Origin: Ignavibacteriales bacterium | GTDB lineage: Bacteria; Bacteroidota; Ignavibacteria; Ignavibacteriales; Melioribacteraceae | Assembly (NCBI GenBank): GCA_026390775.1 | Contig: JAPLFF010000007.1 | Location: 1,612,001 to 1,676,000 of the forward strand | DNA length: 64,000 nt | Reading direction: 5' to 3' | Shown: in pieces, positions 1-64,000 of the stretch | How positions within the stretch are numbered: position 1 is the first letter of the stretch | Layout: each line of letters opens with the position of its first letter | Translations under genes and position numbers: made by a program | The notes under the pieces: model-generated | Seen by the model: the letters and a program-made list of their open reading frames with translations, nothing else | Database searches by the model: none | Told to the model about the DNA's origin: nothing

Positions 1-2016
1 AATCTCTTCGCCGGAACTTCAGACCGGTTTTGGATTTCCAGAAATAACGGTAATAGTTGGACAGATGTAAGCACCGGGCTCACAAACTCCGCAGTTCATT
101 CACTTACGGCTAATGGGGCAAATCTTTTTGCCGGTAATGATGACGGGGTATTTATTTCCACAAACGGCGGGACAAGCTGGAGCGAAGTAAACTCCGGTCT
201 TAAAGGTTCTGTAGTTCAATCTCTTTTATTTAATGGTACGAATCTTTTTGCAGCAACTGATGGAGGAGGTATTTTTCTTTCCACAAACAGCGGCACAAAT
301 TGGTCTGCTGTAAACAGTGGATTGGCGGCACTTAATATTAAATGCCTTATTGCTAATAACGCAACCATTTTTGCGGGCGGTGCATTCGGTGTATTTCAAA
401 CATCTAACAACGGTACACACTGGGATACAGATAGCACAGGTCTTCCACCAAATCCTTTTGTTAATACTCTATTATTTAACGGAACAAATTTCTTTGCTGG
501 AGTTGATGGTGGAGTATATCTTTCTACAAATAACGGCACAAACTGGAATGCAGTAAATTCCGGACTACCAACAAACACTATTGTTTCTTCCCTTGCAGTT
601 AATGGAACAAATATATTTGCTGGTACTCATGATGGCGTGTATCTATCAACTAACAATGGAACAAGCTGGGCCGTTGTGAACACAGGACTTACTAACACCT
701 ATATTAATTGTCTTGCGGTAAACGGGACGAATCTTTTTGCAGGTAGCAACGAAGATGGAATATTTCTTTCCACAAACAACGGTACAAGTTGGTCTGCGGT
801 TAATACGGGGCTTCCCTTTAAATCTTCAATATTCTCACTGGTAGTTAATGGTGGAAATCTTTTTGCAGGCACTAATAGCGGCGTGTTTTATTCTAGGAAC
901 AACGGAACAAGTTGGACGGCAGCGAATACAGGATTTGCATACTCTACTTATATTTTATCTCTTACGTTTAATAGTACAAGTCTAATTGTAGGAACTCAAG
1001 GTAGCGGTGTATGGAAACGACCTTTGTCGGAAATTATTCCTCTTCAGTATACCGTGACTACCAGCAGTAACCCTACAAATGGCGGTTTTACATCAGGCGG
1101 TGGAACATTCGATCAAGGTACGCAATTAACTGTCTCGTCAACTCCAAACAGCGGTTATAGCTTTGTTAATTGGACTGAAGGAAGTAATATCGTTTCAACA
1201 AGTTCGAGTTATACATTTACAGTAAATGGAAACAGAACACTTGTTGCAAATTTTGCAGTAATCCCACCGACACAATACTCAGTAAATTTAATAAGTAATC
1301 CAAGCAATGGCGGAACTACGGGCGGAGGAGGCAATTACAATTCCGGTACCAGCGTAACAGTAACTGCAACGCCGAACTCTGGTTATACATTTACTAACTG
1401 GTTTGAGGCTGGAACAATATTATCAACTAGTACTAATTATACTTTTACTATAAGTAGTAACAGAACGCTTTTTGCTAACTTTACTATTAATAAAGATACA
1501 GTAACGGTAACGGCTAATCCTGAAAACGGAGGAACTGTCAGCGGAAACGGTACATATAATTACGGGAGTTTTGTAACTGCAAGAGCCACGGCAAAAAACA
1601 TAACCGGTAGTAAATTTCAATTTACGAACTGGACTGAAAATGGAATTGAGGTATCTAAAAGTCCTTCATACTATTTTACTATTACAGCAAATAGAAATTT
1701 AGTTGCTAACTTTTTAGATATTACATCAGTTAATGATGAAGGTGGAATACCAACTAAGTTTGTTTTATCTCAGAATTACCCTAATCCGTTTAATCCTACT
1801 ACAAAGATTCAATTTAGTATTCCCAAAGAAGTATATGTCAAACTAAATATATACAATACACTTGGGCAGGAAATTGCAAGATTAGTTGATCAAGAATTAC
1901 CGGCTTCAACATATTCAGTTGATTTCGATGCAACAGAATTACCGAATGGAATTTATTTTTACAAGATTCAAGCTGGAGAATTTATGCAAACAAAGAAAAT
2001 GATTTTGCTGAAATAG
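1..2016 (+). CDS. T9SS-secreted repeat protein with photosystem/BNR-like and InlB-type repeats (5' end outside window)
   Basis: The reading frame is open from base 1, so the start lies upstream; 671 residues are visible. Residues 1 to about 340 hold roughly 40-residue repeats with the pattern NGTNLFAGT..GV.LSTNNGTSW..VN.GL, resembling BNR/sortilin-type propeller blades. Residues about 345-560 hold three InlB-B-like repeats (SNP.NGG....GGGTF..GT..T..ATPNSGY.F.NW.E......S.YTFT...NRTLVANF). The last 80 residues are a type IX secretion sorting domain with QNYPNPFNPTTKIQFSIP and a C-terminal MQTKKMILLK. It is therefore most likely an extracellular or surface-attached adhesin-like protein. The same InlB-type repeat recurs in the lipoprotein at 41826. 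The binding partner is unknown. Confidence 0.85.
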   Translation, partial: NLFAGTSDRFWISRNNGNSWTDVSTGLTNSAVHSLTANGANLFAGNDDGVFISTNGGTSWSEVNSGLKGSVVQSLLFNGTNLFAATDGGGIFLSTNSGTNWSAVNSGLAALNIKCLIANNATIFAGGAFGVFQTSNNGTHWDTDSTGLPPNPFVNTLLFNGTNFFAGVDGGVYLSTNNGTNWNAVNSGLPTNTIVSSLAVNGTNIFAGTHDGVYLSTNNGTSWAVVNTGLTNTYINCLAVNGTNLFAGSNEDGIFLSTNNGTSWSAVNTGLPFKSSIFSLVVNGGNLFAGTNSGVFYSRNNGTSWTAANTGFAYSTYILSLTFNSTSLIVGTQGSGVWKRPLSEIIPLQYTVTTSSNPTNGGFTSGGGTFDQGTQLTVSSTPNSGYSFVNWTEGSNIVSTSSSYTFTVNGNRTLVANFAVIPPTQYSVNLISNPSNGGTTGGGGNYNSGTSVTVTATPNSGYTFTNWFEAGTILSTSTNYTFTISSNRTLFANFTINKDTVTVTANPENGGTVSGNGTYNYGSFVTARATAKNITGSKFQFTNWTENGIEVSKSPSYYFTITANRNLVANFLDITSVNDEGGIPTKFVLSQNYPNPFNPTTKIQFSIPKEVYVKLNIYNTLGQEIARLVDQELPASTYSVDFDATELPNGIYFYKIQAGEFMQTKKMILLK

Positions 2017-2029
2017 TTGTTACACGATA

Positions 2030-2290
2030 TGTCCATATCCAAAACTCCGTGCACATATAAAAAGCAAAATATTGTATAACGGTTGGAATTTTATTACTGA
2101 TTAGGATATATATAATAGATAGAAAAATTAAATCTCGGTCACAAAATGGTCACAACATTCTTAAAAGCTGAAAATAAGTTTAAAACACAGCATTTTGTTC
2201 CGGGAAGAGATTCCCTGACTCTCCGCCCAGAAAAATAAAACCTCGATTATAGCAAATGAATGCTGTTTTCGAGTTTTTTGATTTTTAAAG
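2030..2290 (+). repeat. Long intergenic repeat, copy R1
   Basis: This stretch begins TGTCCATATCCAAAACTCC and aligns over about 200 bp with 3675-3910 (R2); the first part also aligns with 53491-53610 (R3). Shared landmarks are AATAGATAGAAAAA, GGTCACAA, a GAAAATAAGTT block and, near the end, GATTCCC-GACTCTCCGC, which resembles the 3' end of a serine tRNA (CTCTCCG plus CC.A). No complete tRNA is present. It could be an integration-site scar or a dispersed non-coding repeat. Confidence 0.6.
2237..2279 (+). terminator. Possible intrinsic terminator
   Basis: An imperfect hairpin pairs AAAACCTCGA with TCGAGTTTTTT across a 22-nt loop, and the right arm runs into a T-tract. It sits at the end of repeat R1, at the same relative place as the much stronger hairpin in R2. 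Confidence 0.4.
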
Positions 2291-2580
2291 TTGTCGCTGT
2301 AGTCTGCTTATTAGGGTGTATTTGGTGTAGTTGGTAATTTTTTTGTCACAAAATTTTCTAATCAATTCTTCATTTCACGAAGCATAAAAAAATGTTAGAT
2401 CAAAATCATTACTTTGATGACGAATGAGGTTTTGAATAGCCACAGTATAGACAACCAATATCTATTATCGATTGTATTCCCTATTGTATAACATGGGTTT
2501 ATGGAAATATTTTGCTATATTTTCTCTAATTAAAAAATTGTTGATATTATTTTTATCTATCAAATAATTTGGAGTATCCA
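2291..2580. other. Intergenic stretch with no recognised feature
   Basis: AT-rich sequence between repeat R1 and the next gene. I see no ORF, RNA gene or copy of the 41-bp element. The only recognisable site is a GGAG about 6 nt before the ATG at 2581. Confidence 0.5.
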
Positions 2581-3651
2581 ATGAAACCAAGTATTAACTG
2601 TGTGTTAATTATATTTATCTCATTCTTATTGATGACTCAAAACAGTTTTTCGCAGCCAAAGGATTTGAACAAAGAGTCAGCCAAAATGAAAGTTGCTGCA
2701 ATAAAGACATGCACCCAGCAGCTTTTCGATTATGCTTTTGGCGAAGCTTCTAAAGATGGGAAAAAATTTCTGTATTCCGAATTCGATAAAAACGGTTTTG
2801 TTACATCGCAGATAGTTTATGATCAAAATGGTGAAATAAATTATAAAATGAAATATGGATACGATCCGAAAGGAAATGTAATTTCCCAAATAAAATTTGA
2901 TGAAAAAGATAATATCGATTCCATGTTTACTTTCAAATATGACGAGAACAATAATTTGATTGAGAAGGCTGAATTAAAAGCAGACGAAAGCATTAGAAGC
3001 AAACTCCAATTTGAATTTGACGTAAATGGCAATCTAGTAAAAGAAACAAGACTGGATTCTGATGGCGCTGTAGAAAGTAAAACAATACTCACGTATTCCG
3101 AGGGAAATAAAATTGTTAAGAAAGTTAAATACAACGCCGAAGGAAAACTTCTCGAGAAGTTCGGGTATGAATATGATACCGCTGGTAATTTATCTGTAGA
3201 AGCACAATATGACGACGAAGGCCGTGTGGTTTATAAAGAGATGAAGAATTATATAGACGGCGGTAAGGCTGTAGAATCTATAAAATACGATTCCGATGGT
3301 AAAGCAATTGGAAAAGTTGTTTCAAAATATGAAGGGAAAAAGCTGGTTGAAAAATCTCGCTTTGAAGATGGTGATTTAATGGAATCAGTTATTTATAAAT
3401 TTGATAAAAATGGAAACATAATTGAAAATTCAAATTATGGCAAAGGCGGTGCATTAATTTATTCTAAGACTTATAAATTTGACGCAAAGGGAAATATTGT
3501 TGAAGAACAAAACGATAATAAAGATGAAAATACTTTTGTTAAATATGATTATAAATATGATCAGAAAGGAAATCTGAAAGAAAGAATTACTAGCGATAAA
3601 CTAAACGAGCCGATAAAACTTTTGGAAGTGGAATATGAGTTTTATAACTAA
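2581..3651 (+). CDS. Exported YD-repeat-like protein
   Basis: The 356-residue product has a signal peptide (hydrophobic stretch about residues 8-20, then SFSQ). Most of the rest is a series of 20-25-residue beta-repeats such as YDENNNLIEK, FDVNGNLVKE, YDTAGNLSVE and FDKNGNIIEN, resembling YD/RHS-type or MORN-like strands. The RHS toxin core, protease motif and T9SS tail are all absent. I chose ATG 2581 because GGAG lies 6 nt upstream; an upstream TTG at 2569 is in frame but has no ribosome site. It stands alone between two copies of the long repeat. The function is not known; it is probably a periplasmic or surface scaffold. Confidence 0.75.
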   Translation: MKPSINCVLIIFISFLLMTQNSFSQPKDLNKESAKMKVAAIKTCTQQLFDYAFGEASKDGKKFLYSEFDKNGFVTSQIVYDQNGEINYKMKYGYDPKGNVISQIKFDEKDNIDSMFTFKYDENNNLIEKAELKADESIRSKLQFEFDVNGNLVKETRLDSDGAVESKTILTYSEGNKIVKKVKYNAEGKLLEKFGYEYDTAGNLSVEAQYDDEGRVVYKEMKNYIDGGKAVESIKYDSDGKAIGKVVSKYEGKKLVEKSRFEDGDLMESVIYKFDKNGNIIENSNYGKGGALIYSKTYKFDAKGNIVEEQNDNKDENTFVKYDYKYDQKGNLKERITSDKLNEPIKLLEVEYEFYN

Positions 3652-3674
3652 AGGAATTAGCACACAAATCCGCC

Positions 3675-3910
3675 TGTCCATATCCAAAACCTTGTACGCT
3701 TATAAAAACGTAAAATAAATTGTACGGCCATTTGAAAATTTATTACAGATAGATCATACACATAATAGATAGAAAAAATTTTGTCTTGGTCACAACACTC
3801 TCCAAAATCGCGAAAATAAGTTATAAACACGGTATTCTAAGCATGGAGGGGATTCCCGACTCTCCGCAAAAGCTCGAAAGACATTTCGAGCTTTTGCATT
3901 TTAAAGATTG
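3675..3910 (+). repeat. Long intergenic repeat, copy R2
   Basis: The second copy of the R1 repeat, starting TGTCCATATCCAAAACC and containing AATAGATAGAAAAAA, TTGGTCACAACA and GATTCCCGACTCTCCGC. The two copies flank the gene at 2581-3651 in direct orientation, so recombination between them would delete that gene. Confidence 0.6.
3866..3897 (+). terminator. Strong hairpin terminator at the end of repeat R2
   Basis: A perfect 14-bp stem (GCAAAAGCTCGAAA with TTTCGAGCTTTTGC) closes a 4-nt loop and is followed by ATTTTAAAG. It directly follows the tRNA-3'-end-like sequence, as expected for a relocated tRNA or attachment-site terminator. Confidence 0.75.
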
Positions 3911-4319
3911 TCTTCTTTTGCATGCATCGACATCTATTTACAAAGAATAGTATTTAATGAAATTTTAAAGTCATGGTTTTTAATCGTTTATTTTACATCC
4001 TGAATCACAAATGATTTATTACTTAGCTCTGTTTCAAATTTTAGATACATTCAGATTTATTTAGGAAAAAATTTTCTTATTCAATAATTTCGTCATAGGA
4101 AAAAGCACTATTTGCCTCTAAGATTCCACTTTATTTCTGGAATATTATTCCAGAATCTTTCAGACACTTCTGCTTTATTCTAAGTATCATAACAGAATTC
4201 CACGCTAGCATTATTTCGTTTGAAAGCAACATCAATATAGATTTTGTTACACGAAATACATTTATACCTCTATACAAGTAGATATGTAAAAATATTTCTA
4301 ATCCTTAACGGAGGGAATA
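3911..4319. other. Intergenic stretch with no recognised feature
   Basis: About 400 bp of AT-rich DNA between the terminator of repeat R2 and the small gene at 4320. I found no ORF, tRNA, repeat copy or 41-bp element. A GGAGGG ribosome site lies at its 3' end. The promoter of the 4320-6280 operon should be here, but I cannot place it. Confidence 0.5.
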
Positions 4320-4484
4320 ATGCAAGCTGACAAAAAGAAATTCTATTCCACGTTATTAATCCCATCGTTTATATTTTTTTGTGCCTTATCATATATAGAG
4401 GAGTCTTCACTAACCGAACCGCAAAATAAAATCTTTGCTGAAAGATTAAAAATTCGTTTTCCTTTTCATAAGGAGAAAAAATGA
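4320..4484 (+). CDS. Small hydrophobic protein coupled to the phospholipase-like gene
   Basis: A 54-residue ORF has a very good ribosome site (GGAGGG, about 6 nt before ATG). It encodes a basic N-terminus, one hydrophobic segment (about residues 10-26, LLIPSFIFFCALSYI) and a charged tail. Its stop overlaps the next start as ATGA at 4481-4484, so the two genes are likely translationally coupled. I do not recognise a family. It could be a membrane peptide or a leader that only sets translation of the downstream gene. Confidence 0.5.
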   Translation: MQADKKKFYSTLLIPSFIFFCALSYIEESSLTEPQNKIFAERLKIRFPFHKEKK

Positions 4485-6280
4485 AACACATCATAAAAAT
4501 TTTATCGCTCATTCTAATTATATCAACTGTTGGTTATTCTTGGGATTATAATGAACATAAGGAATTAGGTGATGCAGCATTTTTAAAAATTCTAAAAAGG
4601 TTAATTGAATCCGGCTATTTTAATAATCAGCCGGAAACATCTATCTTTCTTGAGAATTATTTGCAAATGAAATACGACACTCAATCAAAGAATTATTATT
4701 TCCTTAACCTTTCTCATGAAGATAACATTATAACTTATGGAACTCTTAATGGATTGGCTGGTGACCATTCAGATAACCCACTAGATATGAATGAGTTTTT
4801 ACAGTACCGCTCTTCTGTATTGAATAGAATTGTGAAATTACAAAGTGAATACTCATCTAAATACGAAACGGGAGCGGCTAATATGGATGTTCTCAGCAAA
4901 GATTTTAAATATCTTCTGCTTGCTCTTACCGATTTATCACACTTTCATAACTACGGAACACCGTTGCAAAAACAGATAGGAGAATTCAATAAGAAGCTAA
5001 TTCTAAAATTACAAAGACCATTTTCCGTTGATACTGTTATGAGTGAATTAAAAAGCACCAATTCAATTAACAAGTATGTTTCCTTACATACTTTCGCAAT
5101 TTATTTGGCAGAAAAAGCTGGGGCAAACCTTAGCAAGAATCCGGAAAAATCAAAAGAGTTTATGTATTACGCACTAATTTTTAATTCATTCGCCGATCAT
5201 TTTCTAGAAGATATATTTCCTTCAGGCCATATGGTAGTTAACCGTTCCTTACTAAGCGGAGTAATCAATAACAGAGCCTTGCATGATTTTTATAACGAAG
5301 AAGGAGTAAACGTTGCCAATCTTAGGGGTGAAACCTGGAAGCAATACGGTGATGGAACATTGAACAGCAGGTTTTCCAGTTGGAAGACAAAAGCTAGTTA
5401 CTCTGATGTAACCTATTCACAATATTCGGAAGATACTGAGAGGATTATTAATGCTGTTTCAGAATCAATCGCAGATATTTTCTCTTCCCTTAAATCCGCA
5501 TCTGCAGATTCGAACCACAAGTCGATATTTGACCGAGTTCCTGATGATGAGACACGTGTTTCCGATTTCTTCTTATCCGAGTACAAATCGCTTACATATA
5601 TTCCTATTCCATTCAACACCGATGTAAGTGGTTTTAAATTGCCCGAAAATAATATCAATGAGATCAGAAAGAATACTCAGCTTCTTCAAAACTGGAGTTT
5701 TATCAGAAGCAGAGTTGCAAATTCTATTTCGCTTGGATTGAGTACTGTATCCGGAGATGAAGGATGGCATGAATACGATTTGAGACTTTCATTCGGTTCT
5801 GCTTTTTATTCTTATAATTATAATTTCGATCGCACAAAGGCATGGACTGTAGATTACTGGTTTGGAACCACGATATCGTTTGCATTATTAAAACAAAATA
5901 ATTTCGATTATTGGGCGCACATTCTCAAAGGGGGCATCGCTTATAATTATGATATATGGGTTTCTGAAAGCAGATTCTTAGGAATTTATGGTTACATAGA
6001 AGCAGGGTGGCTGCGGGTACATTCATTTCCGTATATAGGGATAAATGATATGGGGCAATATGTACGTGGGGAAATTCCCGGAGAGAATCATTTTTTATTT
6101 AGTCCTTCAATTGGTCTTCAACTCGGTTCTTTGATTGGAATCAACTATTACGAATGGCCCGTGTGGTTAAGAGTTCCGATTCAATGGTTGCTGCCATTGA
6201 AATTCAGGTATTCAGCCAAAATTCTGGCCGGTAGTGCGCCGGAGTATCAATGGATTTTTGAATTGGATTTAGTTTTTTAA
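4481..6280 (+). CDS. Zn-dependent phospholipase C-like domain fused to an outer-membrane beta-barrel
   Basis: 599 residues with a signal peptide (cleavage near residue 19-20, GYSWDY). Residues 20 to about 300 carry the His/Asp pattern of the zinc-dependent phospholipase C / S1-P1 nuclease-like fold: W-D-Y-N-E-H near the mature N-terminus, GDH, LTDLSHFHNYG, LHTFAIYLAEKAG and FADHFLEDIFPSGH. Residues from about 400 to the end alternate in beta-strand fashion, are rich in Tyr/Trp, and end in LDLVF, typical of an outer-membrane barrel. The arrangement suggests a surface- or periplasm-facing hydrolase anchored by its own barrel. Substrate and activity are inferred from the fold only. Confidence 0.7.
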   Translation: MKHIIKILSLILIISTVGYSWDYNEHKELGDAAFLKILKRLIESGYFNNQPETSIFLENYLQMKYDTQSKNYYFLNLSHEDNIITYGTLNGLAGDHSDNPLDMNEFLQYRSSVLNRIVKLQSEYSSKYETGAANMDVLSKDFKYLLLALTDLSHFHNYGTPLQKQIGEFNKKLILKLQRPFSVDTVMSELKSTNSINKYVSLHTFAIYLAEKAGANLSKNPEKSKEFMYYALIFNSFADHFLEDIFPSGHMVVNRSLLSGVINNRALHDFYNEEGVNVANLRGETWKQYGDGTLNSRFSSWKTKASYSDVTYSQYSEDTERIINAVSESIADIFSSLKSASADSNHKSIFDRVPDDETRVSDFFLSEYKSLTYIPIPFNTDVSGFKLPENNINEIRKNTQLLQNWSFIRSRVANSISLGLSTVSGDEGWHEYDLRLSFGSAFYSYNYNFDRTKAWTVDYWFGTTISFALLKQNNFDYWAHILKGGIAYNYDIWVSESRFLGIYGYIEAGWLRVHSFPYIGINDMGQYVRGEIPGENHFLFSPSIGLQLGSLIGINYYEWPVWLRVPIQWLLPLKFRYSAKILAGSAPEYQWIFELDLVF

Positions 6281-6375
6281 TTCAAATAAAGAATTATGGC
6301 ATTGAAAAATAATAAATGATACTGCATTCAGCAGTAAAAGTCTGGTAGCAATTTATATATCTCGAGGAGGATAAG

Positions 6376-7500
6376 ATGAAATCTAAAAACTTCGACAGTC
6401 TGTTTTATTTCTTAATTGTTTTTACTTTAACATTTATTGCGATCAGTTGTAAAGAAGGTCTCACAGAACCGCACCTCACGGTCCTCACAAATGAAAATCT
6501 TATAAAATTACAATCAGCCGCTGATAGAGTAATAACGAACTACAAAACTCCCGGCTTGGCAGCATACATTAAAGTAGAAGGTGAGGGGGAATTATATATA
6601 ACACGCGGTGTAAGCAATCTGGCAACAAATGAGCCCATGAATGCAAATAACTATTTTAGAATTGCGAGCATAACAAAAACTTTTACCACTGAGACAGTCC
6701 TTATACTAGTTGATGAAGGAAAAATTGATCTCAACAAATCAATTTCTTCTTACTTGCCGGAATATAATATACCAAGTGGTGATAAAATTACTATAAGAAT
6801 GCTGGGTAATATGACAAGCGGTTTGTTTACTTATTCTGCTGATTCGGTTTTGATGACGCAAATGTATAATTCAAAAGGAGAAAAAATATTCACACCTGAG
6901 GATCTTGTAGCAGCATCATTTAGGCATCCTCTTAATTTTACTCCCGGATCTAAATATGAATACTGCAACACTAATACTATAATACTTGGGTTACTAATTA
7001 AAAAGGTAACAGGTGAACCTGTAGCTCAGGTAATGAGTGAAAGAATATTTCAGCCTTTAGGTTTGGTTAACACGTTCTGGCCCCTATCACGCTTTATGCC
7101 CTATCCATATACTCACGGATATTCTGCAAAAACAGGCTCTTTGCTCGATGAAACAAATTGGAGTCCCTCATGGGGAGATGCTGTCGGTATTCTGATATCA
7201 AATTTTTCTGATCTAAAGATATGGATAAGAGAGATATATGAAAGGAATTTACTTTCCACTAGTACAAAGAATGAACGATTTCAATGGGTTGACCAAGATG
7301 GTGCTGGAGTGCTTTTTTACGGTTTTGGACTTGAGAAGCTTAACGGTTGGATCGGACATCCGGGAATAATTGAAGGATATAATTCTCAAATCTTTTATCA
7401 TCCCGATAAAAAGATAACGATTATTATCAGTGCAAACTCTGATGATGATACGCCTGCCATGCAGGCTTTAAATCAATTCGCTGGTATACTTGTTCCGTGA
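6376..7500 (+). CDS. Serine hydrolase, beta-lactamase/DD-peptidase fold lipoprotein
   Basis: The 374-residue product begins with a lipoprotein signal (IAISC, Cys near residue 25). The three penicillin-recognising motifs are present: SITK in FRIASITKTF, the Tyr-x-Asn motif in YEYCNTNT, and H-P-G near the C-terminus. It belongs to the class C-like serine hydrolase family (D-alanyl-D-alanine carboxypeptidase, esterase or D-aminopeptidase types), probably acting in the periplasm on peptidoglycan-derived or ester substrates. GAGGAGG stands before the ATG. A paralogue follows 112 bp later. The substrate cannot be read from the sequence, and I would not call it a resistance enzyme. Confidence 0.85.
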   Translation: MKSKNFDSLFYFLIVFTLTFIAISCKEGLTEPHLTVLTNENLIKLQSAADRVITNYKTPGLAAYIKVEGEGELYITRGVSNLATNEPMNANNYFRIASITKTFTTETVLILVDEGKIDLNKSISSYLPEYNIPSGDKITIRMLGNMTSGLFTYSADSVLMTQMYNSKGEKIFTPEDLVAASFRHPLNFTPGSKYEYCNTNTIILGLLIKKVTGEPVAQVMSERIFQPLGLVNTFWPLSRFMPYPYTHGYSAKTGSLLDETNWSPSWGDAVGILISNFSDLKIWIREIYERNLLSTSTKNERFQWVDQDGAGVLFYGFGLEKLNGWIGHPGIIEGYNSQIFYHPDKKITIIISANSDDDTPAMQALNQFAGILVP

Positions 7501-7611
7501 TAACAGGGATAAAACTCTTTTGGGAAAGTAAATAATGAAATAATTATTTTGGATCAATTGTGTACGAAGAATAAATAATAAAATACTTATTATACTATTG
7601 GAGATTATTTT

Positions 7612-8793
7612 ATGAAAAATTCTATTCGAAATTTTATCGCGATTTTCATCTGCAAAAAGAAATTTTTTGTCCCTGTGTTGTTATTATCTCTTACATCTGG
7701 ATTGATTCTATCATGTCAAGATAATTCTAATCCTCTAGCTTCTCCAAATAACGATAAACTTACTTCCATTTTCGAACATCTGACGGATTCCCTTATCGCA
7801 AACTCTAAGGTACCCGGTTTAATTGCAGCGGTTTGGGCACCAGATCAAAATCTTACCTGGATCAAAGCAAAAGGAAAATCAAATATTGCAACTGGCGAAG
7901 CGATGAAGGATGATATGAAATTTCGAATGGGAAGTGTTACAAAAACTTTTACCTATACCGTACTTTTGCAGTTGGTTGATGAAGGCAAAGTCAGTCTGGA
8001 AGATAAAATAACTAAGTATCTTCCAAATTATTCAATATGGAATAACATTACAATTAGAATGATCTGTAATCATTCCAGCGGAATTTATAATTACACGGAC
8101 AAATCACCTACCTTAGCAGGACCGGTAAAAGCTAACCCCATGAAAATCTGGCAGCCTCAGGAGTTAGTTGACATTGCATATCAGGAACCATTTTATTTCA
8201 CTCCTGGAAGCGGTTATCACTATTCAAATACAAATACAATAATTGCCGGTATGATAATCGAAAAGATAACCGGTAATACACTCCCTTATGAATTAAAGAA
8301 AAGAATTTTAGAGCCGTTAAAGCTTTACAATACAGCATACCCGGCCGATAATTTTATGTGGGGAAATTATTCTCATGGATATAGTTGGGGTGAAAATGAA
8401 AGTCCATTACCCGATGTTACTGAAGCATTTAATCCTTCATATGCGGGTTTTGCTGGTGCTTTGATCTCAGATATTTATGATTTGAAAACTTGGGTACAAG
8501 TGCTTGTAAAAGGTTCACTCATATCAAGCTCATTACAAACAGAGAGACTAAATGCAATAAACGATAGCCCGTTAACCGGATATGGACTTGGAATTGCAAA
8601 TTTGGGTATTGAAAACGGGAAAAAAATATGGGGTCATTCCGGGACAATATTTGGTTTTAAAACACTTGCTTATTACTGGCCCGAAAAAAATATTACATTC
8701 ATTTTGTTATTTAACAATTCGTCGTATGATCCTACTATGGTATTGGTGGAATTTTTTGATAAGACAATGAAATTCATTGAAGGCAAATTATAA
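7612..8793 (+). CDS. Serine hydrolase, beta-lactamase/DD-peptidase fold lipoprotein (tandem paralogue)
   Basis: 393 residues, with a longer N-terminus than the gene before it and a lipobox at LILSC. The catalytic motifs are SVTK in FRMGSVTKTF, YSN in YHYSNTNT, and HSG in WGHSGTIFGF. The protein is clearly homologous over its full length to the 6376 product, but the identity is moderate, so the duplication is old. Both copies keep all active-site residues, which argues for two specialised enzymes rather than decay. A GGAG lies upstream of the ATG. There is no regulator of the AmpR/BlaR kind nearby. Confidence 0.85.
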   Translation: MKNSIRNFIAIFICKKKFFVPVLLLSLTSGLILSCQDNSNPLASPNNDKLTSIFEHLTDSLIANSKVPGLIAAVWAPDQNLTWIKAKGKSNIATGEAMKDDMKFRMGSVTKTFTYTVLLQLVDEGKVSLEDKITKYLPNYSIWNNITIRMICNHSSGIYNYTDKSPTLAGPVKANPMKIWQPQELVDIAYQEPFYFTPGSGYHYSNTNTIIAGMIIEKITGNTLPYELKKRILEPLKLYNTAYPADNFMWGNYSHGYSWGENESPLPDVTEAFNPSYAGFAGALISDIYDLKTWVQVLVKGSLISSSLQTERLNAINDSPLTGYGLGIANLGIENGKKIWGHSGTIFGFKTLAYYWPEKNITFILLFNNSSYDPTMVLVEFFDKTMKFIEGKL

Positions 8794-8890
8794 TATTTAT
8801 CTTAATTGATTTTTGAGTACAGTTCAAATGTAGTAATCTATTTGAAAAAAATGAACATTGGAGTAAATGAAAATAAACTTGAATCGGTAG

Positions 8891-9097
8891 AATCTTACAA
8901 GTAAGATAAAGCTGCAGCGTCTCGTAACTCCTCCTTCCACCAACAAAACTAAAGCTCTCGATCAGTTCAAAAAATTAATTGATCATAAAAATAAAGTCTC
9001 CTATCATGGTGATATTTATTATAAAAAGGATGTAGATAAACTGCTTAAGTATTTCGAGCGGTTCAAATCTTGGGTAGAATCTTTAGCCAAAATATAA
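8891..9097 (+). pseudogene. Truncated HEPN-like gene remnant
   Basis: An open frame with no start codon runs from 8891 to the stop at 9095-9097. Its last 60 codons read like the C-terminal half of a small helical protein: RLVTPPSTNKTKALDQFKKL then LIDHKNKVSYHGDIYYKKD and LLKYFERFKSWVESLAKI. The LI..KNKVSY.G..Y...D...LL...E.F..WV pattern is like HEPN-type or DUF86-like toxin/RNase-associated proteins. The 5' half is missing. The assignment to HEPN is inferential. Confidence 0.45.
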
Positions 9098-9496
9098 ATT
9101 TCTAGTTTAGAATGTTCTTTTCTATTTCTTACAATTTACATAAGGAATAGTCACTCTTCAGTCATTAAGATTTATGAAACTATTTGTGTTATTAGGCGAA
9201 TTGATTTCACCGAAGAATATGTTATTCGAGGTTTTTGCTTTTATATGGGGTCAGTGTAGTCGGTCATATTTTGGTCGCAACGATGATTTAATTATTGCCA
9301 AATATTTTAACATTTGTTAACTTATACTTAGAAAAGATTAAGAATAATAAACAACCTATTTATTTGAAACTGATTTGGAAGTATTAGTGTTTAACGTCAT
9401 ACAGTATTAGTATATCTTAATATATCTTTGTCTTAGATTTGTATTAGATTTTTCAAGTTATTAATTACATCTGTTTACAAAAATTCGGGAAACACA
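9098..9496. other. Intergenic stretch before the NarL-type regulator
   Basis: About 400 bp with no gene. Near 9265-9285 there is GGTCATATTTTGGTCGCAAC, resembling GGTCACAAAATGGTCACAAC in repeat R1, and TTCGAGGTTTTTGC at about 9226, like the hairpin arm in R1. This may be a worn fragment of the same repeat. No copy of the 41-bp element lies here, unlike the paralogous regulator at 45207. Confidence 0.4.
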
Positions 9497-10189
9497 TTGA
9501 AAAAAATCCAGATACTACTTATTGAAGATAATAAGCTTCTGCGTGATGGCATTGCATCAATGCTCAAAAAGCAGCCTGATATGCATGTTGTTGCTACTAT
9601 TGGTAATGGCGAAAACATTCTTTTGATGATGGATAAGCACAAGCCAAATATAGTGCTTCTCGATCTCGGTTTACGGAATCAAAACAGTTTGCAAGTTGTA
9701 AAATTAACAAAGCAGCATTTTCCGGGAACCAAAGTAATAGTGATGGATCTTATACCGCTTCAAGCAGATGTTTTCGATTTTGTTCAGGCAGGAGTTTCAG
9801 GATTCATACTCAAAGATGCAAACGTTGCTGATTTTTTTAAAACTATCCGATCAGTTTATCAGGGCGCTAAAGTTTTACCATCGCATTTAACCGGCTCACT
9901 TTTTTCTCAAATCGTTGAACATGCTGTTAACGGATCCAACCATTCGGCAATCATTGAATCGGTTCGTATGACAAAACGTGAGCGGCAAGTAATTGAATTG
10001 ATTTCTGATGGACTCACAAATAAAGAGATCGCACAAAAACTTCATCTATCAACCTACACAATAAAAAGCCACGTCCATAACATACTTGAAAAATTAGCGC
10101 TTAATACACGTGTGCAGATTGCAAAACACGCTCATCTTTCTGACTCCTACAAAACTGCAATAGAGACTACTTCATTAATTGGTGAGTAA
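9497..10189 (+). CDS. NarL/FixJ-family response regulator
   Basis: 230 residues: a receiver domain (about 1-120) with acidic pocket E10-D11, phospho-acceptor D56 (VLLDLGLR) and the conserved Lys in GFILKDA, then a LuxR-type helix-turn-helix (about 160-220) with TNKEIAQKLHLSTYTIKSHV. It starts at TTG 9497, supported by alignment with its paralogue at 45207 (MKKIRLLLIEDNRLLRDGI). There is no cognate kinase next to it; the kinases cluster at 46.7-56 kb. It is a candidate DNA-binding output for the phosphorelay in this window, and possibly a reader of the 41-bp element, but that is inference. Confidence 0.9.
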   Translation: MKKIQILLIEDNKLLRDGIASMLKKQPDMHVVATIGNGENILLMMDKHKPNIVLLDLGLRNQNSLQVVKLTKQHFPGTKVIVMDLIPLQADVFDFVQAGVSGFILKDANVADFFKTIRSVYQGAKVLPSHLTGSLFSQIVEHAVNGSNHSAIIESVRMTKRERQVIELISDGLTNKEIAQKLHLSTYTIKSHVHNILEKLALNTRVQIAKHAHLSDSYKTAIETTSLIGE

Positions 10190-10209
10190 TTCTCTTCCCT
10201 TAACTACTT

Positions 10210-10250
10210 AAAAGATGTAGTTCCTTTTTCATCCCTTTGCTCGATAGTAT
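10210..10250 (+). promoter_or_regulatory. 41-bp regulon element, copy 1
   Basis: Contains AAAAGATGTAGTTCC, then TTTTTCATCCCTTTG, then CTCGATAGTAT. It ends 87 bp before the lipoprotein ATG at 10338. The whole leader down to that ATG is nearly repeated at 10780-10907, 13924-14051 and, more loosely, 39414-39532. Confidence 0.75.
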
Positions 10251-10337
10251 GTCCCTATTTGTAATCATATCTTTTATTTACAAGCATTAGTCAAATAGAT
10301 GAATGACTTGTAAAATAAATTTAACAGGAGAATCACT

Positions 10338-10469
10338 ATGAAAAAACTAAGCGCAATTTCTTTAGTTCTAATTTTTGCTGTATCCCTTTTTATATGCAGC
10401 TGCAGTGCAAGCGGACAAGTTTCAACTAATAAACAACAAAACGCAAAAACTGTCAGCGTGAGCAAGTAA
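10338..10469 (+). CDS. 43-aa lipoprotein, copy A
   Basis: A short ORF beginning MKKLSAISLVLIFAVSL with a lipobox-like FICSC, leaving a mature peptide of only about 22 residues ending KTVSVSK. AACAGGAG lies 7 nt before ATG. A near-identical gene follows at 10907, which supports it as real. It resembles the small entericidin-type lipoproteins in size and build, though I see no sequence proof of that. It is placed under regulon element copy 1, so stress or envelope expression is likely. Confidence 0.7.
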   Translation: MKKLSAISLVLIFAVSLFICSCSASGQVSTNKQQNAKTVSVSK

Positions 10470-10496
10470 AAAAGTCATCAAAATTTTTTTAAAATA

Positions 10497-10544
10497 ATGA
10501 ATCGTTGGTTTTAGATAATTCAGCTAAAAATGGAAACGATTCAT
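10497..10544 (+). terminator. Inverted repeat after lipoprotein copy A
   Basis: ATGAATCGTT pairs with AACGATTCAT (10 bp) across a 28-nt spacer. It has no T-tract, so it may be a weak terminator, an mRNA-stabilising hairpin or a protein site. The second lipoprotein has the same structure at 11068-11115 with one mismatch. Confidence 0.4.
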
Positions 10545-10565
10545 ACGAAGCGAATTTATATTTGC

Positions 10566-10740
10566 CAATGCCGGCATTAGAAAATACTTTCCGAAACTTG
10601 AGGTTTGTTTACTCTAATTACATCCGCATCAATAATGAAATTATTGGTTGTGGTGATTAGAAGATTGTACTATTGCATGGATTTGGCACATCATTACATA
10701 CGTGGAATAACATAAAGAAATTATTTTTGAAAGAATACTA
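10566..10740 (+). pseudogene. Decayed fragment of an alpha/beta hydrolase gene
   Basis: This stretch aligns with 11468-11640, the start of the intact hydrolase: CAATGCCGGCATTAG, TACTCTAATTACATCC, TTGCATGGATTTGGCACATC and ATTACATACGTGGAATAACAT all have close matches there. The frame is broken, for example by TAG in GGTGATTAGAAG where the intact gene reads GGTGATAAGATG, and the rest of the gene is missing. With the lipoprotein and the element it marks a tandem duplication of the whole unit. Confidence 0.7.
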
Positions 10741-10779
10741 TCTTTTAAACTTCTAGTAATTCCCTTTCATTAATTACTT

Positions 10780-10820
10780 AAAAGATGTAGTTCCTTTTTC
10801 ATCCCTTTGCTCGATAGTAT
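10780..10820 (+). promoter_or_regulatory. 41-bp regulon element, copy 2
   Basis: Identical to copy 1 through AAAAGATGTAGTTCC, TTTTTCATCCCTTTG and CTCGATAGTAT. It ends 86 bp before the lipoprotein start at 10907. Confidence 0.75.
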
Positions 10821-10906
10821 TCCACTACTCGTAGTCATATCTTTTACCTGCAAGCATTAAACAAATACATGAATGACTTGTAAATTAATTTAACAGGAGA
10901 ATCACC

Positions 10907-11038
10907 ATGAAAAAGTTAAACGCAACATTCTTAATTCTAATTTTTGCTGTATCTCTTTTTATTTGCAGCTGCAGTGCAAGCGGAGGAGTATCCGTAGGTA
11001 AACAACAAAACGCGAAAACTGTAACGTTGAACAAGTAA
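10907..11038 (+). CDS. 43-aa lipoprotein, copy B
   Basis: Duplicate of the 10338 gene: MKKLNATFLILIFAVSL, then the lipobox-like FICSC, then a 22-residue mature part with GKQQNAKTV. AACAGGAG precedes the ATG as in copy A. Substitutions are spread over the gene while length, lipobox and C-terminal KQQNAKTV are kept, which suggests selection on both copies. The leader is also duplicated. No partner is known. Confidence 0.7.
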   Translation: MKKLNATFLILIFAVSLFICSCSASGGVSVGKQQNAKTVTLNK

Positions 11039-11067
11039 AAAAAGTCGTAAAAAATACTGTTAAGACA

Positions 11068-11115
11068 ATGACTCGTTGGTTTTAATAAATTCAACCAAGA
11101 ATGAGAACGATTCAT
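11068..11115 (+). terminator. Inverted repeat after lipoprotein copy B
   Basis: ATGACTCGTT faces AACGATTCAT (9 of 10 pairs) with a spacer of 28 nt. It is the counterpart of the hairpin at 10497-10544 and has no T-tract. Confidence 0.35.
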
Positions 11116-11188
11116 AAGAAGCAAAATTTATAGGCGCAAAATATTCCGATGAATTAAAAAACCGCCTAACAATAAAAGGAAAATCTAG

Positions 11189-11374
11189 ATGTCTAATTTT
11201 GCAATATATTTAATAGGAACTCTATTTGTAGCCGGCGGATTAGCTTGGGCAGCTTATAAATTGGGAGCTCAGCCAATTTGGATTGGCATAGGTGTCATTA
11301 TCGTAATCGGTTTGGGAATTATGGCAGCTGTGTCAAAGACCCGGCAGAAAGAAAAATCTGGTACCGACAAGTGA
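11189..11374 (+). CDS. Small two-helix inner-membrane protein
   Basis: 61 residues with two hydrophobic segments (about 4-22 and 29-48) joined by a short loop with GAQPIW, and a charged C-terminus (KTRQKEKSGTDK). AAAGGAAAA lies upstream of the ATG. It belongs to a type of small conserved membrane protein seen near stress genes; I cannot name the family with certainty. It sits between lipoprotein copy B and the hydrolase, and has no counterpart in the first, decayed unit, so it was either inserted in the second unit or lost from the first. Confidence 0.65.
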   Translation: MSNFAIYLIGTLFVAGGLAWAAYKLGAQPIWIGIGVIIVIGLGIMAAVSKTRQKEKSGTDK

Positions 11375-11388
11375 AAAATAAAACAATC

Positions 11389-12336
11389 ATGAACATGTGT
11401 TATATAATTAACTCTATGAGAATGTTAATATCATTGAGCTTATTGTTTTTCCTTTCAAATTATATCCAGTCAATGCCGGCATTAGAAGGTAATTCCAGAA
11501 ACTTAACGTATGCTTACTCTGATAACATCCAAATCAATTATGAAAAGATTGGTTATGGTGATAAGATGATTGTACTCTTGCATGGATTCGGTGCATCATT
11601 ACATACGTGGGATGATATAAAGGCATTATTCCCGAAAAGCGAATTCACGCTTTACCTTATTGATCTAAAAGGATTTGGTAATTCTTCGAAACCAGAGGAT
11701 GATAAATATACAATTCAAGAACAATCAAAAATTGTCAAACAATTTATTAAGGACATTAATACAGATTCTTTGTATCTCATCGGTCATTCTTTTGGAGGAG
11801 CAGTTGCGCTGCTTACTCAAATATCATTATTAAATGAGAAGAGTAAAACAAGAATTAGTAAATTGATTCTGATTGATTGTCTTGCCTATATGCAGGAGAT
11901 GCCGGTATTTATGGAAAATTTGCGAACACCTCTTTTAAATAAATTAACATTTCTATTGCCCAATAAATTCAGAGCAGAGTATATTCTAAATAAAATTTTT
12001 TATGATAAGAAGATGGTTAATGAAAAATTAATTAACAGGTATGTAGCTTTTTATAGCGGAGACGATCTCGAGTACACTTTTATTACGTCTGCCAAGCAGA
12101 TTGATCAAATTGGATACGAAAAAATAATAGATGCTTACAAAAACATTCCGACACCATGCTTGATTATATGGGGCAAAAATGACCCGGTAATATCAGTGGA
12201 TAATGGCACCAGACTTAGTAAGGAATTGCCTAATGCAAGATTGGAAATAATTGATAAATGCGGACATGTTCCGCAGGAAGAAAAGCCCGTGGTAACATTC
12301 GAAAAAATATATGCATTTATTAAAGGGCAACGATGA
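11389..12336 (+). CDS. Exported alpha/beta-hydrolase
   Basis: About 315 residues with an N-terminal hydrophobic signal (SLSLLFFLSNYIQS). The hydrolase fold shows the oxyanion motif HGFGASLHTW, nucleophile elbow GHSFGG, an acid in WGKNDPV, and a catalytic His in KCGHVPQEEKP. This is the usual size and build of esterase, lipase or haloperoxidase-like hydrolases; the substrate is unknown. The frame stays open further upstream and overlaps the 11189 gene, but that part is out of frame with a good ORF and has no ribosome site, so I take ATG 11389 (11416 is an alternative). A decayed copy lies at 10566. Confidence 0.8.
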   Translation: MNMCYIINSMRMLISLSLLFFLSNYIQSMPALEGNSRNLTYAYSDNIQINYEKIGYGDKMIVLLHGFGASLHTWDDIKALFPKSEFTLYLIDLKGFGNSSKPEDDKYTIQEQSKIVKQFIKDINTDSLYLIGHSFGGAVALLTQISLLNEKSKTRISKLILIDCLAYMQEMPVFMENLRTPLLNKLTFLLPNKFRAEYILNKIFYDKKMVNEKLINRYVAFYSGDDLEYTFITSAKQIDQIGYEKIIDAYKNIPTPCLIIWGKNDPVISVDNGTRLSKELPNARLEIIDKCGHVPQEEKPVVTFEKIYAFIKGQR

Positions 12337-12381
12337 AACGATTAATCAATCTGCTTGTAATTCTCTCTCACCATCTCACCT

Positions 12382-12422
12382 AAAAGATGTAGTTCCTTTT
12401 TCATCCCTTTGGCCGATTGTTT
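12382..12422 (+). promoter_or_regulatory. 41-bp regulon element, copy 3
   Basis: Preceded by ATCTCACCT and containing AAAAGATGTAGTTCC, TTTTTCATCCCTTTG and GCCGATTGTTT. It ends 95 bp before the OmpA start at 12518. Confidence 0.75.
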
Positions 12423-12517
12423 TGTCCCAAGTATCTTCATAACCTTTATCCACCTAAATAACATAAACTATTTATTATTTAAGGAAAGTCATTTAATAAA
12501 CTAAGGAGAAAAGAAAC

Positions 12518-13612
12518 ATGAAAAAAATTTATTTTACAATTGTATTACTTCTGATGGTTGCTGTTGATATTTCTCAAGCACAATTAGCAACAGATAGCTG
12601 GGCATTCGGTTTTGGTTTCGGTTATCCCAGATACATAGGTGTACAAGTTACACCTACACATTCTAATTATGGTGGGTATCTTTCACTTAAGAGGAATTTT
12701 TCAGAACATTTTGGATTAAGATTTAAGGGCGGTTTTTCTCACATGGAAGGAACATGGGTTAATCTAGCTTCGGCAACTATTACAGAATCAACAAACCTTA
12801 TTTCCGGCGATCTTGATTTTATGTATTACCTAATTCCATGCGAACCGGTTTCACCCTATGTGTATGGTGGAGTTGGCGGCACTTACAGAATGTTAACTAA
12901 CAAAGCAACAGCGACTTTGGATGATAACGCAACTGGAGCCGAATGGAACTTTGGCTTCGGTGTAGAATGGGCTCTTGACAGGGATTGGAAAATTGTAACA
13001 GAGTTTGGTTATCATTCAACAAGCAATTCAGAACTGGATGGTTTTTATAGTCCTAATGGAAACGATTCTTATTGGGGAGTTAACGTTGGGTTACTTTACT
13101 TATTTGCTCAAGGCGGGCCGTCAAAGTTATGTCAACTTTATCCCGGTATAACTCCTGAAACGAAAGATCTAACTCTCAATGACTTAAATAAAATTGAAGA
13201 GATGATTGTTAAGCATATTCCAAAGGAAATTACCAAAGAAGTTGTTGTCGAAAAACCGATGAAAGCTATGATGACGGAAAAATGGATTCTTATTGGTGTT
13301 AACTTCGACTTTGACAAGTCAACACTTTTACCGGAATCATATCCAATACTTTACGATGCTGCGAAGACATTATTAAGGAATCCAGATATAAAAGTTGAGA
13401 TACAGGGCTATTGTGATTATATCGGTTCCGTTGAATACAACAATAAACTTTCATTAAGAAGAGCAGAAACTGTAAAAATGTTTCTTGTTTCCAAAGGTAT
13501 AGCTGCAAACAGACTTACAACAGTCGGTTTCGGAAAAAGCAATCCGGTTGCTGATAATAATACTGCCAACGGCAGAGCAATGAACAGACGCATCGAATTT
13601 AAAGTGCAATAA
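12518..13612 (+). CDS. OmpA-family outer-membrane protein
   Basis: 364 residues: signal peptide (ending near AQA, residue 22), an eight-strand-type beta-barrel (about 24-205), a linker with a KHIPKEITKEVVVEKP segment, and a C-terminal OmpA/MotB peptidoglycan-binding domain (about 255-364). That domain shows the conserved NFDFDKSTLLPES, GYCDYIGS, NNKLSLRRAETV and GRAMNRRIEF, including the Asp and Arg that bind diaminopimelate. It ties the outer membrane to peptidoglycan. A full paralogue lies at 43689, with about the same build. AAGGAGAAAAG precedes the ATG, a regulon element lies upstream, and a terminator follows at 13624. Confidence 0.9.
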   Translation: MKKIYFTIVLLLMVAVDISQAQLATDSWAFGFGFGYPRYIGVQVTPTHSNYGGYLSLKRNFSEHFGLRFKGGFSHMEGTWVNLASATITESTNLISGDLDFMYYLIPCEPVSPYVYGGVGGTYRMLTNKATATLDDNATGAEWNFGFGVEWALDRDWKIVTEFGYHSTSNSELDGFYSPNGNDSYWGVNVGLLYLFAQGGPSKLCQLYPGITPETKDLTLNDLNKIEEMIVKHIPKEITKEVVVEKPMKAMMTEKWILIGVNFDFDKSTLLPESYPILYDAAKTLLRNPDIKVEIQGYCDYIGSVEYNNKLSLRRAETVKMFLVSKGIAANRLTTVGFGKSNPVADNNTANGRAMNRRIEFKVQ

Positions 13613-13623
13613 TCTTTATGATG

Positions 13624-13650
13624 AAAAGGTCACTAAATAAGTGACCTTTT
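13624..13650 (+). terminator. Intrinsic terminator after ompA-like gene
   Basis: An 11-bp perfect stem AAAAGGTCACT / AGTGACCTTTT closes a 5-nt loop and is followed by CTTAAAATAATTT. Confidence 0.8.
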
Positions 13651-13737
13651 CTTAAAATAATTTCTCATAATTTTTATTATAGGAAAGTTATCTAAGTTAA
13701 GAAAGGCTTAAGTGAAATTATATTTTCCGTTATGTGG

Positions 13738-13860
13738 TTTTTCGAAAGCAAACCGATTGTACCAAATGACAACGAAGAGAATGCGGCAAAGAATAGAAGA
13801 GTTGAAATCAAAGCAATAAGGAATGGAACAGAAGCAGCTAAACCAGCAGAGAAAAAATAA
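13738..13860 (+). pseudogene. Remnant of a third OmpA C-terminal domain
   Basis: The frame ESKPIVPNDNEENAAKNRRV then EIKAIRNGTEA ends at TAA 13860. It matches the last part of an OmpA domain (G..KP...N.T...RA.NRRVE), but everything upstream is gone and the preceding Gly-Phe codons are out of frame. It lies just after an intact OmpA gene. Confidence 0.65.
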
Positions 13861-13923
13861 TTTACTTTAAACTGCATTAATTGTTTTACAAACTCGGTTA
13901 AACTCTCTTTCTCCACCTCACCT

Positions 13924-13964
13924 GAAAGATGTAGTTCCTTTTTCATCCCTTTGCTCGATTGTAT
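13924..13964 (+). promoter_or_regulatory. 41-bp regulon element, copy 4
   Basis: Preceded by CCTCACCT; contains GAAAGATGTAGTTCC, TTTTTCATCCCTTTG and CTCGATTGTAT. It ends 86 bp before the GTG start at 14051 and shares its full leader with copies 1 and 2. Confidence 0.75.
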
Positions 13965-14050
13965 TCCACTACTCGTAATTATATTTTTTTCTACAAACAT
14001 TAATCAAATATATGAATGACATGTAAAATTAATTTAACAGGAGAATCACT

Positions 14051-15427
14051 GTGAAAAAGCTAAAAGCAATATTCTATATTAGAATTTTTGCACTAGTAAT
14101 CACTTTATATCTTGTCTCTGCAATATTCCCGGGACAAATATCAGCGCAACAAAATGATGTTAATTATCAGGAGTTTTACGATCAATTAAGTCCTTACGGT
14201 CAGTGGATTGAAGACAATAATTATGGATATGTGTGGATTCCAACAGCAGGTCCGGACTTTGCACCATATTTAACCAATGGTTACTGGATACTAACAGATT
14301 ACGGTTGGATGTGGGTATCAGATTATAACTGGGGCTGGGCAACTTTCCATTATGGACGCTGGGATTACAATGGTTCTTATGGCTGGTTCTGGGTTCCGGA
14401 TTATGAATGGGGTCCTTCATGGGTTACCTGGAGAAGATCCAATGGTTATTATGGTTGGGCACCGATGAGACCAGGTATTTCCATAAGTGTGACTTTTGGC
14501 GGCTATAATGATGTACCAAACGATCGTTGGATATTTGTAAGAGACAGAGATATTGAAAGGCACGACATTGGTCGGAATTATATTGATCGAAAAAACAATT
14601 CTAGTATCATGAATAATTCAACAGTGATTAATAAAACTTACTATGATGATAAGAGACGTACAACATATGTCGCTGGACCTGGCAGAGAAGATGTTCAAAA
14701 AATTACCGGCAAAACAATTAACCCGGTTACCGTTCGTGAAAAAGACAAACCGGGTCAGAGTTTAAACAATGATCAGGTGCAGATATACAGACCCCAAGTA
14801 CAGAAGAATAACAACGGGTTAAAACCGGCACCATCTGAATTAACAAAATTAAAAGATGTAAAACGGATATCGGAAAGAAATGCCGAAAAGCAGCCACAGA
14901 ATATACAATTGCAGAATAGTAAAACAGGAAAAGGACAACAACAACCTGCCGGGAATCCTACTCAACAGCGGAATACAAATCCACCGAATAACAATATAAA
15001 TAAAGGACAACAACCTGCTGTGAATTCGGTAAATAAGGTTGACACTAAAAAGAATGCATATCAACCGCGGAATTTAGATCCTCCAAAGAAGGAAAATAAA
15101 AAGGATCAACCATCACAGTTGCGGAATACAAATCCACCAATTAACAATGGCAATACAAATCAACCAAATCAACCGCGGTATTTAGACCCTCCCAAAAAAG
15201 AAAATAAAATAGATAGACCATTACAACCGCAGAATAAAATAGTACCAAAGAATAATAATACAGATCAACCACCGAAAGCACGAACCGTGAATCCACCTAA
15301 GAACAATAGTAATACAAATCAACCACCGAAAGTACGAACTGTGAATCCACCAAAGAACCAGAATATGGATCAACCATCAAAATCCATTCCGAAGGATGAT
15401 AAAAAGGAAAATAGAAAACCAGAATGA
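14051..15427 (+). CDS. Exported YxWGxW/DUF6600-like protein with Pro/Asn/Gln-rich tail
   Basis: 458 residues starting at GTG; the paralogous leader (AACAGGAGAATCAC then TATG in two other copies) supports this start. After a signal peptide (residues 1-33, ISAQ), residues 36-150 are strikingly aromatic: YGQWIEDNNYGYVW, WMWVSDYNWGWATFHYGRW, WFWVPDYEWGPSWVTWR and GYYGWAPM, as in DUF6600-type envelope proteins. Residues about 210-458 are low-complexity and basic, with repeats such as NQPPKARTVNPPKNN and NLDPPKKENK. It is probably a cell-envelope structural or stress protein. The tail may vary by repeat slippage. Confidence 0.8.
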   Translation: MKKLKAIFYIRIFALVITLYLVSAIFPGQISAQQNDVNYQEFYDQLSPYGQWIEDNNYGYVWIPTAGPDFAPYLTNGYWILTDYGWMWVSDYNWGWATFHYGRWDYNGSYGWFWVPDYEWGPSWVTWRRSNGYYGWAPMRPGISISVTFGGYNDVPNDRWIFVRDRDIERHDIGRNYIDRKNNSSIMNNSTVINKTYYDDKRRTTYVAGPGREDVQKITGKTINPVTVREKDKPGQSLNNDQVQIYRPQVQKNNNGLKPAPSELTKLKDVKRISERNAEKQPQNIQLQNSKTGKGQQQPAGNPTQQRNTNPPNNNINKGQQPAVNSVNKVDTKKNAYQPRNLDPPKKENKKDQPSQLRNTNPPINNGNTNQPNQPRYLDPPKKENKIDRPLQPQNKIVPKNNNTDQPPKARTVNPPKNNSNTNQPPKVRTVNPPKNQNMDQPSKSIPKDDKKENRKPE

Positions 15428-15538
15428 TTACATGGTGATGAGATTGATGTGTGTTATTATGAATGAAAAAGTAGATTGCTTTTATTGTTGAATATAGAAA
15501 AAGAAAAGTATTTCCAACTAATAGAAAGGTTAAATATC

Positions 15539-15688
15539 ATGTTATACACTATCGCTGTAATTTTAATAGTATTGTGGTTACTTGGATTGGTCGCCGTTCC
15601 TGTTATGGGCAGTTTTATTCACATTCTTTTGGTAATTGCAATTATAATGGTCTTAGTTAGAATCATTAGCGGACGCCGCGCACTGTGA
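15539..15688 (+). CDS. Lmo0937-family small membrane protein (DUF5670-like)
   Basis: 49 residues, almost all in two hydrophobic segments split by GSFIH, ending SGRRAL. This matches the short Lmo0937-family membrane proteins. I chose ATG 15539, which gives the family's MLYTIAVILIVLWLLG start; the longer in-frame extension back to 15476 is not conserved in the family as I know it. AGAAAGG lies upstream. Members are often found among stress genes, but the role is unknown. Confidence 0.8.
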   Translation: MLYTIAVILIVLWLLGLVAVPVMGSFIHILLVIAIIMVLVRIISGRRAL

Positions 15689-15780
15689 ACGAATATTAAA
15701 TAACAAAATTTATTTAGTAAACAACGATCATAATTGAGAAGAAAGTTTTCATACTCAATGATTAATAAGGAAATATTGCA

Positions 15781-16293
15781 ATGTTATTTAAACAACTCCG
15801 TACTCTTCGATTACCGGACATGCTTACTCTTCTTGGTCTTCTGTGTGTTTCCTCTTCAGTTTATTTTTCTTTTAAAGGGTTTTTAGTAATTGCATACGGT
15901 CTTATCCTCATGCAATTCCTCTTAGATTATTTTGATGGAAAGTTAGCAAGAGCAATTGGCGGAGGAGTGCTGGGTGTTTACCTGGATAGTTTTACGGATT
16001 TTATGGCAGTTGCTTCCTCTGTTGTATTTGGTTGGTTCGTTGGGATAGACGGAATTGCTATGCTCATTGCTGGATTTTTAAATGTCGGTGCAGCGTCAAT
16101 AAGATTGGCTTACTTCACGGCATATAAACAAAAGGGCTTCACAGGTATTCCGACTGTATTAGCTGCATCAGCAGTCTCTACGATTGCCTTCCTTGGATAT
16201 TTATTTGCCCAAGCATATCTCGTTTGGTTTGTGATTTTTTATTTCGTCTCGGCAGTTGCAATGATTTCTGATTTAAGACTAAAAAAAATATAA
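15781..16293 (+). CDS. CDP-alcohol phosphatidyltransferase
   Basis: 170 residues with about five membrane segments and the complete family signature DGKLAR...G...D...D (DYFDGKLARAIGGGVLG then YLDSFTD), whose Asp residues bind the metals and the CDP-alcohol. The enzyme joins a CDP-alcohol such as CDP-diacylglycerol to a hydroxyl acceptor in the inner membrane. Its short length and Ser/Phe-rich core fit phosphatidylserine synthase-like members, but the acceptor cannot be read off. It is followed after 12 bp by the AI-2E-family permease, so probably one operon to 18773. Confidence 0.85.
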   Translation: MLFKQLRTLRLPDMLTLLGLLCVSSSVYFSFKGFLVIAYGLILMQFLLDYFDGKLARAIGGGVLGVYLDSFTDFMAVASSVVFGWFVGIDGIAMLIAGFLNVGAASIRLAYFTAYKQKGFTGIPTVLAASAVSTIAFLGYLFAQAYLVWFVIFYFVSAVAMISDLRLKKI

Positions 16294-16305
16294 TCACATA
16301 AATTT

Positions 16306-17379
16306 ATGACTGAGCAAAGTAATTCTTTTAGCGGAATGCACTTCCTTGTTAGCGCAGCAGCATTTGTAATAATCATCGCAGGGATTAATCTTGCGCAATC
16401 GGTTGTTGTTCTGTTCCTTGTCTCTGTTTTCCTTGCTCTACTTGGAACTCCGCCTGTACTCTGGTTAAAGGAAAAACGTATTCCATCCGGATTTGCAGTG
16501 CTGATAGTTATGGCGGGTATGATAATTATTCTAATTCTGATTAGCGCACAAATTGGCACATCCGTTAACAGCTTTTCAGATGAACTGCCTTTATTGCAAT
16601 CACGCATTCGAGAACAAGTCAAGGAGCTTACTGTACTGTTGACAAGCAAGGGTATTGTAGTTCCCCCAAAATTTTTTCTAGAATACGTTAACCCGGAAGC
16701 GGTGATGAAACTTACTGCCGGCTTACTATCGGGATTGAGTTCTCTACTTTCCGATCTTGTCCTGATCCTTCTCACAGTAACTTTTATCTTGCTTGAAGTC
16801 TCAAGCTTTCCTATAAAACTCCGCGCTATTCTCGGTGATCCTAAGCAGGTATTTCCCCATTTCACGAAGTTTGTTGTTGATATGAAACGCTATATGGTCA
16901 TCAAAACTTTAATCAACCTGTTTGCTGGAATCTTAATCGCGGTATGGATGTACATACTCGGCGTGCAATTTCCCGTTCTATGGGGTTTCCTTGCCTTTGT
17001 ACTCCATTATATACCAAATATCGGTTCCGTTATCGCGGCCATTCCTGCAGCACTTCTTGCACTTGTTCAACTCGGAATGGGCAGCGCACTACTTGTAGTT
17101 GCCGGTAATATTCTCGTTGGATTCATAATAGGTAATGTGATTGAACCTCGACTTATGGGGAAGAAATTTGGGCTCTCTACTTTGGTCGTCTTTCTCTCGC
17201 TGATTTTTTGGGGCAGCCTGCTCGGTTTGATCGGAGCGATTCTTTGCATACCGCTTACGATGACAATGAAGTTTGCATTTGAGAGCAATGAAAGCACACT
17301 ATGGATTGCTGTGTTGCTCGGATCAGAAAAGTTCGATGATATTTCTAAACCAATGTCGAAGAAGAAGAAAGAACAATGA
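16306..17379 (+). CDS. AI-2E family transporter (PerM-like)
   Basis: 357 residues with N-terminal membrane segments (about 12-75), an extracytoplasmic helical part (about 80-150), and a C-terminal block with the family-typical VLHYIPNIGSVIAAIPAALL and IGNVIEPRLMGKKFGLSTLVV followed by PLT. These mark the AI-2E transporter superfamily (TqsA/PerM/YdiK), a group of exporters of largely unknown substrates including some Na+/H+ antiporters. The gene is richer in G+C than most neighbours. Its stop overlaps the next start (ATGA at 17376-17379). Confidence 0.85.
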   Translation: MTEQSNSFSGMHFLVSAAAFVIIIAGINLAQSVVVLFLVSVFLALLGTPPVLWLKEKRIPSGFAVLIVMAGMIIILILISAQIGTSVNSFSDELPLLQSRIREQVKELTVLLTSKGIVVPPKFFLEYVNPEAVMKLTAGLLSGLSSLLSDLVLILLTVTFILLEVSSFPIKLRAILGDPKQVFPHFTKFVVDMKRYMVIKTLINLFAGILIAVWMYILGVQFPVLWGFLAFVLHYIPNIGSVIAAIPAALLALVQLGMGSALLVVAGNILVGFIIGNVIEPRLMGKKFGLSTLVVFLSLIFWGSLLGLIGAILCIPLTMTMKFAFESNESTLWIAVLLGSEKFDDISKPMSKKKKEQ

Positions 17380-18773
17380 TGAAAACACCACAGATGAAGA
17401 ATACATCATTCAATTGGAGAGAACAATCGCTACTGAAAGTCGCGAAGTATGTAAGTTTTATTGTCGGTGCTGTCATACTTATCTGTGTACTGATATTCAT
17501 TTTCTTCCCGGATCCTTTTATCAACGCATTCTTCAAAGACCGAATTACAAAAGCTTTTAAAGAAACTTATCCGGCATACTCAATAAAGTTTAGCGATATG
17601 CATTATAATTTTTGGAAGAATCGTTTAGGGTGTGATTCTCTAACACTGAAGACTAACGACTCTACGCTTACATGCAGTGTTGCTTCATTCTCCGTTAGCG
17701 GAATCGGTTGGATGAAAATTCTTATGAAAAAAGATTATACTTCTAATATTCTTACAAGCTCAGTGATAGATGCACAAAAAATTGTTCTTAATTTTCGTCA
17801 GTCTCAGAATGAACTTCGTTTTGATATGTTGCATATATCGGTACCTGATTCTGAAATGGTGGCTGATTCAATTAAGTTTTATTCTTTAATTGACGATGAA
17901 CAATTCTTCGCAAAAAATCAATTTAGGCAAACCAGGTTTCGTTTTAATATTCCTCAAATAAAAATAATGGGTTTGAATTGTCTCGCATTACTTCAAGGAA
18001 ATATCTATAGTGCCAGAAACATTAATATACATGATGTATTTCTTGATATTCTGGTGAACATGGATAAGCCCTATGACATGAACTCATCTAATCCACAGAT
18101 GCTGAACGAAGCTCTATCTTCGATGAAGGAAATAGTAAAGGTTGATAGTTTGAAAGTCATAAATGGACGGTTGAACTATCGCGAGAGGTTTGTAGTTAAA
18201 GCAATACCTGGAGTGGTTAAATTTGATAAAGTCAATGTTTCAATAAGTGGAATTGCTAATAATACAGCTCACCCTGACACTACAATTATTCATGGGGAGG
18301 GACTTTTTATGAATTCCGGCACAATGAAACTGTTTATGGCAATTCCTCCCACATCAACGGATTTTTCTTTACGATATTCCGGTTCACTTAGCACGATGGA
18401 TGTGACCGTATTAAATTCATTCATTGAACCATGTGAACATAAACGTATTAAATCCGGAATCCTTCAGTCTGCAACGTATAATATCAATGTTAATTCGGGG
18501 CATGCAAACGGTACCTTGCGAGCTGCGTACAAAGACTTATCTATCGCTGTTCTCAACAAAAATACCGGAAGTGAAAATGGAATTTTCGATCGGGTCTCCT
18601 CTATCTTTAGTAAAATATTTATTATCCGCGGAGCCAATATGCCGGATGAGAAAGGTTTAATGAAGATCGGTGAAATAAAATACACACGGAATCCGAGAGA
18701 TTATTTTTTCAATTTTTTGTGGTTTGCGCTTCGCAACGGTATTGCTGATGTAATTGGACTTCCTCAAATATAA
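17376..18773 (+). CDS. Membrane-anchored periplasmic AsmA-like protein
   Basis: 465 residues: one N-terminal membrane helix (about 24-47, VSFIVGAVILICVLIFIFF) and a large beta-rich periplasmic part. Features such as FKDRITKAF..., KFSDMHYNFWKNRLGCDSLTL, DSLKVINGRLNY, FDKVNVSISGI and a C-terminal KIGEIKYTRNPRDYFFNFLW resemble AsmA/DUF748-type lipid-handling proteins, though similarity is weak. Its start overlaps the stop of the permease gene by 4 nt, so the pair is translationally coupled. With the phospholipid synthase upstream this suggests a membrane-lipid operon; that role is inferred. Confidence 0.6.
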   Translation: MMKTPQMKNTSFNWREQSLLKVAKYVSFIVGAVILICVLIFIFFPDPFINAFFKDRITKAFKETYPAYSIKFSDMHYNFWKNRLGCDSLTLKTNDSTLTCSVASFSVSGIGWMKILMKKDYTSNILTSSVIDAQKIVLNFRQSQNELRFDMLHISVPDSEMVADSIKFYSLIDDEQFFAKNQFRQTRFRFNIPQIKIMGLNCLALLQGNIYSARNINIHDVFLDILVNMDKPYDMNSSNPQMLNEALSSMKEIVKVDSLKVINGRLNYRERFVVKAIPGVVKFDKVNVSISGIANNTAHPDTTIIHGEGLFMNSGTMKLFMAIPPTSTDFSLRYSGSLSTMDVTVLNSFIEPCEHKRIKSGILQSATYNINVNSGHANGTLRAAYKDLSIAVLNKNTGSENGIFDRVSSIFSKIFIIRGANMPDEKGLMKIGEIKYTRNPRDYFFNFLWFALRNGIADVIGLPQI

Positions 18774-18883
18774 CTTCCAGAAAAGTAATGAATATATATG
18801 TTTACTTTTTTTGTTTAGAAGAATAAAATATTTTCTTATATCATAAATAATTTTCCGCAAGAATATAGCGGGCGATCTCACCC

Positions 18884-18924
18884 AAAAGATGTAGTTCCTT
18901 TTTCATCCTTATGGGCGATTGATT
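18884..18924 (+). promoter_or_regulatory. 41-bp regulon element, copy 5
   Basis: Preceded by ATCTCACCC; contains AAAAGATGTAGTTCC and TTTTTCATCC, then TTATGGGCGATTGAT (two changes from consensus). The next real gene is 300 bp away and beyond a terminator, so this copy has no ordinary target gene. Confidence 0.7.
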
Positions 18925-19082
18925 CGCAATACATTTCTTGATATCATTATTCAGCAATGAAAAGACCAATAAAGCGATTAGGAAAACAAGATTAGATACG
19001 AATTTTTATGCTTGATTGTTTTTTCTTTGCTCATACAACCCCTAACCCAGCTGCAAATTAAAGCGGTATTTACAGCTGGGTT
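18925..19082 (+). ncRNA. Candidate small RNA between regulon element 5 and a terminator
   Basis: Between the element and the hairpin at 19044-19082 there is only a 12-codon ORF (ATG 18957, MKRPIKRLGKQD) with no good ribosome site. A transcript from the element would be about 150 nt and end at the hairpin. It could instead be the remains of a small gene. There is no direct evidence of transcription. Confidence 0.3.
19044..19082 (+). terminator. Hairpin terminator
   Basis: AACCCAGCTG pairs perfectly with CAGCTGGGTT over a 19-nt loop and is followed by TATTAAAAA. It separates the element-5 unit from the gene at 19224. Confidence 0.65.
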
Positions 19083-19223
19083 TATTAAAAAATAATAGCA
19101 TATAAGTATAAGAGCTATACAAAGGCAAATAGCAATTACACAACCTCCATTTTTCCCCCTTCTATCAGGAAGAAGATAATTTTAAGTCTTACAAAGATAT
19201 TTAACTAGGAAACTGCAACTGAC

Positions 19224-19898
19224 ATGAAAAGCAATTCTATTTATATCATTCCACTACTTCTTTTATTTGCTGCTATGAGTGACGCTTTATCAGCAAAAGA
19301 GAAAACAGTTATAAACTCAAATTCATACTTCCCAGTTAATAATGGTATAACATTGGTTTATAAATCATCATTTGGTGAAAGTATTACAAAATACTTTCAA
19401 GATGGTGAATTTATTATCAGCTCGAGTGAAGCTGATAAATTCAAGTATAGACAGACTTTGATAATAAAAGAAGACGGTGTTTATGTAAAAGAAACATATC
19501 GTTTCTTAAAAATATTTTTGTTTATTAAAAAAGAAGGAACGTTCACGTATGGAAAACCTTTATTACGATTTCCTCTCCCTTTGTCACCGGGTATGGAGTG
19601 GAAATGGGAAGGAGATGAATATTCAGATGGTGATACGAATAAAGTGAAGGTTACCGGCAAAGTTCTTAATAAGGAATTTGTTATAACGGAAGCCGGAAGA
19701 TTTGAAGCAATAAAATTAGAATCCATTGTTGAAGGTTCTGACAACGTTAAAGATATAGCAACCGAATGGTTTGCAGAAGGTATAGGATTAATAAAAGCAA
19801 AAATAATGATTGAAGGCGGTGGAGCGATGGGTTTTCTAAGGGATATTCTAGGATATGGAACCATTGAATTTGAATTAAAAGAAATTAGAAAACAATAA
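19224..19898 (+). CDS. Exported protein of unknown function, DUF3108/TapB-like fold
   Basis: 224 residues with a signal peptide (about 1-23, DALSA). The body is beta-rich: YFPVNNGITLVYKSS, PLPLSPGMEWKWEGD, FVITEAGRFEAIKLES and IATEWFAEGIGLIKAKI. The PL.PG..W.W and G.FEA.K......EW.A.GIGL.K patterns are those of periplasmic beta-sandwich proteins of the DUF3108 type. The family has no defined activity. It is followed after 38 bp by another exported protein, so possibly co-transcribed. Confidence 0.65.
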   Translation: MKSNSIYIIPLLLLFAAMSDALSAKEKTVINSNSYFPVNNGITLVYKSSFGESITKYFQDGEFIISSSEADKFKYRQTLIIKEDGVYVKETYRFLKIFLFIKKEGTFTYGKPLLRFPLPLSPGMEWKWEGDEYSDGDTNKVKVTGKVLNKEFVITEAGRFEAIKLESIVEGSDNVKDIATEWFAEGIGLIKAKIMIEGGGAMGFLRDILGYGTIEFELKEIRKQ

Positions 19899-19936
19899 TC
19901 GAATAATTATCACTTTCACAAAATTCTAAAAAGAAC

Positions 19937-21145
19937 ATGCTAAAATTTAAATTACTATTTCTTATGATTTTCTGCATTTTATTTTCATGGAGTGTGCAAG
20001 CTCAGCAGAGATATCCTACACTCATTCAATCATCAAACGAGGATGAAATTATAACGCTCTCTGTGGATAAGTCTGTATATTATCCCGGCGACACCGTCCG
20101 TTTAACAGTTAAACGAAATGACCGCACGGCAACAGTTGTTGTAACTCCAGTCTTAGTCATTGAAGGGACAACACTAAAATCCATTGGCCACAACATATAC
20201 AGCGCTGTCATCCCTCAAGCTTGCGCACCCGGTCGATATCGAGTTCGCCTCAAAGCTCAGGATGATGAAAAACGACGTTATGTTTATGATACGGATTGCA
20301 TCGTTGATGTCGAAGAGTACCAGGTCATAGAGCAGATAAGTCATTATGTACATATTGAACCTGAAGCCGGCAGTGATGATATACAATCGGCTGTAACGCT
20401 CGACCGTAGTCAGATACAAAACCTTCGAGTGATATTCCAGCGCGATAGTATTCGGTTGGGAATGGGACCACAGTTTGTAACAATAAGGACATCAGTGCAA
20501 TTGCGAGATGGAACTACGACACAAACTTTTGAACGGCGTGTCTTAACATTTCGAAATGACAACGATCCGAACCGGGACCGTGCTATGTTAATTCAATACC
20601 GTACAGCTTACGGTTCCTATGCAGCAATTCGATCGGAGGAATTTACACAAGTGCGGATACATTTAGACTCCCTTCCTGATTGGGCTATCATCAAGATCAA
20701 CATCGAACCTGATTACACTATAAAAATTGGAGGTTACGATCGATCCAACTCTTACTCTCGCTATTTCCGTGTAAGAGGTCCGAAGATTGAGATGGGTTTT
20801 TCTCTCGCTATACCTAAAGTTTTGTTCGACACGCAAGCAAAAGATTCCTTAAACTACGGTAACTCAAGTGCGATGATACGATTTTATTTAGTGAACGGAG
20901 TATCGGGAAATCGATTCCCTGTTAATTTTGGGATAGGAACATTCGGTGTTAATTCTCCCATCGATGTTAATGTCGGACGTGGCGGATTTGCTTTGTCGTT
21001 ATTCCTTGATGTGGCAGAGATGACGAGGATACTTGGAATAGACTTAATCAAGAAAATCACTGCAGGTCTGGAATTGGCTCCGTTCTTCCCAATAAATAAA
21101 AGGGCGCGGTTTTTAATTGACTTTCAGGTGGCTCTTATACTCTAA
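19937..21145 (+). CDS. Exported protein with an Ig/macroglobulin-like domain
   Basis: 402 residues with a signal peptide (about 1-22, VQAQ). Residues 38-130 resemble an MG2/Ig-type strand set (ITLSVDKSVYYPGDTVRLTV ... APGRYRVRLKAQDD). The C-terminal half (about 270-402) is beta-rich with FSLAIPKVLFD and RFLIDFQVALIL and may be membrane-associated. Codon use is visibly richer in CG-ending and CGN codons than the flanking genes, which hints at a different recent origin. I know no function for it. Confidence 0.6.
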   Translation: MLKFKLLFLMIFCILFSWSVQAQQRYPTLIQSSNEDEIITLSVDKSVYYPGDTVRLTVKRNDRTATVVVTPVLVIEGTTLKSIGHNIYSAVIPQACAPGRYRVRLKAQDDEKRRYVYDTDCIVDVEEYQVIEQISHYVHIEPEAGSDDIQSAVTLDRSQIQNLRVIFQRDSIRLGMGPQFVTIRTSVQLRDGTTTQTFERRVLTFRNDNDPNRDRAMLIQYRTAYGSYAAIRSEEFTQVRIHLDSLPDWAIIKINIEPDYTIKIGGYDRSNSYSRYFRVRGPKIEMGFSLAIPKVLFDTQAKDSLNYGNSSAMIRFYLVNGVSGNRFPVNFGIGTFGVNSPIDVNVGRGGFALSLFLDVAEMTRILGIDLIKKITAGLELAPFFPINKRARFLIDFQVALIL

Positions 21146-21235
21146 GTTCAGTTCAAACATATTCATTGGCGGAGATTGAAACTATTTAATCCCGGATTCT
21201 TAAAAGATGTATTAAAGAGTTAAAGAATGATGAAA

Positions 21236-21270
21236 AACGCTCAAAGATTTATTCGTAAAAAAAGATTAAC
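21236..21270 (+). pseudogene. 3' tail of a lost coiled-coil protein gene
   Basis: This short stretch (AACGCTCAAAGATTTATTCG then TAAAAAAAGATTAAC) matches the 3' ends of the coiled-coil genes at 23423 and 23955 (GCAATCAAGAATTTATTCGC then AAAAAAAGATTAAC). It is followed by the same spacer as in the second module before the DUF3943 gene. It marks the left edge of a duplicated module. Confidence 0.55.
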
Positions 21271-21323
21271 CGGTAATTGTTTTTTCAATTGTAAGGAAGA
21301 ATAAAACGAAAAATGTATTCTTT

Positions 21324-22889
21324 TTGTTTTTTTTATTTTTAGTTCCAATAATTCTTCAGGCGCAGTTTAAATCTTCGTTTGAAAAAAAAATATTCTTAAA
21401 TCAAAATACATGGTTAAACCGGCAGACGTCAGTGAATGAGATTAATCGTCATTCCAATTTAGTCGCTGATACGAATAAAATATCAGCTCGCGACACTATT
21501 AAAACCTTATCCCCGGACACCATGAAGTACAATATGTATGGCGATTTGCTGAATGATGACCCAATCTATACCAAAAAGCGTCATGTATGGTTTCCTGCCT
21601 TACAAATTATCATCCAATGTGGGCTCTTAAATTTGTTCGATCATTATGTGATGCACTTCGATTGGGCTACAGTGGGATTCAATTCCTGGAATAAGACTGT
21701 CTTACACTCCGGTTTCCCGTGGAATAATGGATGGGAATGGGATAACGCAAGATTCGCCAATGACTTTTTACTGCACCCTTATACCGGCGCAAGCTATTTT
21801 AATGCGGCACGCTCGGGCGGATACAATTTTTGGGAGTCATCTTTATTTGTACTTGGTGGTTCTTATTTTTGGAAGCTTTTCGGAGAAAACGGAGGACCTG
21901 AGTTCAAACCGGCAAAGAATTCTATAATTGCTACAACTTTGGGTGGTATGGTTATGGGTGAAGGATTATACAGATTGGGGTCGGATGTTATCGATCTAAG
22001 AACTACAGGGGTAGAAAGAGTCAGTAGAGAACTCCTGGCTTTCATTATTAGTCCTGGCAGATCATTTAGCAGGCTTTTATCCGGGAAATTGTTTGATCAT
22101 ATCACAGAAGATGTTTATCAGACTGAACCGCTTAACATAACCTTTTCCCCTGGGTATCATAGAGTGAATGAAGGTACATCAATCGAAAAAGGATCTAGTA
22201 GCTTTAATTTAAATATTAATTTAGATTATGGAAATCCGTTTGAAAAAAGATCGCGGAAACCTTTTGATTATTACAAAGTCCTGGGGAGTTTAGATTTTGG
22301 AGTAGGAGATAAAATTGCCGCCAATATAACTGGGTATGGTATTTTATATGGAAATAATATTCAAAGCGGTAGTCTGGAAGCTTTAGTTGGGCTTTTTCAA
22401 CACATGGATTATTTTGATAATAAAACTTTTGAATTGGGTACCTTTGCTTTTGGACCGGGAATAATTGCTAAACTCCCAATGAGCTATAATTCAAGTCTTT
22501 ATACTAATCTTCATGTTAGTATAGTTCCTTTTGGCGCACTAAGCAACCGATTTGGTCCTGATACTTCACAGGTTAGGGATTTCGATTACGACAGTGGAGC
22601 TCTGATGACATTTGAAAGCACTTATAATATTGGAGGATGGGTAGGGCTTACATTTACAGCTTATTACTGGTGGTTACATACAATTTATGGAACTGCAGGA
22701 AATAGTTATATAGGATTAATCAAACCCAGAATTGCATTCAAGCTTTTTAACAATGTAAGCATTGGTTTTGAACATTTAGTTTACTACAGCGATAGATACC
22801 CGCGTGATTTTCCTAGTGTTCATTCCGTAAGAACCGAACAGAAAGTTTTTGTTCAAGTATTTATAGAAGAGTTCAAGTTCAAAAAATAA
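21324..22889 (+). CDS. DUF3943 outer-membrane protein, copy A, with altered start
   Basis: About 521 residues, homologous along its length to the 24432 product. It shows DUF3943 features: GWEWDNARFANDFLLHPYTG, ASYFNAARSGGYNFWES, WKLFGENGGPEFKPAKN and a GE.LYRLGSDV segment, then a long beta-barrel ending EEFKFKK. In the paralogue translation starts at ATG after AAGGAAGAATAAA; here the same position (21306-21308) is ACG. The nearest usable codon is TTG 21324, which shortens the signal peptide. So the gene may be poorly translated, start at ACG, or be an early pseudogene. The remaining frame is intact. Confidence 0.7.
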   Translation: MFFLFLVPIILQAQFKSSFEKKIFLNQNTWLNRQTSVNEINRHSNLVADTNKISARDTIKTLSPDTMKYNMYGDLLNDDPIYTKKRHVWFPALQIIIQCGLLNLFDHYVMHFDWATVGFNSWNKTVLHSGFPWNNGWEWDNARFANDFLLHPYTGASYFNAARSGGYNFWESSLFVLGGSYFWKLFGENGGPEFKPAKNSIIATTLGGMVMGEGLYRLGSDVIDLRTTGVERVSRELLAFIISPGRSFSRLLSGKLFDHITEDVYQTEPLNITFSPGYHRVNEGTSIEKGSSSFNLNINLDYGNPFEKRSRKPFDYYKVLGSLDFGVGDKIAANITGYGILYGNNIQSGSLEALVGLFQHMDYFDNKTFELGTFAFGPGIIAKLPMSYNSSLYTNLHVSIVPFGALSNRFGPDTSQVRDFDYDSGALMTFESTYNIGGWVGLTFTAYYWWLHTIYGTAGNSYIGLIKPRIAFKLFNNVSIGFEHLVYYSDRYPRDFPSVHSVRTEQKVFVQVFIEEFKFKK

Positions 22890-22931
22890 ATTGATCTTTT
22901 CCGAATTTTTGATATCATGTAAAAAAATAAA

Positions 22932-22988
22932 ATGGGCACAACCATTAAGAAAATTTATTTGTCTGCAAATAGTTCTCATACTGAATAA
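22932..22988 (+). pseudogene. 5' remnant of a PAP2 phosphatase gene
   Basis: ATGGGCACAACCATTAAGAA then AATTTATTTGTC matches the start of the intact PAP2 gene at 26081 (ATGGACACAACAATGAAGAA then AATTTATTTATC), after which the sequences diverge and a stop follows after 18 codons. It follows DUF3943 copy A exactly as the intact PAP2 gene follows copy B. Confidence 0.65.
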
Positions 22989-23006
22989 GCGTTGAAAAAC
23001 TCACCT

Positions 23007-23047
23007 AAAGGATGTAGTTCCTTTTTCATCCCTTTGCCCGATTGAAC
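23007..23047 (+). promoter_or_regulatory. 41-bp regulon element, copy 6
   Basis: Preceded by AACTCACCT; contains AAAGGATGTAGTTCC, TTTTTCATCCCTTTG and CCCGATTGAAC. It ends 88 bp before the CsbD-like start at 23136. Confidence 0.75.
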
Positions 23048-23135
23048 AATCCTAAATTCCTTCCTATCATATTATGGTAATCATGGGATTAGTACGTGAA
23101 ATATTTATTAATTACGGTTATAAAGGAGTTATTAA

Positions 23136-23321
23136 ATGAATTCGCTGATAATTAAAGGAAACTGGAATGAAGCCGCAGGTAAACTCAAACAACAATTCGC
23201 AAACCTTACTGATGATGATTTACTTTTCAAAAATGGTAAAGAAGAAGAACTATTGGGAAGGTTGCAGAATAAACTCGGAAAAACTAAAGAAGAATTACGC
23301 AAAATAATTTCGAAATTATAG
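23136..23321 (+). CDS. CsbD-family stress protein
   Basis: 61 residues with the CsbD layout: the [19 protein letters not shown] motif, then [20 protein letters not shown] and [11 protein letters not shown]. The family is small, soluble and stress-induced in other bacteria (CsbD in Bacillus, YjbJ in Escherichia), with no known activity. AAAGGAG lies upstream of ATG. A second CsbD-like gene at 36414 also has a copy of the regulon element, which is part of the case that the element marks a stress regulon. Confidence 0.9.
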
Positions 23322-23422
23322 CGGTAGTTCACCGAGAAATTTAATGCGTTCCGGTTGCGAGAATTTCCAGCATACTAGTATAGTACAAATAAATAATTAC
23401 AATAAAACCAACAAGGAGAATT

Positions 23423-23863
23423 ATGAAAACCAAATATTCCATCTTAACGGCCATAGTATTAATAAACGGCTTATTATTTACAGGAATTAACTTCGCTCAG
23501 GCAACTAAAGTAGAAGCTGCAAAAGAAAAGGTTAAAAATGCAAAACTAGAGTTGAAAGATGCACAGGCGGAAAGTGATAAGGAATACCGTCAATTTAAGG
23601 CCTATGCCGAATTAAAAATCAACGATAACGAAAAAAGTATTGCAAAATTCAAAGTGAAGATTAAAACAGCAGACGAAAAATTCAAAATTAAGTATGATAA
23701 AAAAGTAGACTCGCTAGAGCAAAGAAATATCGAGCTTAAGAAAAAAATAAGTGAATATAAGTATGAAGGAAAAGATCAATGGGTAATATTCAAGCGCGGG
23801 TTTAATCATGATTTAAAGGTAGTCGGTAAAGCAATCAAGAATTTATTCGCAAAAAAAGATTAA
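23423..23863 (+). CDS. Exported coiled-coil protein, copy 1
   Basis: 146 residues: a signal peptide (about 1-26, NFAQA), then a long charged helix (about 28-125) with heptad-like spacing (EAAKEKVKNAKLELKDAQAE; VDSLEQRNIELKKKISEY) and a conserved end FNHDLKVVGKAIKNLFAKKD. AAGGAG precedes ATG. A lipoprotein paralogue follows at 23955 with the same C-terminal motif. It is probably a periplasmic helical protein; its function is unknown. It is likely transcribed with the CsbD gene 100 bp upstream. Confidence 0.7.
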   Translation: MKTKYSILTAIVLINGLLFTGINFAQATKVEAAKEKVKNAKLELKDAQAESDKEYRQFKAYAELKINDNEKSIAKFKVKIKTADEKFKIKYDKKVDSLEQRNIELKKKISEYKYEGKDQWVIFKRGFNHDLKVVGKAIKNLFAKKD

Positions 23864-23954
23864 CTGAAATGGATAAGGCTACTAAGGAAGCAATTATATC
23901 TTGCATACTAGAATAAAGCATATAAATATTTCTAAATATCCTAAAAGGAGAATC

Positions 23955-24395
23955 ATGAAAAACAAATATTTAATCTTAGCAGTTATAGGGTTAATTGGAG
24001 GATCAGTATTAACCGGTTGCAACATCAATCGAGAAAAAAAAGTAGAGAATGCTAAAGAAAATGTTAAAGAAGCAAATCAAGATTTGAAAGAAGCACAGGC
24101 TCAATATGAAAAGGACTGGCAACAATTCAAGAGCGATGCTGAATTAAAAATTACCGCTAACGAAAAAAGCATTGATACATTCAAAGTGGAAATGAAAACA
24201 GCGAGTAGAAAATTCAAAGCTCAATATGAAAAAGAAGTAGTGGTGTTAGAACAAAAAAATATCGAGTTAAAGAAAACGATAAGTGAATATAAGTACGAAG
24301 GAAAAGATAAATGGGAAGAATTCAAACAAGGGTTTAATCATGATATGGAGGTTGTTGGAAAAGCAATCAAGGATTTATTTGCAAAAAAAAAATAA
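23955..24395 (+). CDS. Coiled-coil lipoprotein, copy 2
   Basis: 146 residues, paralogous to 23423 over the full length but with a lipobox (SVLTGC, Cys about residue 21), so membrane-anchored where copy 1 appears soluble. The body is a charged helix (VENAKENVKEANQDLKEAQA; FKVEMKTASRKFKAQYEKEV) ending FNHDMEVVGKAIKDLFAKKK. I chose ATG 23955 because AAAAGGAG lies just before it; the frame is open to 23901 but has no ribosome site there. The DUF3943 copy B gene starts 36 bp later. Confidence 0.75.
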   Translation: MKNKYLILAVIGLIGGSVLTGCNINREKKVENAKENVKEANQDLKEAQAQYEKDWQQFKSDAELKITANEKSIDTFKVEMKTASRKFKAQYEKEVVVLEQKNIELKKTISEYKYEGKDKWEEFKQGFNHDMEVVGKAIKDLFAKKK

Positions 24396-24431
24396 CCAGT
24401 AATTGATTTTTAATTGTTAAGGAAGAATAAA

Positions 24432-26042
24432 ATGAAAAAAGTATACTTTTTGTTTTCTTTGTTTTTAGTTCCAATAATTCTTCAGGCGCAGTTTAAATCT
24501 GCGATGGGGAAAAAAATATTCTTAAATCAAAACACATGGTTAAGCCGGCCTACCGGACAGGCAGGTCAGCAGATGTCAATGAATGAGATTAATCGTTATT
24601 CCGATTCAGTTGCTGATACGAATAAAACATCAATTCGCGATACTACGAAAACCTCAATTCGCGACACTATTAAAACCTCTAATAAAACTTCTACTCCGGA
24701 CACAATGAAGTACAACATGTATGGTGATTTACTGAATGACAATCCGTTGTATAACCCGAAATCTTCTTTGTTGATGGTTGCCCTAAGAGTTACCTTGTCA
24801 AACGTTTCCACTTTTTTAATTGACAGGTATATCCTTAACGAAAGTTTTTCAAGAGTAGGATTTAATTCATGGCAACATAACATACAAACGGGATGGGAAT
24901 GGGATCAAGACAGATTTGGTATGAATTATTTTTTCCATCCATTTTCCGGCGGAATGTATTTTAATGCTGCTCGTGCAAACGGTTATTCTTACTTCGGATC
25001 AGTGCCATTTGCAACTTTTGGCAGTTTAGAGTGGGAGTATTTTGGTGAAACCACACTACCCTCATATAACGATTTAATAAATACAACAGTTAACGGGTCA
25101 TTTATTGGAGAAATATTATATCGATTGGGCTCAAATATTCTGGATGATCAAACAACCGGGGCAAATAGATTTTTCCGGGAACTAGCTGTTGGCATTATGA
25201 CACCTAACCGGTTTTTTAGCAGGCTTTTGCAAGGAGAACTTTCCAGGTTAACAACGGAAGAAGTATATCAGAAAGAACCGCTTAACATAACATTAGAGGC
25301 AGGGTATCATAAGGTAAATCCTGGAACAAAAATCGAAAATGGTGGAACCACCAGCTTTAATATCAATCTTAATCTCGATTACGGAAACCCGTTTGAAAAA
25401 AGATCACGAAAACCTTTTGATTATTTCAAAGTTCGGAGTGATTTGGATTTTGGAGTGGGAAGGAAAATTATTGACCTTATATCCGGGTATGGAATTTTAT
25501 TTGGTAAGAATGTTCAAGTTGGTAATTTGGAAATGTTAATTGGATTGTTTCAACACATGAATTATTTTGATAATAAAACTTTCGAATTAGGTACAATGGC
25601 TTTTGGGCCCGGAATAATTTCTAAGCTACCAATGAGCAAGAGTACCAGTCTTTATACTAATCTTCATGTTGATATTGTGCCTTTCGGCGCACTTAGCAAT
25701 CGATTTGGGCCTGATGTTACAGAGTTTAGAGATTATAGCTATACTGGCGGAGCGGAAGCAAAGATTGAAAGTGCTTTCAATATCGGCGGTTGGGTAAGCC
25801 TTTCATTCATAGGTTATTACTGGTGGTTTCATACCTATGTCGGAGTTGCAGGAAATAGTTCCGTATTATTAATAAAGCCCAGTGTCTCATTCAAACTTTT
25901 TGACAATGTAAGCCTTGGATTTGAACATTTGGTTTACTACAGCGATAGATACCCGACTAATTTTGCAAGTGTACATGACGTAAGAACGGAACAGAAAATT
26001 TTTCTTCAAATATTTATAGAAGAGTTCAAATTTAAAAGATAA
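24432..26042 (+). CDS. DUF3943 outer-membrane protein, copy B
   Basis: 536 residues with signal peptide (about 1-19, ILQAQ). Residues 60-90 are a short Thr/Asp repeat (KTSIRDTTKTSIRDT...), then the DUF3943 core: GWEWDQDRFGMNYFFHPFSG, GMYFNAARANGYSYF, WEYFGETTLPSYND and GEILYRLGSNI, then barrel strands to EEFKFKR. Such proteins sit in the outer membrane of Bacteroidota and Proteobacteria with unknown cargo. I chose ATG 24432 after AAGGAAG. Seven codons near residue 40 (PTGQAGQ) come from a GC-rich repeat insertion absent in copy A. The PAP2 gene follows after 38 bp. Confidence 0.8.
   Translation: MKKVYFLFSLFLVPIILQAQFKSAMGKKIFLNQNTWLSRPTGQAGQQMSMNEINRYSDSVADTNKTSIRDTTKTSIRDTIKTSNKTSTPDTMKYNMYGDLLNDNPLYNPKSSLLMVALRVTLSNVSTFLIDRYILNESFSRVGFNSWQHNIQTGWEWDQDRFGMNYFFHPFSGGMYFNAARANGYSYFGSVPFATFGSLEWEYFGETTLPSYNDLINTTVNGSFIGEILYRLGSNILDDQTTGANRFFRELAVGIMTPNRFFSRLLQGELSRLTTEEVYQKEPLNITLEAGYHKVNPGTKIENGGTTSFNINLNLDYGNPFEKRSRKPFDYFKVRSDLDFGVGRKIIDLISGYGILFGKNVQVGNLEMLIGLFQHMNYFDNKTFELGTMAFGPGIISKLPMSKSTSLYTNLHVDIVPFGALSNRFGPDVTEFRDYSYTGGAEAKIESAFNIGGWVSLSFIGYYWWFHTYVGVAGNSSVLLIKPSVSFKLFDNVSLGFEHLVYYSDRYPTNFASVHDVRTEQKIFLQIFIEEFKFKR
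24549..24569 (+). repeat. GC-rich palindrome-type repeat inserted in frame
   Basis: A 21-bp segment (CCTACCGGACAGGCAGG plus TCAG) interrupts the alignment of DUF3943 copy B with copy A, which joins directly at CCGG/CAG. It is like the short repeats at 50237 and 51651. Its length keeps the frame. Confidence 0.6.
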
Positions 26043-26080
26043 AATATTTTTTTTTGAATTTTTAATAACAGATAAAAAAA

Positions 26081-26908
26081 ATGGACACAACAATGAAGAA
26101 AATTTATTTATCACTTCTATTAATCATCATATGTGCATCTTCTCTCTTCGGACAACTAAAATATACTTTTCCTCAGTTCTGGAGTGAGACCGGTGACTTC
26201 ATCAAGCAACCGACCAAGTGGGATGGAGGCGATTGGCTCAAATTAGGTGTTGTAAGTGCGGCAACATTTTTAATTATGCAAACTATAGATCAACCTATAC
26301 GCAATGCAGTTTTAAAAGACGGAAGATATGATACGAATGGGTTACCGATACCAGGAAGCCAAAAATATTACAAAAGTTTTCCGATTGAATTCGGCAGAAT
26401 GTGGGGAGAACTATATATGCCTGTAATCCTCTTTGGTGGATTTGCTATTCATTCATTGATAGCGGATGATATTGGGACCAGGAAAATTGCTTATGAGATC
26501 GGGCAGGCTTCTCTCTATGCCGGTGCAGTTACTTTTTTATTAAAAATGGCAATTGGAAGGTCGCGACCTTATACGGATAGAGGCACAACTTCATTTCACC
26601 CATTCTCTTCAATTTTTAACCAGGATGATCACTCAATTCCCGGCGGACATACTACTGCTGCCATGGTCTTATCAACAGTTCTTTCAAGAAATGCTAAAGC
26701 GGGTTGGTTAAAAGTATTGGCTTACTTACCTGCTGCGCTTACTTTTGTCTCTCGCATTTATCAAGATCAACATTGGACATCAGATGATTTTTTTGGTGCT
26801 GCACTCGGTTACTTTGTTGCAACATGGGTTGTTGATCTGCATGAGAATAATAAATCAATAGTAGAAACTTCTTCGGCGTTCCCGTTATCCATTAGGATTG
26901 CACTTTGA
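26081..26908 (+). CDS. PAP2-family phosphatase
   Basis: 275 residues with a signal peptide or N-terminal helix and several membrane segments. All three PAP2 motifs are present: KMAIGRSRPY (K.6RP), PGGHTTAA (P.GH), and SRIYQDQHWTSDD (SR.5H...D), giving the catalytic His/Arg/Asp set. It should dephosphorylate a lipid or isoprenoid phosphate, such as undecaprenyl pyrophosphate or phosphatidate, on the periplasmic face. I keep ATG 26081 because the remnant at 22932 has the same ATG; 26093 is also possible. The link with DUF3943 just upstream is conserved in both copies of the module. Confidence 0.85.
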   Translation: MDTTMKKIYLSLLLIIICASSLFGQLKYTFPQFWSETGDFIKQPTKWDGGDWLKLGVVSAATFLIMQTIDQPIRNAVLKDGRYDTNGLPIPGSQKYYKSFPIEFGRMWGELYMPVILFGGFAIHSLIADDIGTRKIAYEIGQASLYAGAVTFLLKMAIGRSRPYTDRGTTSFHPFSSIFNQDDHSIPGGHTTAAMVLSTVLSRNAKAGWLKVLAYLPAALTFVSRIYQDQHWTSDDFFGAALGYFVATWVVDLHENNKSIVETSSAFPLSIRIAL

Positions 26909-26940
26909 ATTAATATAATTATACAAACCTAAATCGTTAA

Positions 26941-26963
26941 TCCCCGACGCCTTGCGTCGGGGA
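26941..26963. terminator. Bidirectional terminator between convergent genes
   Basis: A perfect 10-bp GC-rich stem TCCCCGACGC / GCGTCGGGGA with a 3-nt loop separates the PAP2 gene (+) from the ClC gene (-). Confidence 0.8.
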
Positions 26964-26969
26964 GATTCA

Positions 26970-28796
26970 TTATATTCCTTCGTTTTGTTGCTTAGTCCAT
27001 AAGGTACTATATCTTTGAAAAATATTAGATTTGGAAAGAAATCCTACATATTTTCCTCCGTCTGTTACTGGCAAATTCCAAATATTTTTTTCTTCAAAGT
27101 ATTCCATGACTTCAATAAATTCGGTGTTAATTTCAATTGAATCAAAATATTGACTCATTATATCTCCAACTAGAATAAAATCGTAAGCTTCTTTATCCAA
27201 TATTATTTCCCTTATTTCATCTAGCGTTATAATTCCAACTAATTGTTCCTTCTCATCTATAACTGGGAATAAATTTCTTCTCGTATGTGTTAATTTTTCC
27301 ATGATTATTCTTAATGTCATGTTTGGATTAAGAGTGATAAAATCAGTCTCTATTAAATCCTCGAGTTTTATTTCCTGAGTAAAGAAATATTCTCTCTTAG
27401 ATCGGAATTGAATCCCTTTTTCTGCAAGAGAGGTTGTATAAATAGAATTTTGGTTAAAGTGTTTAGAAATAAAAAAAGATAAAGCTACAACTATCATTAA
27501 AGGTACTATAAGTACATAAACACCTGTAATTTCTGCGATTAAAAATATCCCGGTTAGCGGGGCATGAATCACGCCACTTAAAATACCGGCCATTCCTACA
27601 ACAATAAAATTAGCTCGATTTAGTTCTGATATTCCTAAATAGCTAACAACTTGGGCGAGAAAGAAGCCGGTCAATGCACCAGTAAAAAGTGAAGGGGCAA
27701 TTATCCCTCCATTTCCTCCTGAGCCAATTGTGAGTGCTGTTGCAACAACTTTGGTTAATATTATTATTGCAATAAAAACTAGAAGCGCCAATTCCTTGTT
27801 ATTAAATATTCTATAAATGCTACTATCTAATAGTTCGTTCTGTCGTCCGGCTAACAAATTAATAACTGTTGTATATCCTTCGCCAAACAGAGGTGGTAAT
27901 AATAAAATCATAGTGCAAAGAACCAATCCTCCAATTATAGCTTTTCTTATAGGCTTGTTATAATTATTCAAAACGTTTTCTATATAATGAGAGGTTCTAA
28001 TCATATACAATGAAACAAACCCACAAATGATTCCTAATAAGATATAAAAAGGTATCGCATATAAATGCCAACCCTCTGTAACTAAGTAAAACAACTGTCC
28101 ACTATAAAGCATTTTTGAAAGAACCGCAGATGATGCCGATGCAATTAGAAGAGGAATAAATGAATAGACGGTTATTTCTGGTAATAACACTTCAAAGGCA
28201 AAAATAACTCCAGCGATTGGACTATTAAAAATTGCTGAGATGCCCGCTGCTGAACCGCAAGCTAATAATAATGTTCTCGTTTTATAATTAAGTTTTAGCT
28301 CCTTAGCAACATTCGAACCGATTGAAGCTCCAATAATAACAATAGGTGCTTCTAACCCCGCTGACCCACCCATTCCAACAGTAATACCGCTAGTTAGTAA
28401 ATGCGAAAGGATCTTCCGTCGTGGAATATCAGACTTTTTCCTTATTATTGAGTAAATAATGTTACTAAGTCCTTTAACAATTTTTCCATCAAACATAACT
28501 TTTACAATTAGAATTGATAATAATATACCAATAAGAGGAGTAATTGGGAGTAAATATTGAATTCCAAGATTATTGAATAGTGTATGAGTTTCATTTTGAA
28601 TAAAATGTACAGTGTTTTTTAAAATCGATGCGGCTAAACCAGAAAATATTCCAACACAAAGACTAGCTATAATCAGAAATGTTTTATACTCAATTCTTAA
28701 TTTTAGATAAGATAGAATTTTCTTACCTAACAGTCGAGAATAAAGTTTTATATGCCTTCTTGTTGGTTTCAATAAACTCCTAGAATTTTTACTCAT
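26970..28796 (-). CDS. ClC-type chloride channel/antiporter with CBS pair
   Basis: 608 residues. Residues about 30-460 form the multi-helix ClC core with the conserved GMGGSAGLEAP loop (the Glu is the gating glutamate position), GSAAGISAIFNSPIAGVIFA and GSGGNGGIIAPSLFTGA. Residues about 475-600 form two CBS domains (DFITLNPNMTLRIIMEKL...; SIEINTEFIEVMEYFEEKN...), likely nucleotide sensors. It moves Cl- or other anions, perhaps F- or in exchange for H+; the usual GSGIP selectivity loop reads GMGGSA here, so ion choice is uncertain. It is the only convincing gene on the minus strand in the window. Confidence 0.88.
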   Translation of the reverse strand: MSKNSRSLLKPTRRHIKLYSRLLGKKILSYLKLRIEYKTFLIIASLCVGIFSGLAASILKNTVHFIQNETHTLFNNLGIQYLLPITPLIGILLSILIVKVMFDGKIVKGLSNIIYSIIRKKSDIPRRKILSHLLTSGITVGMGGSAGLEAPIVIIGASIGSNVAKELKLNYKTRTLLLACGSAAGISAIFNSPIAGVIFAFEVLLPEITVYSFIPLLIASASSAVLSKMLYSGQLFYLVTEGWHLYAIPFYILLGIICGFVSLYMIRTSHYIENVLNNYNKPIRKAIIGGLVLCTMILLLPPLFGEGYTTVINLLAGRQNELLDSSIYRIFNNKELALLVFIAIIILTKVVATALTIGSGGNGGIIAPSLFTGALTGFFLAQVVSYLGISELNRANFIVVGMAGILSGVIHAPLTGIFLIAEITGVYVLIVPLMIVVALSFFISKHFNQNSIYTTSLAEKGIQFRSKREYFFTQEIKLEDLIETDFITLNPNMTLRIIMEKLTHTRRNLFPVIDEKEQLVGIITLDEIREIILDKEAYDFILVGDIMSQYFDSIEINTEFIEVMEYFEEKNIWNLPVTDGGKYVGFLSKSNIFQRYSTLWTKQQNEGI

Positions 28797-28959
28797 ATTA
28801 AATTATAAACAAATACTGATTTCCGATAGCTTTCTTACAAAATTCATATTTATAGTAAAGAATTACAATGAAATAATCTTTCAATAGTAATTGAGTATCT
28901 AAGCAATGTTACCATGTTTCAATTCTAGTAGTAATCTACTAAAATCTTTAAGCTCGCCC

Positions 28960-29000
28960 AAAAGATGTAGTCCTTTTTTCATCCCTTTGCCCGATTGAAC
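28960..29000 (+). promoter_or_regulatory. 41-bp regulon element, copy 7
   Basis: Preceded by AGCTCGCCC; contains AAAAGATGTAGTCCT, TTTTTCATCCCTTTG and CCCGATTGAAC. It lies 131 bp before the small gene at 29132, which is followed by bacterioferritin. The 28797-28959 stretch between the divergent ClC gene and this element holds nothing else I recognise. Confidence 0.72.
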
Positions 29001-29131
29001 AATTCTACAAACCTTCATATCATCATAAGGTATTCAAGAAACTAGTGATGAAATATTTAATAATTACAATTAATAAGAATCTGAAATATTCATGATAAGT
29101 AGGATCAATTTTTATAATAGAGATTAATCAA

Positions 29132-29350
29132 ATGACAATAACAAAAAATACGCTGTTGATCATCGTGTTAGCAATCATAGTAGTGCTGTTTTTGTACTTT
29201 GGCAATGGAACGATGATGGATAGCGGAATGAATGGAAAAATGAATCTAAACGATTGGATGGGCAGAAACAGATTCGGATGGGTTCCTGCATTAATCACTT
29301 TTGGTTTTGGTGTCTTAGTTGGCTGGCTGCTCTTTAGAAGGAAAGCATAA
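29132..29350 (+). CDS. Small two-helix membrane protein
   Basis: 72 residues: a helix at about 7-24 (TLLIIVLAIIVVLFLYF), a Met/Gly/Asn-rich loop (NGTMMDSGMNGKMNLNDWMG), and a second helix at about 49-68 ending in FRRKA. The Met-rich loop could bind a metal, but that is a guess. It lies 42 bp before the bacterioferritin gene and below a regulon element, so the two are probably one unit. Confidence 0.65.
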   Translation: MTITKNTLLIIVLAIIVVLFLYFGNGTMMDSGMNGKMNLNDWMGRNRFGWVPALITFGFGVLVGWLLFRRKA

Positions 29351-29392
29351 TCAAGTCAAGATTTATAATAACAATTTTAACGGAAGACAAAG

Positions 29393-29872
29393 ATGAAAGG
29401 GAATAAAGAATTACTTAAAGTTTTGAATTTGCTTCTGGCAGATGAACTCACTGCAATAAACCAGTACATGGTGCATTCTGAAATGTGCGAAAACTGGGGT
29501 TACAGTAAACTTCACATGGCTATCAGAAAACAGGCAATGGATGAAATGCACCATGCCGAGTGGCTTATCGAGCGAATTATTTTTTTTGATGCTTCGCCAA
29601 CGGTATCTAAACTTAATACTATAAAAATTGGTAAGACTGTTTCAGAAATGATCAGTAACGACGATAAAGATGAACTTGATGCTGTGCGCTCTTATAATGA
29701 CGCAATCAAACTCGCCCGTGAGGTTGATGATCAAGGCACTGTTGACCTGCTAACCAAGATACTTAAAATGGAAGAAGGCCACGTCGATTGGGCAGAAATA
29801 CAACGTGCACAGATTGAACAAATGGGCATGGAAAATTATTTAACTAACCAAGTTGAAGGTCTGGTAAGTTGA
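29393..29872 (+). CDS. bfr: Bacterioferritin
   Basis: 159 residues with every expected active-site residue at the classical position: ferroxidase ligands E18, E51, H54, E94, E127 and H130, and the haem-binding Met at M52 (DEMHHAEW). The C-terminal GMENYLTNQ is also typical. It oxidises Fe2+ and stores iron in a 24-subunit shell, protecting against iron-driven oxidation. Together with the regulon element upstream of 29132 this fits stress-linked control. Confidence 0.93.
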   Translation: MKGNKELLKVLNLLLADELTAINQYMVHSEMCENWGYSKLHMAIRKQAMDEMHHAEWLIERIIFFDASPTVSKLNTIKIGKTVSEMISNDDKDELDAVRSYNDAIKLAREVDDQGTVDLLTKILKMEEGHVDWAEIQRAQIEQMGMENYLTNQVEGLVS

Positions 29873-29990
29873 TTCAAAATTATTTGATAACCAAATGAAA
29901 AATTATCTTGTTGTGTTTTTCAGAAAGTTGTAATACGGTTATTGAGTCTGTACTAACTTTGATGAATAATTTTATAGAAGGGAATGTAAA

Positions 29991-30053
29991 ATGAAAAACG
30001 CTAAACTATTGAGCTCCTATAAACTGGGTCGCATTGATCTAATTCGAGAATAA
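29991..30053 (+). pseudogene. 5' stub of an old-yellow-enzyme gene
   Basis: A 20-codon ORF with a good ribosome site (GAAGGGA) reads MKNAKLLSSYKLGRIDLI and then stops. This looks like the first residues of NADH:flavin oxidoreductases of the OYE family (..LL.PY.LG...L.NR...AP.T). The rest is absent and the next gene starts 2 bp later. It may now act only as a translation leader for that gene. Confidence 0.45.
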
Positions 30054-30055
30054 TC

Positions 30056-30943
30056 ATGACAAAGAATTCAAATAATCGTTTCATTCTTATTAAATTCATC
30101 ATCTTTTCATTTGCTCTTTTCGGTCTTGTGAGACCGATATATCCTCAATCTTCTGCAAGTGATTCTTCATTTCATCCCTACCATGTTAATTACTGGGCAA
30201 CAGGTGGTATCATAATCGGAGGACTGGCGTTAGAAAAGATTGGAGTACCCTGGTTATCGAACAAATCTACCATATCAATTGCAGAATTACAGAATTTAAA
30301 CAGAAATGATATTACCCCAATTGACCGTTGGGTTTTGAATCTTGACCCCTCGCAAAAAAGCAAATACGATAAACTTTCAACTCAATTGGCATCACTCTGC
30401 CCCTTTCTTCCGGTTTTAACTATGTTGGATCGCAATATCAGGCAAGACTGGTTAGACGTGCTGATGATGTATTTGCAAACCCAGGCAATTACAAATAATT
30501 TTTACCTTTATAGCCCATTCGGAGCCACTTTTCAGAATAGATTACGTCCTGTTGTCTATTACAATGCACTTGGTGACAGTAGTGACGTAAGAAGGGACAG
30601 CAACAACCGGAATTCACTTTATAGCGGGCATGTTGCATCTGCGGCAGCGGCTTCTTTTTTTACCGCAAAGATATTTTGTGATTACCATCCAGAACTGGGA
30701 TGGAAGAAATATCTTGTATATGGTGCGGCGGCAATACCCCCACTTCTCATGTCATATTTTAGAATCGGGGCACTCATGCATTTTCCAACCGATGTATTAG
30801 TTGGTCTTGGAGTAGGAGCATTTTTCGGCATATTAATCCCAGAACTCCATCGTTTACAAGATAAGAACATTTTATTAGGGGTGTATTCTTCATCCGAAGC
30901 AACAGGAATAGCTGTAAAATGGCAGCCAAATTTTTTGAAATAG
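30056..30943 (+). CDS. PAP2-family phosphatase (second type)
   Basis: 295 residues with a signal anchor (about 10-27) and several hydrophobic segments. PAP2 motifs are NRLRPVVY, SLYSGHVASAA and FRIGALMHFPTD (R.5H...D), with the P.GH motif reduced to YSGH. Compared with the 26081 protein it is longer and only distantly related. Likely a periplasm-facing lipid-phosphate or undecaprenyl-pyrophosphate phosphatase. It begins directly after the old-yellow-enzyme stub, so its translation may depend on that stub's ribosome site. Confidence 0.8.
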   Translation: MTKNSNNRFILIKFIIFSFALFGLVRPIYPQSSASDSSFHPYHVNYWATGGIIIGGLALEKIGVPWLSNKSTISIAELQNLNRNDITPIDRWVLNLDPSQKSKYDKLSTQLASLCPFLPVLTMLDRNIRQDWLDVLMMYLQTQAITNNFYLYSPFGATFQNRLRPVVYYNALGDSSDVRRDSNNRNSLYSGHVASAAAASFFTAKIFCDYHPELGWKKYLVYGAAAIPPLLMSYFRIGALMHFPTDVLVGLGVGAFFGILIPELHRLQDKNILLGVYSSSEATGIAVKWQPNFLK

Positions 30944-31070
30944 TTGTATCTGGTTCATTGAACTGATTATGTCTTTTACAAAGTTATGATCCGATTTAAG
31001 TGATAAATAAAATTTTACCATTGATTTTATAATATCAACATAATTACAAATTAATATGGAAGGATTTATT

Positions 31071-31610
31071 ATGAAAACTAAATATTTACTTCTCTCAGCA
31101 ATGATGGTAATCGTTCTGACATTAACTATGTATGGGCAGACTATCCGCGATATGAAAACAAAGACTGTTAAAAAGGTAAATGATATTTCAAATGTGTTGG
31201 GTAAACCAGTTTATGAATCAACAGTTGATAGTCTCAACACTAAAGTGTGGATCATAAGTCAGAAGCTTAACACAGAAATGAAGAGCACTACTGTGGGTGA
31301 GGTGATGGGAAAAATGAAAGATAAAAACACTGTGAAGGATACTGAAATTAAAAAAGCTATTTCGACCGGGACTCATTACTTCATATTTGATGTAACAAAT
31401 ATTTTGAATAAAAAAGAAGTCGCCGATACCAGTGCTAAGGTGGAAGTTGTTTCTCCTACCAAGAAAATATCATCTGTGAACCTCAAACCAATGATGAACC
31501 ATTTCGGTGCAGGTGTTACACTCGATGAAAAAGGTGAATACCTATTTACTATTAATCTGAATGTTGGTATGGGTTACAAAACTACACAGTTCAAGTACAA
31601 AGTAAAGTAA
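31071..31610 (+). CDS. Exported protein of unknown function
   Basis: 179 residues with a signal peptide (about 1-22, TMYGQ). The mature part starts with a charged segment (RDMKTKTVKKVNDISNVLGK) and ends with beta-like strands (HFGAGVTLDEKGEYLFTINL). I chose ATG 31071 because GGAAGGA lies about 8 nt upstream; the upstream in-frame ATG at 31056 overlaps that site. I do not recognise a family. It sits alone between the PAP2 and LysE genes. Confidence 0.6.
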   Translation: MKTKYLLLSAMMVIVLTLTMYGQTIRDMKTKTVKKVNDISNVLGKPVYESTVDSLNTKVWIISQKLNTEMKSTTVGEVMGKMKDKNTVKDTEIKKAISTGTHYFIFDVTNILNKKEVADTSAKVEVVSPTKKISSVNLKPMMNHFGAGVTLDEKGEYLFTINLNVGMGYKTTQFKYKVK

Positions 31611-31673
31611 GCAACGTATTGTATGTTGAATGCATGACTATTTACACGAACACCATGGTTGAAAGGTTATGTT

Positions 31674-32285
31674 ATGGAACTTACTATTTTTCTTAAAGGA
31701 ATCTTTATTGGTTTTGCGATGGCAGTACCGGTTGGACCAATTGGAATAATGTGTATCCGCAAGACACTTACCGAGGGACGATTACGCGGATTAATCATAG
31801 GTCTTGGAGCTGCTACAGCTGATATGTTTTACGGTTGTGTGGCTGCATTTGGACTTACAATTATTTCAAATACGCTTGTTAGTCAAAAAATCTGGATACG
31901 GCTGGTTGGAGGAGCTCTTCTCTTTTTCTTAGGGGTAAGAACATTTCGCACACATCCTGCTGATCCCAATCTTCCTGTTAAAGGCAGTGGAATTTTTAGA
32001 TCATATCTCACTACTGTTTTTCTAACGCTCACTAATCCTATGACCATCTTTTCTTTTATAGCTGTGTTTGCAATTCTTGGTTTAGGAACCGGGCTCGGTT
32101 ATTTTTCTGCATCAGCACTTGTTGTAGGAGTTTTTATTGGTTCAAGTTTATGGTTTCTATTTCTTAGTTCCGGCGTTACACTCTTTAGAAAAAAGCTTGA
32201 CTTAATCGGGCTGCGGTGGGTAAACAAAATTGCCGGTATTTTAATTATTATCTCCGGTGTTATTGCAATTGTGAGTTTGTTATGA
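31674..32285 (+). CDS. LysE/RhtB-family exporter
   Basis: 203 residues, six hydrophobic segments, with the family's N-terminal AVPVGPIGIMCIRKTL and the downstream LTNPMTIFSFIAVFA. LysE-type carriers export amino acids or related small molecules driven by the proton or ion gradient. I chose ATG 31674 since GAAAGG lies upstream and the protein then starts MELTIFLKG as in relatives. The substrate cannot be inferred. No LysG-type regulator is near. Confidence 0.85.
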   Translation: MELTIFLKGIFIGFAMAVPVGPIGIMCIRKTLTEGRLRGLIIGLGAATADMFYGCVAAFGLTIISNTLVSQKIWIRLVGGALLFFLGVRTFRTHPADPNLPVKGSGIFRSYLTTVFLTLTNPMTIFSFIAVFAILGLGTGLGYFSASALVVGVFIGSSLWFLFLSSGVTLFRKKLDLIGLRWVNKIAGILIIISGVIAIVSLL

Positions 32286-32382
32286 ATATTATTTTCAAGA
32301 AAGTTTAATTGCGCTCATCAATTTTCGAATACGAATTAAATCTTATCACATTGTTTATCATTAATCATTGGAAAGAATTTTC

Positions 32383-32415
32383 ATGAAAAATATAACCGGG
32401 TTCCTCATTATTTAA
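32383..32415 (+). CDS. Possible 10-codon leader peptide before the Nramp-like gene
   Basis: A short ORF (MKNITGFLII) has a GGAAAG site upstream, and its TAA overlaps the ATG of the transporter as TAATG. It could couple translation of the transporter to its own. Its size is too small to prove that it is made. Confidence 0.3.
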   Translation: MKNITGFLII

Positions 32416-33686
32416 TGATAATGAATATATCTACAATACTTTCAACAAGAATTAAAAAATACTGGCACATACTTGGTCCCGGACTTATCACAGGCGCAAG
32501 CGATGATGATCCTTCGGGCATTGCAACCTATTCACAGGCAGGTGCCGGTTTTGGTTTTGCAACTCTTTGGACTGCAATTATCACTTTCCCTCTAATGGCT
32601 GCTGTGCAGGAGATGTGCGCACGAATCGGTATGGTAACTCAAGAAGGATTGACAGCAACACTAAAAAAGAAATATCCGAAAAGTATTTTATATCTAATGG
32701 CAGTGTTTAGTTTTCCCGCTATTACTCTTAATATAGGTGCAGACATTCAGGGAATGGGAGCTGTTGCCAATTTACTTATACCTCAAATTCCAACTTTTGC
32801 TTTCAGTATAATTTTTACGGGTTTACTTATTTTCTTTATTATCAAATTTCCATATCAAAAACTTTCTGCTGTATTAAAATGGCTTTGCCTTTCTTTATTA
32901 CTATATGTCGTAGTTCCGTTCTTGGTGCATGCTGATTGGATGGATGTTATGAAAAGTACTTTTATTCCTACTATTCATTTTGACAAAACTTTCTTTGCGA
33001 TACTTGTAGCCATTCTCGGAACCACTATTTCTCCCTATTTGTTTTTTTGGCAAGCCACTATGGAAGCCGAAGACATTGCACATAACCGTAAAAAAATCAT
33101 AATCAATAAACGAATTTTAGACAACATGAAAATGGATATTGATTTCGGAATGTTATTTTCAAACCTTGTTATGTTTTTCATAATCCTTACTACGGGCGCT
33201 GTGTTGTATAAGGCGGGCATAAGACAAATTGATACGGTAGGACAAGCAGCAAAAGCATTAGAACCATTGACAGGTAAACTTACTTATTTACTTTTTGCTG
33301 TGGGTATAATCGGTACAGGATTTTTAGCAATACCTGTTTTAGCTGGCTCACTTTCCTATATTTTAGCCGAGACTTTTAATTGGAAGGAAGGGTTAGATAA
33401 AAAATTTCACGAAGCCAAAGGGTTTTACATCACGCTTATCGTGTCGCTCATTGTTGGATTGTCTCTGGAATTTCTCGGCATAAGCCCAATACATGCGCTT
33501 ATTTACACTGCTGTTTTGTATGGCATAACTGCGCCGGTAATGATTGCCATAATAATACACATTTGTAACAACAAAAAAGTTATGGGTGAATTTACCAACA
33601 AGAGATGGTCAAATGTTCTCGGATTAATAACGTTAATACTGATGAGTGCGGCTGCAGTTGCATTGATTTATTTTCAGTTCAAGTAG
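32415..33686 (+). CDS. Nramp-family divalent-metal-type transporter with DPSG motif
   Basis: 423 residues, about 11 membrane segments. The first helix carries GASDDDPSGIATYSQAGAGF where manganese/iron Nramps have DPGN; a later helix has GIIGTGFLAIPVLAGS. The change in the metal-binding loop places it with Nramp-related proteins of unsettled substrate, possibly Mg2+ or another ion. The Met of the helix-6 metal site in Mn/Fe transporters is not evident here. ATG 32415 is taken as the start (32421 is the alternative). A 10-codon leader overlaps the start. Confidence 0.8.
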   Translation: MIMNISTILSTRIKKYWHILGPGLITGASDDDPSGIATYSQAGAGFGFATLWTAIITFPLMAAVQEMCARIGMVTQEGLTATLKKKYPKSILYLMAVFSFPAITLNIGADIQGMGAVANLLIPQIPTFAFSIIFTGLLIFFIIKFPYQKLSAVLKWLCLSLLLYVVVPFLVHADWMDVMKSTFIPTIHFDKTFFAILVAILGTTISPYLFFWQATMEAEDIAHNRKKIIINKRILDNMKMDIDFGMLFSNLVMFFIILTTGAVLYKAGIRQIDTVGQAAKALEPLTGKLTYLLFAVGIIGTGFLAIPVLAGSLSYILAETFNWKEGLDKKFHEAKGFYITLIVSLIVGLSLEFLGISPIHALIYTAVLYGITAPVMIAIIIHICNNKKVMGEFTNKRWSNVLGLITLILMSAAAVALIYFQFK

Positions 33687-33781
33687 AATAACTTAATTTC
33701 AATTTTCTATTTCGAATACTTCTACATATTCGGTAGTTAACAATCAATCTTCTATGTGATCAATTAGAGGTTTTGTTGTGA

Positions 33782-33822
33782 TAAAGATCTAATCCCTTTT
33801 TCATCCCTTTGGACTATTGTTC
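33782..33822 (+). promoter_or_regulatory. 41-bp regulon element, copy 8 (GATCTAA variant)
   Basis: Contains AAAGATCTAATCCC, TTTTTCATCCCTTTG and GACTATTGTT. It shares the GATCTAATCCC change with copies 14 and 15. It lies 187 bp before the KaiC-like gene. The rest of the 33687-34009 gap shows nothing else. Confidence 0.68.
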
Positions 33823-34009
33823 TATTTTACAAAAGTTTCTATAATTCCTTGAGATATTAAGACAAAACACCAAAATCTTTTCTAAGAGGTTGCATTACTT
33901 TATTAACAAACAAGCATTTGGTGTCAAGCTAAATTATTTATGACTGATTTAAATAATCGTAAAAAAATATAATTAAGGAATAGTAATAACATTTCTGGAG
34001 ATAAATTTT

Positions 34010-35731
34010 ATGAAAAAAAACATATTAAAATTTCAGCGAAAGACCCTTCCTAAATCCCCCACCAGTATTCAAGGTTTGGACGAAATCACCGGCGGAGGAT
34101 TACCGAAAGGGAGACCGACGCTTATATGCGGGGGTGCGGGTTGCGGCAAGACTCTTTTTGCAATGGAGTTTCTCGTTCGCGGTGCGACTATTTACAATGA
34201 ACCTGGTGTTTTTATTTCGTTCGAGGAATCTGAAAAAGAACTCATTGCAAACGTTGCTTCTTTGGGGTTCGATTTGAATGGACTTATAGCACGAAAAAAG
34301 ATTTTGCTTGAACATATTCACATTGAGCGAGGTGAAATTGACCAGAGCGGTGAATATGATTTAAAAGGTTTGTTCGTCCGCATCCATAGTGCAATTGAAA
34401 GCATTGGAGCTAAGCGTGTTGTACTGGATACTATTGAATCACTCTTTACAGCGCTGCCAAATGCTACTGTTGTACGCACAGAACTGCGACGGTTATTCGG
34501 CTGGTTGAAAATGAAAGGTGTTACAACAATAGTAATTGGAGAACGAGGCAATGGCACATTAACACGTCAGGGTTTGGAAGAGTACGTTTCCGATTGTGTC
34601 ATTCTGCTCGATCATCGCGTGAACGATCAATCATCTATACGACGATTGCGTATTGTTAAATATCGCGGCTCAACGCACGGTACAAACGAATATCCTTTTT
34701 TAATTGATGAAGATGGTTTTTCTGTTCTGCCTGTCACTTCGCTGGGATTGAATAACATTACATCCAGCGAAAGAATTTCCACCGGTATTCCACGACTGGA
34801 TACAATGCTCTCCGGTAAAGGTTACTTTCGCGGCAGTACAGTGCTTGTTTCAGGTACAGCCGGTACCGGCAAGACAAGTGTTGCAGCGCAATTTGTTGAA
34901 GCAGCATGTAAGCGTGGGGAACGCGTTCTTTATTTTGCTTTCGAAGAATCCCCGAGTCAGTTTATGCGCAATATGTCTTCAATTGGAATACACTTAGAAC
35001 CGTGGGTGAAAAAAGAATTGCTCACCTTTCATGCAACGCGTCCAACTCTCTATGGATTGGAACATCATCTAACGACTTCTATCAAATTAATTAATAAAGT
35101 TAAACCGCAAATAGTTGTTCTGGATCCTATTGATGCATTCGTGATTGGAGGGAACCAAACTGAAGTAAAAATAATGTTACTGCGTCTTGTGGATTTTTTG
35201 AAGATGAGGAATATCACTGCATTCTTTGCAAGTCTTACCAACACAAATGATGCCCAGGAACTTACAGATATATCAATATCATCACTAATAGACACATGGC
35301 TGCTTCTGCGTGATATTGAAATTGGCGGTGAACGCAACAGAGGACTGTATGTTCTTAAATCTCGAGGTATGGCGCATTCCAATCAGATCCGTGAGTTCAT
35401 ACTTACCGACCACGGAATTGAATTGCTTGATGTCTATGTTGGTCCGGAAGGCGTATTGACGGGCTCGGCTCGATTATCACAAGAAGCGAAAAACGATGCT
35501 GAACAATTATTGCGTCAACAAGAAATTGAACGCAAACAATTTGGTCTAGAGCTTAAACGTGCGGCAACGGATGCTCATATTGTAGTTTTACGATCTGAAT
35601 TTAAAGAAGATGAATCAGAAGCACTAAAGATTATTGAGATGGAAAAATCAAAAAATGAAATGTTCGCACTAGATCAGAAAAAAATGGCAAAGAGTAGAAA
35701 GGCAGATACATTCGTAAAGAAAAAAGCATGA
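34010..35731 (+). CDS. KaiC-like double-domain RecA-type ATPase
   Basis: 573 residues with two RecA/KaiC domains. Domain 1 (about 15-250) has Walker A GGAGCGKT at 41-48 and the catalytic Glu pair in FEES at 72-73. Domain 2 (about 260-490) has Walker A GTAGTGKT at about 282-289 and FEES at about 312. The C-terminus (about 490-573) is a charged helix rather than the cyanobacterial A-loop tail. No kaiA or kaiB is present. Such proteins act as ATPase/autokinase switches in signalling, often with kinases and response regulators, as in this window. GGAG stands upstream of ATG and a regulon element further up. The gene is richer in G+C than its neighbours. Confidence 0.9.
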   Translation: MKKNILKFQRKTLPKSPTSIQGLDEITGGGLPKGRPTLICGGAGCGKTLFAMEFLVRGATIYNEPGVFISFEESEKELIANVASLGFDLNGLIARKKILLEHIHIERGEIDQSGEYDLKGLFVRIHSAIESIGAKRVVLDTIESLFTALPNATVVRTELRRLFGWLKMKGVTTIVIGERGNGTLTRQGLEEYVSDCVILLDHRVNDQSSIRRLRIVKYRGSTHGTNEYPFLIDEDGFSVLPVTSLGLNNITSSERISTGIPRLDTMLSGKGYFRGSTVLVSGTAGTGKTSVAAQFVEAACKRGERVLYFAFEESPSQFMRNMSSIGIHLEPWVKKELLTFHATRPTLYGLEHHLTTSIKLINKVKPQIVVLDPIDAFVIGGNQTEVKIMLLRLVDFLKMRNITAFFASLTNTNDAQELTDISISSLIDTWLLLRDIEIGGERNRGLYVLKSRGMAHSNQIREFILTDHGIELLDVYVGPEGVLTGSARLSQEAKNDAEQLLRQQEIERKQFGLELKRAATDAHIVVLRSEFKEDESEALKIIEMEKSKNEMFALDQKKMAKSRKADTFVKKKA

Positions 35732-35846
35732 CCAGGAAGAAATGGTTATTTGGTTTTTTAAGGAAGCCAAACAGTAGATGTTGAAAATAGATCAGTGAAA
35801 AAGAATAACCAAAATTGTAACGATGAAAGTGCAGTAGGATTTAGGT

Positions 35847-36230
35847 ATGGGATACACAACTGATTACTTACCTGACAAAAAAATTGTCAGCGTTAAAATG
35901 AAAGGAAGATTAAACTTTCAGATTGTAGAACAGTATTCCAAGGAAGCTGTAAAACTTGCTCATCAACATGATTGTACAAAGTTTTTATTAGACCACACAG
36001 AAACAACAATTCAAGGGGGAATTAACAAGCTACACACGGATGGAGAAGAACTGCAGCAATTTGGATTTAAGAATACAGACCGGATTGCAATTGTAATTGC
36101 TAATCTTGGGTTCGACTCCAAATCGCCAGAATCCATAAACCAAAATAACCGTTGGAGTATCTTGAAATATTTTTGTGCGGATAATATTCTAGAAGCATTT
36201 AATTGGCTTTTGGAAATTGAACAAAAGTAA
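35847..36230 (+). CDS. STAS/SpoIIAA-like small protein
   Basis: 127 residues with the alpha/beta pattern of SpoIIAA/STAS-like proteins: IVSVKMKGRLNFQIVEQYSK, KFLLDHTETTIQGG, DRIAIVIANLG and a C-terminal AFNWLLEIEQ helix. The family usually senses or relays signals by protein contact. It follows the KaiC-like gene by 115 bp with the same direction, so a joint role is plausible. A Ser/Thr phosphorylation site like that of anti-anti-sigma factors is not clear, so I do not call it one. Confidence 0.6.
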   Translation: MGYTTDYLPDKKIVSVKMKGRLNFQIVEQYSKEAVKLAHQHDCTKFLLDHTETTIQGGINKLHTDGEELQQFGFKNTDRIAIVIANLGFDSKSPESINQNNRWSILKYFCADNILEAFNWLLEIEQK

Positions 36231-36310
36231 ATGCCACCAAATCCCCATCTCTTAATCTTTATCGCTATAGATTAATTGTTAAGTAGGCAATTAATTTCTG
36301 ATCTCCCCAT

Positions 36311-36351
36311 AAAAGATGTAGTTCCTTCTTCATCCCTTTGCTCTATTGTAT
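36311..36351 (+). promoter_or_regulatory. 41-bp regulon element, copy 9
   Basis: Contains AAAAGATGTAGTTCC, TTCTTCATCCCTTTG and CTCTATTGTAT. It ends 62 bp before the CsbD-like gene at 36414. Confidence 0.73.
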
Positions 36352-36413
36352 AGAAGCTTATTTCTACATAATATAATTTGTTAAGACATTGCAATTAAAT
36401 TAGGATTTAATAA

Positions 36414-36665
36414 ATGACATTTAGAAATAGCACAACTGTACGACCATTTACTATCTCCACTCCTTCAATGAGGGAAAATTGGGATATCCAAAAAGCTAAA
36501 CTTAAAAAGAAGTATCCAAGTTTAACGGATAGCGATTTACGTTATGACGAAGGGAAAAAAGGTGCAATGTGGGAAAACCTTAAAATCAAGCTTGGACTTA
36601 GTAAAGAAGAGTTGCAAAAATTAATTTCAAGGGTTTCACTAGTTCGTTTACACACTGAATTTTAG
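36414..36665 (+). CDS. CsbD-like stress protein, second copy
   Basis: 83 residues. After a 20-residue leader the CsbD layout appears: ENWDIQKAKLKKKYPSLTDS, LRYDEGKKGAMWENLKIKLG and LSKEELQKLIS. It is only distantly like the 23136 protein, so the two were probably acquired or split long ago, yet both lie under the same regulon element. Soluble, no enzyme motif. It is followed after 24 bp by a lysine-rich mini-protein. Confidence 0.8.
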   Translation: MTFRNSTTVRPFTISTPSMRENWDIQKAKLKKKYPSLTDSDLRYDEGKKGAMWENLKIKLGLSKEELQKLISRVSLVRLHTEF

Positions 36666-36689
36666 CTAATTCAAAAAAGGAAAAAAATC

Positions 36690-36824
36690 ATGAGTAAAGG
36701 TCAAGACAGTAAAAAGGGTTCAAAGAAAGAACCGACAAAAACTATGAAAGAAAAAAAGACAGCTAAAAGAGAAAAGAAAAATGAAAAGATGAACCAAGGG
36801 TTTTTCAATCAACAAGCCAGTTGA
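36690..36824 (+). CDS. Lysine-rich 44-aa protein
   Basis: AAAAAGG precedes ATG. The product is extremely basic (MSKGQDSKKGSKKEPTKTMK then EKKTAKREKKNEK) and ends in a short neutral tail. Such small Lys-rich proteins are common hypothetical genes in Bacteroidota and may bind nucleic acid; that is inferred from charge only. It is likely co-transcribed with the CsbD-like gene. Confidence 0.6.
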   Translation: MSKGQDSKKGSKKEPTKTMKEKKTAKREKKNEKMNQGFFNQQAS

Positions 36825-36904
36825 TGGTTTTGATAAAGGAGGCTTATTGGAAAAACAGATAACCGCCGGATAAATAATTTTAAATATTTAAAGACATCAC
36901 TAAA

Positions 36905-37747
36905 ATGGAAAAAATAATTTTACAGCAGTCCCAAAATCTACACCACGAAGAAGAAATCATTCCTGAATCGTTTTCTGAGGGTATCTCTTATTCAATATTT
37001 AAAAAATTCTTTTTAGAAGTATCTTCAATTGCAATTTTTACCCTACGCTTTTTCAAAGAAGTATTTAAACCTCCGTATGAGTTTAATGAACTATTGAAAC
37101 AATTTTTTCTTGTTGGTTACAAGTCACTTCCTTTAGTTGCTATAACGGGATTTATAATTGGACTTGTACTTACAATTCAATCAAGACCAACTTTAGTAAA
37201 GTTTGGAGCTGAATCGTTATTACCTGCAATGGTAGCAGTTTCAATTATAAGGGAAATAGGACCGGCAGTAACTGCGCTAATCTTTGCCGGAAAAGTTGGA
37301 TCTGGAATCGGTGCAGAACTGGCATCAATGAATGTAACCGAACAAATTGATGCAATGAAGGTATCAGGCACTAATCCGTTTAAATATCTAGTTGTTACAA
37401 GGGTACTTTCTGCAACGTTGATGCTTCCAGTATTGGTAGTTTTTGCCGATGCAATTGGTTTATTAGGTTCATTTGTCGGCGTAAACTTAAAAGGAAATGT
37501 AAGCTTTTATTTATTTTTTTCGCAGGTATTCCAAAGTCTCGAATTTAAAGATCTGTTTCCTGCTTTCATCAAAACATTTTTCTTCGGATTTGCAATTGGA
37601 CTTATAGGAAGTTATAAAGGATATAATTCCAATAAGGGAACCGAAGGAGTTGGAAAAGCCGCTAACTCAGCAGTAGTGTTTGCATCCCTAATGGTTTTTG
37701 TAATTGATGTAATTGCAGTACAAATTACAAGTTTGTTCCAAAATTAA
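36905..37747 (+). CDS. mlaE: MlaE-type ABC permease
   Basis: 280 residues. Residues 1-50 are a charged cytoplasmic segment; then 5-6 membrane helices with the MlaE hallmark FIIGLVLTIQSRPTLVKFGA, IIREIGPAVTALIFAGKVGSGIGAE, and the EQIDAMKVSGTNP coupling helix. It forms the inner-membrane part of a phospholipid transporter with the ATPase and MCE protein that follow. The usual MlaF and MlaD partners are encoded directly downstream in the same order. Confidence 0.9.
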   Translation: MEKIILQQSQNLHHEEEIIPESFSEGISYSIFKKFFLEVSSIAIFTLRFFKEVFKPPYEFNELLKQFFLVGYKSLPLVAITGFIIGLVLTIQSRPTLVKFGAESLLPAMVAVSIIREIGPAVTALIFAGKVGSGIGAELASMNVTEQIDAMKVSGTNPFKYLVVTRVLSATLMLPVLVVFADAIGLLGSFVGVNLKGNVSFYLFFSQVFQSLEFKDLFPAFIKTFFFGFAIGLIGSYKGYNSNKGTEGVGKAANSAVVFASLMVFVIDVIAVQITSLFQN

Positions 37748-37755
37748 TTTTGGTA

Positions 37756-38541
37756 ATGAGAGAAATGACAACTATCGCTACATCTGTAAAAGTTGAAAAT
37801 GATTATAAGCAAAATGATGTTGTTGTTGAGATGGAACATCTTAAGAAATCTTTTGGGAATAATCATGTGCTGCGTGATATTAATTTGGCTATTAATAAAG
37901 GAGAAAACCTTGTTATACTTGGCCAATCCGGAACCGGAAAATCAGTACTAATAAAATGTATTGTAGGATTGGTTGATCCTGATGAAGGTAAGATGGTAAT
38001 ACTCGGGCAAAATATTTCAGAACTTAATGAAAAGGAACTAATTGAAATACGCAAAAAGATTGGTTTCCTTTTTCAAAGCGGTGCACTATATGATTCTATG
38101 ACTGCCAGAGAAAATCTTGAATTCCCGCTACGAAGACAATTAGGTTCCATACCGAAAGAAGAAATGAACTCAATGGTTCAAGAAGCATTACAAAATGTAG
38201 GACTTGGTGGAGAAATTGATATGACACCTTCGGAACTTTCCGGCGGTATGCGTAAAAGGTTAGGTTTAGCCCGAACGTTGATCTTAAAACCTGAAATAAT
38301 GCTTTATGATGAACCTACTACAGGACTGGATCCTATTACATCAAAAGAAATAAGCAACCTTATTCTGGAAGTACAAAGAATATATAATACTTCTTCCATT
38401 ATTATCACGCACGATATTGATTGTGCCAGGCGTACGGCAAATCGAATTATAGTAATCAAAGATGGAGTATGCGTTGCAGAAGGATCATATTCGGATCTTG
38501 AGAGTTCTTCAGATGCATGGGTGAGATCATTTTTTGAATAA
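37756..38541 (+). CDS. mlaF: MlaF-type ABC ATPase
   Basis: About 261 residues with Walker A GQSGTGKS, a Q-loop FLFQSGALYDSMT typical of Mla/Mkl ATPases, signature LSGGMRKRLGLAR, Walker B IMLYDEPTTGLDP and the switch His in ITHDID. It powers lipid movement by the MlaE permease. I take ATG 37756; 37765 is possible. It starts 8 bp after the permease stop. Confidence 0.92.
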   Translation: MREMTTIATSVKVENDYKQNDVVVEMEHLKKSFGNNHVLRDINLAINKGENLVILGQSGTGKSVLIKCIVGLVDPDEGKMVILGQNISELNEKELIEIRKKIGFLFQSGALYDSMTARENLEFPLRRQLGSIPKEEMNSMVQEALQNVGLGGEIDMTPSELSGGMRKRLGLARTLILKPEIMLYDEPTTGLDPITSKEISNLILEVQRIYNTSSIIITHDIDCARRTANRIIVIKDGVCVAEGSYSDLESSSDAWVRSFFE

Positions 38542-38571
38542 TACATAAAACAAATTATAAGAGTAAATCAA

Positions 38572-39222
38572 ATGAAAAAAGACACAAGTAATAAAATCAG
38601 GCTGGGAATATTTATTTCCGTTGGAATAATGGTATTCATTTTAGGAATATATTTTATCGGTGAGAGGCAGCAATTATTCAGAAGTACTTTTCGAGTAAGC
38701 GGAGTATTTAAAGATGTTGCCGGGCTCCAGGCAGGAAATAACGTAAGGTTCTCGGGAATAAATGTTGGGACAGTAGAAAATATTAGTATAGTTAGCGATA
38801 CTTCCGTTATAGTAAAAATACTAATTGATGAAAGCACTCGAAAGTTTATAAAGAAGGATGCGGTTGCAAGTATTGGCTCGGAAGGACTTATGGGGAATAA
38901 AATTTTAATTATAAGTCCCGGATCAGGCGAAAAAATGGGAATAGAAAATAACGATACTATCGAAACAGTCCAGCCAATTAATATGGACGATGTTCTGATA
39001 TCATTAAAAACAACTATTGATAATACATCCAACATCACAAATGATTTGTCTAAGATTACAAACAATATACAATCCGGAAAAGGAACAATAGGAAGACTGT
39101 TAATGGATCGAACTTACGCGCAAAATTTCGATTCTACTTTTGTTAATTTGAAAGAAGGCTCAGCCGGGTTTAAAATACTTATGGATAAGGCAAAAAGTAG
39201 TTGGCTGCTGTGGGGTTTTTAG
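38572..39222 (+). CDS. mlaD: MlaD-type MCE-domain protein
   Basis: 216 residues: one N-terminal membrane helix (about 11-28, LGIFISVGIMVFILGIYF), then an MCE domain (about 38-120) with FRVSGVFKDVAGLQAGNNVR and FSGINVGTVENISI, then a helical end. It forms the periplasmic ring that binds lipids. The operon lacks mlaC and mlaB, as usual in Bacteroidota-type systems. The C-terminal ILMDKAKSSWLLWGF motif is common in this group. Confidence 0.9.
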   Translation: MKKDTSNKIRLGIFISVGIMVFILGIYFIGERQQLFRSTFRVSGVFKDVAGLQAGNNVRFSGINVGTVENISIVSDTSVIVKILIDESTRKFIKKDAVASIGSEGLMGNKILIISPGSGEKMGIENNDTIETVQPINMDDVLISLKTTIDNTSNITNDLSKITNNIQSGKGTIGRLLMDRTYAQNFDSTFVNLKEGSAGFKILMDKAKSSWLLWGF

Positions 39223-39413
39223 TATTTGAATATTTGAATAAAGTTTGTCCGAAGGACTCCTATGGAGAAAAAGTATTTTAACGTTAGTTAGAAAGAATAT
39301 CAGGTTCAATAATAAATTTGTAATTAGAATCTAATAAGATTCTTGGAAATGAATATTCGAAAATCAGAAATGGAAAATTATTGTTTAAAATCTTTACCCA
39401 ACTAAAAGATGTA

Positions 39414-39454
39414 GTTCCTTTTTCATCCCTTTGCCTGATAGTATTCCAATCCCA
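39414..39454 (+). promoter_or_regulatory. 41-bp regulon element, copy 10
   Basis: Contains AAAAGATGTAGTTCC, TTTTTCATCCCTTTG and CCTGATAGTAT. It ends 77 bp before the lipoprotein start at 39532; its leader resembles those of copies 1, 2 and 4. Nothing else is seen in 39223-39413. Confidence 0.73.
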
Positions 39455-39531
39455 ATAATAATATCTTTTCCCACAAGCATTAACTAAAATAGTTGAATGA
39501 CTTAAAAAATTCATAAAATAGGAGAATCCCC

Positions 39532-40317
39532 ATGAAAAACATAAATGTAGTATTTCTAGTCCTGATTTTTGCTGTATCCCTTTTTGTTTACGGCTGCAGT
39601 AACTCAACTGATCCGGCTCCCATTGGCACTACAAGTAAAATTTCGATGACTGCAGTATATACTACTCAGGCTATTTCCGGCTTGCAGAAATCAGGCTCAG
39701 TAAATGCAGTAGATTCTATAAAAATAACTCGTGTAAGAGTTGTGCTGCGTAATATAAAGCTGAAAGCCGAAGACAATAATGAAGTAGAAATGGAACACGA
39801 AGAAAATGGTATAAACTCAACCAAAAAACTCGCTCCGTTTGTATTGGATTTAAACCTTTCCGGTGCAATGCAGCAGATTTCTATTTCGAATATTCCATTT
39901 GATACTTATAACAAGTTTAAATTTGAGATTCACAAGGTAAGTCAAAGTGAAATCGATACCTTATCAGCTTCACAAAAAGCAACATTTGCAGATTTCCTTA
40001 GCGGCGATAGGTTCAGCATAATTATAGATGGTAGCATATATAAAAATGGACAGTCTACTGCTACTGCTTTTACTTATAAGTCAAAGATAAATGTTGAGTT
40101 TGAAAAGACACTTTCCCCCAATTTAGTTATCAGTCAAACTCAAACAACATTTAATCTTACTTTACAGATTAGCTCAGCTGGCTGGTTCCTGGATCAAAAC
40201 AACGCTCTGCTCGATCCAACAAACCCGAATAACTTTAGTGTTATAGAAAATAATTTGAAAAGTTTCTTAAAAGCATTCAAGGATAATAATAAAGACGGAA
40301 AAGAAGACAGCAATTAA
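39532..40317 (+). CDS. Lipoprotein of unknown function
   Basis: 261 residues. The lipoprotein signal (MKNINVVFLVLIFAVSLFV then YGC) is closely related, at DNA and protein level, to the signals of the 43-aa lipoproteins at 10338 and 10907, but the mature protein is unrelated. The mature part has beta-like segments (DSIKITRVRVVLRNIKLKAE, KLAPFVLDLNLSG) in the manner of DUF4382-type proteins and ends with an acidic DNNKDGKEDSN loop that resembles a calcium-binding dockerin/EF-hand loop. It sits under a regulon element. Confidence 0.65.
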   Translation: MKNINVVFLVLIFAVSLFVYGCSNSTDPAPIGTTSKISMTAVYTTQAISGLQKSGSVNAVDSIKITRVRVVLRNIKLKAEDNNEVEMEHEENGINSTKKLAPFVLDLNLSGAMQQISISNIPFDTYNKFKFEIHKVSQSEIDTLSASQKATFADFLSGDRFSIIIDGSIYKNGQSTATAFTYKSKINVEFEKTLSPNLVISQTQTTFNLTLQISSAGWFLDQNNALLDPTNPNNFSVIENNLKSFLKAFKDNNKDGKEDSN

Positions 40318-40368
40318 ATCAACTTTTAACGCTTGAATCGTCCTAAAAAAAGTTGACAGTTTTAGTTA

Positions 40369-40396
40369 AAAAGCCCCGTATAAAATTGGGGCTTTT
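40369..40396 (+). terminator. Intrinsic terminator
   Basis: AAAAGCCCC pairs with GGGGCTTTT across 10 nt and is followed by ATTTATT. It ends the 39532 lipoprotein unit. Confidence 0.8.
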
Positions 40397-40494
40397 ATTT
40401 ATTAATAATGAAAACTTAATCAAACAAAATAAATTTTATCCACGAATAGTTTCTTTTCAAAATAATCATCCAAAGAACTCAACCAAAAGTAGTA

Positions 40495-40535
40495 GTTCCA
40501 TTTTCATCCCTTCGCCTGATTACAACATTCACAAC
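40495..40535 (+). promoter_or_regulatory. 41-bp regulon element, copy 11 (most divergent)
   Basis: Contains AAAAGTAGTAGTTCC, ATTTTCATCCCTTCG and CCTGATTACAA. It keeps the spacing of the consensus with several changes, and lies upstream of the ice-binding-domain gene at 40668. Confidence 0.6.
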
Positions 40536-40667
40536 ATCTACTTACCTTATATAAGTAAATAAGGAAAACGAAATTACCATAGGAGGTAAATTATTATGAA
40601 TAAGAATGAAAAACGCAATTGTTCGAACACTTACCCTTTCAATAACTACAATTACAAGGAGAATCTT

Positions 40668-41750
40668 ATGAAGACCAATACAAAAAATCCAACAAATGTA
40701 TTAAACAGATGGATGCGCTTCCTCGGAGCGATGCTGACGGTTGTTTTGTTAGTGCCCGTCGCTGCCGTACCTCAATCGACACCAGTGAATCTTGGAACAG
40801 CTGGCGATTTTGTGATTCTAGCAAAAACAGGAGTCTCAACCACGGGAACGACTCAAATTACTGGAGATATTGGAATTAGTCCAGCCGCCGCGAGTTTCAT
40901 AACGGGATTTGGGTTAATCGCGGATGCTTCGAATACATTTTCAACATCATCTTTAGTTACTGGAAGGATATATGCCGCTGACTATACTCCCCCAACTCCA
41001 ACTAAGATGACTACAGCTATTGGCGACATGGAAACCGCATACACCGATGCTGCTGGACGAACATTGCCTGATCATACTGAAATGTACACCGGGGATGTTA
41101 CCGGGCAGACCCTCACTCCTGGTCTTTACAAATGGAGTACTGGGGTCATGGTATCTGCTGGCGGTGTCACTATCTCGGGCAACGCAACAGCTGTCTGGAT
41201 CTTTCAGATAGCGGGGAACCTAACCGTTGGCAACGGAGCCATTGTTACTCTCAGCGGCGGTGCAAAGACTTCCAACATCTTCTGGCAGGTTGCCGGTCAA
41301 GTTACTCTTGGAACAACGGCTGACATGAAGGGAATCATATTGTGTCAAACACAGATTGCAATGAATACCGGTGCAACACTCAACGGCAGAGCGCTGGCAC
41401 AGACCGCAGTTACATTGATCGCCAATACCGTCTCCAAACCGGTGTTGACCTCGGTTGAAAATGATGTAATGCCTCAAACTTTTTCTCTCGACCAAAACTA
41501 TCCAAACCCATTCAATCCGTCAACAAAGATTCAATACACAATTGGAAATGCCGGTTTGGTCTCCCTCAAGGTGTATGATGTGCTTGGTCATGAAGTTGTT
41601 ACGCTTGTGAACAGCAATCAGGAAGCCGGAAGTTATACAGTACCATTTAACACGAGCGAAGCAAAACTGAATCTTTCAAGTGGTGTGTATTTCTACCGTT
41701 TGGAAACCGGATCCTTCGTCTCGACGAAGAAGTTGATTCTCATGAAGTAG
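40668..41750 (+). CDS. DUF3494 ice-binding-type protein with T9SS sorting tail
   Basis: About 360 residues: signal peptide, then a DUF3494 ice-binding-like beta-solenoid domain (PVNLGTAGDFVILAKTGVST, TGDIGISPAAASFITGF, LTPGLYKWSTGV, GGAKTSNIFWQVAGQVTLGT), then a T9SS tail (QNYPNPFNPSTKIQYTIG ... KKLILMK). It should be secreted and surface-bound or released; in other bacteria the domain binds ice or acts as an adhesin. Two starts are possible: ATG 40668 (AAGGAG upstream) and ATG 40596 (AGGAGG upstream). The first gives the better signal peptide, while the second would add 24 polar residues. Confidence 0.82.
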   Translation: MKTNTKNPTNVLNRWMRFLGAMLTVVLLVPVAAVPQSTPVNLGTAGDFVILAKTGVSTTGTTQITGDIGISPAAASFITGFGLIADASNTFSTSSLVTGRIYAADYTPPTPTKMTTAIGDMETAYTDAAGRTLPDHTEMYTGDVTGQTLTPGLYKWSTGVMVSAGGVTISGNATAVWIFQIAGNLTVGNGAIVTLSGGAKTSNIFWQVAGQVTLGTTADMKGIILCQTQIAMNTGATLNGRALAQTAVTLIANTVSKPVLTSVENDVMPQTFSLDQNYPNPFNPSTKIQYTIGNAGLVSLKVYDVLGHEVVTLVNSNQEAGSYTVPFNTSEAKLNLSSGVYFYRLETGSFVSTKKLILMK

Positions 41751-41825
41751 TTCTTATTGATAAAGTATGAAACTTTTTTAACAAATAAATAACAAAAACT
41801 AATTTATCATGGGAGGTAAATTATA

Positions 41826-43535
41826 ATGAACAAAATGAAAAACTATTCTAAGATATGGTTAATTCCACTGCTACTGGTCATGATTATGGCGGGCTGCGAA
41901 GATAGAGTTGGAATCACTTCTACGCTGGTCATCCCTTATACAGTAACGCTATCATCAAGTCCATCGGCAGGCGGATCGACAAGTGGAGGCGGTACATTTA
42001 ATACAGGCTCTTCAGTAACAGTAACCGCAACACCAAATTCTGGATATACATTTACAAATTGGAAAGAGAACGGAGTTGTGGTAACATCAAGTATAAGTTA
42101 TCAGTTTTCTATAAATGGAAATAGAACACTCGTAGCGAACTTTACTGCTGTAGCTCCAACACAGTATACAATAACGCTATTATCAAATCCATTGGCAGGC
42201 GGAACGACAAGTGGAGGCGGTGCATTTAATTCAGCCTCTTCAGTAACACTAACCGCAACACCGAACGCTGGATATACATTTACAAATTGGACAGAGAACG
42301 GAACTGCTGTATCTACAAATGCCAGTTATACATTTACAATAAGTGGAAACAGAACATTAGTAGCGAACTTTACTGCTGGATCTTTAACACAGTATACAAT
42401 AACGCTATCATCAAATCCATCGGCAGGCGGAACGACAAATGGAGGCGGTACATTTAATTCAGGCTCTTCAGTAACAGTAACCGCAACAACGAACGCTGGA
42501 TATATATTTAATAACTGGACAGAGAACGGAATTGTGGTAACGTCAAGTATAAGTTATCAGTTTACTATAGGTGGAAATAGAACGCTTGTAGCGAACTTTA
42601 CTGCTGTAGCTCCAACACAGTATACAATAACGCTATTATCAAATCCATCAGCAGGTGGAACGACAAATGGAGGCGGTGCATTTAATTCAGGCTCTTCGGT
42701 AACGGTAACCGCAACGCCAAATTCTGGATATACATTTACTAACTGGACAGAGAACGGAAATACTGTATCTACAAATGCAAGTTATACATTTACGATAAGT
42801 GGAAACAGAACATTAGTAGCGAACTTTGCTTCAGCAGGTACTGGAGGTCAAGCACCGGTCAATCTTGGAACAGCAGCACGGTTTGGGCTTCTGTCTAACT
42901 CAGCGATCACAAACATTCCGACTTCAGCAATTACCGGAGATATTGGTATAAGTCCTGGTGCAAGGTCGTCGATAACCGGATTTGTATTAACACCAGATGC
43001 CTCGAATACATTTTCGACATCACCTGAAGTGACTGGAAAAGTGTTTGCTGCTAACGATGCAGTTCCAACTCCTGCGATGTTAATTGCAGCTAAGAATGAT
43101 GCGCAAGTCGCATATCTTGATGCCACAGCTGCCGTACGCGGAACCCCAACACCGATCTCAGGAAATATTAATGGACTTACACTCGTTCCCGGTCTTTATG
43201 AATCAGGAACTTCTATTCAAATATCTCCGGGTGGTTTTCTGTACTTAGATGCACAGGGTAATTCCAATGCTGTCTTCGTTATTCGCAGTGCTACTTCGAT
43301 AACAACAGAGGCCACAAGTGAGGTTGTCTTAACAAATGGCGCACAGGCAGCGAACATTTACTGGTCGGCGGGATCTGCTGTCACTCTTGGTACAAACTCC
43401 AAGATGAAAGGAACAATCATCGCCAGTACTTCAATCTCGCTTTTGACAGGTGCAAGATTAGACGGAAGAGCGTTAATACAAGGGCCAGCAGCCGGACAGG
43501 TTTCTTTGGATCATAGTATAATTGTAAAACCATAA
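41826..43535 (+). CDS. Lipoprotein with four InlB-type repeats and a DUF3494 domain
   Basis: 569 residues. A lipobox (LVMIMAGC) is followed by four nearly identical 75-residue InlB-B-like repeats (about 35-335; SNPSAGGTT.GGG.FNSGSSVTV, GYTFTNWTENG, GNRTLVANF), then a DUF3494 ice-binding-like domain (about 340-569; PVNLGTAARFGLLSNSAITN, GDIGISPGARSSITGF). There is no T9SS tail, so it is lipid-anchored, in contrast to the 40668 protein. The repeats are also nearly identical as DNA, which favours recent expansion. GGGAGG precedes ATG. Likely a surface adhesin or ice/surface-binding protein on a stalk. Confidence 0.82.
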   Translation: MNKMKNYSKIWLIPLLLVMIMAGCEDRVGITSTLVIPYTVTLSSSPSAGGSTSGGGTFNTGSSVTVTATPNSGYTFTNWKENGVVVTSSISYQFSINGNRTLVANFTAVAPTQYTITLLSNPLAGGTTSGGGAFNSASSVTLTATPNAGYTFTNWTENGTAVSTNASYTFTISGNRTLVANFTAGSLTQYTITLSSNPSAGGTTNGGGTFNSGSSVTVTATTNAGYIFNNWTENGIVVTSSISYQFTIGGNRTLVANFTAVAPTQYTITLLSNPSAGGTTNGGGAFNSGSSVTVTATPNSGYTFTNWTENGNTVSTNASYTFTISGNRTLVANFASAGTGGQAPVNLGTAARFGLLSNSAITNIPTSAITGDIGISPGARSSITGFVLTPDASNTFSTSPEVTGKVFAANDAVPTPAMLIAAKNDAQVAYLDATAAVRGTPTPISGNINGLTLVPGLYESGTSIQISPGGFLYLDAQGNSNAVFVIRSATSITTEATSEVVLTNGAQAANIYWSAGSAVTLGTNSKMKGTIIASTSISLLTGARLDGRALIQGPAAGQVSLDHSIIVKP

Positions 43536-43547
43536 TTTAATATGCAT

Positions 43548-43572
43548 GGTGAGGAGATACAGTCTCCTCACC
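43548..43572 (+). terminator. Intrinsic terminator
   Basis: GGTGAGGAGA pairs perfectly with TCTCCTCACC over a 5-nt loop and is followed by TTATATTTT. Confidence 0.8.
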
Positions 43573-43688
43573 TTATATTTTCAAAATGAGTGCACTAAAT
43601 AGGCGCACTGTTTGAAGAATAGATCGGAAATAAATTTGATAGTAGTGAGTTGAACAGAATTTCAAAAAAGCAAAAAAGGAGACATGAA

Positions 43689-44807
43689 ATGAAAAAATTT
43701 TTAATAACTCTTGCATTGATGTTAATAATTGGCATGAGTATTTCTCACGCACAAGCAGCAACAGATAGCTGGGCATTTGGTTTTGGTTTTTCATATCCAA
43801 GATTTGTAAGTGTCAATATTCAACCATTAAACTCTGACTACGGCGCATTTCTTTCCTTAAAAAGGAATTTTTCTGAATATGTTGGATTAAGATTGAAAGG
43901 CAGTTATAATCACCTTGAAGGACAATGGACCAATTCATCTCTTAACGTGATTACAGAATCAACAAACCTAATAACAGGCGATCTTGATTTACTTTTTTAT
44001 CTTATTCCATGCAAACCGGTTTCACCTTATTTATTTGCCGGTGCCGGTGCTGCTTTAAGAACGTTAAATAATTATGCAACAACAACTTTAGATGCAAACG
44101 AAACTGCCCTCTCTTTCAATGTGGGCGGCGGCGTTGAATGGTCTCTTGATTCACAATGGAAAATCTTGACAGAGTATGGCTATCATACAATGTTCAATTC
44201 AGAACTTGATGGTGCTATTGTTCCTGTTCCTACAGAAGTTAACGGACGCGATTCTTACATGACTATTAATCTTGGTCTTCTTTATTATTTCGATAAAGGC
44301 AAACCATCTAAGCTGTGCGAACCTTGTCAGGGAATAACCATGGAGATGAATCATGAAATGAAAGACATGACCGACTATAACAGAATTGAAGATATGATTA
44401 AGAAGCACATTCCAAAAGAAATTACAAAAGAAGTTGTTGTTGATAGATATATTAAAGCAATTTCAGAAGATAGATTAGTTCTGATCGGTGTAAATTTTGC
44501 ATTTGATAAATCAGACCTATTACCTGAATCATATCCTGTGCTTGATAAAGCGGTGGATTTATTAAATGATAAATCCGGTGTAAATGTTGAGATTGAAGGA
44601 TATTGCGATTATATCGGCACAGTGGAATACAACCAAGTACTTTCAGTTGATAGAGCTAAAACAGTAAAAACTTATCTTGTTTCAAAAGGTATAAATGAAA
44701 ACAGACTTACAACTATCGGTTACGGAAAAAGCAATCCGATCGCCGATAACGAAACAGCAGATGGCAGAGCAATGAACAGAAGAATTGTGTTTAGAATTAT
44801 TAAATAA
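43689..44807 (+). CDS. OmpA-family outer-membrane protein, second copy
   Basis: 372 residues, the same architecture as the 12518 protein: signal peptide (about 1-22), beta-barrel, KHIPKEITKEVVVDR linker and OmpA domain (VNFAFDKSDLLPES, GYCDYIGT, NQVLSVDRAKTV, GRAMNRRIVF). The two share long identical stretches around TDSWAFGFGF and the linker. I chose ATG 43689 with AAAGGAG upstream; the frame is open to 43650 without a site. Unlike the first copy it has no regulon element directly upstream, so the paralogues may differ in control. A hairpin follows at 44830. Confidence 0.9.
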   Translation: MKKFLITLALMLIIGMSISHAQAATDSWAFGFGFSYPRFVSVNIQPLNSDYGAFLSLKRNFSEYVGLRLKGSYNHLEGQWTNSSLNVITESTNLITGDLDLLFYLIPCKPVSPYLFAGAGAALRTLNNYATTTLDANETALSFNVGGGVEWSLDSQWKILTEYGYHTMFNSELDGAIVPVPTEVNGRDSYMTINLGLLYYFDKGKPSKLCEPCQGITMEMNHEMKDMTDYNRIEDMIKKHIPKEITKEVVVDRYIKAISEDRLVLIGVNFAFDKSDLLPESYPVLDKAVDLLNDKSGVNVEIEGYCDYIGTVEYNQVLSVDRAKTVKTYLVSKGINENRLTTIGYGKSNPIADNETADGRAMNRRIVFRIIK

Positions 44808-44829
44808 TTAATTTTTTTTATACAGAGTA

Positions 44830-44866
44830 TGAGTATCTCTGTAACTGAAAATTACAGAGATGCTCA
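44830..44866 (+). terminator. Hairpin terminator
   Basis: TGAGTATCTCTGTAA faces TTACAGAGATGCTCA (one G-T-type mismatch) over a 7-nt loop, followed by TAAATATTTT. Confidence 0.7.
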
Positions 44867-44941
44867 TAAATATTTTGAATCTATAAAATAAACACAAAAG
44901 TTTTATTAGTACCATCATTACAAACAAGCATTTCCTCACCC

Positions 44942-44982
44942 AAAAGATGTAGTTCCTTTTCCATCCCTTTGACCGATTGAAT
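44942..44982 (+). promoter_or_regulatory. 41-bp regulon element, copy 12
   Basis: Preceded by CCTCACCC; contains AAAAGATGTAGTTCC, TTTTCCATCCCTTTG and ACCGATTGAAT. It points at the LuxR-type regulator at 45207, but a strong terminator lies between (45083-45139). Confidence 0.73.
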
Positions 44983-45139
44983 TTACGTCCTAATTAGTTG
45001 CATCTTAATTATGGTAGTAAGTGAAGAAGTGAAGAATTATAATTAAAGATAAAGTAATGGAAAAAAAATAGTATTTCCTGAAGGGGTTTGATTTGTTTGC
45101 CGTTCGATGCCGGCAGTTTGTTCAAACCCCAACTTTTTT
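44983..45139 (+). ncRNA. Candidate small RNA or attenuated leader between element 12 and a terminator
   Basis: A transcript from the element would run about 130-150 nt to the hairpin at 45083-45130. It holds only two tiny ORFs (an 11-codon one at about 45012 and a 4-codon one, ATGGAAAAAAAATAG, at about 45058). It could be a small RNA, a decayed gene, or an attenuator for the regulator at 45207. Confidence 0.35.
45083..45139 (+). terminator. Strong intrinsic terminator upstream of the LuxR-type regulator
   Basis: GGGGTTTGA pairs with TCAAACCCC, with a second inner stem (GCCG with CGGC) and a tail AACTTTTTT. It would stop transcription from element 12 before the regulator unless read-through is controlled. 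Confidence 0.75.
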
Positions 45140-45206
45140 AGAAAACAATTTAAGTTGAGTTTATCATAGAGTTCACATTTGTTTTACTTTTAATTGAGAT
45201 TATACC

Positions 45207-45896
45207 ATGAAAAAAATCAGATTGTTACTTATTGAAGATAACCGTCTTCTTCGAGATGGAATCCTAAAGATTCTTAAACCTTATAAGGATATAGTTATAA
45301 TCGCTGCATCCGGAGACGGTAGGAACACACTTCTCAAAATCCAGCAGTTAAAACCAAATGTGGTTCTTTTGGATTTGGGATTGCGAAGTCAAAATAGTTT
45401 ACATGTTGTGGAAATAGTGAAAAAAGATTTCCCGGAAGCAAAAATCATTGTTATGGACCTTGCACCTGTACAAGCCGATATCTTACAGTATGTAAAAGCA
45501 GGTGCCAACGGCTTCATCCTTAAAGATGCATCGCTTAATGATTTTTTAATCACGATACGAACAATAGCTGATGGGTCAACTGTTCTTCCATCTCTCTTAG
45601 TTAATTCCCTTTTTTCTCAGATTGTTGATAACGCGGTAAGAGATGGTAAATCCCAACTGAAAGAATCAGTACGGATGACAAAGCGGGAACGGGAGGTTAT
45701 CGGGTTACTTAGTGAAGGAATAAGCAACAGAGAGATCGGTCAAAAAATTCACATATCCACCTATACTGTTAAAAGTCATATTCATAATATTATGGAGAAA
45801 CTCGCACTACACACACGGTTGGAAATTGCAAACTATTCTTACACTGATGAAACACTAAAGACAATTACCAAAAGTATTTCGATGGTAAACAATTAG
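45207..45896 (+). CDS. NarL/FixJ-family response regulator, second copy
   Basis: 229 residues, strongly similar to the 9497 protein: receiver with E10-D11, D56 (VLLDLGLR) and GFILKDA, then a LuxR-type helix-turn-helix with SNREIGQKIHISTYTVKSHI. It is the only DNA-binding output protein in the 45-57 kb signalling cluster and so the best candidate target of those kinases. It starts at ATG. Regulon element 12 and a terminator lie upstream, so autoregulation by attenuation is possible. Confidence 0.92.
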   Translation: MKKIRLLLIEDNRLLRDGILKILKPYKDIVIIAASGDGRNTLLKIQQLKPNVVLLDLGLRSQNSLHVVEIVKKDFPEAKIIVMDLAPVQADILQYVKAGANGFILKDASLNDFLITIRTIADGSTVLPSLLVNSLFSQIVDNAVRDGKSQLKESVRMTKREREVIGLLSEGISNREIGQKIHISTYTVKSHIHNIMEKLALHTRLEIANYSYTDETLKTITKSISMVNN

Positions 45897-45961
45897 TTAA
45901 ACAATCGCTGTTCGTTCTAACAGTAGTTGGATGAAACAGCGGAAAAAAAAGGAGAAACATT

Positions 45962-46477
45962 ATGCGTTATTTTTTTGCATTAATCGTAGTACTGTGCTTT
46001 GCAGGTGCTTTAAATGCACAAGTACGTTTTGGTATCAGCTTTAATTTAAATAGCCAGCCAGCTTGGGGTCCCACCGGTTATGATTATGCTGAAAATTATT
46101 ACTTCCCGGATATTGAAGTTTACTACAATGTCCCATCACATCGTTATTACTATAATGATAGAGGGCGTTGGATTAGCAGTGCATCATTGCCTTCACGTTA
46201 TCGTAATTTTGATTTATATAATTCTCATAAAGAAGTAGTGAATGATAAATCACCGTGGCGAAATCATAATACCTACAGAGATAAATATTCCTCATTTAAA
46301 GGTCAACACGATCAGCAGCCAATCCGCGATAGCAAGGATTCAAAATATTTTGTGAACAAAAACCATCCCGAGCATAATAACTGGGTTCAGCAACAAAGGC
46401 AAGATAACAGTAAGAATAAGGCTAATAAACAAAATAATAATCGAGACAAGCAAGATAAAGGCAAGAATAAAAAATAA
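45962..46477 (+). CDS. Exported aromatic/basic envelope protein
   Basis: 171 residues with signal peptide (about 1-19, ALNAQ). The middle is Tyr-rich (YDYAENYYFPDIEVYYNVPS, RYYYNDRGRWISSASLPSRY), the end is a basic Asn/Lys/Gln-rich tail. This resembles small exported proteins common in Bacteroidota and recalls the tail style of the 14051 protein. AAAGGAG stands upstream of ATG. It lies 65 bp after the response regulator and may be its first target or a co-transcribed gene. Confidence 0.6.
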   Translation: MRYFFALIVVLCFAGALNAQVRFGISFNLNSQPAWGPTGYDYAENYYFPDIEVYYNVPSHRYYYNDRGRWISSASLPSRYRNFDLYNSHKEVVNDKSPWRNHNTYRDKYSSFKGQHDQQPIRDSKDSKYFVNKNHPEHNNWVQQQRQDNSKNKANKQNNNRDKQDKGKNKK

Positions 46478-46505
46478 CTGGGATGTATAATTACAAAAAT
46501 TAAAA

Positions 46506-46547
46506 ACCGGTTTTGATCTGACAGAGTTATTGCACTTCGAAACCGGT
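46506..46547 (+). terminator. Possible terminator hairpin
   Basis: ACCGGTTTTG faces CGAAACCGGT (10 pairs with one G-T) with a 22-nt loop, followed by ATTATAAAG. It has no T-run, so it is moderate at best. Confidence 0.45.
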
Positions 46548-46634
46548 ATTATAAAGGGAATGAGCAATGAATTTCTCAAGTTAGAAATGAATTGTTTTCG
46601 GTTTGTCTCTGAATAAACAAGCAGCTCCTCACCA

Positions 46635-46675
46635 AAAAGATGTAGTTCCTTTTTCATCCCTTTGATGGATTGATT
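46635..46675 (+). promoter_or_regulatory. 41-bp regulon element, copy 13
   Basis: Preceded by TCCTCACC; contains AAAAGATGTAGTTCC, TTTTTCATCCCTTTG and ATGGATTGATT. It ends only 46 bp before the ATG at 46722, the shortest spacing in the window, so transcription must begin close to its 3' end if it is a promoter. Confidence 0.75.
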
Positions 46676-46721
46676 TTTAGCACTAAATAGTTACATCTTA
46701 AATTAGATATAGGTTAGTATA

Positions 46722-49160
46722 ATGGCAAAGATTAATAAAAAAGAAAGAATAAAATCAGCTATAAAGCCGTCCCTCTCGAAAATCAAATTGAAATCCGCTG
46801 ATGAAGTAAGTGAATTCGCCGAGAGTGTGATCAACACTGTGCGTGAACCTTTACTTTTACTGGATAAAGATTTAAGAGTAGTCAAAGCCAGCCGTTCATT
46901 CTATGATTTCTTCAAGGTAAGCTCCGATGAAACAATTGGAACGCTTATATATGATTTGGGAAATCACCAGTGGAATATTCCAAAACTGAGAGAACTTCTG
47001 GAGACAATCCTTCCCGAAAAAACAACATTCGACAACTATGAAGTTGAACACGACTTTTCTACAATCGGTAAACGCATCATGCTTTTGAATGCCCGGCAAA
47101 TTCAAAGAGCCCTTGGAAAAGAGAAGATAATTCTTCTTGCCATTGAGGACATCGCTGAACGTAAGGGGATAGAAACCGGTCTGGAAAAAACCCGCAAAGA
47201 ACTTGTGGTGATTAAAAAATCTGCAGATGAAGTAAGTGAATTCGCCGAAAACATAATCAACACTGTACGTGAACCTTTACTTTTATTGGATAAAGAGCTA
47301 AGAGTAGTTAAAGCCAGCCATTCATTCTATGAATTCTTCAAAGTCAGTTCTGAAGAAACGATAGGAACGCTTATATATGATCTAGGAAATCACCAATGGA
47401 ATATACCTAAACTGAGAGAACTGCTTGAGACAATCCTTCCGGAAAAAACTACATTCGACAACTATGAAGTTGAACATGACTTTTCTACAATCGGTAAACG
47501 CATCATGCTTTTGAATGCCCGAAAAATTCAAAGAGGATCGGAAAAAGAACAGATAATACTTCTTGCCATTGAGGATATCACCGAACGTAAGGAGATAGAA
47601 GCCGGTCTGGAAAAAACCCGCAAAGAACTTGCGGTAATTAAAAAATCGGCAGATGAAGTAAGTGAATTCGCCGAGAACTTAATCAACACTGTGCGTGAAC
47701 CTTTACTTGCACTGGATCAAGAGTTAAGAGTAGTCAAAGCCAGCCGTTCATTCTATGAATTCTTCAAAGTAAGTTCTGAAGAAACAATAGGAACGCTTAT
47801 ATATGAACTGGGAAATAACCAGTGGAATATACCTAAACTGAGAGAACTTCTTGAGACAATCCTTCCCGAAAAAGCAGCATTCGATAACTATGAAGTTGAA
47901 CATGACTTTTCTACAATCGGTAAACGCATCATGCTTTTGAATGCCCGGCAAATTCAAAGAGGATCGGGAAAAGAACGGATAATACTTCTTGCCATTGAGG
48001 ACATCACCGAACGTAAAAAAAATGAGAACGAACTTTCAAAAGCAAAAGCAGAAGCCGAACGGGCCAATTTTGCAAAGAGTGAATTCCTTTCCCGTATGAG
48101 TCACGAACTTAGAACACCAATGAATTCGATTCTCGGCTTTGCACAATTGATGGATATGGGAGAACTAAATCCGTCTCACAAAAAAGGTGTAGATCAAATC
48201 TTGAAAAGCGGAAAGCATCTTCTAAATTTAATAAATGAAGTGCTCGATATGGCCAAGATTGAAGCTGGACGGCTGACTGTTTCGCCGGAACCGGTTGAAA
48301 TTTTCGGTATTATTTTGGAAACGATTGATATTGTTCGTCATCTCGCTGAAGAAAATCAGATCAAGCTCGAATCAGATGCTTCAACTACTGAAAGACTCTT
48401 TGTAAAAACAGATCACCAGCGTTTGAAACAAGTGGTGAGGGTTGAATGTACAATAAAGAAGTCGGAAGGGAGAAATGAGAATGTAATTCGGATTAGTGTG
48501 ACTGATACGGGAAAAGGTATTGCTCAAGAATACATTGAAAAACTTTTTAAACCGTTCGAACGCATTGGCGCTGAACGAACAGAAACTGAAGGCACCGGAC
48601 TTGGATTAGCCATTTCTGAAAAATTGATTGAAGCAATGGGTGGCAAAATTGGTGTTGAAAGTGAGGTCGGCAAAGGAAGTACTTTCTGGATTGAACTGCC
48701 TCAGACGGAAGGACAACAGAATCACTACGAACGAACAGGTGAATTAACAAAACTGGAAGCTGAAATAACACAGAACAGCGGAACTATTTTGTATATCGAA
48801 GATAATCTTTCGAACATACAATTAGTTGAACAGATTTTAGAAATGCATCGTCCATCAATTAAATTGATAACGAATATATATGGTAAAAATGCAGTTCAAT
48901 TTGCAATTGATTACAAGCCGAATTTAATTCTGCTTGATCTCGATCTGCCCGATATACACGGTAGTGAAGTGATAAAGCTGATACATGCAGAACCGAGAAC
49001 AGCGAAAATACCGGTTATTATTCTTAGCGCGGATGCAATGACAAAACAGATCGAGCAATTAATGGAAGCCGGAGCTGAAGATTATCTGATAAAACCGATT
49101 GATGTAGTACAATTTTTGAAAGTAGTGGATAAGTGGATAAGGAAAAGTAGTAAGGAGTGA
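46722..49160 (+). CDS. Hybrid histidine kinase-like protein with three PAS repeats, lacking an N-box
   Basis: 812 residues. Residues about 24-448 are three almost identical 142-residue units, each a PAS-like domain (NTVREPLLLLDK.LRVVKAS) plus a linker ending ..ITERK. A HisKA domain follows with MSHELRTPMNS (His near 461). The ATPase domain has its G1 (VTDTGKGI), F (FKPFERIGAE) and G2 (TGLGLAIS) boxes, but the N-box is missing: DHQRLKQV joins directly to VRVECTIKK, about 17-20 residues short of the usual ..NLLSNA.KY.. segment. A receiver domain (about 688-805; LLDLDLPDIHG) ends it. Without the N-box Asn it may not bind Mg-ATP well, so it may be a sensor or pseudokinase. Confidence 0.88.
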   Translation: MAKINKKERIKSAIKPSLSKIKLKSADEVSEFAESVINTVREPLLLLDKDLRVVKASRSFYDFFKVSSDETIGTLIYDLGNHQWNIPKLRELLETILPEKTTFDNYEVEHDFSTIGKRIMLLNARQIQRALGKEKIILLAIEDIAERKGIETGLEKTRKELVVIKKSADEVSEFAENIINTVREPLLLLDKELRVVKASHSFYEFFKVSSEETIGTLIYDLGNHQWNIPKLRELLETILPEKTTFDNYEVEHDFSTIGKRIMLLNARKIQRGSEKEQIILLAIEDITERKEIEAGLEKTRKELAVIKKSADEVSEFAENLINTVREPLLALDQELRVVKASRSFYEFFKVSSEETIGTLIYELGNNQWNIPKLRELLETILPEKAAFDNYEVEHDFSTIGKRIMLLNARQIQRGSGKERIILLAIEDITERKKNENELSKAKAEAERANFAKSEFLSRMSHELRTPMNSILGFAQLMDMGELNPSHKKGVDQILKSGKHLLNLINEVLDMAKIEAGRLTVSPEPVEIFGIILETIDIVRHLAEENQIKLESDASTTERLFVKTDHQRLKQVVRVECTIKKSEGRNENVIRISVTDTGKGIAQEYIEKLFKPFERIGAERTETEGTGLGLAISEKLIEAMGGKIGVESEVGKGSTFWIELPQTEGQQNHYERTGELTKLEAEITQNSGTILYIEDNLSNIQLVEQILEMHRPSIKLITNIYGKNAVQFAIDYKPNLILLDLDLPDIHGSEVIKLIHAEPRTAKIPVIILSADAMTKQIEQLMEAGAEDYLIKPIDVVQFLKVVDKWIRKSSKE
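46790..48015 (+). repeat. Three tandem 426-bp PAS-coding repeats
   Basis: Units begin at about 46790, 47216 and 47642 with AAATC.GC.GATGAAGTAAG. They are nearly identical in DNA, including silent positions (for example GTTGAACA.GACTTTTCTACA and ATCATGCTTTTGAATGCCCG), so the duplication is recent or kept uniform by conversion. The exact 142-codon period keeps the frame. Confidence 0.9.
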
Positions 49161-49180
49161 TAATTTCAAGGGAATAAATC

Positions 49181-50191
49181 ATGAATGATTCAATACTAAA
49201 AAATGCAAACATACTAATTGTAGATGATCAACAGGCTAATATAGATGTTCTTACCGGGCTGCTTGATGCTAAAGGTTTTACAAACTATATAACCACTAAA
49301 GACTCCAGACAAGTTTTTAAGTTGTTTGATGAGTTCAAACCGGATTTACTTTTGCTTGATCTGATCATGCCGAACTTAAACGGTTATGAAGTGATGATGC
49401 AATTGAAAGCTCTTATTCCAGCCAATACTTACTTCCCCATATTAGTACTCACCGCCGATATAACACCGGAATCTAAACAAAAAGCACTTGCCAGCGGCGC
49501 AAGTGATTTTCTTGCAAAACCGTTTGATTTGATAGAAGTTGACCTTCGAATAAAAAATCTGCTTAAAGTCCGCTATCTTCACCAACAATTAGAAAATCAG
49601 AATCAGATTGTAGAAGAGAAGGTGAAAGAAAGAACCAAAGAACTTGAAAAGGCAAACATAGAATTGAGAGTTGCTAAAGAAAAAGCCGAACAGTCAGATA
49701 AAGTGAAATTCGAATTACTTAATCAGATGTCGCTGACGGAAAGTCAAAAGAATCACCACGAACGAATAAGTGAATTAACAAAACCGGAAGCCGAAATAAC
49801 ACAGGACAGCAAAACTATTTTGTATATCGAAGATAATCTTTCGAACATACAATTAATTGAACAGATTTTAGAAACGCATCGTCCTACTATTCGTTTAATA
49901 ACTAATATGTATGGCAAAAATGCAGTTCAATTTGCAATTGATTACAAACCGGATTTAATTCTGCTTGATCTCAGTTTGCCGGATATTCACGGTAGTGAAG
50001 TGATAAAGCTGTTACAGGCAGAACCGAGAACAGCGGAAATACCAATTATTATTCTTAGTGCATACGCAATGAGTCGTCAGATTGAAATATTACTTGCAAC
50101 TGGAGCTAAAGATTATCTCATAAAACCGATTGATGTAGTGCAATTTTTGAAAGTAGTGGATGAGAGGATAAGAAAAAGTAGTAAGGTTTAA
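49181..50191 (+). CDS. Double-receiver protein derived from hybrid kinases
   Basis: 336 residues: an N-terminal receiver (about 8-125; ILIVDDQQANIDVLTGLLDA, phospho-Asp in LLLLDLIMP), a coiled-coil signalling helix (about 130-184), then directly a second receiver (about 210-330; LYIEDNLSNIQLIEQILE, LLDLSLPDIHG). The helix ends SDKVKFELLNQMS, where its neighbours continue with HEIR, but here the text jumps to LTESQKNHHER, which matches the linker before the receiver of the 46722 protein. The His box and the ATPase domain are precisely missing. It can only receive or exchange phosphate, a likely phosphate sink or relay. Confidence 0.85.
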   Translation: MNDSILKNANILIVDDQQANIDVLTGLLDAKGFTNYITTKDSRQVFKLFDEFKPDLLLLDLIMPNLNGYEVMMQLKALIPANTYFPILVLTADITPESKQKALASGASDFLAKPFDLIEVDLRIKNLLKVRYLHQQLENQNQIVEEKVKERTKELEKANIELRVAKEKAEQSDKVKFELLNQMSLTESQKNHHERISELTKPEAEITQDSKTILYIEDNLSNIQLIEQILETHRPTIRLITNMYGKNAVQFAIDYKPDLILLDLSLPDIHGSEVIKLLQAEPRTAEIPIIILSAYAMSRQIEILLATGAKDYLIKPIDVVQFLKVVDERIRKSSKV

Positions 50192-50236
50192 GAAGTATGT
50201 TGATGAATGATAGAAGAAAGCTTTGCAACCTTTGCG

Positions 50237-50255
50237 CCTGCCTGCGGTAGGCAGG
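50237..50255 (+). repeat. Short GC-rich palindrome
   Basis: CCTGCCTGCGGTAGGCAGG forms a 7-bp stem (CCTGCCT/AGGCAGG). It is similar to the insertion in the DUF3943 gene (24549) and to 51651-51670. The 182-bp gap around it has no gene. Confidence 0.55.
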
Positions 50256-50374
50256 TTTAATGCTTTTAAAGATTTAGGCTAAGAGACTACCGGCATAGCC
50301 GTCCCCCGGGAGAAGTATCCGCAAAGAAAATAGTTATAAACTTCATAATAAATAAACAATAGAAGGATAAAACC

Positions 50375-51580
50375 TTGATTGATTCATCACTAAAAAACGC
50401 AAACATACTAATTGTAGATGATCAACAGGCTAATATAGATGTTCTTACCGGGCTGCTTGATGCTAAAGGTTTTACAAACTATACAACAACTAAAGACTCT
50501 AGACAAGTTATTGGTTTGTTCGAAGTGTTCAAACCGGATTTACTTTTGCTTGATTTAAGCATGCCACACTTAACCGGTTTTCAAGTGATGATGCAAATGA
50601 AAATTCTTATTCCAGCCAGTACTTACTTCCCCATATTAGTACTCACTGCCGATATAACACCGGAATCTAAACAAAAAGCACTTGCCTGCGGTGCAAGTGA
50701 TTTTCTTGCAAAACCATTTGATTTGATAGAAGTTGACCTTCGAATAAAAAATCTTCTTAAAGCCCGATATTTTCACCAACAATTAGAAAATCAGAATCAG
50801 ATTTTAGAAGAAAAGGCGAAGGAGAGAACCCAAGAACTTGAAAAGAGAAACATAGAATTAACAGCTGCTAAAGAGCAAGCCGAAGAGTCAGATAAACTGA
50901 AATCCGAATTCCTCAATCAGATGTCGCACGAAATAAGATCTCCAATGAATGCCGTCTTGAGTTTTACAAATATATTAAGAGAAGAGATTATAGAAAAACT
51001 AACGCCGGATCTTTTAGACTATTTTGATGAAATTGACTCTACCGGTCATAGACTGATTAGAACTGTTGATTTAATTTTGAATGTTTCTGAAATGCAAGTC
51101 AGCACATATGAACTATCTTTTAGAGAATTCGATTTACTAAAAGAAATTATCGGAAAAATTATAAATGATAACATGAAGTTAATAGAAAGTAAGGGACTAA
51201 AATTTAATTTTTTCTCAGATCTATCAAAAGCAATAATAGTAGGTGATCAATACAGCATCTATCAAATATTTGTGAATTTAATAGACAATTCTATCAAGTA
51301 CACAAAGAAAGGATACATTTCTATTAACGTTTCAAAAGATGAACAAGGAATAAATGTTAGCATCGATGATACCGGCATAGGTATATCAGAAGAATTTTTG
51401 AAAATAATGTACCACCCGTTTATGCAAGAGGATAGAGGAAACTCTAGAAGATATGATGAGAACGGCTTAGGTTTTTCACTCGTAAAAAAATATTGCGATT
51501 TGAACAGAATAGCTCTCACAGTAGAATCAAAGAAAGATGTAGGAACTAAGTTTACTTTGTTTTTTACCTGTCCAAAATAG
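50375..51580 (+). CDS. Receiver-histidine kinase
   Basis: 401 residues: N-terminal receiver (about 8-125; LLLLDLSMPHLTG), coiled coil, HisKA with NQMSHEIRSPMN (His about 188) and an ATPase domain with N-box FVNLIDNSIKYT, G1 IDDTGIGIS, F-box YHPFMQED and G2 NGLGFSLVKK. It starts at TTG 50375, judged by alignment with the ATG of the 49181 gene; AGAAGGA is upstream. The receiver and coiled coil are almost identical in DNA to those of 49181 and 51807, so these genes arose by local duplication. No sensor domain: input must come by phosphorylation of its receiver. Confidence 0.88.
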   Translation: MIDSSLKNANILIVDDQQANIDVLTGLLDAKGFTNYTTTKDSRQVIGLFEVFKPDLLLLDLSMPHLTGFQVMMQMKILIPASTYFPILVLTADITPESKQKALACGASDFLAKPFDLIEVDLRIKNLLKARYFHQQLENQNQILEEKAKERTQELEKRNIELTAAKEQAEESDKLKSEFLNQMSHEIRSPMNAVLSFTNILREEIIEKLTPDLLDYFDEIDSTGHRLIRTVDLILNVSEMQVSTYELSFREFDLLKEIIGKIINDNMKLIESKGLKFNFFSDLSKAIIVGDQYSIYQIFVNLIDNSIKYTKKGYISINVSKDEQGINVSIDDTGIGISEEFLKIMYHPFMQEDRGNSRRYDENGLGFSLVKKYCDLNRIALTVESKKDVGTKFTLFFTCPK

Positions 51581-51650
51581 TTAAATAAATGGACCACCTA
51601 TTTTAGAGAAATACGAAAATGAAAAGTTCTGGAAGAAATTGGAACATAGA

Positions 51651-51670
51651 CTTGTCTACGGGCAGGCAGG
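51651..51670 (+). repeat. Short GC-rich repeat
   Basis: CTTGTCTACGGGCAGGCAGG resembles the repeats at 24549 and 50237, sharing the GGCAGG arm. The remaining 51581-51806 gap holds nothing clear. Confidence 0.4.
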
Positions 51671-51806
51671 TATGCATCGGTATGAAAATATATGTCCCTT
51701 AATTATCCTTTGCAGAATAAGTCATAGGTAGATACAATTTCACTTGAAGAAAGGATTTGAACAATATATCTACAATGTTAAATGATAATTTAAGTGGAAA
51801 TAAGCC

Positions 51807-53456
51807 ATGATAGCTTCTACACTGATAAACGCAAAAATTCTCATTGTAGATGATCAACAAGCTAACATTGATGTTCTTACCGGGTTGCTGGATGCAAAGG
51901 GTTATACAGACTATACCACAACAACAGATTCACGAAAAGTGATCAACTTGTTCGAAGAATATAAACCGAATTTACTTTTGCTTGATCTGAACATGCCGCA
52001 CTTAACCGGTTTTCAAGTGATGATGCAATTGAAGGTTTTTATTCCAGCCAATACTTACTTCCCCATATTAGTACTCACTGCCGATATAACACCAGAATCT
52101 AAACAAAAAGCACTTGCCGCTGGCGCAAGCGATTTTCTTACAAAACCATTTGATTTGATAGAAGTTGACCTTCGAATAAAAAATCTTCTTAAAGTCCGCT
52201 ATCTTCACCAACAACTAGAAAACCAAAATCAGGTTTTAGAAGAAAAGGTGAAGGAAAGAACCAAAGAACTTGAAAAGGCAAACATAGAATTGATAGTTGC
52301 AAAAGAACAAGCTGAGGGAATGAACCGCTTAAAAAATTGTTTCCTTTCTAATATGAGTCATGAATTGCGAACGCCCTTAATTTCTGTACTAGGTTTTGCA
52401 GAATTGCTTCAGCAAGAATTAAAAGATCCCGAACAATTGGAATTTGTTAAAAACATAATGGAAGGAGGACAAAGATTAAACAACACTTTAAGTAAAATTT
52501 TAGAAATCTCAAAACTTGAAGCAGCAAATTCGTTTTTAAAATTGCAGCCGTACAATCTTGCTGACGAGATAAAAGTATTAGTAAAATCGTTCTTACCTAT
52601 GGCTCAATCAAAGCGGTTATTCCTCAAAACAGAACTTAATGATACTTCTCTAAATGTTTATATAGACAGTGAACTATTTGGTAAAGCGCTCTATCATTTG
52701 GTCAGCAATGGAATCAAGTTTACAAAAGAAGGGGGCGTTTTAGTTACATTGAATCATGAAAGAAAACAAGACCACGATTGGGCTGTTACCAAAGTAATTG
52801 ATACGGGCATTGGAATATCAAAGGAGAATCTAAATAAAATCTTTGATGCTTTTAGACAAGCAAGCGAAGGTAATAGTAGAAACTATGAAGGGACAGGACT
52901 TGGAATAACAATTGCCAAAAGAATTGTTGAGTTAATGCAGGGTTATTTACAAATCGAAAGTGATATTGGTAAAGGATCTACCTTTTCAATTTGGCTGCCA
53001 GCAATACCAAATAAAAATCAGATACATCATCAGATCGAAGAAAAATTGGCAAGTACAATAGTTAAACCACCTACTATAAAAGAAAAAGGGTTACCAAAAA
53101 TATTAATTGTTGACGATAACTCCTCCAATCGTTTGTTTATGAATCATTGTTTATCAAGTTATGTGAGAATAATTGAAGCTGAAGATGGCATAACGGGTGT
53201 TACATTTGCATCAAAGGAACACTTCGATCTAATTCTTATGGACATAAACCTCGGTGCAGGCATTGACGGTGTTGAAGCAATGCATCAGATAAGAAAAATT
53301 CCGGGATATACACGTGTACCAATTATTACTGTTACTGCTTACGTTATGTTCGGGGATAAGGAACGGTTTTTAAGCGAAGGTTTTGATGATTATTTAGCAA
53401 AACCATTTTCGAAAAATATTTTAGTTAGTTTAGTAGAAAAATGCCTTGCAAAATGA
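51807..53456 (+). CDS. Receiver-kinase-receiver hybrid histidine kinase
   Basis: 549 residues: receiver 1 (about 8-125; LLLLDLNMPHLTG), coiled coil, HisKA with SNMSHELRTPLIS (His about 185), ATPase domain with N-box LVSNGIKFT, G1 VIDTGIGIS, F-box FDAFRQAS and G2 GTGLGITIAKR, then receiver 2 (about 430-546; ILIVDDNSSNRLFMN, LILMDINLGAGIDG). All catalytic boxes are intact, so this and 50375 and 53993 are the active kinases of the cluster. Receiver 2 shows an insertion around the phospho-Asp (DINLGAGIDGVE) compared with its neighbours. Confidence 0.9.
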   Translation: MIASTLINAKILIVDDQQANIDVLTGLLDAKGYTDYTTTTDSRKVINLFEEYKPNLLLLDLNMPHLTGFQVMMQLKVFIPANTYFPILVLTADITPESKQKALAAGASDFLTKPFDLIEVDLRIKNLLKVRYLHQQLENQNQVLEEKVKERTKELEKANIELIVAKEQAEGMNRLKNCFLSNMSHELRTPLISVLGFAELLQQELKDPEQLEFVKNIMEGGQRLNNTLSKILEISKLEAANSFLKLQPYNLADEIKVLVKSFLPMAQSKRLFLKTELNDTSLNVYIDSELFGKALYHLVSNGIKFTKEGGVLVTLNHERKQDHDWAVTKVIDTGIGISKENLNKIFDAFRQASEGNSRNYEGTGLGITIAKRIVELMQGYLQIESDIGKGSTFSIWLPAIPNKNQIHHQIEEKLASTIVKPPTIKEKGLPKILIVDDNSSNRLFMNHCLSSYVRIIEAEDGITGVTFASKEHFDLILMDINLGAGIDGVEAMHQIRKIPGYTRVPIITVTAYVMFGDKERFLSEGFDDYLAKPFSKNILVSLVEKCLAK

Positions 53457-53490
53457 AGAAGTGAATCAGGGTTTAATAATACAGCATACT

Positions 53491-53610
53491 TGTCCAAATC
53501 CAAAACTCCGCCAACGTATAAAATAGCGTTGAAATTGTATGACACATTTACAATTTATTACTGAGGGGACCATATATATAGATAGAAAAATATTTTAATT
53601 ACTGGTTAAT
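53491..53610 (+). repeat. Long intergenic repeat, copy R3 (partial)
   Basis: TGTCCAAATCCAAAACTCC, then CGTATAAAAT, a TTATTACTGA block and ATATATAGATAGAAAAAT match the first half of R1 and R2, about 50 kb away. The tRNA-like end is absent. Confidence 0.5.
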
Positions 53611-53684
53611 ATTTAAGACCGTGTTCGCACTTCTTTATTAAGATCTATTTTGCTTGATTTTGAAAATAGACTTAAAAAACTCAC

Positions 53685-53725
53685 TAAAGATCTAATCCCT
53701 TTTTCATCCTTTTGATAGATTGATT
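53685..53725 (+). promoter_or_regulatory. 41-bp regulon element, copy 14 (GATCTAA variant)
   Basis: Contains TAAAGATCTAATCCC, TTTTTCATCCTTTTG and ATAGATTGATT. The preceding 100 bp (TTCGCACTT..., TCTATTTTGCTTGATTTTG, AAAATAGACTT) match those before copy 15, so the whole leader was duplicated. The next intact gene is 267 bp away. Confidence 0.65.
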
Positions 53726-53758
53726 TTATATCCAAAATAGTTGCATCTTTCTGTTATA

Positions 53759-53890
53759 ATGAGTAAAAACTGTTCAACAATAGTATCGGCGGGGATCGTT
53801 TCAATAGTTGTGGCGGATATGATTCTTCATTAGCCATTCGCAGTATTCTTGGCATTGCTTGGATGCTTCACCAAACGCCGGATGCAATAG
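53759..53890 (+). pseudogene. Broken short ORF below regulon element 14
   Basis: ATG 53759 follows a leader (ATAGTTGCATCTTT...GTTATA) like that of the 46722 gene. It encodes MSKNCSTIVSAGIVSIVVAD then MILH, an in-frame TAG, then PFAVFLALLGCFTKRRMQ. It may be a small hydrophobic protein gene with a nonsense change. Another frame here is open but lacks a start. No family is recognised. Confidence 0.3.
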
Positions 53891-53992
53891 TTTTTGAAGC
53901 GGTTATATCGAAAAGCCAATTGACCCGGAGATACTATTATTTCTCAAATGAAATAATTCTTCAAAGGGAAAGAATAATTAAAAGGTTAAGCT

Positions 53993-56008
53993 ATGACAAA
54001 TATTCTAATCGTTGATGATATACGAGAAAATTTATATCTGCTTGAATTACTTCTTAAAGAAAACGGATATATTACTGTCTCCGCTAAAAACGGTGCGGAA
54101 GCATTAGGCCTGGCTCGAAAAGATATTCCGGATCTTATCATTACGGATATTCTTATGCCTGTTATGGATGGTTTCACTCTGTGCCGTGAATTTAAAAAAG
54201 ATGAGAAACTTTGTAACGTCCCTTTCATATTTTATACTGCGACTTACACAGATCCAAAGGATGAAGAATTTGCTCTTAGTCTTGGGGCGGATAGATTTAT
54301 AGTCAAACCTCATGATCTGGGAGAGTTTATTGTAATTGTAAAAGCACTTTTAAAAGAGGCGAAAGGAAAAAATATCCAAACGACAGAAACACCTTCAACT
54401 CCAGAGACTGTAATCTTAAAAGAGTACAATGAAGCTCTTGTGCGAAAACTCGAAGATAAAATGTTGCAGGTAGGGCAATCAGAAAAAGATATTAGAAAAT
54501 ATAATATCCTACTTCTTAAAGAAATAGAGGAACACAAACGTGCAGAAGAAGCGCTGCTCGAAAGCGAAGAGCGTTACCGCAAGTTAGTAAATTTATCTCC
54601 AGATGCTATTGTTGTACATTCCGGTGGCAGATTCATTTTTGTTAATCCTGCGGCTGTAAAACTCTTCGGAGGGAAAAATCCTCAGGATATACTTGGTAAG
54701 CCCATTATCGAATTTGTACATCCGGATTTTCGAAACATAGTTCAAAATCGGGTGCAACAAATAAGCAAGGGGCAAACAGTGCACCTGATTGAAGAAAAAT
54801 TTATTCAATTGGATGGAACAGTAATAGATGTAGAAGTGGCTGCAATGCCTTTTAGTTATGAAAGCAAACCATCTGTGCAAGTAGTCGTTCGCGACATTAC
54901 AGAGCGCAAACGTGCCGAAGAAGAAATTATAATGCTTGCTCACTCTTTAAGAAGTATAAATGAGTGTGTTAGTATCACCGATATGGAAGATAAAATTATT
55001 TTTGTCAACGAATCATTTTTGAAGACTTATGGTTACGATGAAAATGAACTGGTAGGAAAACATATGAGCATAGTACGTTCACCCAACAATCCACCGGAAT
55101 TAGTTAAGGAAATTTTACCAGCCACAATACGCGGAGGATGGCAAGGTGAATTGTGGAATAAAAGAAAAGATGGAAGTGAATTCCCGATATATCTTTCCAC
55201 AACAATTATAAATGATAAGGAAAGCAAACCTTTAGGACTAATTGGAGTTGCAACCGATATAACCGGGCGTAGACGTGCCGAGAAAGAACTGATAGAAGCA
55301 AAAGAGAGAGCAGAAGAATCCGATAAACTGAAATCTGAATTCCTCAATCAGATGTCTCACGAAATTAGAACTCCTATAAATGCAATAGTTGGAAATGTTG
55401 ATTACCTCAATGATTCGGTTGGTAAAGAAATGAATTCCGATGCTCGCGATTGTTTTGATGGTATTGGTCTGGCTTCAAAAAGAATTATTAGAACTGTAGA
55501 TTTGATACTTAATGCAGCAGAATTACAAACCAGCGGATATAATCCTTACAAAGTAAAAGTTGATCTCAATTCCGAGATACTTAATAAATTATATAAAGAG
55601 CATCAGCTTTCAGCTAAGCAGAAAGGATTAGAACTGATCTACACAAGTGAATCAAAGGACTCGCAAGTTTTAGCCGATGTATACAGTATTACTCAAATCT
55701 TTGCCAACTTGATAGACAATGCAATCAAGTACACAAAAAAGGGTAAAGTAGAAATACTTTTATTAAAGAATAAAACCGGTAATATTATGGTTGAGATAAA
55801 AGATACCGGAATAGGAATGAGTAAAGATTTTCTTTCAAGAATGTTTGATCCGTTTGTTCAAGAAGAGCAAGGATATACGAGAAGTTACGATGGCAGCGGA
55901 TTGGGATTAACGCTTGTAAAGAACTATTGCGATATAAACAATGCCGTATTAGAAGTAGAGAGCGAAAAAAATGTAGGTTCAACTTTTAGAGTAATATTTA
56001 AGAGTTAG
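53993..56008 (+). CDS. Receiver-PAS-PAS histidine kinase
   Basis: 671 residues: receiver (about 1-120; ILIVDDIRENLYLLELLL, phospho-Asp in LIITDILMPVMDG), coiled coil, PAS 1 (about 190-300; YRKLVNLSPDAIVVHSGGRF), PAS 2 (about 310-430; SITDMEDKIIFVNESFLKTY), HisKA with NQMSHEIRTPINA (His about 456) and an ATPase domain with N-box FANLIDNAIKYT, G1 IKDTGIGMS, F-box FDPFVQEE and G2 GSGLGLTLVKN. All catalytic boxes are present. No membrane segment, so it is a soluble sensor. The stand-alone receiver at 56065 follows closely and is its likely partner. Confidence 0.9.
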   Translation: MTNILIVDDIRENLYLLELLLKENGYITVSAKNGAEALGLARKDIPDLIITDILMPVMDGFTLCREFKKDEKLCNVPFIFYTATYTDPKDEEFALSLGADRFIVKPHDLGEFIVIVKALLKEAKGKNIQTTETPSTPETVILKEYNEALVRKLEDKMLQVGQSEKDIRKYNILLLKEIEEHKRAEEALLESEERYRKLVNLSPDAIVVHSGGRFIFVNPAAVKLFGGKNPQDILGKPIIEFVHPDFRNIVQNRVQQISKGQTVHLIEEKFIQLDGTVIDVEVAAMPFSYESKPSVQVVVRDITERKRAEEEIIMLAHSLRSINECVSITDMEDKIIFVNESFLKTYGYDENELVGKHMSIVRSPNNPPELVKEILPATIRGGWQGELWNKRKDGSEFPIYLSTTIINDKESKPLGLIGVATDITGRRRAEKELIEAKERAEESDKLKSEFLNQMSHEIRTPINAIVGNVDYLNDSVGKEMNSDARDCFDGIGLASKRIIRTVDLILNAAELQTSGYNPYKVKVDLNSEILNKLYKEHQLSAKQKGLELIYTSESKDSQVLADVYSITQIFANLIDNAIKYTKKGKVEILLLKNKTGNIMVEIKDTGIGMSKDFLSRMFDPFVQEEQGYTRSYDGSGLGLTLVKNYCDINNAVLEVESEKNVGSTFRVIFKS

Positions 56009-56064
56009 ATCAAGAGCAATGACAATTTAGAAATTTTTGAAGCCCAACTATTGTGGAAATTAAA

Positions 56065-56433
56065 ATGAAAAAAATGTTAATAGTAGAAGATGATATTCTA
56101 TCTCAAAATGTAATGAGAAGAATATTTAAAAGTGATTTTGAAATTGATTTTTGTGAATCAGTTGATGAATATTATGAAAAATACTCGAAGACAAATTATG
56201 ACGTAATAATAATGGATGTAGCATTAAAAGGAACTAAGAATGGTTTGGAGTTAATCAAAGAGATTAAAGCCGCACCTACATTTACGGGCACTCCCATACT
56301 TTGTCTAACCGCACATGCACAAACTAAAATGAGGCAAACGGCAATTGAGTCCGGTTCAGATTATTTCATAACCAAACCGGTTTCAAATAAAGTGCTTAAA
56401 GAAGCAGTTGAATTTCTTTTAAAATCAAAATAG
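56065..56433 (+). CDS. Single-domain response regulator
   Basis: 122 residues, a stand-alone receiver: MLIVEDDILSQNVMRRIF, phospho-Asp in VIIMDVALKGTKNG, the Thr in LCLTAHAQ and Lys in FITKPVS. It has no output domain, so it is a phosphate shuttle or contact-type effector. I take ATG 56065; GTG 56053 is in frame. It closes the signalling cluster. Confidence 0.88.
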   Translation: MKKMLIVEDDILSQNVMRRIFKSDFEIDFCESVDEYYEKYSKTNYDVIIMDVALKGTKNGLELIKEIKAAPTFTGTPILCLTAHAQTKMRQTAIESGSDYFITKPVSNKVLKEAVEFLLKSK

Positions 56434-56524
56434 TACAGAAATAAAATAAAAATTTAAGGGATGTTTTTTACAGTAGATTTATTGAGATGAAAAATATTTA
56501 GTTATCATTTGTATTTTATTTTGA

Positions 56525-56639
56525 TAAACAATAGATAGAAAAATTTTAATAAGTTGTCAATATTTTAACACCTCATTCGCACTTATATATTCAAATCTAT
56601 TTTGCTCTGTTTTGAAAATAGTCTTTTAAAAAATCACAC
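56525..56639 (+). repeat. Duplicated leader before regulon element 15
   Basis: AACAATAGATAGAAAAATTT, ACACCTCATTCGCACTT and TCTATTTTGCTCTGTTTTGA plus AAATAGTCTT match 53575-53684 before copy 14. The two copies flank the 53993 and 56065 genes. Confidence 0.6.
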
Positions 56640-56680
56640 TAAAGATCTAATCCCTTTTTCATCCCTTTGGATTATTTACT
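56640..56680 (+). promoter_or_regulatory. 41-bp regulon element, copy 15 (GATCTAA variant)
   Basis: Contains TAAAGATCTAATCCC, TTTTTCATCCCTTTG and GATTATTTACT. It ends 77 bp before the small gene at 56758. Confidence 0.68.
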
Positions 56681-56757
56681 TCTATAAATCCTCTTTATAC
56701 CTTAAATCACCATCATTAAGAATAAGTGAGGTATTTAAAAAACAAATAGGAGTAACA

Positions 56758-56937
56758 ATGGAAAAGAAAAGAGTATTTAAGCAAAATTATGTTTCTTTAA
56801 ATGAGGGATACAAATTCACAAACGGGGCTGTTGCAACCATATTAAAAGAAGGCAAAGAAAACGTTAAAATCAAAGTTGATGAAAAATCGTACCTTCTTCC
56901 ATATAGGGATTTCATTATCCTAACAAAAAAAATCTGA
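56758..56937 (+). CDS. Small soluble protein of unknown function
   Basis: 59 residues, rich in charged residues and beta-like strands (KRVFKQNYVSLNEGYKFTNG, AVATILKEGKENVKIKVDEK). TAGGAG lies upstream of ATG. The frame stays open further 5' through the regulon element, but that part is clearly non-coding leader. It has no recognised family. Its position directly under element 15 suggests a stress-induced small protein. Confidence 0.6.
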   Translation: MEKKRVFKQNYVSLNEGYKFTNGAVATILKEGKENVKIKVDEKSYLLPYRDFIILTKKI

Positions 56938-57104
56938 AATGGATCGACTCGATTCCCAACATACAGACTTCTCAGCGATTTGTTTCCACACAGGATAAAA
57001 AAATAATTTAGTTACTGTCTTTTCACGAACAAGAAATAATTCTGAGTTAAGCTTATATCACTATTAGTGTGCTTGAATAATAATATTTTGTTTATAGCTC
57101 ATCC

Positions 57105-57145
57105 AAAAGATGTAGTTCCTTTTTCATCCTTTTGACCGATTGAAT
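57105..57145 (+). promoter_or_regulatory. 41-bp regulon element, copy 16
   Basis: Preceded by AGCTCATCC; contains AAAAGATGTAGTTCC, TTTTTCATCCTTTTG and ACCGATTGAAT. It ends 63 bp before the gene at 57209. Confidence 0.74.
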
Positions 57146-57208
57146 ACTTCCTCTTAACTGACGATTATAAAACGAGATTAAAAACAAACAATGCTCTGAG
57201 ATAGAAAA

Positions 57209-57403
57209 ATGATTTATGCCAGTATTTCTTCTACAGAAGAAAAATTTGTTATCGAGTTGAGGCACAAAATTGATTATGTAATTGAAAAGAAATTCGGGAG
57301 AATAAAATCTTTAAACAATAGAACAATCTATGTGTTTGTACAATTATTCTTCTCAATTATAAGACTGATTTTTAAAGAAGTATTCGTGAGATCTCGCTTA
57401 TGA
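57209..57403 (+). CDS. Small protein coupled to the radical SAM gene
   Basis: 64 residues with a charged N-terminal half (STEEKFVIELRHKIDYVIEK) and a hydrophobic C-terminal segment (VFVQLFFSIIRLIFKEVFV). Its stop overlaps the next start as ATGA at 57400-57403, so the two should be translated together. No recognised family. AGATAGAAAA upstream is a poor ribosome site. Through it, the radical SAM gene would come under regulon element 16. Confidence 0.5.
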   Translation: MIYASISSTEEKFVIELRHKIDYVIEKKFGRIKSLNNRTIYVFVQLFFSIIRLIFKEVFVRSRL

Positions 57404-58881
57404 ATATATTAATGGTTTATCCAATGTACCCAGACACGTTTTGGAGTTTTAAGCATGCATTAAAATTTGTATCGAAGAAAGCAAGCTTTCCTCCTTTGGG
57501 ATTATTAACAGTTGCTTCGATGCTTCCAAAAGGATGGAACAAAAAATTAATTGATATGAACGCAAGCGACCTCACCGATAAAGATATTCTTTGGGCGGAT
57601 TATGTTTTCATAAGCGCCATGTCAATTCAAAGTGAATCGGCAAATCAAGTAATTGAAAGATGTAAAAAGTTAAAAGCAAAAATTGTAGCCGGCGGACCTT
57701 TATTTACAAGCAGTTCCGAATATTATCAAAACATTGATCACCTAATTCTTAATGAAGCCGAAATTACTCTGCCGCAGTTTTTAAGTGATCTTAATAAAGG
57801 AAAACCGAAACAAAAATACAGTTCGGAAGATTGGGCTAATATTACAACCACCCCTTTACCTCTTTGGGAATTGGTATCTCTTAAAAATTATACTTCGATG
57901 AATGTACAGTATTCACGCGGTTGTCCTTTTGATTGTGACTTTTGTGATATCACAGTTCTTTATGGTAGGAAACCGCGTACAAAAACTAAAGAACAGGTGA
58001 TAGCTGAATTAGATGCATTATATTTTACAGGATGGCGAGGACCGGTATTTTTTGTAGATGATAATTTCATTGGCAACAAAGTAAAATTGAAAAAAGAAAT
58101 TCTCCCTGCAATTGCAGAGTGGATGGAAAGTAGAAAAAATCCGTTTTATTTCAATACGGAGGCATCAATCAATCTTGCCGACGATGATAAACTTATGCAG
58201 CTTATGGTTAAAGCGGGATTTGAGGCCGTGTTCATTGGCATCGAATCTCCGAACGAGGAGAGTCTGATAGAATGTAATAAAACTCAAAATAGAAATCGTG
58301 ATCTTATTTCAAGCGTAAAGAAAATTCAAGAGTCAGGCATAGAGGTTCAGGGAGGATTTATTGTTGGGTTTGATAACGATCCACCAGCAATCTTCGATAA
58401 GCTTACAAACTTTATCCAGGAAAGTGGAATTGTAACAGCAATGGTTGGATTACTAAATGCACCTCAAGGAACGAAGCTTCAAAAAAGACTTCTTGAGGAA
58501 GGAAGATTGTTAAATGATTTTACCGGTAATAACACGGATTTTTCTATCAATTTTATTCCTCATATGGATTCCGAAGTGCTCATCAATGGTTATAAAAAAA
58601 TTCTAAATACAATCTATTCACCCAAATTTTATTATGAACGCGTTATGCGCTTCATGAAAGATTTTGAACCGAAGAAGAAGAAAGTTTTTCATCTTAATCC
58701 TAATTACATCCTCGCGCTGTTTAAATCCATGTTCAAATTAGGAGTGGTCGGTGAGGAGAGAATCTATTACTGGAAATTATTTTTCTGGTCATTGTTCCGA
58801 AAACCGCAGCTATTTTCTTTAGCAATATTGTTTACGATTTACGGATTTCATTTCAAAAAAATATCCAATAGTTTTTATTAA
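57400..58881 (+). CDS. B12-binding-domain radical SAM enzyme (HpnP-like)
   Basis: 493 residues: an N-terminal cobalamin-binding-type domain (about 1-140; YPMYPDTFWSFKHALKFVSK, ASFPPLGLLTVASMLP, GGPLFT), a radical SAM barrel with the cluster motif C-P-F-D-C-D-F-C (CxxxCxxC, about 178-185), and a DUF4070-type C-terminus ending in a hydrophobic stretch. The N-terminal pattern is that of the group containing the hopanoid C-2 methylase HpnP, but many relatives with other substrates share it, and no hopanoid gene is in the window. It likely methylates or rearranges a lipid or similar compound at the membrane. Confidence 0.82.
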   Translation: MNILMVYPMYPDTFWSFKHALKFVSKKASFPPLGLLTVASMLPKGWNKKLIDMNASDLTDKDILWADYVFISAMSIQSESANQVIERCKKLKAKIVAGGPLFTSSSEYYQNIDHLILNEAEITLPQFLSDLNKGKPKQKYSSEDWANITTTPLPLWELVSLKNYTSMNVQYSRGCPFDCDFCDITVLYGRKPRTKTKEQVIAELDALYFTGWRGPVFFVDDNFIGNKVKLKKEILPAIAEWMESRKNPFYFNTEASINLADDDKLMQLMVKAGFEAVFIGIESPNEESLIECNKTQNRNRDLISSVKKIQESGIEVQGGFIVGFDNDPPAIFDKLTNFIQESGIVTAMVGLLNAPQGTKLQKRLLEEGRLLNDFTGNNTDFSINFIPHMDSEVLINGYKKILNTIYSPKFYYERVMRFMKDFEPKKKKVFHLNPNYILALFKSMFKLGVVGEERIYYWKLFFWSLFRKPQLFSLAILFTIYGFHFKKISNSFY

Positions 58882-58973
58882 GAGTATTTGCTTCCATCAA
58901 TTGATACAAAGGCGATTGATGATACCACTGAGTTGTTTAAGTGTACGCAACAATTAAAAAACGAGATTGAGCG

Positions 58974-59096
58974 ATGGAATTTTCAACATTAGCGATAATT
59001 GTTTTTGGACTCTGTGCAATTGTAATGATCATTTGCACAATAATACTTTACCCCGAATTGAGGGATGTAGTTAAAGAGCTCAAGAGAGATCTTTAG
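58974..59096 (+). CDS. 40-aa single-helix membrane protein
   Basis: A short ORF with one hydrophobic helix (about 6-25, LAIIVFGLCAIVMIICTIIL) followed by a charged amphipathic end (YPELRDVVKELKRDL). The ribosome site is weak (TTGAGCG). The composition is that of a genuine small membrane protein. It lies between the radical SAM and glycosyltransferase genes; its role is unknown. Confidence 0.45.
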   Translation: MEFSTLAIIVFGLCAIVMIICTIILYPELRDVVKELKRDL

Positions 59097-59169
59097 AGAA
59101 AATTTATTTAGTTGAATAATATCACTTATTCATATTCAACTCCGAAAAAACCAGAGGGAGTTCTTCATC

Positions 59170-61452
59170 TTGAAAAAAAGGGTAACAAGTTCCACTATCA
59201 ACCGTATCGCCTTCATCGGAAATTATTTACCGCGTCAGTGCGGCATTGCAACGTTTACTACCGATTTGTGCGAGGCAATCGCTGCTCAATATGCCGGAAC
59301 AACGTGTATTGCACTGCCGGTTAATGATATCGAGGCCGGTTATGCTTATCCAACACGCGTTCGATTTGAATTGACGGAGAAGGATATCGAATCTTACCTC
59401 CGGGCAGCCGATTTTCTAAACATTAATGATGTTGATTTAGTATGTGTACAATTCGAGTATGGAATCTTCGGTGGAAGAGCGGGCAGTCATATCCTTTCAC
59501 TTTTACGCGAACTGCGAATGCCGATAGTTACAACTTTGCACACAATACTAAAAGACCCTGATCCAGATCAGAGGCGAGTATTGGAAGAAGTTGCTGCTCT
59601 TTCTGACCGGTTAGTTGTAATGAGTGAACGCGGCTCTGAATTTTTACAAAAAATTTATAATGTATCACCGAAAAAGATTGATCTGATTCCGCACGGCATT
59701 CCTGATGTACCGTTCGTTGATCCGAGTTTCAACAAAGATTTATTTGGAGTCGAAGGCAAAACAGTATTACTCAGTTTTGGTTTACTCTCCGCAAGCAAAG
59801 GAATCGAGACTGTTATTTCAGCTATGCCTGAAATAGTTGCGCGATATCCAGACTGCGTTTATATCATTGTCGGAGCCACACATCCTCACGTCATCAAACA
59901 CGAGGGTGAAACTTATCGGCTCTCTCTTCAATGGTTAGCCCAGCAGAAGGGTGTGGAAAGTAATGTTATCTTTTACAACCGCTTTGTAAGTTTGGAAGAA
60001 CTTGTTGAATTCATCGGTGCAGCCGATATCTATATTACACCTTATCTCAACGAGGCACAGATTACATCCGGAACTTTAGCTTACACATTAGGAGCGGGCA
60101 AAGCTGTTATCTCTACACCATATTGGTATGCACAAGAAATGCTTTCTGATGGACGGGGTGTGCTTGTTCCATTCCGCGATTATAAAGCTTTGGCAGAGCA
60201 GGTTATTAACTTGTTAGACAATGAAGCCGAACGGCACGCTATGCGCAAGCGTGCTTATAAGTTTGGACGAGCTATGATTTGGTCTGAGGTAGCGCAACGT
60301 TATATGGAAAGTTTTGAACTTGCGCGGGTAGAGCGTCGTCATTATATCCCACCGGGATTTATAGCGAAAGCACTAGATAAATATCCGGGCGAATTACCTC
60401 CATTAAAACTCGATCACTTAGACCGTCTAACGGATTATACCGGCATGTTTCAGCACGCTCTTTTTACAGTGCCTAATTATTCTCATGGTTATACTACCGA
60501 CGACAATGCTCGAGCTCTTTTAGTAAGTATTCTCTTAGATGAACTGGGTAACAGCGAGAGTTTGGAATTGGCTTCCCGCTATCTTGCCTTTCTTGGATTT
60601 GCATTTAACGATCAAACAAAAAGATTTCGGAATTTTATGGATTATCAACGCAATTGGTTGGAAGATTCCGGATCGGATGATAGTCATGGCCGTTCATTAT
60701 TAGCATTAGGAACAGTATTGAATCATTCTAATGCACTAGCACTAAAAGGTATGGCGGGCTGGTTATTCGAACAAACTCTACCTGCCATTCTCTTAACTAC
60801 CAGCCCGCGCGCCTGGGCATTTGCACTTATTGGTATTTATGAATACTCACATAAATTCGGCGGTGACCGGAGAGCAAGTCAGGTACGTGATGAATTGGCA
60901 GGACGGCTTCTAACATTATATCAAAATAATCGTTCTGAAGAATGGCGCTGGTACGAAAAAACTCTTTCTTATTGCAACGCTGTTCTACCACATGCTTTAC
61001 TCACATGCGGCAGATCAATTCCTAACAGAGATATGACTGATGCTGGATTGGAGTCATTAAATTGGCTTGTTGATTTGCAGCGCGCAGATGCAGGCCATTT
61101 TGTTCCGATTGGATCAAACGGTTTTTATCAGAAAGGTGGAGAGCGAGCTCGTTTTGATCAACAGCCTGTTGAGGCCCAAGCAATGGTATCTGCTTGTCTC
61201 GAAGCATTCAGAATTACCGGTGACAAATTTTGGAACAAAGAAGCTCGTCGAGCATTTGAATGGTTTCTAGGACGTAACGATTTAAATCTTTCAGTTTACG
61301 ATCCAACAACAGGTGGTTGTCGTGACGGTTTGCATTCGGACCGTCTGAACGAGAATCAAGGTTCAGAATCAACTTTAGCTTTTCTACAATCATTGTTGGA
61401 GTTGCGTCTGGCTGAACAGACACATTTATCTATGGAGGCATTATTAAAATGA
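59170..61452 (+). CDS. Glycosyltransferase family 4 fused to an (alpha/alpha)6-type domain
   Basis: 760 residues. Residues about 10-390 are a GT-B, family 4 glycosyltransferase (NYLPRQCGIATFTTDLCEAI; LLSFGLLSASKGIETVISAM; YLNEAQITSGTLAYTLGAGK with the EX7E-like acid). Residues about 400-750 form a helical-hairpin domain like those of glycoside hydrolases or phosphorylases (PNYSHGYTTDDNARALLVSI, MDYQRNWLEDSGSDDSHGRS, RFDQQPVEAQAMVSACLEAF). It starts at TTG 59170 with GAGGGAG about 13 nt upstream, and no closer ATG exists. The stop overlaps the GH130 gene (ATGA). It probably builds a cytoplasmic or envelope mannoside-type glycan. Confidence 0.82.
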   Translation: MKKRVTSSTINRIAFIGNYLPRQCGIATFTTDLCEAIAAQYAGTTCIALPVNDIEAGYAYPTRVRFELTEKDIESYLRAADFLNINDVDLVCVQFEYGIFGGRAGSHILSLLRELRMPIVTTLHTILKDPDPDQRRVLEEVAALSDRLVVMSERGSEFLQKIYNVSPKKIDLIPHGIPDVPFVDPSFNKDLFGVEGKTVLLSFGLLSASKGIETVISAMPEIVARYPDCVYIIVGATHPHVIKHEGETYRLSLQWLAQQKGVESNVIFYNRFVSLEELVEFIGAADIYITPYLNEAQITSGTLAYTLGAGKAVISTPYWYAQEMLSDGRGVLVPFRDYKALAEQVINLLDNEAERHAMRKRAYKFGRAMIWSEVAQRYMESFELARVERRHYIPPGFIAKALDKYPGELPPLKLDHLDRLTDYTGMFQHALFTVPNYSHGYTTDDNARALLVSILLDELGNSESLELASRYLAFLGFAFNDQTKRFRNFMDYQRNWLEDSGSDDSHGRSLLALGTVLNHSNALALKGMAGWLFEQTLPAILLTTSPRAWAFALIGIYEYSHKFGGDRRASQVRDELAGRLLTLYQNNRSEEWRWYEKTLSYCNAVLPHALLTCGRSIPNRDMTDAGLESLNWLVDLQRADAGHFVPIGSNGFYQKGGERARFDQQPVEAQAMVSACLEAFRITGDKFWNKEARRAFEWFLGRNDLNLSVYDPTTGGCRDGLHSDRLNENQGSESTLAFLQSLLELRLAEQTHLSMEALLK

Positions 61453-62414
61453 ACAATCAACATGCATTACTTTTTCACCGTAATAAATTAAATCCGATTC
61501 TTACAGCTGATAATTGGCCATATCCTATCAATAGTGTATTCAATGCTGGTGCTACTTTACTGCCTGATGGAACAACATTGCTTTTGTGTCGCGTGGAAGA
61601 TCGGCGAGGACTTTCTCATTTTTGTGCCGCCCGTTCAGCAAATGGCATAGATGGCTGGCTGATTGACCCGCAGCCAACTTTATTACCTGATCCGGATAAC
61701 CATCCGGAAGAATTGTGGGGCATTGAAGATCCGCGCATAACTTTCGTTAAAGAATTAAAAAAGTACGTAGTCGCTTATACTGCATACACACGCGATGGTC
61801 CCGGTGTCTCTTTAGCGCTCACAGAAGATTTCCACAATTTTGAGCGCTATGGTATTATAATGTCGCCGGAAGATAAAGATGCTGCATTACTACCTTATCG
61901 AATTGACGGTAATTGGGCTTTGATTCATCGTCCTGTCAGCGCACCGAGAGCTCATATGTGGATTTCTTATTCACCGGACTTAATACATTGGGGAAGCCAC
62001 AAGATAATGATGGATGCACGGAAGGGTGCGTGGTGGGATGCAAATAAAATTGGTCTTTCACCTCCGCCTATCGAAACACCGCAAGGTTGGTTGATAATTT
62101 ACCATGGGTTGAGGCAAACATGTGGCGGATGCATTTATAGGTTGGGACTCGCACTGTTTGATTTGAAAAAACCTGAACTTTGCCTTAAGCGCGGGAGCGA
62201 ATGGATCTTTGCTCCGGAAGAACTTTACGAGCAACATGGTGATGTTGGAAATGTCGTGTTTCCATGCGGATACACTATCGGTCCAGACGGCGATACTGTA
62301 AATATTTACTATGGCGCAGCAGATTCATGCATTGCCTTAGCTACTTGTAGTATTAAGGAGATGCTTCAGTGGCTTGAACAACACGATTCATACATAAAAG
62401 AGAAGATTATATGA
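61449..62414 (+). CDS. GH130-family glycoside phosphorylase or hydrolase
   Basis: 321 residues, five-bladed beta-propeller type. It shows NSVFNAGATLLPDGTTLLLC, CRVEDRRGLSHFCAARSANG, LWGIEDPRITFV with the catalytic Asp of GH130, RPVSAPRAHMWISYSPDLIH and WWDANKIGLSPPPIETPQGW. GH130 enzymes act on mannosides, mostly by phosphorolysis of beta-1,4- or beta-1,2-mannosyl bonds. It is coupled to the preceding glycosyltransferase by a 4-nt overlap, suggesting that the two make and break the same glycan. The linkage specificity cannot be read from the sequence. Confidence 0.88.
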   Translation: MNNQHALLFHRNKLNPILTADNWPYPINSVFNAGATLLPDGTTLLLCRVEDRRGLSHFCAARSANGIDGWLIDPQPTLLPDPDNHPEELWGIEDPRITFVKELKKYVVAYTAYTRDGPGVSLALTEDFHNFERYGIIMSPEDKDAALLPYRIDGNWALIHRPVSAPRAHMWISYSPDLIHWGSHKIMMDARKGAWWDANKIGLSPPPIETPQGWLIIYHGLRQTCGGCIYRLGLALFDLKKPELCLKRGSEWIFAPEELYEQHGDVGNVVFPCGYTIGPDGDTVNIYYGAADSCIALATCSIKEMLQWLEQHDSYIKEKII

Positions 62415-62510
62415 AAGCATTACTGCAAAAGAAAAAGCTCTCATGGTTATTCTTACAAGATAGTGAGAGAGAAAATAATTATATGAATCACATTTAATAA
62501 GAGATACACT

Positions 62511-63146
62511 ATGAAACTGTATAAAAAATTTATGATGGCTGCAGTATTATGCTGCTTAATGATTCTACTAGAAAGTTGTTCATCATCATCACTTGTTGAT
62601 GTATGGAATGATCCGACTTATCATGAATCTCCATTGAAGAAGATACTAATCATCGCTATAAGAAAAGATCCCGTTCAGCGGCGAATTTGGGAGGATGCTT
62701 TTGTTGGTGAGCTCTCTAAGCACGGTGTTCAGTCAACATCATCATACCATTTGTTCCCGGATGTACTGCCGGATACAAATCAAATTATTCAAACTGTTCA
62801 AGAAAAAGGATTCGATGGAATTCTGGTGACTCGTCTTCTTCTCGCCGAAACGGAAACTCATTATGTTCAGAGTTATGTTACAACTGAACAAATATCACGA
62901 TATAATATTTTTCGAAAAAGGTATGACACATATTACCATAACATTCAACATCCGGGATATGTTGAGTCTCAAATTATTGACCGTCGCGCAATAGATGTTT
63001 GGGTGATTAGGAATGAAGAACGAATGATTTGGAGCGCTACGAGTAACTCTCCTGAACGGAATACAGTAGAAGATGTTCAAAATGATATCGCCGAACTTGT
63101 GATACCTGAATTAACGCGGAATGCTATTATTAAATCTGGGAAGTAA
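62511..63146 (+). CDS. DUF4136-like lipoprotein
   Basis: 211 residues with a lipoprotein signal (ILLESC, Cys about 23) followed by Ser-rich SSSSLVDVWNDP. The body fits a DUF4136-type fold: KILIIAIRKDPVQRRIWEDA, GVQSTSSYHLFPDVL, GFDGILVTRLLLAETE, and a late VWVIRNEERMIWSATSNSPE. It is likely outer-membrane-associated in the periplasm. AAGAGA precedes ATG. Three small genes follow within 20 bp steps, so an operon to 63942 is likely. Confidence 0.75.
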   Translation: MKLYKKFMMAAVLCCLMILLESCSSSSLVDVWNDPTYHESPLKKILIIAIRKDPVQRRIWEDAFVGELSKHGVQSTSSYHLFPDVLPDTNQIIQTVQEKGFDGILVTRLLLAETETHYVQSYVTTEQISRYNIFRKRYDTYYHNIQHPGYVESQIIDRRAIDVWVIRNEERMIWSATSNSPERNTVEDVQNDIAELVIPELTRNAIIKSGK

Positions 63147-63150
63147 AGAG

Positions 63151-63483
63151 ATGGTGCAAAATACAATTGAAAAAATTGAAAAGAAGATTCGAATAAACAG
63201 TTCTCTTACTGAAAAAAATAAAACTGAACTTCTTGATCTGCTGACAACACTGAAGCCCGAAATGAAGAAGTTTTCAAAAGCACAAACTGAACATGCAGAG
63301 AGTATTGCCGGATTTATCGAGCGCTCAATACATGAAGCAATGCGAAGGGAGAAAAATCCAACCCTTTTAAAATTAGCAGTTGAAGGTTTATCTGCTTCGG
63401 TGAAAGGTTTTGAAATATCACACCCGAAATTGGTAGAAAATGTGAATTATATTGCAAATGCATTAGCTAACATGGGCATTTAA
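63151..63483 (+). CDS. DUF4404-like helical protein
   Basis: 110 residues, all-helical and charged (VQNTIEKIEKKIRINSSLTE, KTELLDLLTTLKPEMKKFSK, IAGFIERSIHEAMRREKNPT) ending in PKLVENVNYIANALANMGI as in DUF4404 proteins. No catalytic motif. I take ATG 63151 just after the DUF4136-like gene stop rather than the in-frame ATG inside that gene. Function unknown. Confidence 0.7.
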   Translation: MVQNTIEKIEKKIRINSSLTEKNKTELLDLLTTLKPEMKKFSKAQTEHAESIAGFIERSIHEAMRREKNPTLLKLAVEGLSASVKGFEISHPKLVENVNYIANALANMGI

Positions 63484-63489
63484 AATATT

Positions 63490-63708
63490 ATGAATGATAA
63501 GAAAGTAGTAATTGGAATATTTGAAAATGAGTTATATGCGATAATAGCAACAAGAGAACTCAGAGAGGCTGGCATTAAGGCAAACATACTTAAGGATGGC
63601 AGTAATGTAACTTCGTATTTGTTACATCAAACAGAAGGTGTGCCACTGATGGTCCCTGATACTCAAGTAGAAGAAGTTAAGAAAATACTTCAGATAAAAT
63701 TTATCTAA
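63490..63708 (+). CDS. DUF2007-like putative signal-transducing protein
   Basis: 72 residues, ferredoxin-like alpha/beta pattern: VVIGIFENELYAIIATRELR, EAGIKANILKD, PLMVPDTQVEEVKKIL. This is the size and layout of DUF2007 (putative PII-like signal proteins). It starts 6 bp after the previous stop. The role is unknown. Confidence 0.65.
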   Translation: MNDKKVVIGIFENELYAIIATRELREAGIKANILKDGSNVTSYLLHQTEGVPLMVPDTQVEEVKKILQIKFI

Positions 63709-63726
63709 TCAAGAAAGGATCAAAAC

Positions 63727-63942
63727 ATGAACACAAAAACAATTGGTCTCATCATACTCGTAATAGGTTTGTTAATGACTCTCTATACCGGATTTAATTA
63801 TGTAACAAGAGAAAAAGTGGTGGACATAGGCAGTATTCAAATAACAAAGGATGAAGATCATACGGCAAGTTGGTCTCCATTTATTGGTATAGGAGTAATG
63901 GTAATCGGCGGAGTTGTTTTTTTATCCGGTAAAAAGAAATAG
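63727..63942 (+). CDS. Small two-helix membrane protein
   Basis: 71 residues with two hydrophobic segments (about 6-24, IGLIILVIGLLMTLYTGF; about 51-67, FIGIGVMVIGGVVFLSG), a polar loop with an EKVVDIGSIQITKDEDH segment, and a basic end GKKK. It resembles the DUF3185-type small inner-membrane proteins. AAGAAAGGAT stands before ATG. It is the last gene in the window and probably the last of the 62511 operon. Confidence 0.7.
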   Translation: MNTKTIGLIILVIGLLMTLYTGFNYVTREKVVDIGSIQITKDEDHTASWSPFIGIGVMVIGGVVFLSGKKK

Positions 63943-64000
63943 TTCAGACTGGGTTCAAACTGAATTGATTAGTGTGGAAAAAAACATTAAAAAACCTTAC

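Follow-up and report, generated by a model that had tools for sequence, protein, structure and literature searches.

What can a KaiC protein do in a genome that encodes neither of its timing partners? The question was raised by a kaiC gene in a stretch of 64,000 nucleotides (the window) from an Ignavibacteriales bacterium (GCA_026390775.1, contig JAPLFF010000007.1, positions 1,612,001 to 1,676,000 of the forward strand). A conserved, KaiB-free KaiC within a response-regulator gene set is real. Its function is read here, with moderate confidence and from sequence comparison, as that of a KaiC2-type ATP/ADP phosphoswitch that would work without KaiB in a response-regulator regulon and whose docking surface has probably changed. 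Coordinates of all features are given in Table 1.

Table 1. Positions of kaiC, its neighbours, the box copies and the candidate regulators in the window.
Feature	Position	Strand	Remark
LuxR/NarL-type response regulator	9497..10189	+	Pfam Response_reg and GerE; candidate box-binder
Box copy	10214..10239	+	
Box copy	10784..10809	+	
Box copy	12386..12411	+	upstream of OmpA-type gene 12518
Box copy	13928..13953	+	
Box copy	18888..18913	+	
Box copy	23011..23036	+	
Box copy	28964..28989	+	upstream of ferritin-like gene 29393
kaiC box, GATCTAA type (GATCTAATCCC...)	33786..33811	+	two ATCCCTTT half-sites 11 bp apart
Predicted kaiC promoter	33817..33845	+	fixed spacing from box to TAnnnT; inferred start site
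kaiC	34010..35731	+	573 aa; KaiC2 / R. sphaeroides type; from ORF list, profile and structure-database matches
Lys119 codon	34364..34366	+	two residues beyond KaiB-binding B-loop; Glu in KaiB-linked KaiC
Ser424-Ser425 codons	35279..35284	+	aligned with KaiC_RS phosphosites Ser413-Ser414 (part of PMC10076222)
SpoIIAA/STAS-like gene	35847..36230	+	127 aa; weak assignment by profile match; not conserved beside kaiC
Box copy	36315..36340	+	upstream of small ORF 36414
Box copy	39408..39433	+	
Box copy	44946..44971	+	upstream of response regulator 45207
Second LuxR/NarL-type response regulator	45207..45896	+	paralogue of 9497; recognition helix near-identical
Box copy	46639..46664	+	upstream of hybrid kinase 46722
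Box copy, GATCTAA type	53689..53714	+	upstream of kinase 53993
Box copy, GATCTAA type	56644..56669	+	
Box copy	57109..57134	+	upstream of radical-SAM gene 57400

A double-domain KaiC without KaiA or KaiB

The kaiC product matched PF06745 in two stretches (E 1.7e-105), passed the NF006799 profile (731 bits; cut-off 408), and carried tandem ATPase domains with Walker A motifs (residues 42-48 and 282-289) and catalytic glutamate pairs (FEES at residues 71 and 311), bearing out the two intact ATPase domains reported in an earlier note on this DNA. The circadian KaiC equivalog TIGR02655 was not reached (362.8 bits; curated cut-off 546). The closest solved structures were R. sphaeroides KaiC entries (8DBA, 8FWI and 8DB3); 8DBA was aligned over residues 13-568 (661 bits), a span that includes a C-terminal extension of ~50 residues. 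In the alignment with R. sphaeroides KaiC (KaiC_RS), the Ser-Ser phosphosites of CII were kept as Ser424-Ser425. One other, weaker KaiC-like match was present in the same genome (C3:771169).

The genome (3.01 Mb, 8 contigs, 99.94% complete) was searched with profiles for KaiB (PF07689, E<=0.001) and KaiA (PF07688). Neither was matched, and both were found in Synechococcus elongatus, used as positive control. The description of this KaiC as standing without KaiA or KaiB, first made for the window, thus holds for the genome; no kaiB was found elsewhere, hence no complete kaiABC, and the genome encodes neither a KaiBC hourglass (kaiB in the genome) nor a KaiABC clock (kaiA and kaiB). KaiB was found in 4 of 57 genomes (this one and relatives). 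Across 341 genomes of the class Ignavibacteria, KaiC was found in 53 and KaiB in 40, and comparison of the two lists placed 24 of the 53 kaiC-bearing genomes without KaiB. Among the four KaiB-bearing genomes of the 57, G033 carried a pair of kaiB genes immediately after another KaiC (69% identical); its 90% orthologue of the window KaiC had no kaiB next to it. KaiB absence was judged genome-wide for genomes (G numbers) and locally for one set of loci (L numbers), over as much as 5 kb after kaiC, contig permitting; L094, whose contig stops 112 bp past kaiC, was scored KaiB-free by genome search.

The box, the predicted promoter and the candidate binder

Searching the genome for the box with <=3 mismatches gave 18 matches, 15 of them in the window within a 47-kb cluster, and the reversed pattern, used as control, gave 0, so that the box exceeds chance. 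A genome-wide regulon or a dispersed repeat in this genome was rejected, since 15 of the 18 matches fell in that single stretch. The earlier note had set kaiC under a GATCTAA-type element shared with units at 53.7 and 56.6 kb; copies of that type were located at 33786, 53689 and 56644. In this type the first half-site is identical to the second over ATCCCTTT, and we would guess that it may be the stronger site. Behind box copies, 43-aa lipoprotein-like ORFs with near-identical leaders were observed (10338-10469 and 10907-11038, with repeats near 14006 and 39487).

Box copies from the window and from fetched loci (74 distinct) were aligned. The conserved block was a tandem repeat, in which columns 7-14 gave the best self-match at an 11-bp shift (5.74/8), followed by a shift of 10 (5.46/8) and by the three remaining shifts tried (3.93 or less). 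Downstream of the block, columns 31-33 read TTG (T 0.96, T 0.81, G 0.78) and columns 54-59 TAnnnT (T 0.77, A 0.81, T 0.92), a spacing of 17 bp. At kaiC these elements read TTGTTC (-35, 33817-33822), a 17-bp spacer and TATAAT (-10, 33840-33845); at window copies 44946, 46639, 53689 and 57109 the -10 lay off the exact column. A Bacteroidota-type -7 element, TAnnTTTG, gave no more than scattered matches. This geometry suggests that the box is an activator site beside a sigma70-like promoter, and a tandem 11-bp box adjoining the -35 would suit an activator dimer.

The 9497 regulator or its paralogue 45207, both with the receiver and GerE helix-turn-helix of NarL/FixJ-type regulators, is the best candidate for binding the box. 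An unlikely alternative is that the box is bound by a different regulator, such as an unrelated activator or a sigma factor, and that the response regulator merely travels on the same island, as passengers commonly do. Such an arrangement would accommodate one genome with boxes and no regulator at threshold (G041) and another with a 64% regulator and no boxes (G024). Against it, the box was present in 17 of the 57 genomes and an orthologue of 9497-10189 (63% or more) in 16 of these 17 versus 1 of the 40 others (Fisher p 5e-12, kinship ignored); several genomes (G001, G004, G010 and G046) had a box ~25-30 bp after the regulator stop codon; and the fit of the box to an activator dimer likewise favours the regulator. 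Regulator, box and kaiC followed one another in loci L015, L016, L020 and L098, and a regulator (60% or more) lay within 1.5 kb of kaiC in only 14 of 32 KaiB-free cases.

Asp56 and Lys106 are kept in the receiver of the regulator. At the column that we take to be the Thr/Ser switch position, 32 aligned receivers of the 9497/45207 type had Asp (23) or Gly (9); judged by alignment, these receivers are an atypical subclass.

The earlier note had suggested a possible tie of kaiC to the kinase cluster. Profile scanning of the kinases at 46.7-56.4 kb returned receiver, PAS and kinase domains only, and the cluster, which has no DNA-binding domain, was dropped as a source of the box-binder. Because the box co-occurs with the 9497 regulator and kaiC over the 57 genomes, this regulator and not the kinase cluster was retained as the best candidate. 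The hybrid kinase/receiver cluster (46722-56433) contains internal DNA repeats (426 bp, ~1.2 kb spacing), which suggest that it was recently duplicated. A separate array of four 228-bp direct repeats (41937-42920) encodes InlB-like B-repeats; the same protein carries an ice-binding domain as well.

kaiC, kaiB and the box in relatives

Membership of kaiC in a box-bearing gene set, as proposed before, was borne out by boxes upstream of kaiC in many relatives. The box was present in all 11 kaiC-bearing genomes among the 57 (own included) and in 37 of the 53 among the 341 of the class, and kaiC kept it across genera. At 89 kaiC loci, boxes were scored in the 450 bp upstream of the gene, allowing <=5 mismatches, after five duplicates (L001, L002, L092, L093 and L097) had been dropped. 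Twenty-two loci had a box, 18 without kaiB downstream, 2 with kaiB and 2 unjudgeable; a further 59 had kaiB and no box, 4 had neither and 4 missed one datum. Genomes without KaiB had a median of 5 box copies (n=23) versus 1 in those with KaiB (n=27; p 2.8e-5, kinship ignored). That comparison omitted G232, which has a kaiC fragment, and G033 and G283, in which KaiB is located away from a KaiB-free kaiC.

Strict mutual exclusion of box and KaiB was rejected, because several Ignavibacteria loci carry both. kaiC, kaiB and an upstream box were found together in L129 (from a genome with 10 box copies), L120, L133, L136, L137, L145 and L027, and the box would therefore have joined kaiC before KaiB was lost. 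KaiB-free kaiC genes with no box at <=5 mismatches were L112, L090, L149, L144 and L146. On contigs labelled KSB1 (L021) and Calditrichaeota (L027), a box was also observed upstream of kaiC, which suggests transfer across phyla or misbinning.

Selection on kaiC and the residue beside the B-loop

In seven comparisons of kaiC with orthologues, pN was 0.05-0.10 and pS 0.43-0.68; pN being far below pS, the gene is maintained by selection, and strong purifying selection acts on it. This counts against a decidedly unlikely reading, that KaiC is no more than a passenger retaining some RecA-like ATPase activity and that the change at residue 119 is a single inherited substitution of no function. Retention of the box at kaiC across genera also opposes this reading.

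Residue 119 corresponds to T. elongatus 125 by aligned chain positions. The B-loop is placed at T. elongatus 116-123 in part of PMC12084410, and passages of PMC6378743 describe SasA and KaiB as rivals for the B-loop site in cyanobacteria. Contact of site 119 with KaiB appears likely from its position. Residue 119 was read in 113 deduplicated rows (sequences identical over residues 50-500 entered once; rows shorter than 480 or 500 residues, depending on the set, omitted), of which 65 were placed in a tree and 2 could not be judged for KaiB. Of the KaiB-adjacent rows, 78 were readable and 75 of these had Glu, with one further row gapped; the 32 rows without KaiB had Lys (23), Ala (4), Arg (2), Asn (1) or Glu (2).

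On the 65-row tree, with the root fixed as KaiB-present and Glu, a model in which KaiB and site 119 change dependently was preferred to an independent one (LR 29.4, p 6e-6). KaiB losses on the tree were few (8 changes), and the pair test on well-supported branches, with 1 independent pair, was underpowered, which leaves the passenger reading some room. Among the 31 rows outside the clade of the window, site 119 ranked first of 288 conserved sites, ahead of 118 and then 154, 120, 155 and 161; it was Glu in 23/23 rows with KaiB versus 2/7 without. As exceptions to the association, G285 and G247 lack KaiB and retain Glu119. Ala in 4 of these 7 KaiB-free rows would resemble the relaxation expected of a passenger. 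One separate change was seen in a sister pair (G308, no KaiB, Ala; G327, KaiB, Glu). Within the KaiB-free clade of the window, the residue appeared constrained instead (23 Lys, 2 Arg and 1 Asn, n=26), and Tyr116, Asp117 and Leu118 were invariant, which counts against loss of function. Together these patterns suggest that the KaiB docking spot alters when KaiB is lost in related bacteria. One KaiB-positive row with a gapped B-loop (L085) nests in the KaiB-free clade, a placement that may be artefactual; on this Terriglobia contig, kaiB was observed downstream despite the B-loop gap in KaiC.

A very improbable reading is that KaiC acts as kinase in a partner-switching pair with the SpoIIAA/STAS-like protein. 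The earlier note had placed a STAS-like gene 3' of kaiC and had paired the two products. The position was correct, the genes being adjacent on the same strand, and the family identity was weak: the product matched PF11964 (SpoIIAA-like) at E 0.018 and 16.2 bits, below the cut-off of 25, and 4 of 6 homologues matched at E<=0.1 (best 2.3e-4). The pairing was abandoned. A homologue was present in 6 of the 57 genomes (own included) and adjoined kaiC in this genome only, three of the six carriers (G012, G017 and G025) had no kaiC at threshold, 115 bp separate the two ORFs, and single-sequence structure prediction gave a mean pLDDT of 40.6, too low for use. Barely credible, finally, is that KaiC still runs an hourglass that depends on KaiB, the KaiB being distant or having escaped detection. 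The conserved B-loop tip would suit this reading, but the KaiB search that drew a blank in this genome was positive in 40 of 341, and the charge beside the docking loop is reversed.

Proposed mechanism

In the preferred reading, a KaiC2-type autokinase/ATPase whose lineage has lost KaiB would be transcribed from a sigma70-type promoter with an activator box directly upstream of the -35. The box would mark local envelope and stress-like genes, with the 9497 regulator or its paralogue 45207 as the most likely binder, and KaiC would be produced when that regulator is active, together with OmpA-type, PAP2, ferritin-like, lipid-transport and kinase genes. A stress role of kaiC is suggested by this gene content. 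KaiC would most likely serve as a one-protein energy switch that autophosphorylates Ser424/425 in CII when ATP is plentiful and is dephosphorylated as the ATP-to-ADP ratio drops. The KaiB step, which in KaiB-KaiC timers speeds ATP hydrolysis and dephosphorylation, would be absent here, and KaiC should sense the ratio more slowly and with no timed reset. In CI, the docking patch appears changed from Glu119 to Lys and the B-loop tip retained, so a different partner may now use the site. KaiC could also feed back onto the regulator.

More tentatively, KaiB may have been lost several times within the regulon, mostly with a change of the docking patch, and in the clade of the window a conserved basic residue may have remade the patch into a docking site for a new output partner, which could be the response-regulator pathway that also drives kaiC. 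If so, this KaiC energy switch would have its own, non-RpaA transcription factor. The system offers a candidate regulator and its DNA box that can be tested, and sister KaiC pairs with and without KaiB, in which one residue can be exchanged, offer a way to learn how a clock protein works after loss of its timer partner.

Comparison with known systems

Literature on KaiB-less KaiC, on LuxR-type regulators with KaiC, on KaiC in Pseudomonas stress and on Ignavibacteria KaiC was searched with limited coverage, and no title or abstract beginning matched this system. The KaiC2 systems of Legionella pneumophila and Rhodopseudomonas palustris possess KaiB. The window KaiC resembles these proteins in being of the KaiC2 kind and in its proposed stress role, theirs being tied to stress response and adaptive growth in part of PMC5520375; the same part describes no box-marked regulon for them, whereas the window kaiC would belong to one.

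With KaiC_RS of the KaiBC hourglass (8DBA, 8FWI), the window KaiC shares two domains, the Ser-Ser phosphosites, the C-terminal extension of ~50 residues and full-length alignment. KaiC_RS phosphorylates itself independently of KaiA and remains in that state in ATP, and ADP resets it; KaiB binds on its CI and raises ATPase activity 7.5-fold (sections of PMC10076222). KaiC_RS works with KaiB and has Glu by the B-loop; the genome of the window, in contrast, is without KaiB and its KaiC has Lys.

Myxobacterial KaiC homologues, as far as an extract of PMC11832031 reports, likewise occur mostly in genomes without KaiB. In the same extract, that clade has no B-loop and fifty cases have no phosphosites, whereas the window KaiC retains both.

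None of the kinases among the scanned window proteins carried a KaiB-like domain. RpaA of Synechococcus is an OmpR-type regulator, in contrast to the LuxR/NarL-type regulator of the window. As in the KaiC-SasA-RpaA output of Synechococcus (described in parts of PMC6378743 and PMC5520375), KaiC is here encoded near kinases and a response regulator.
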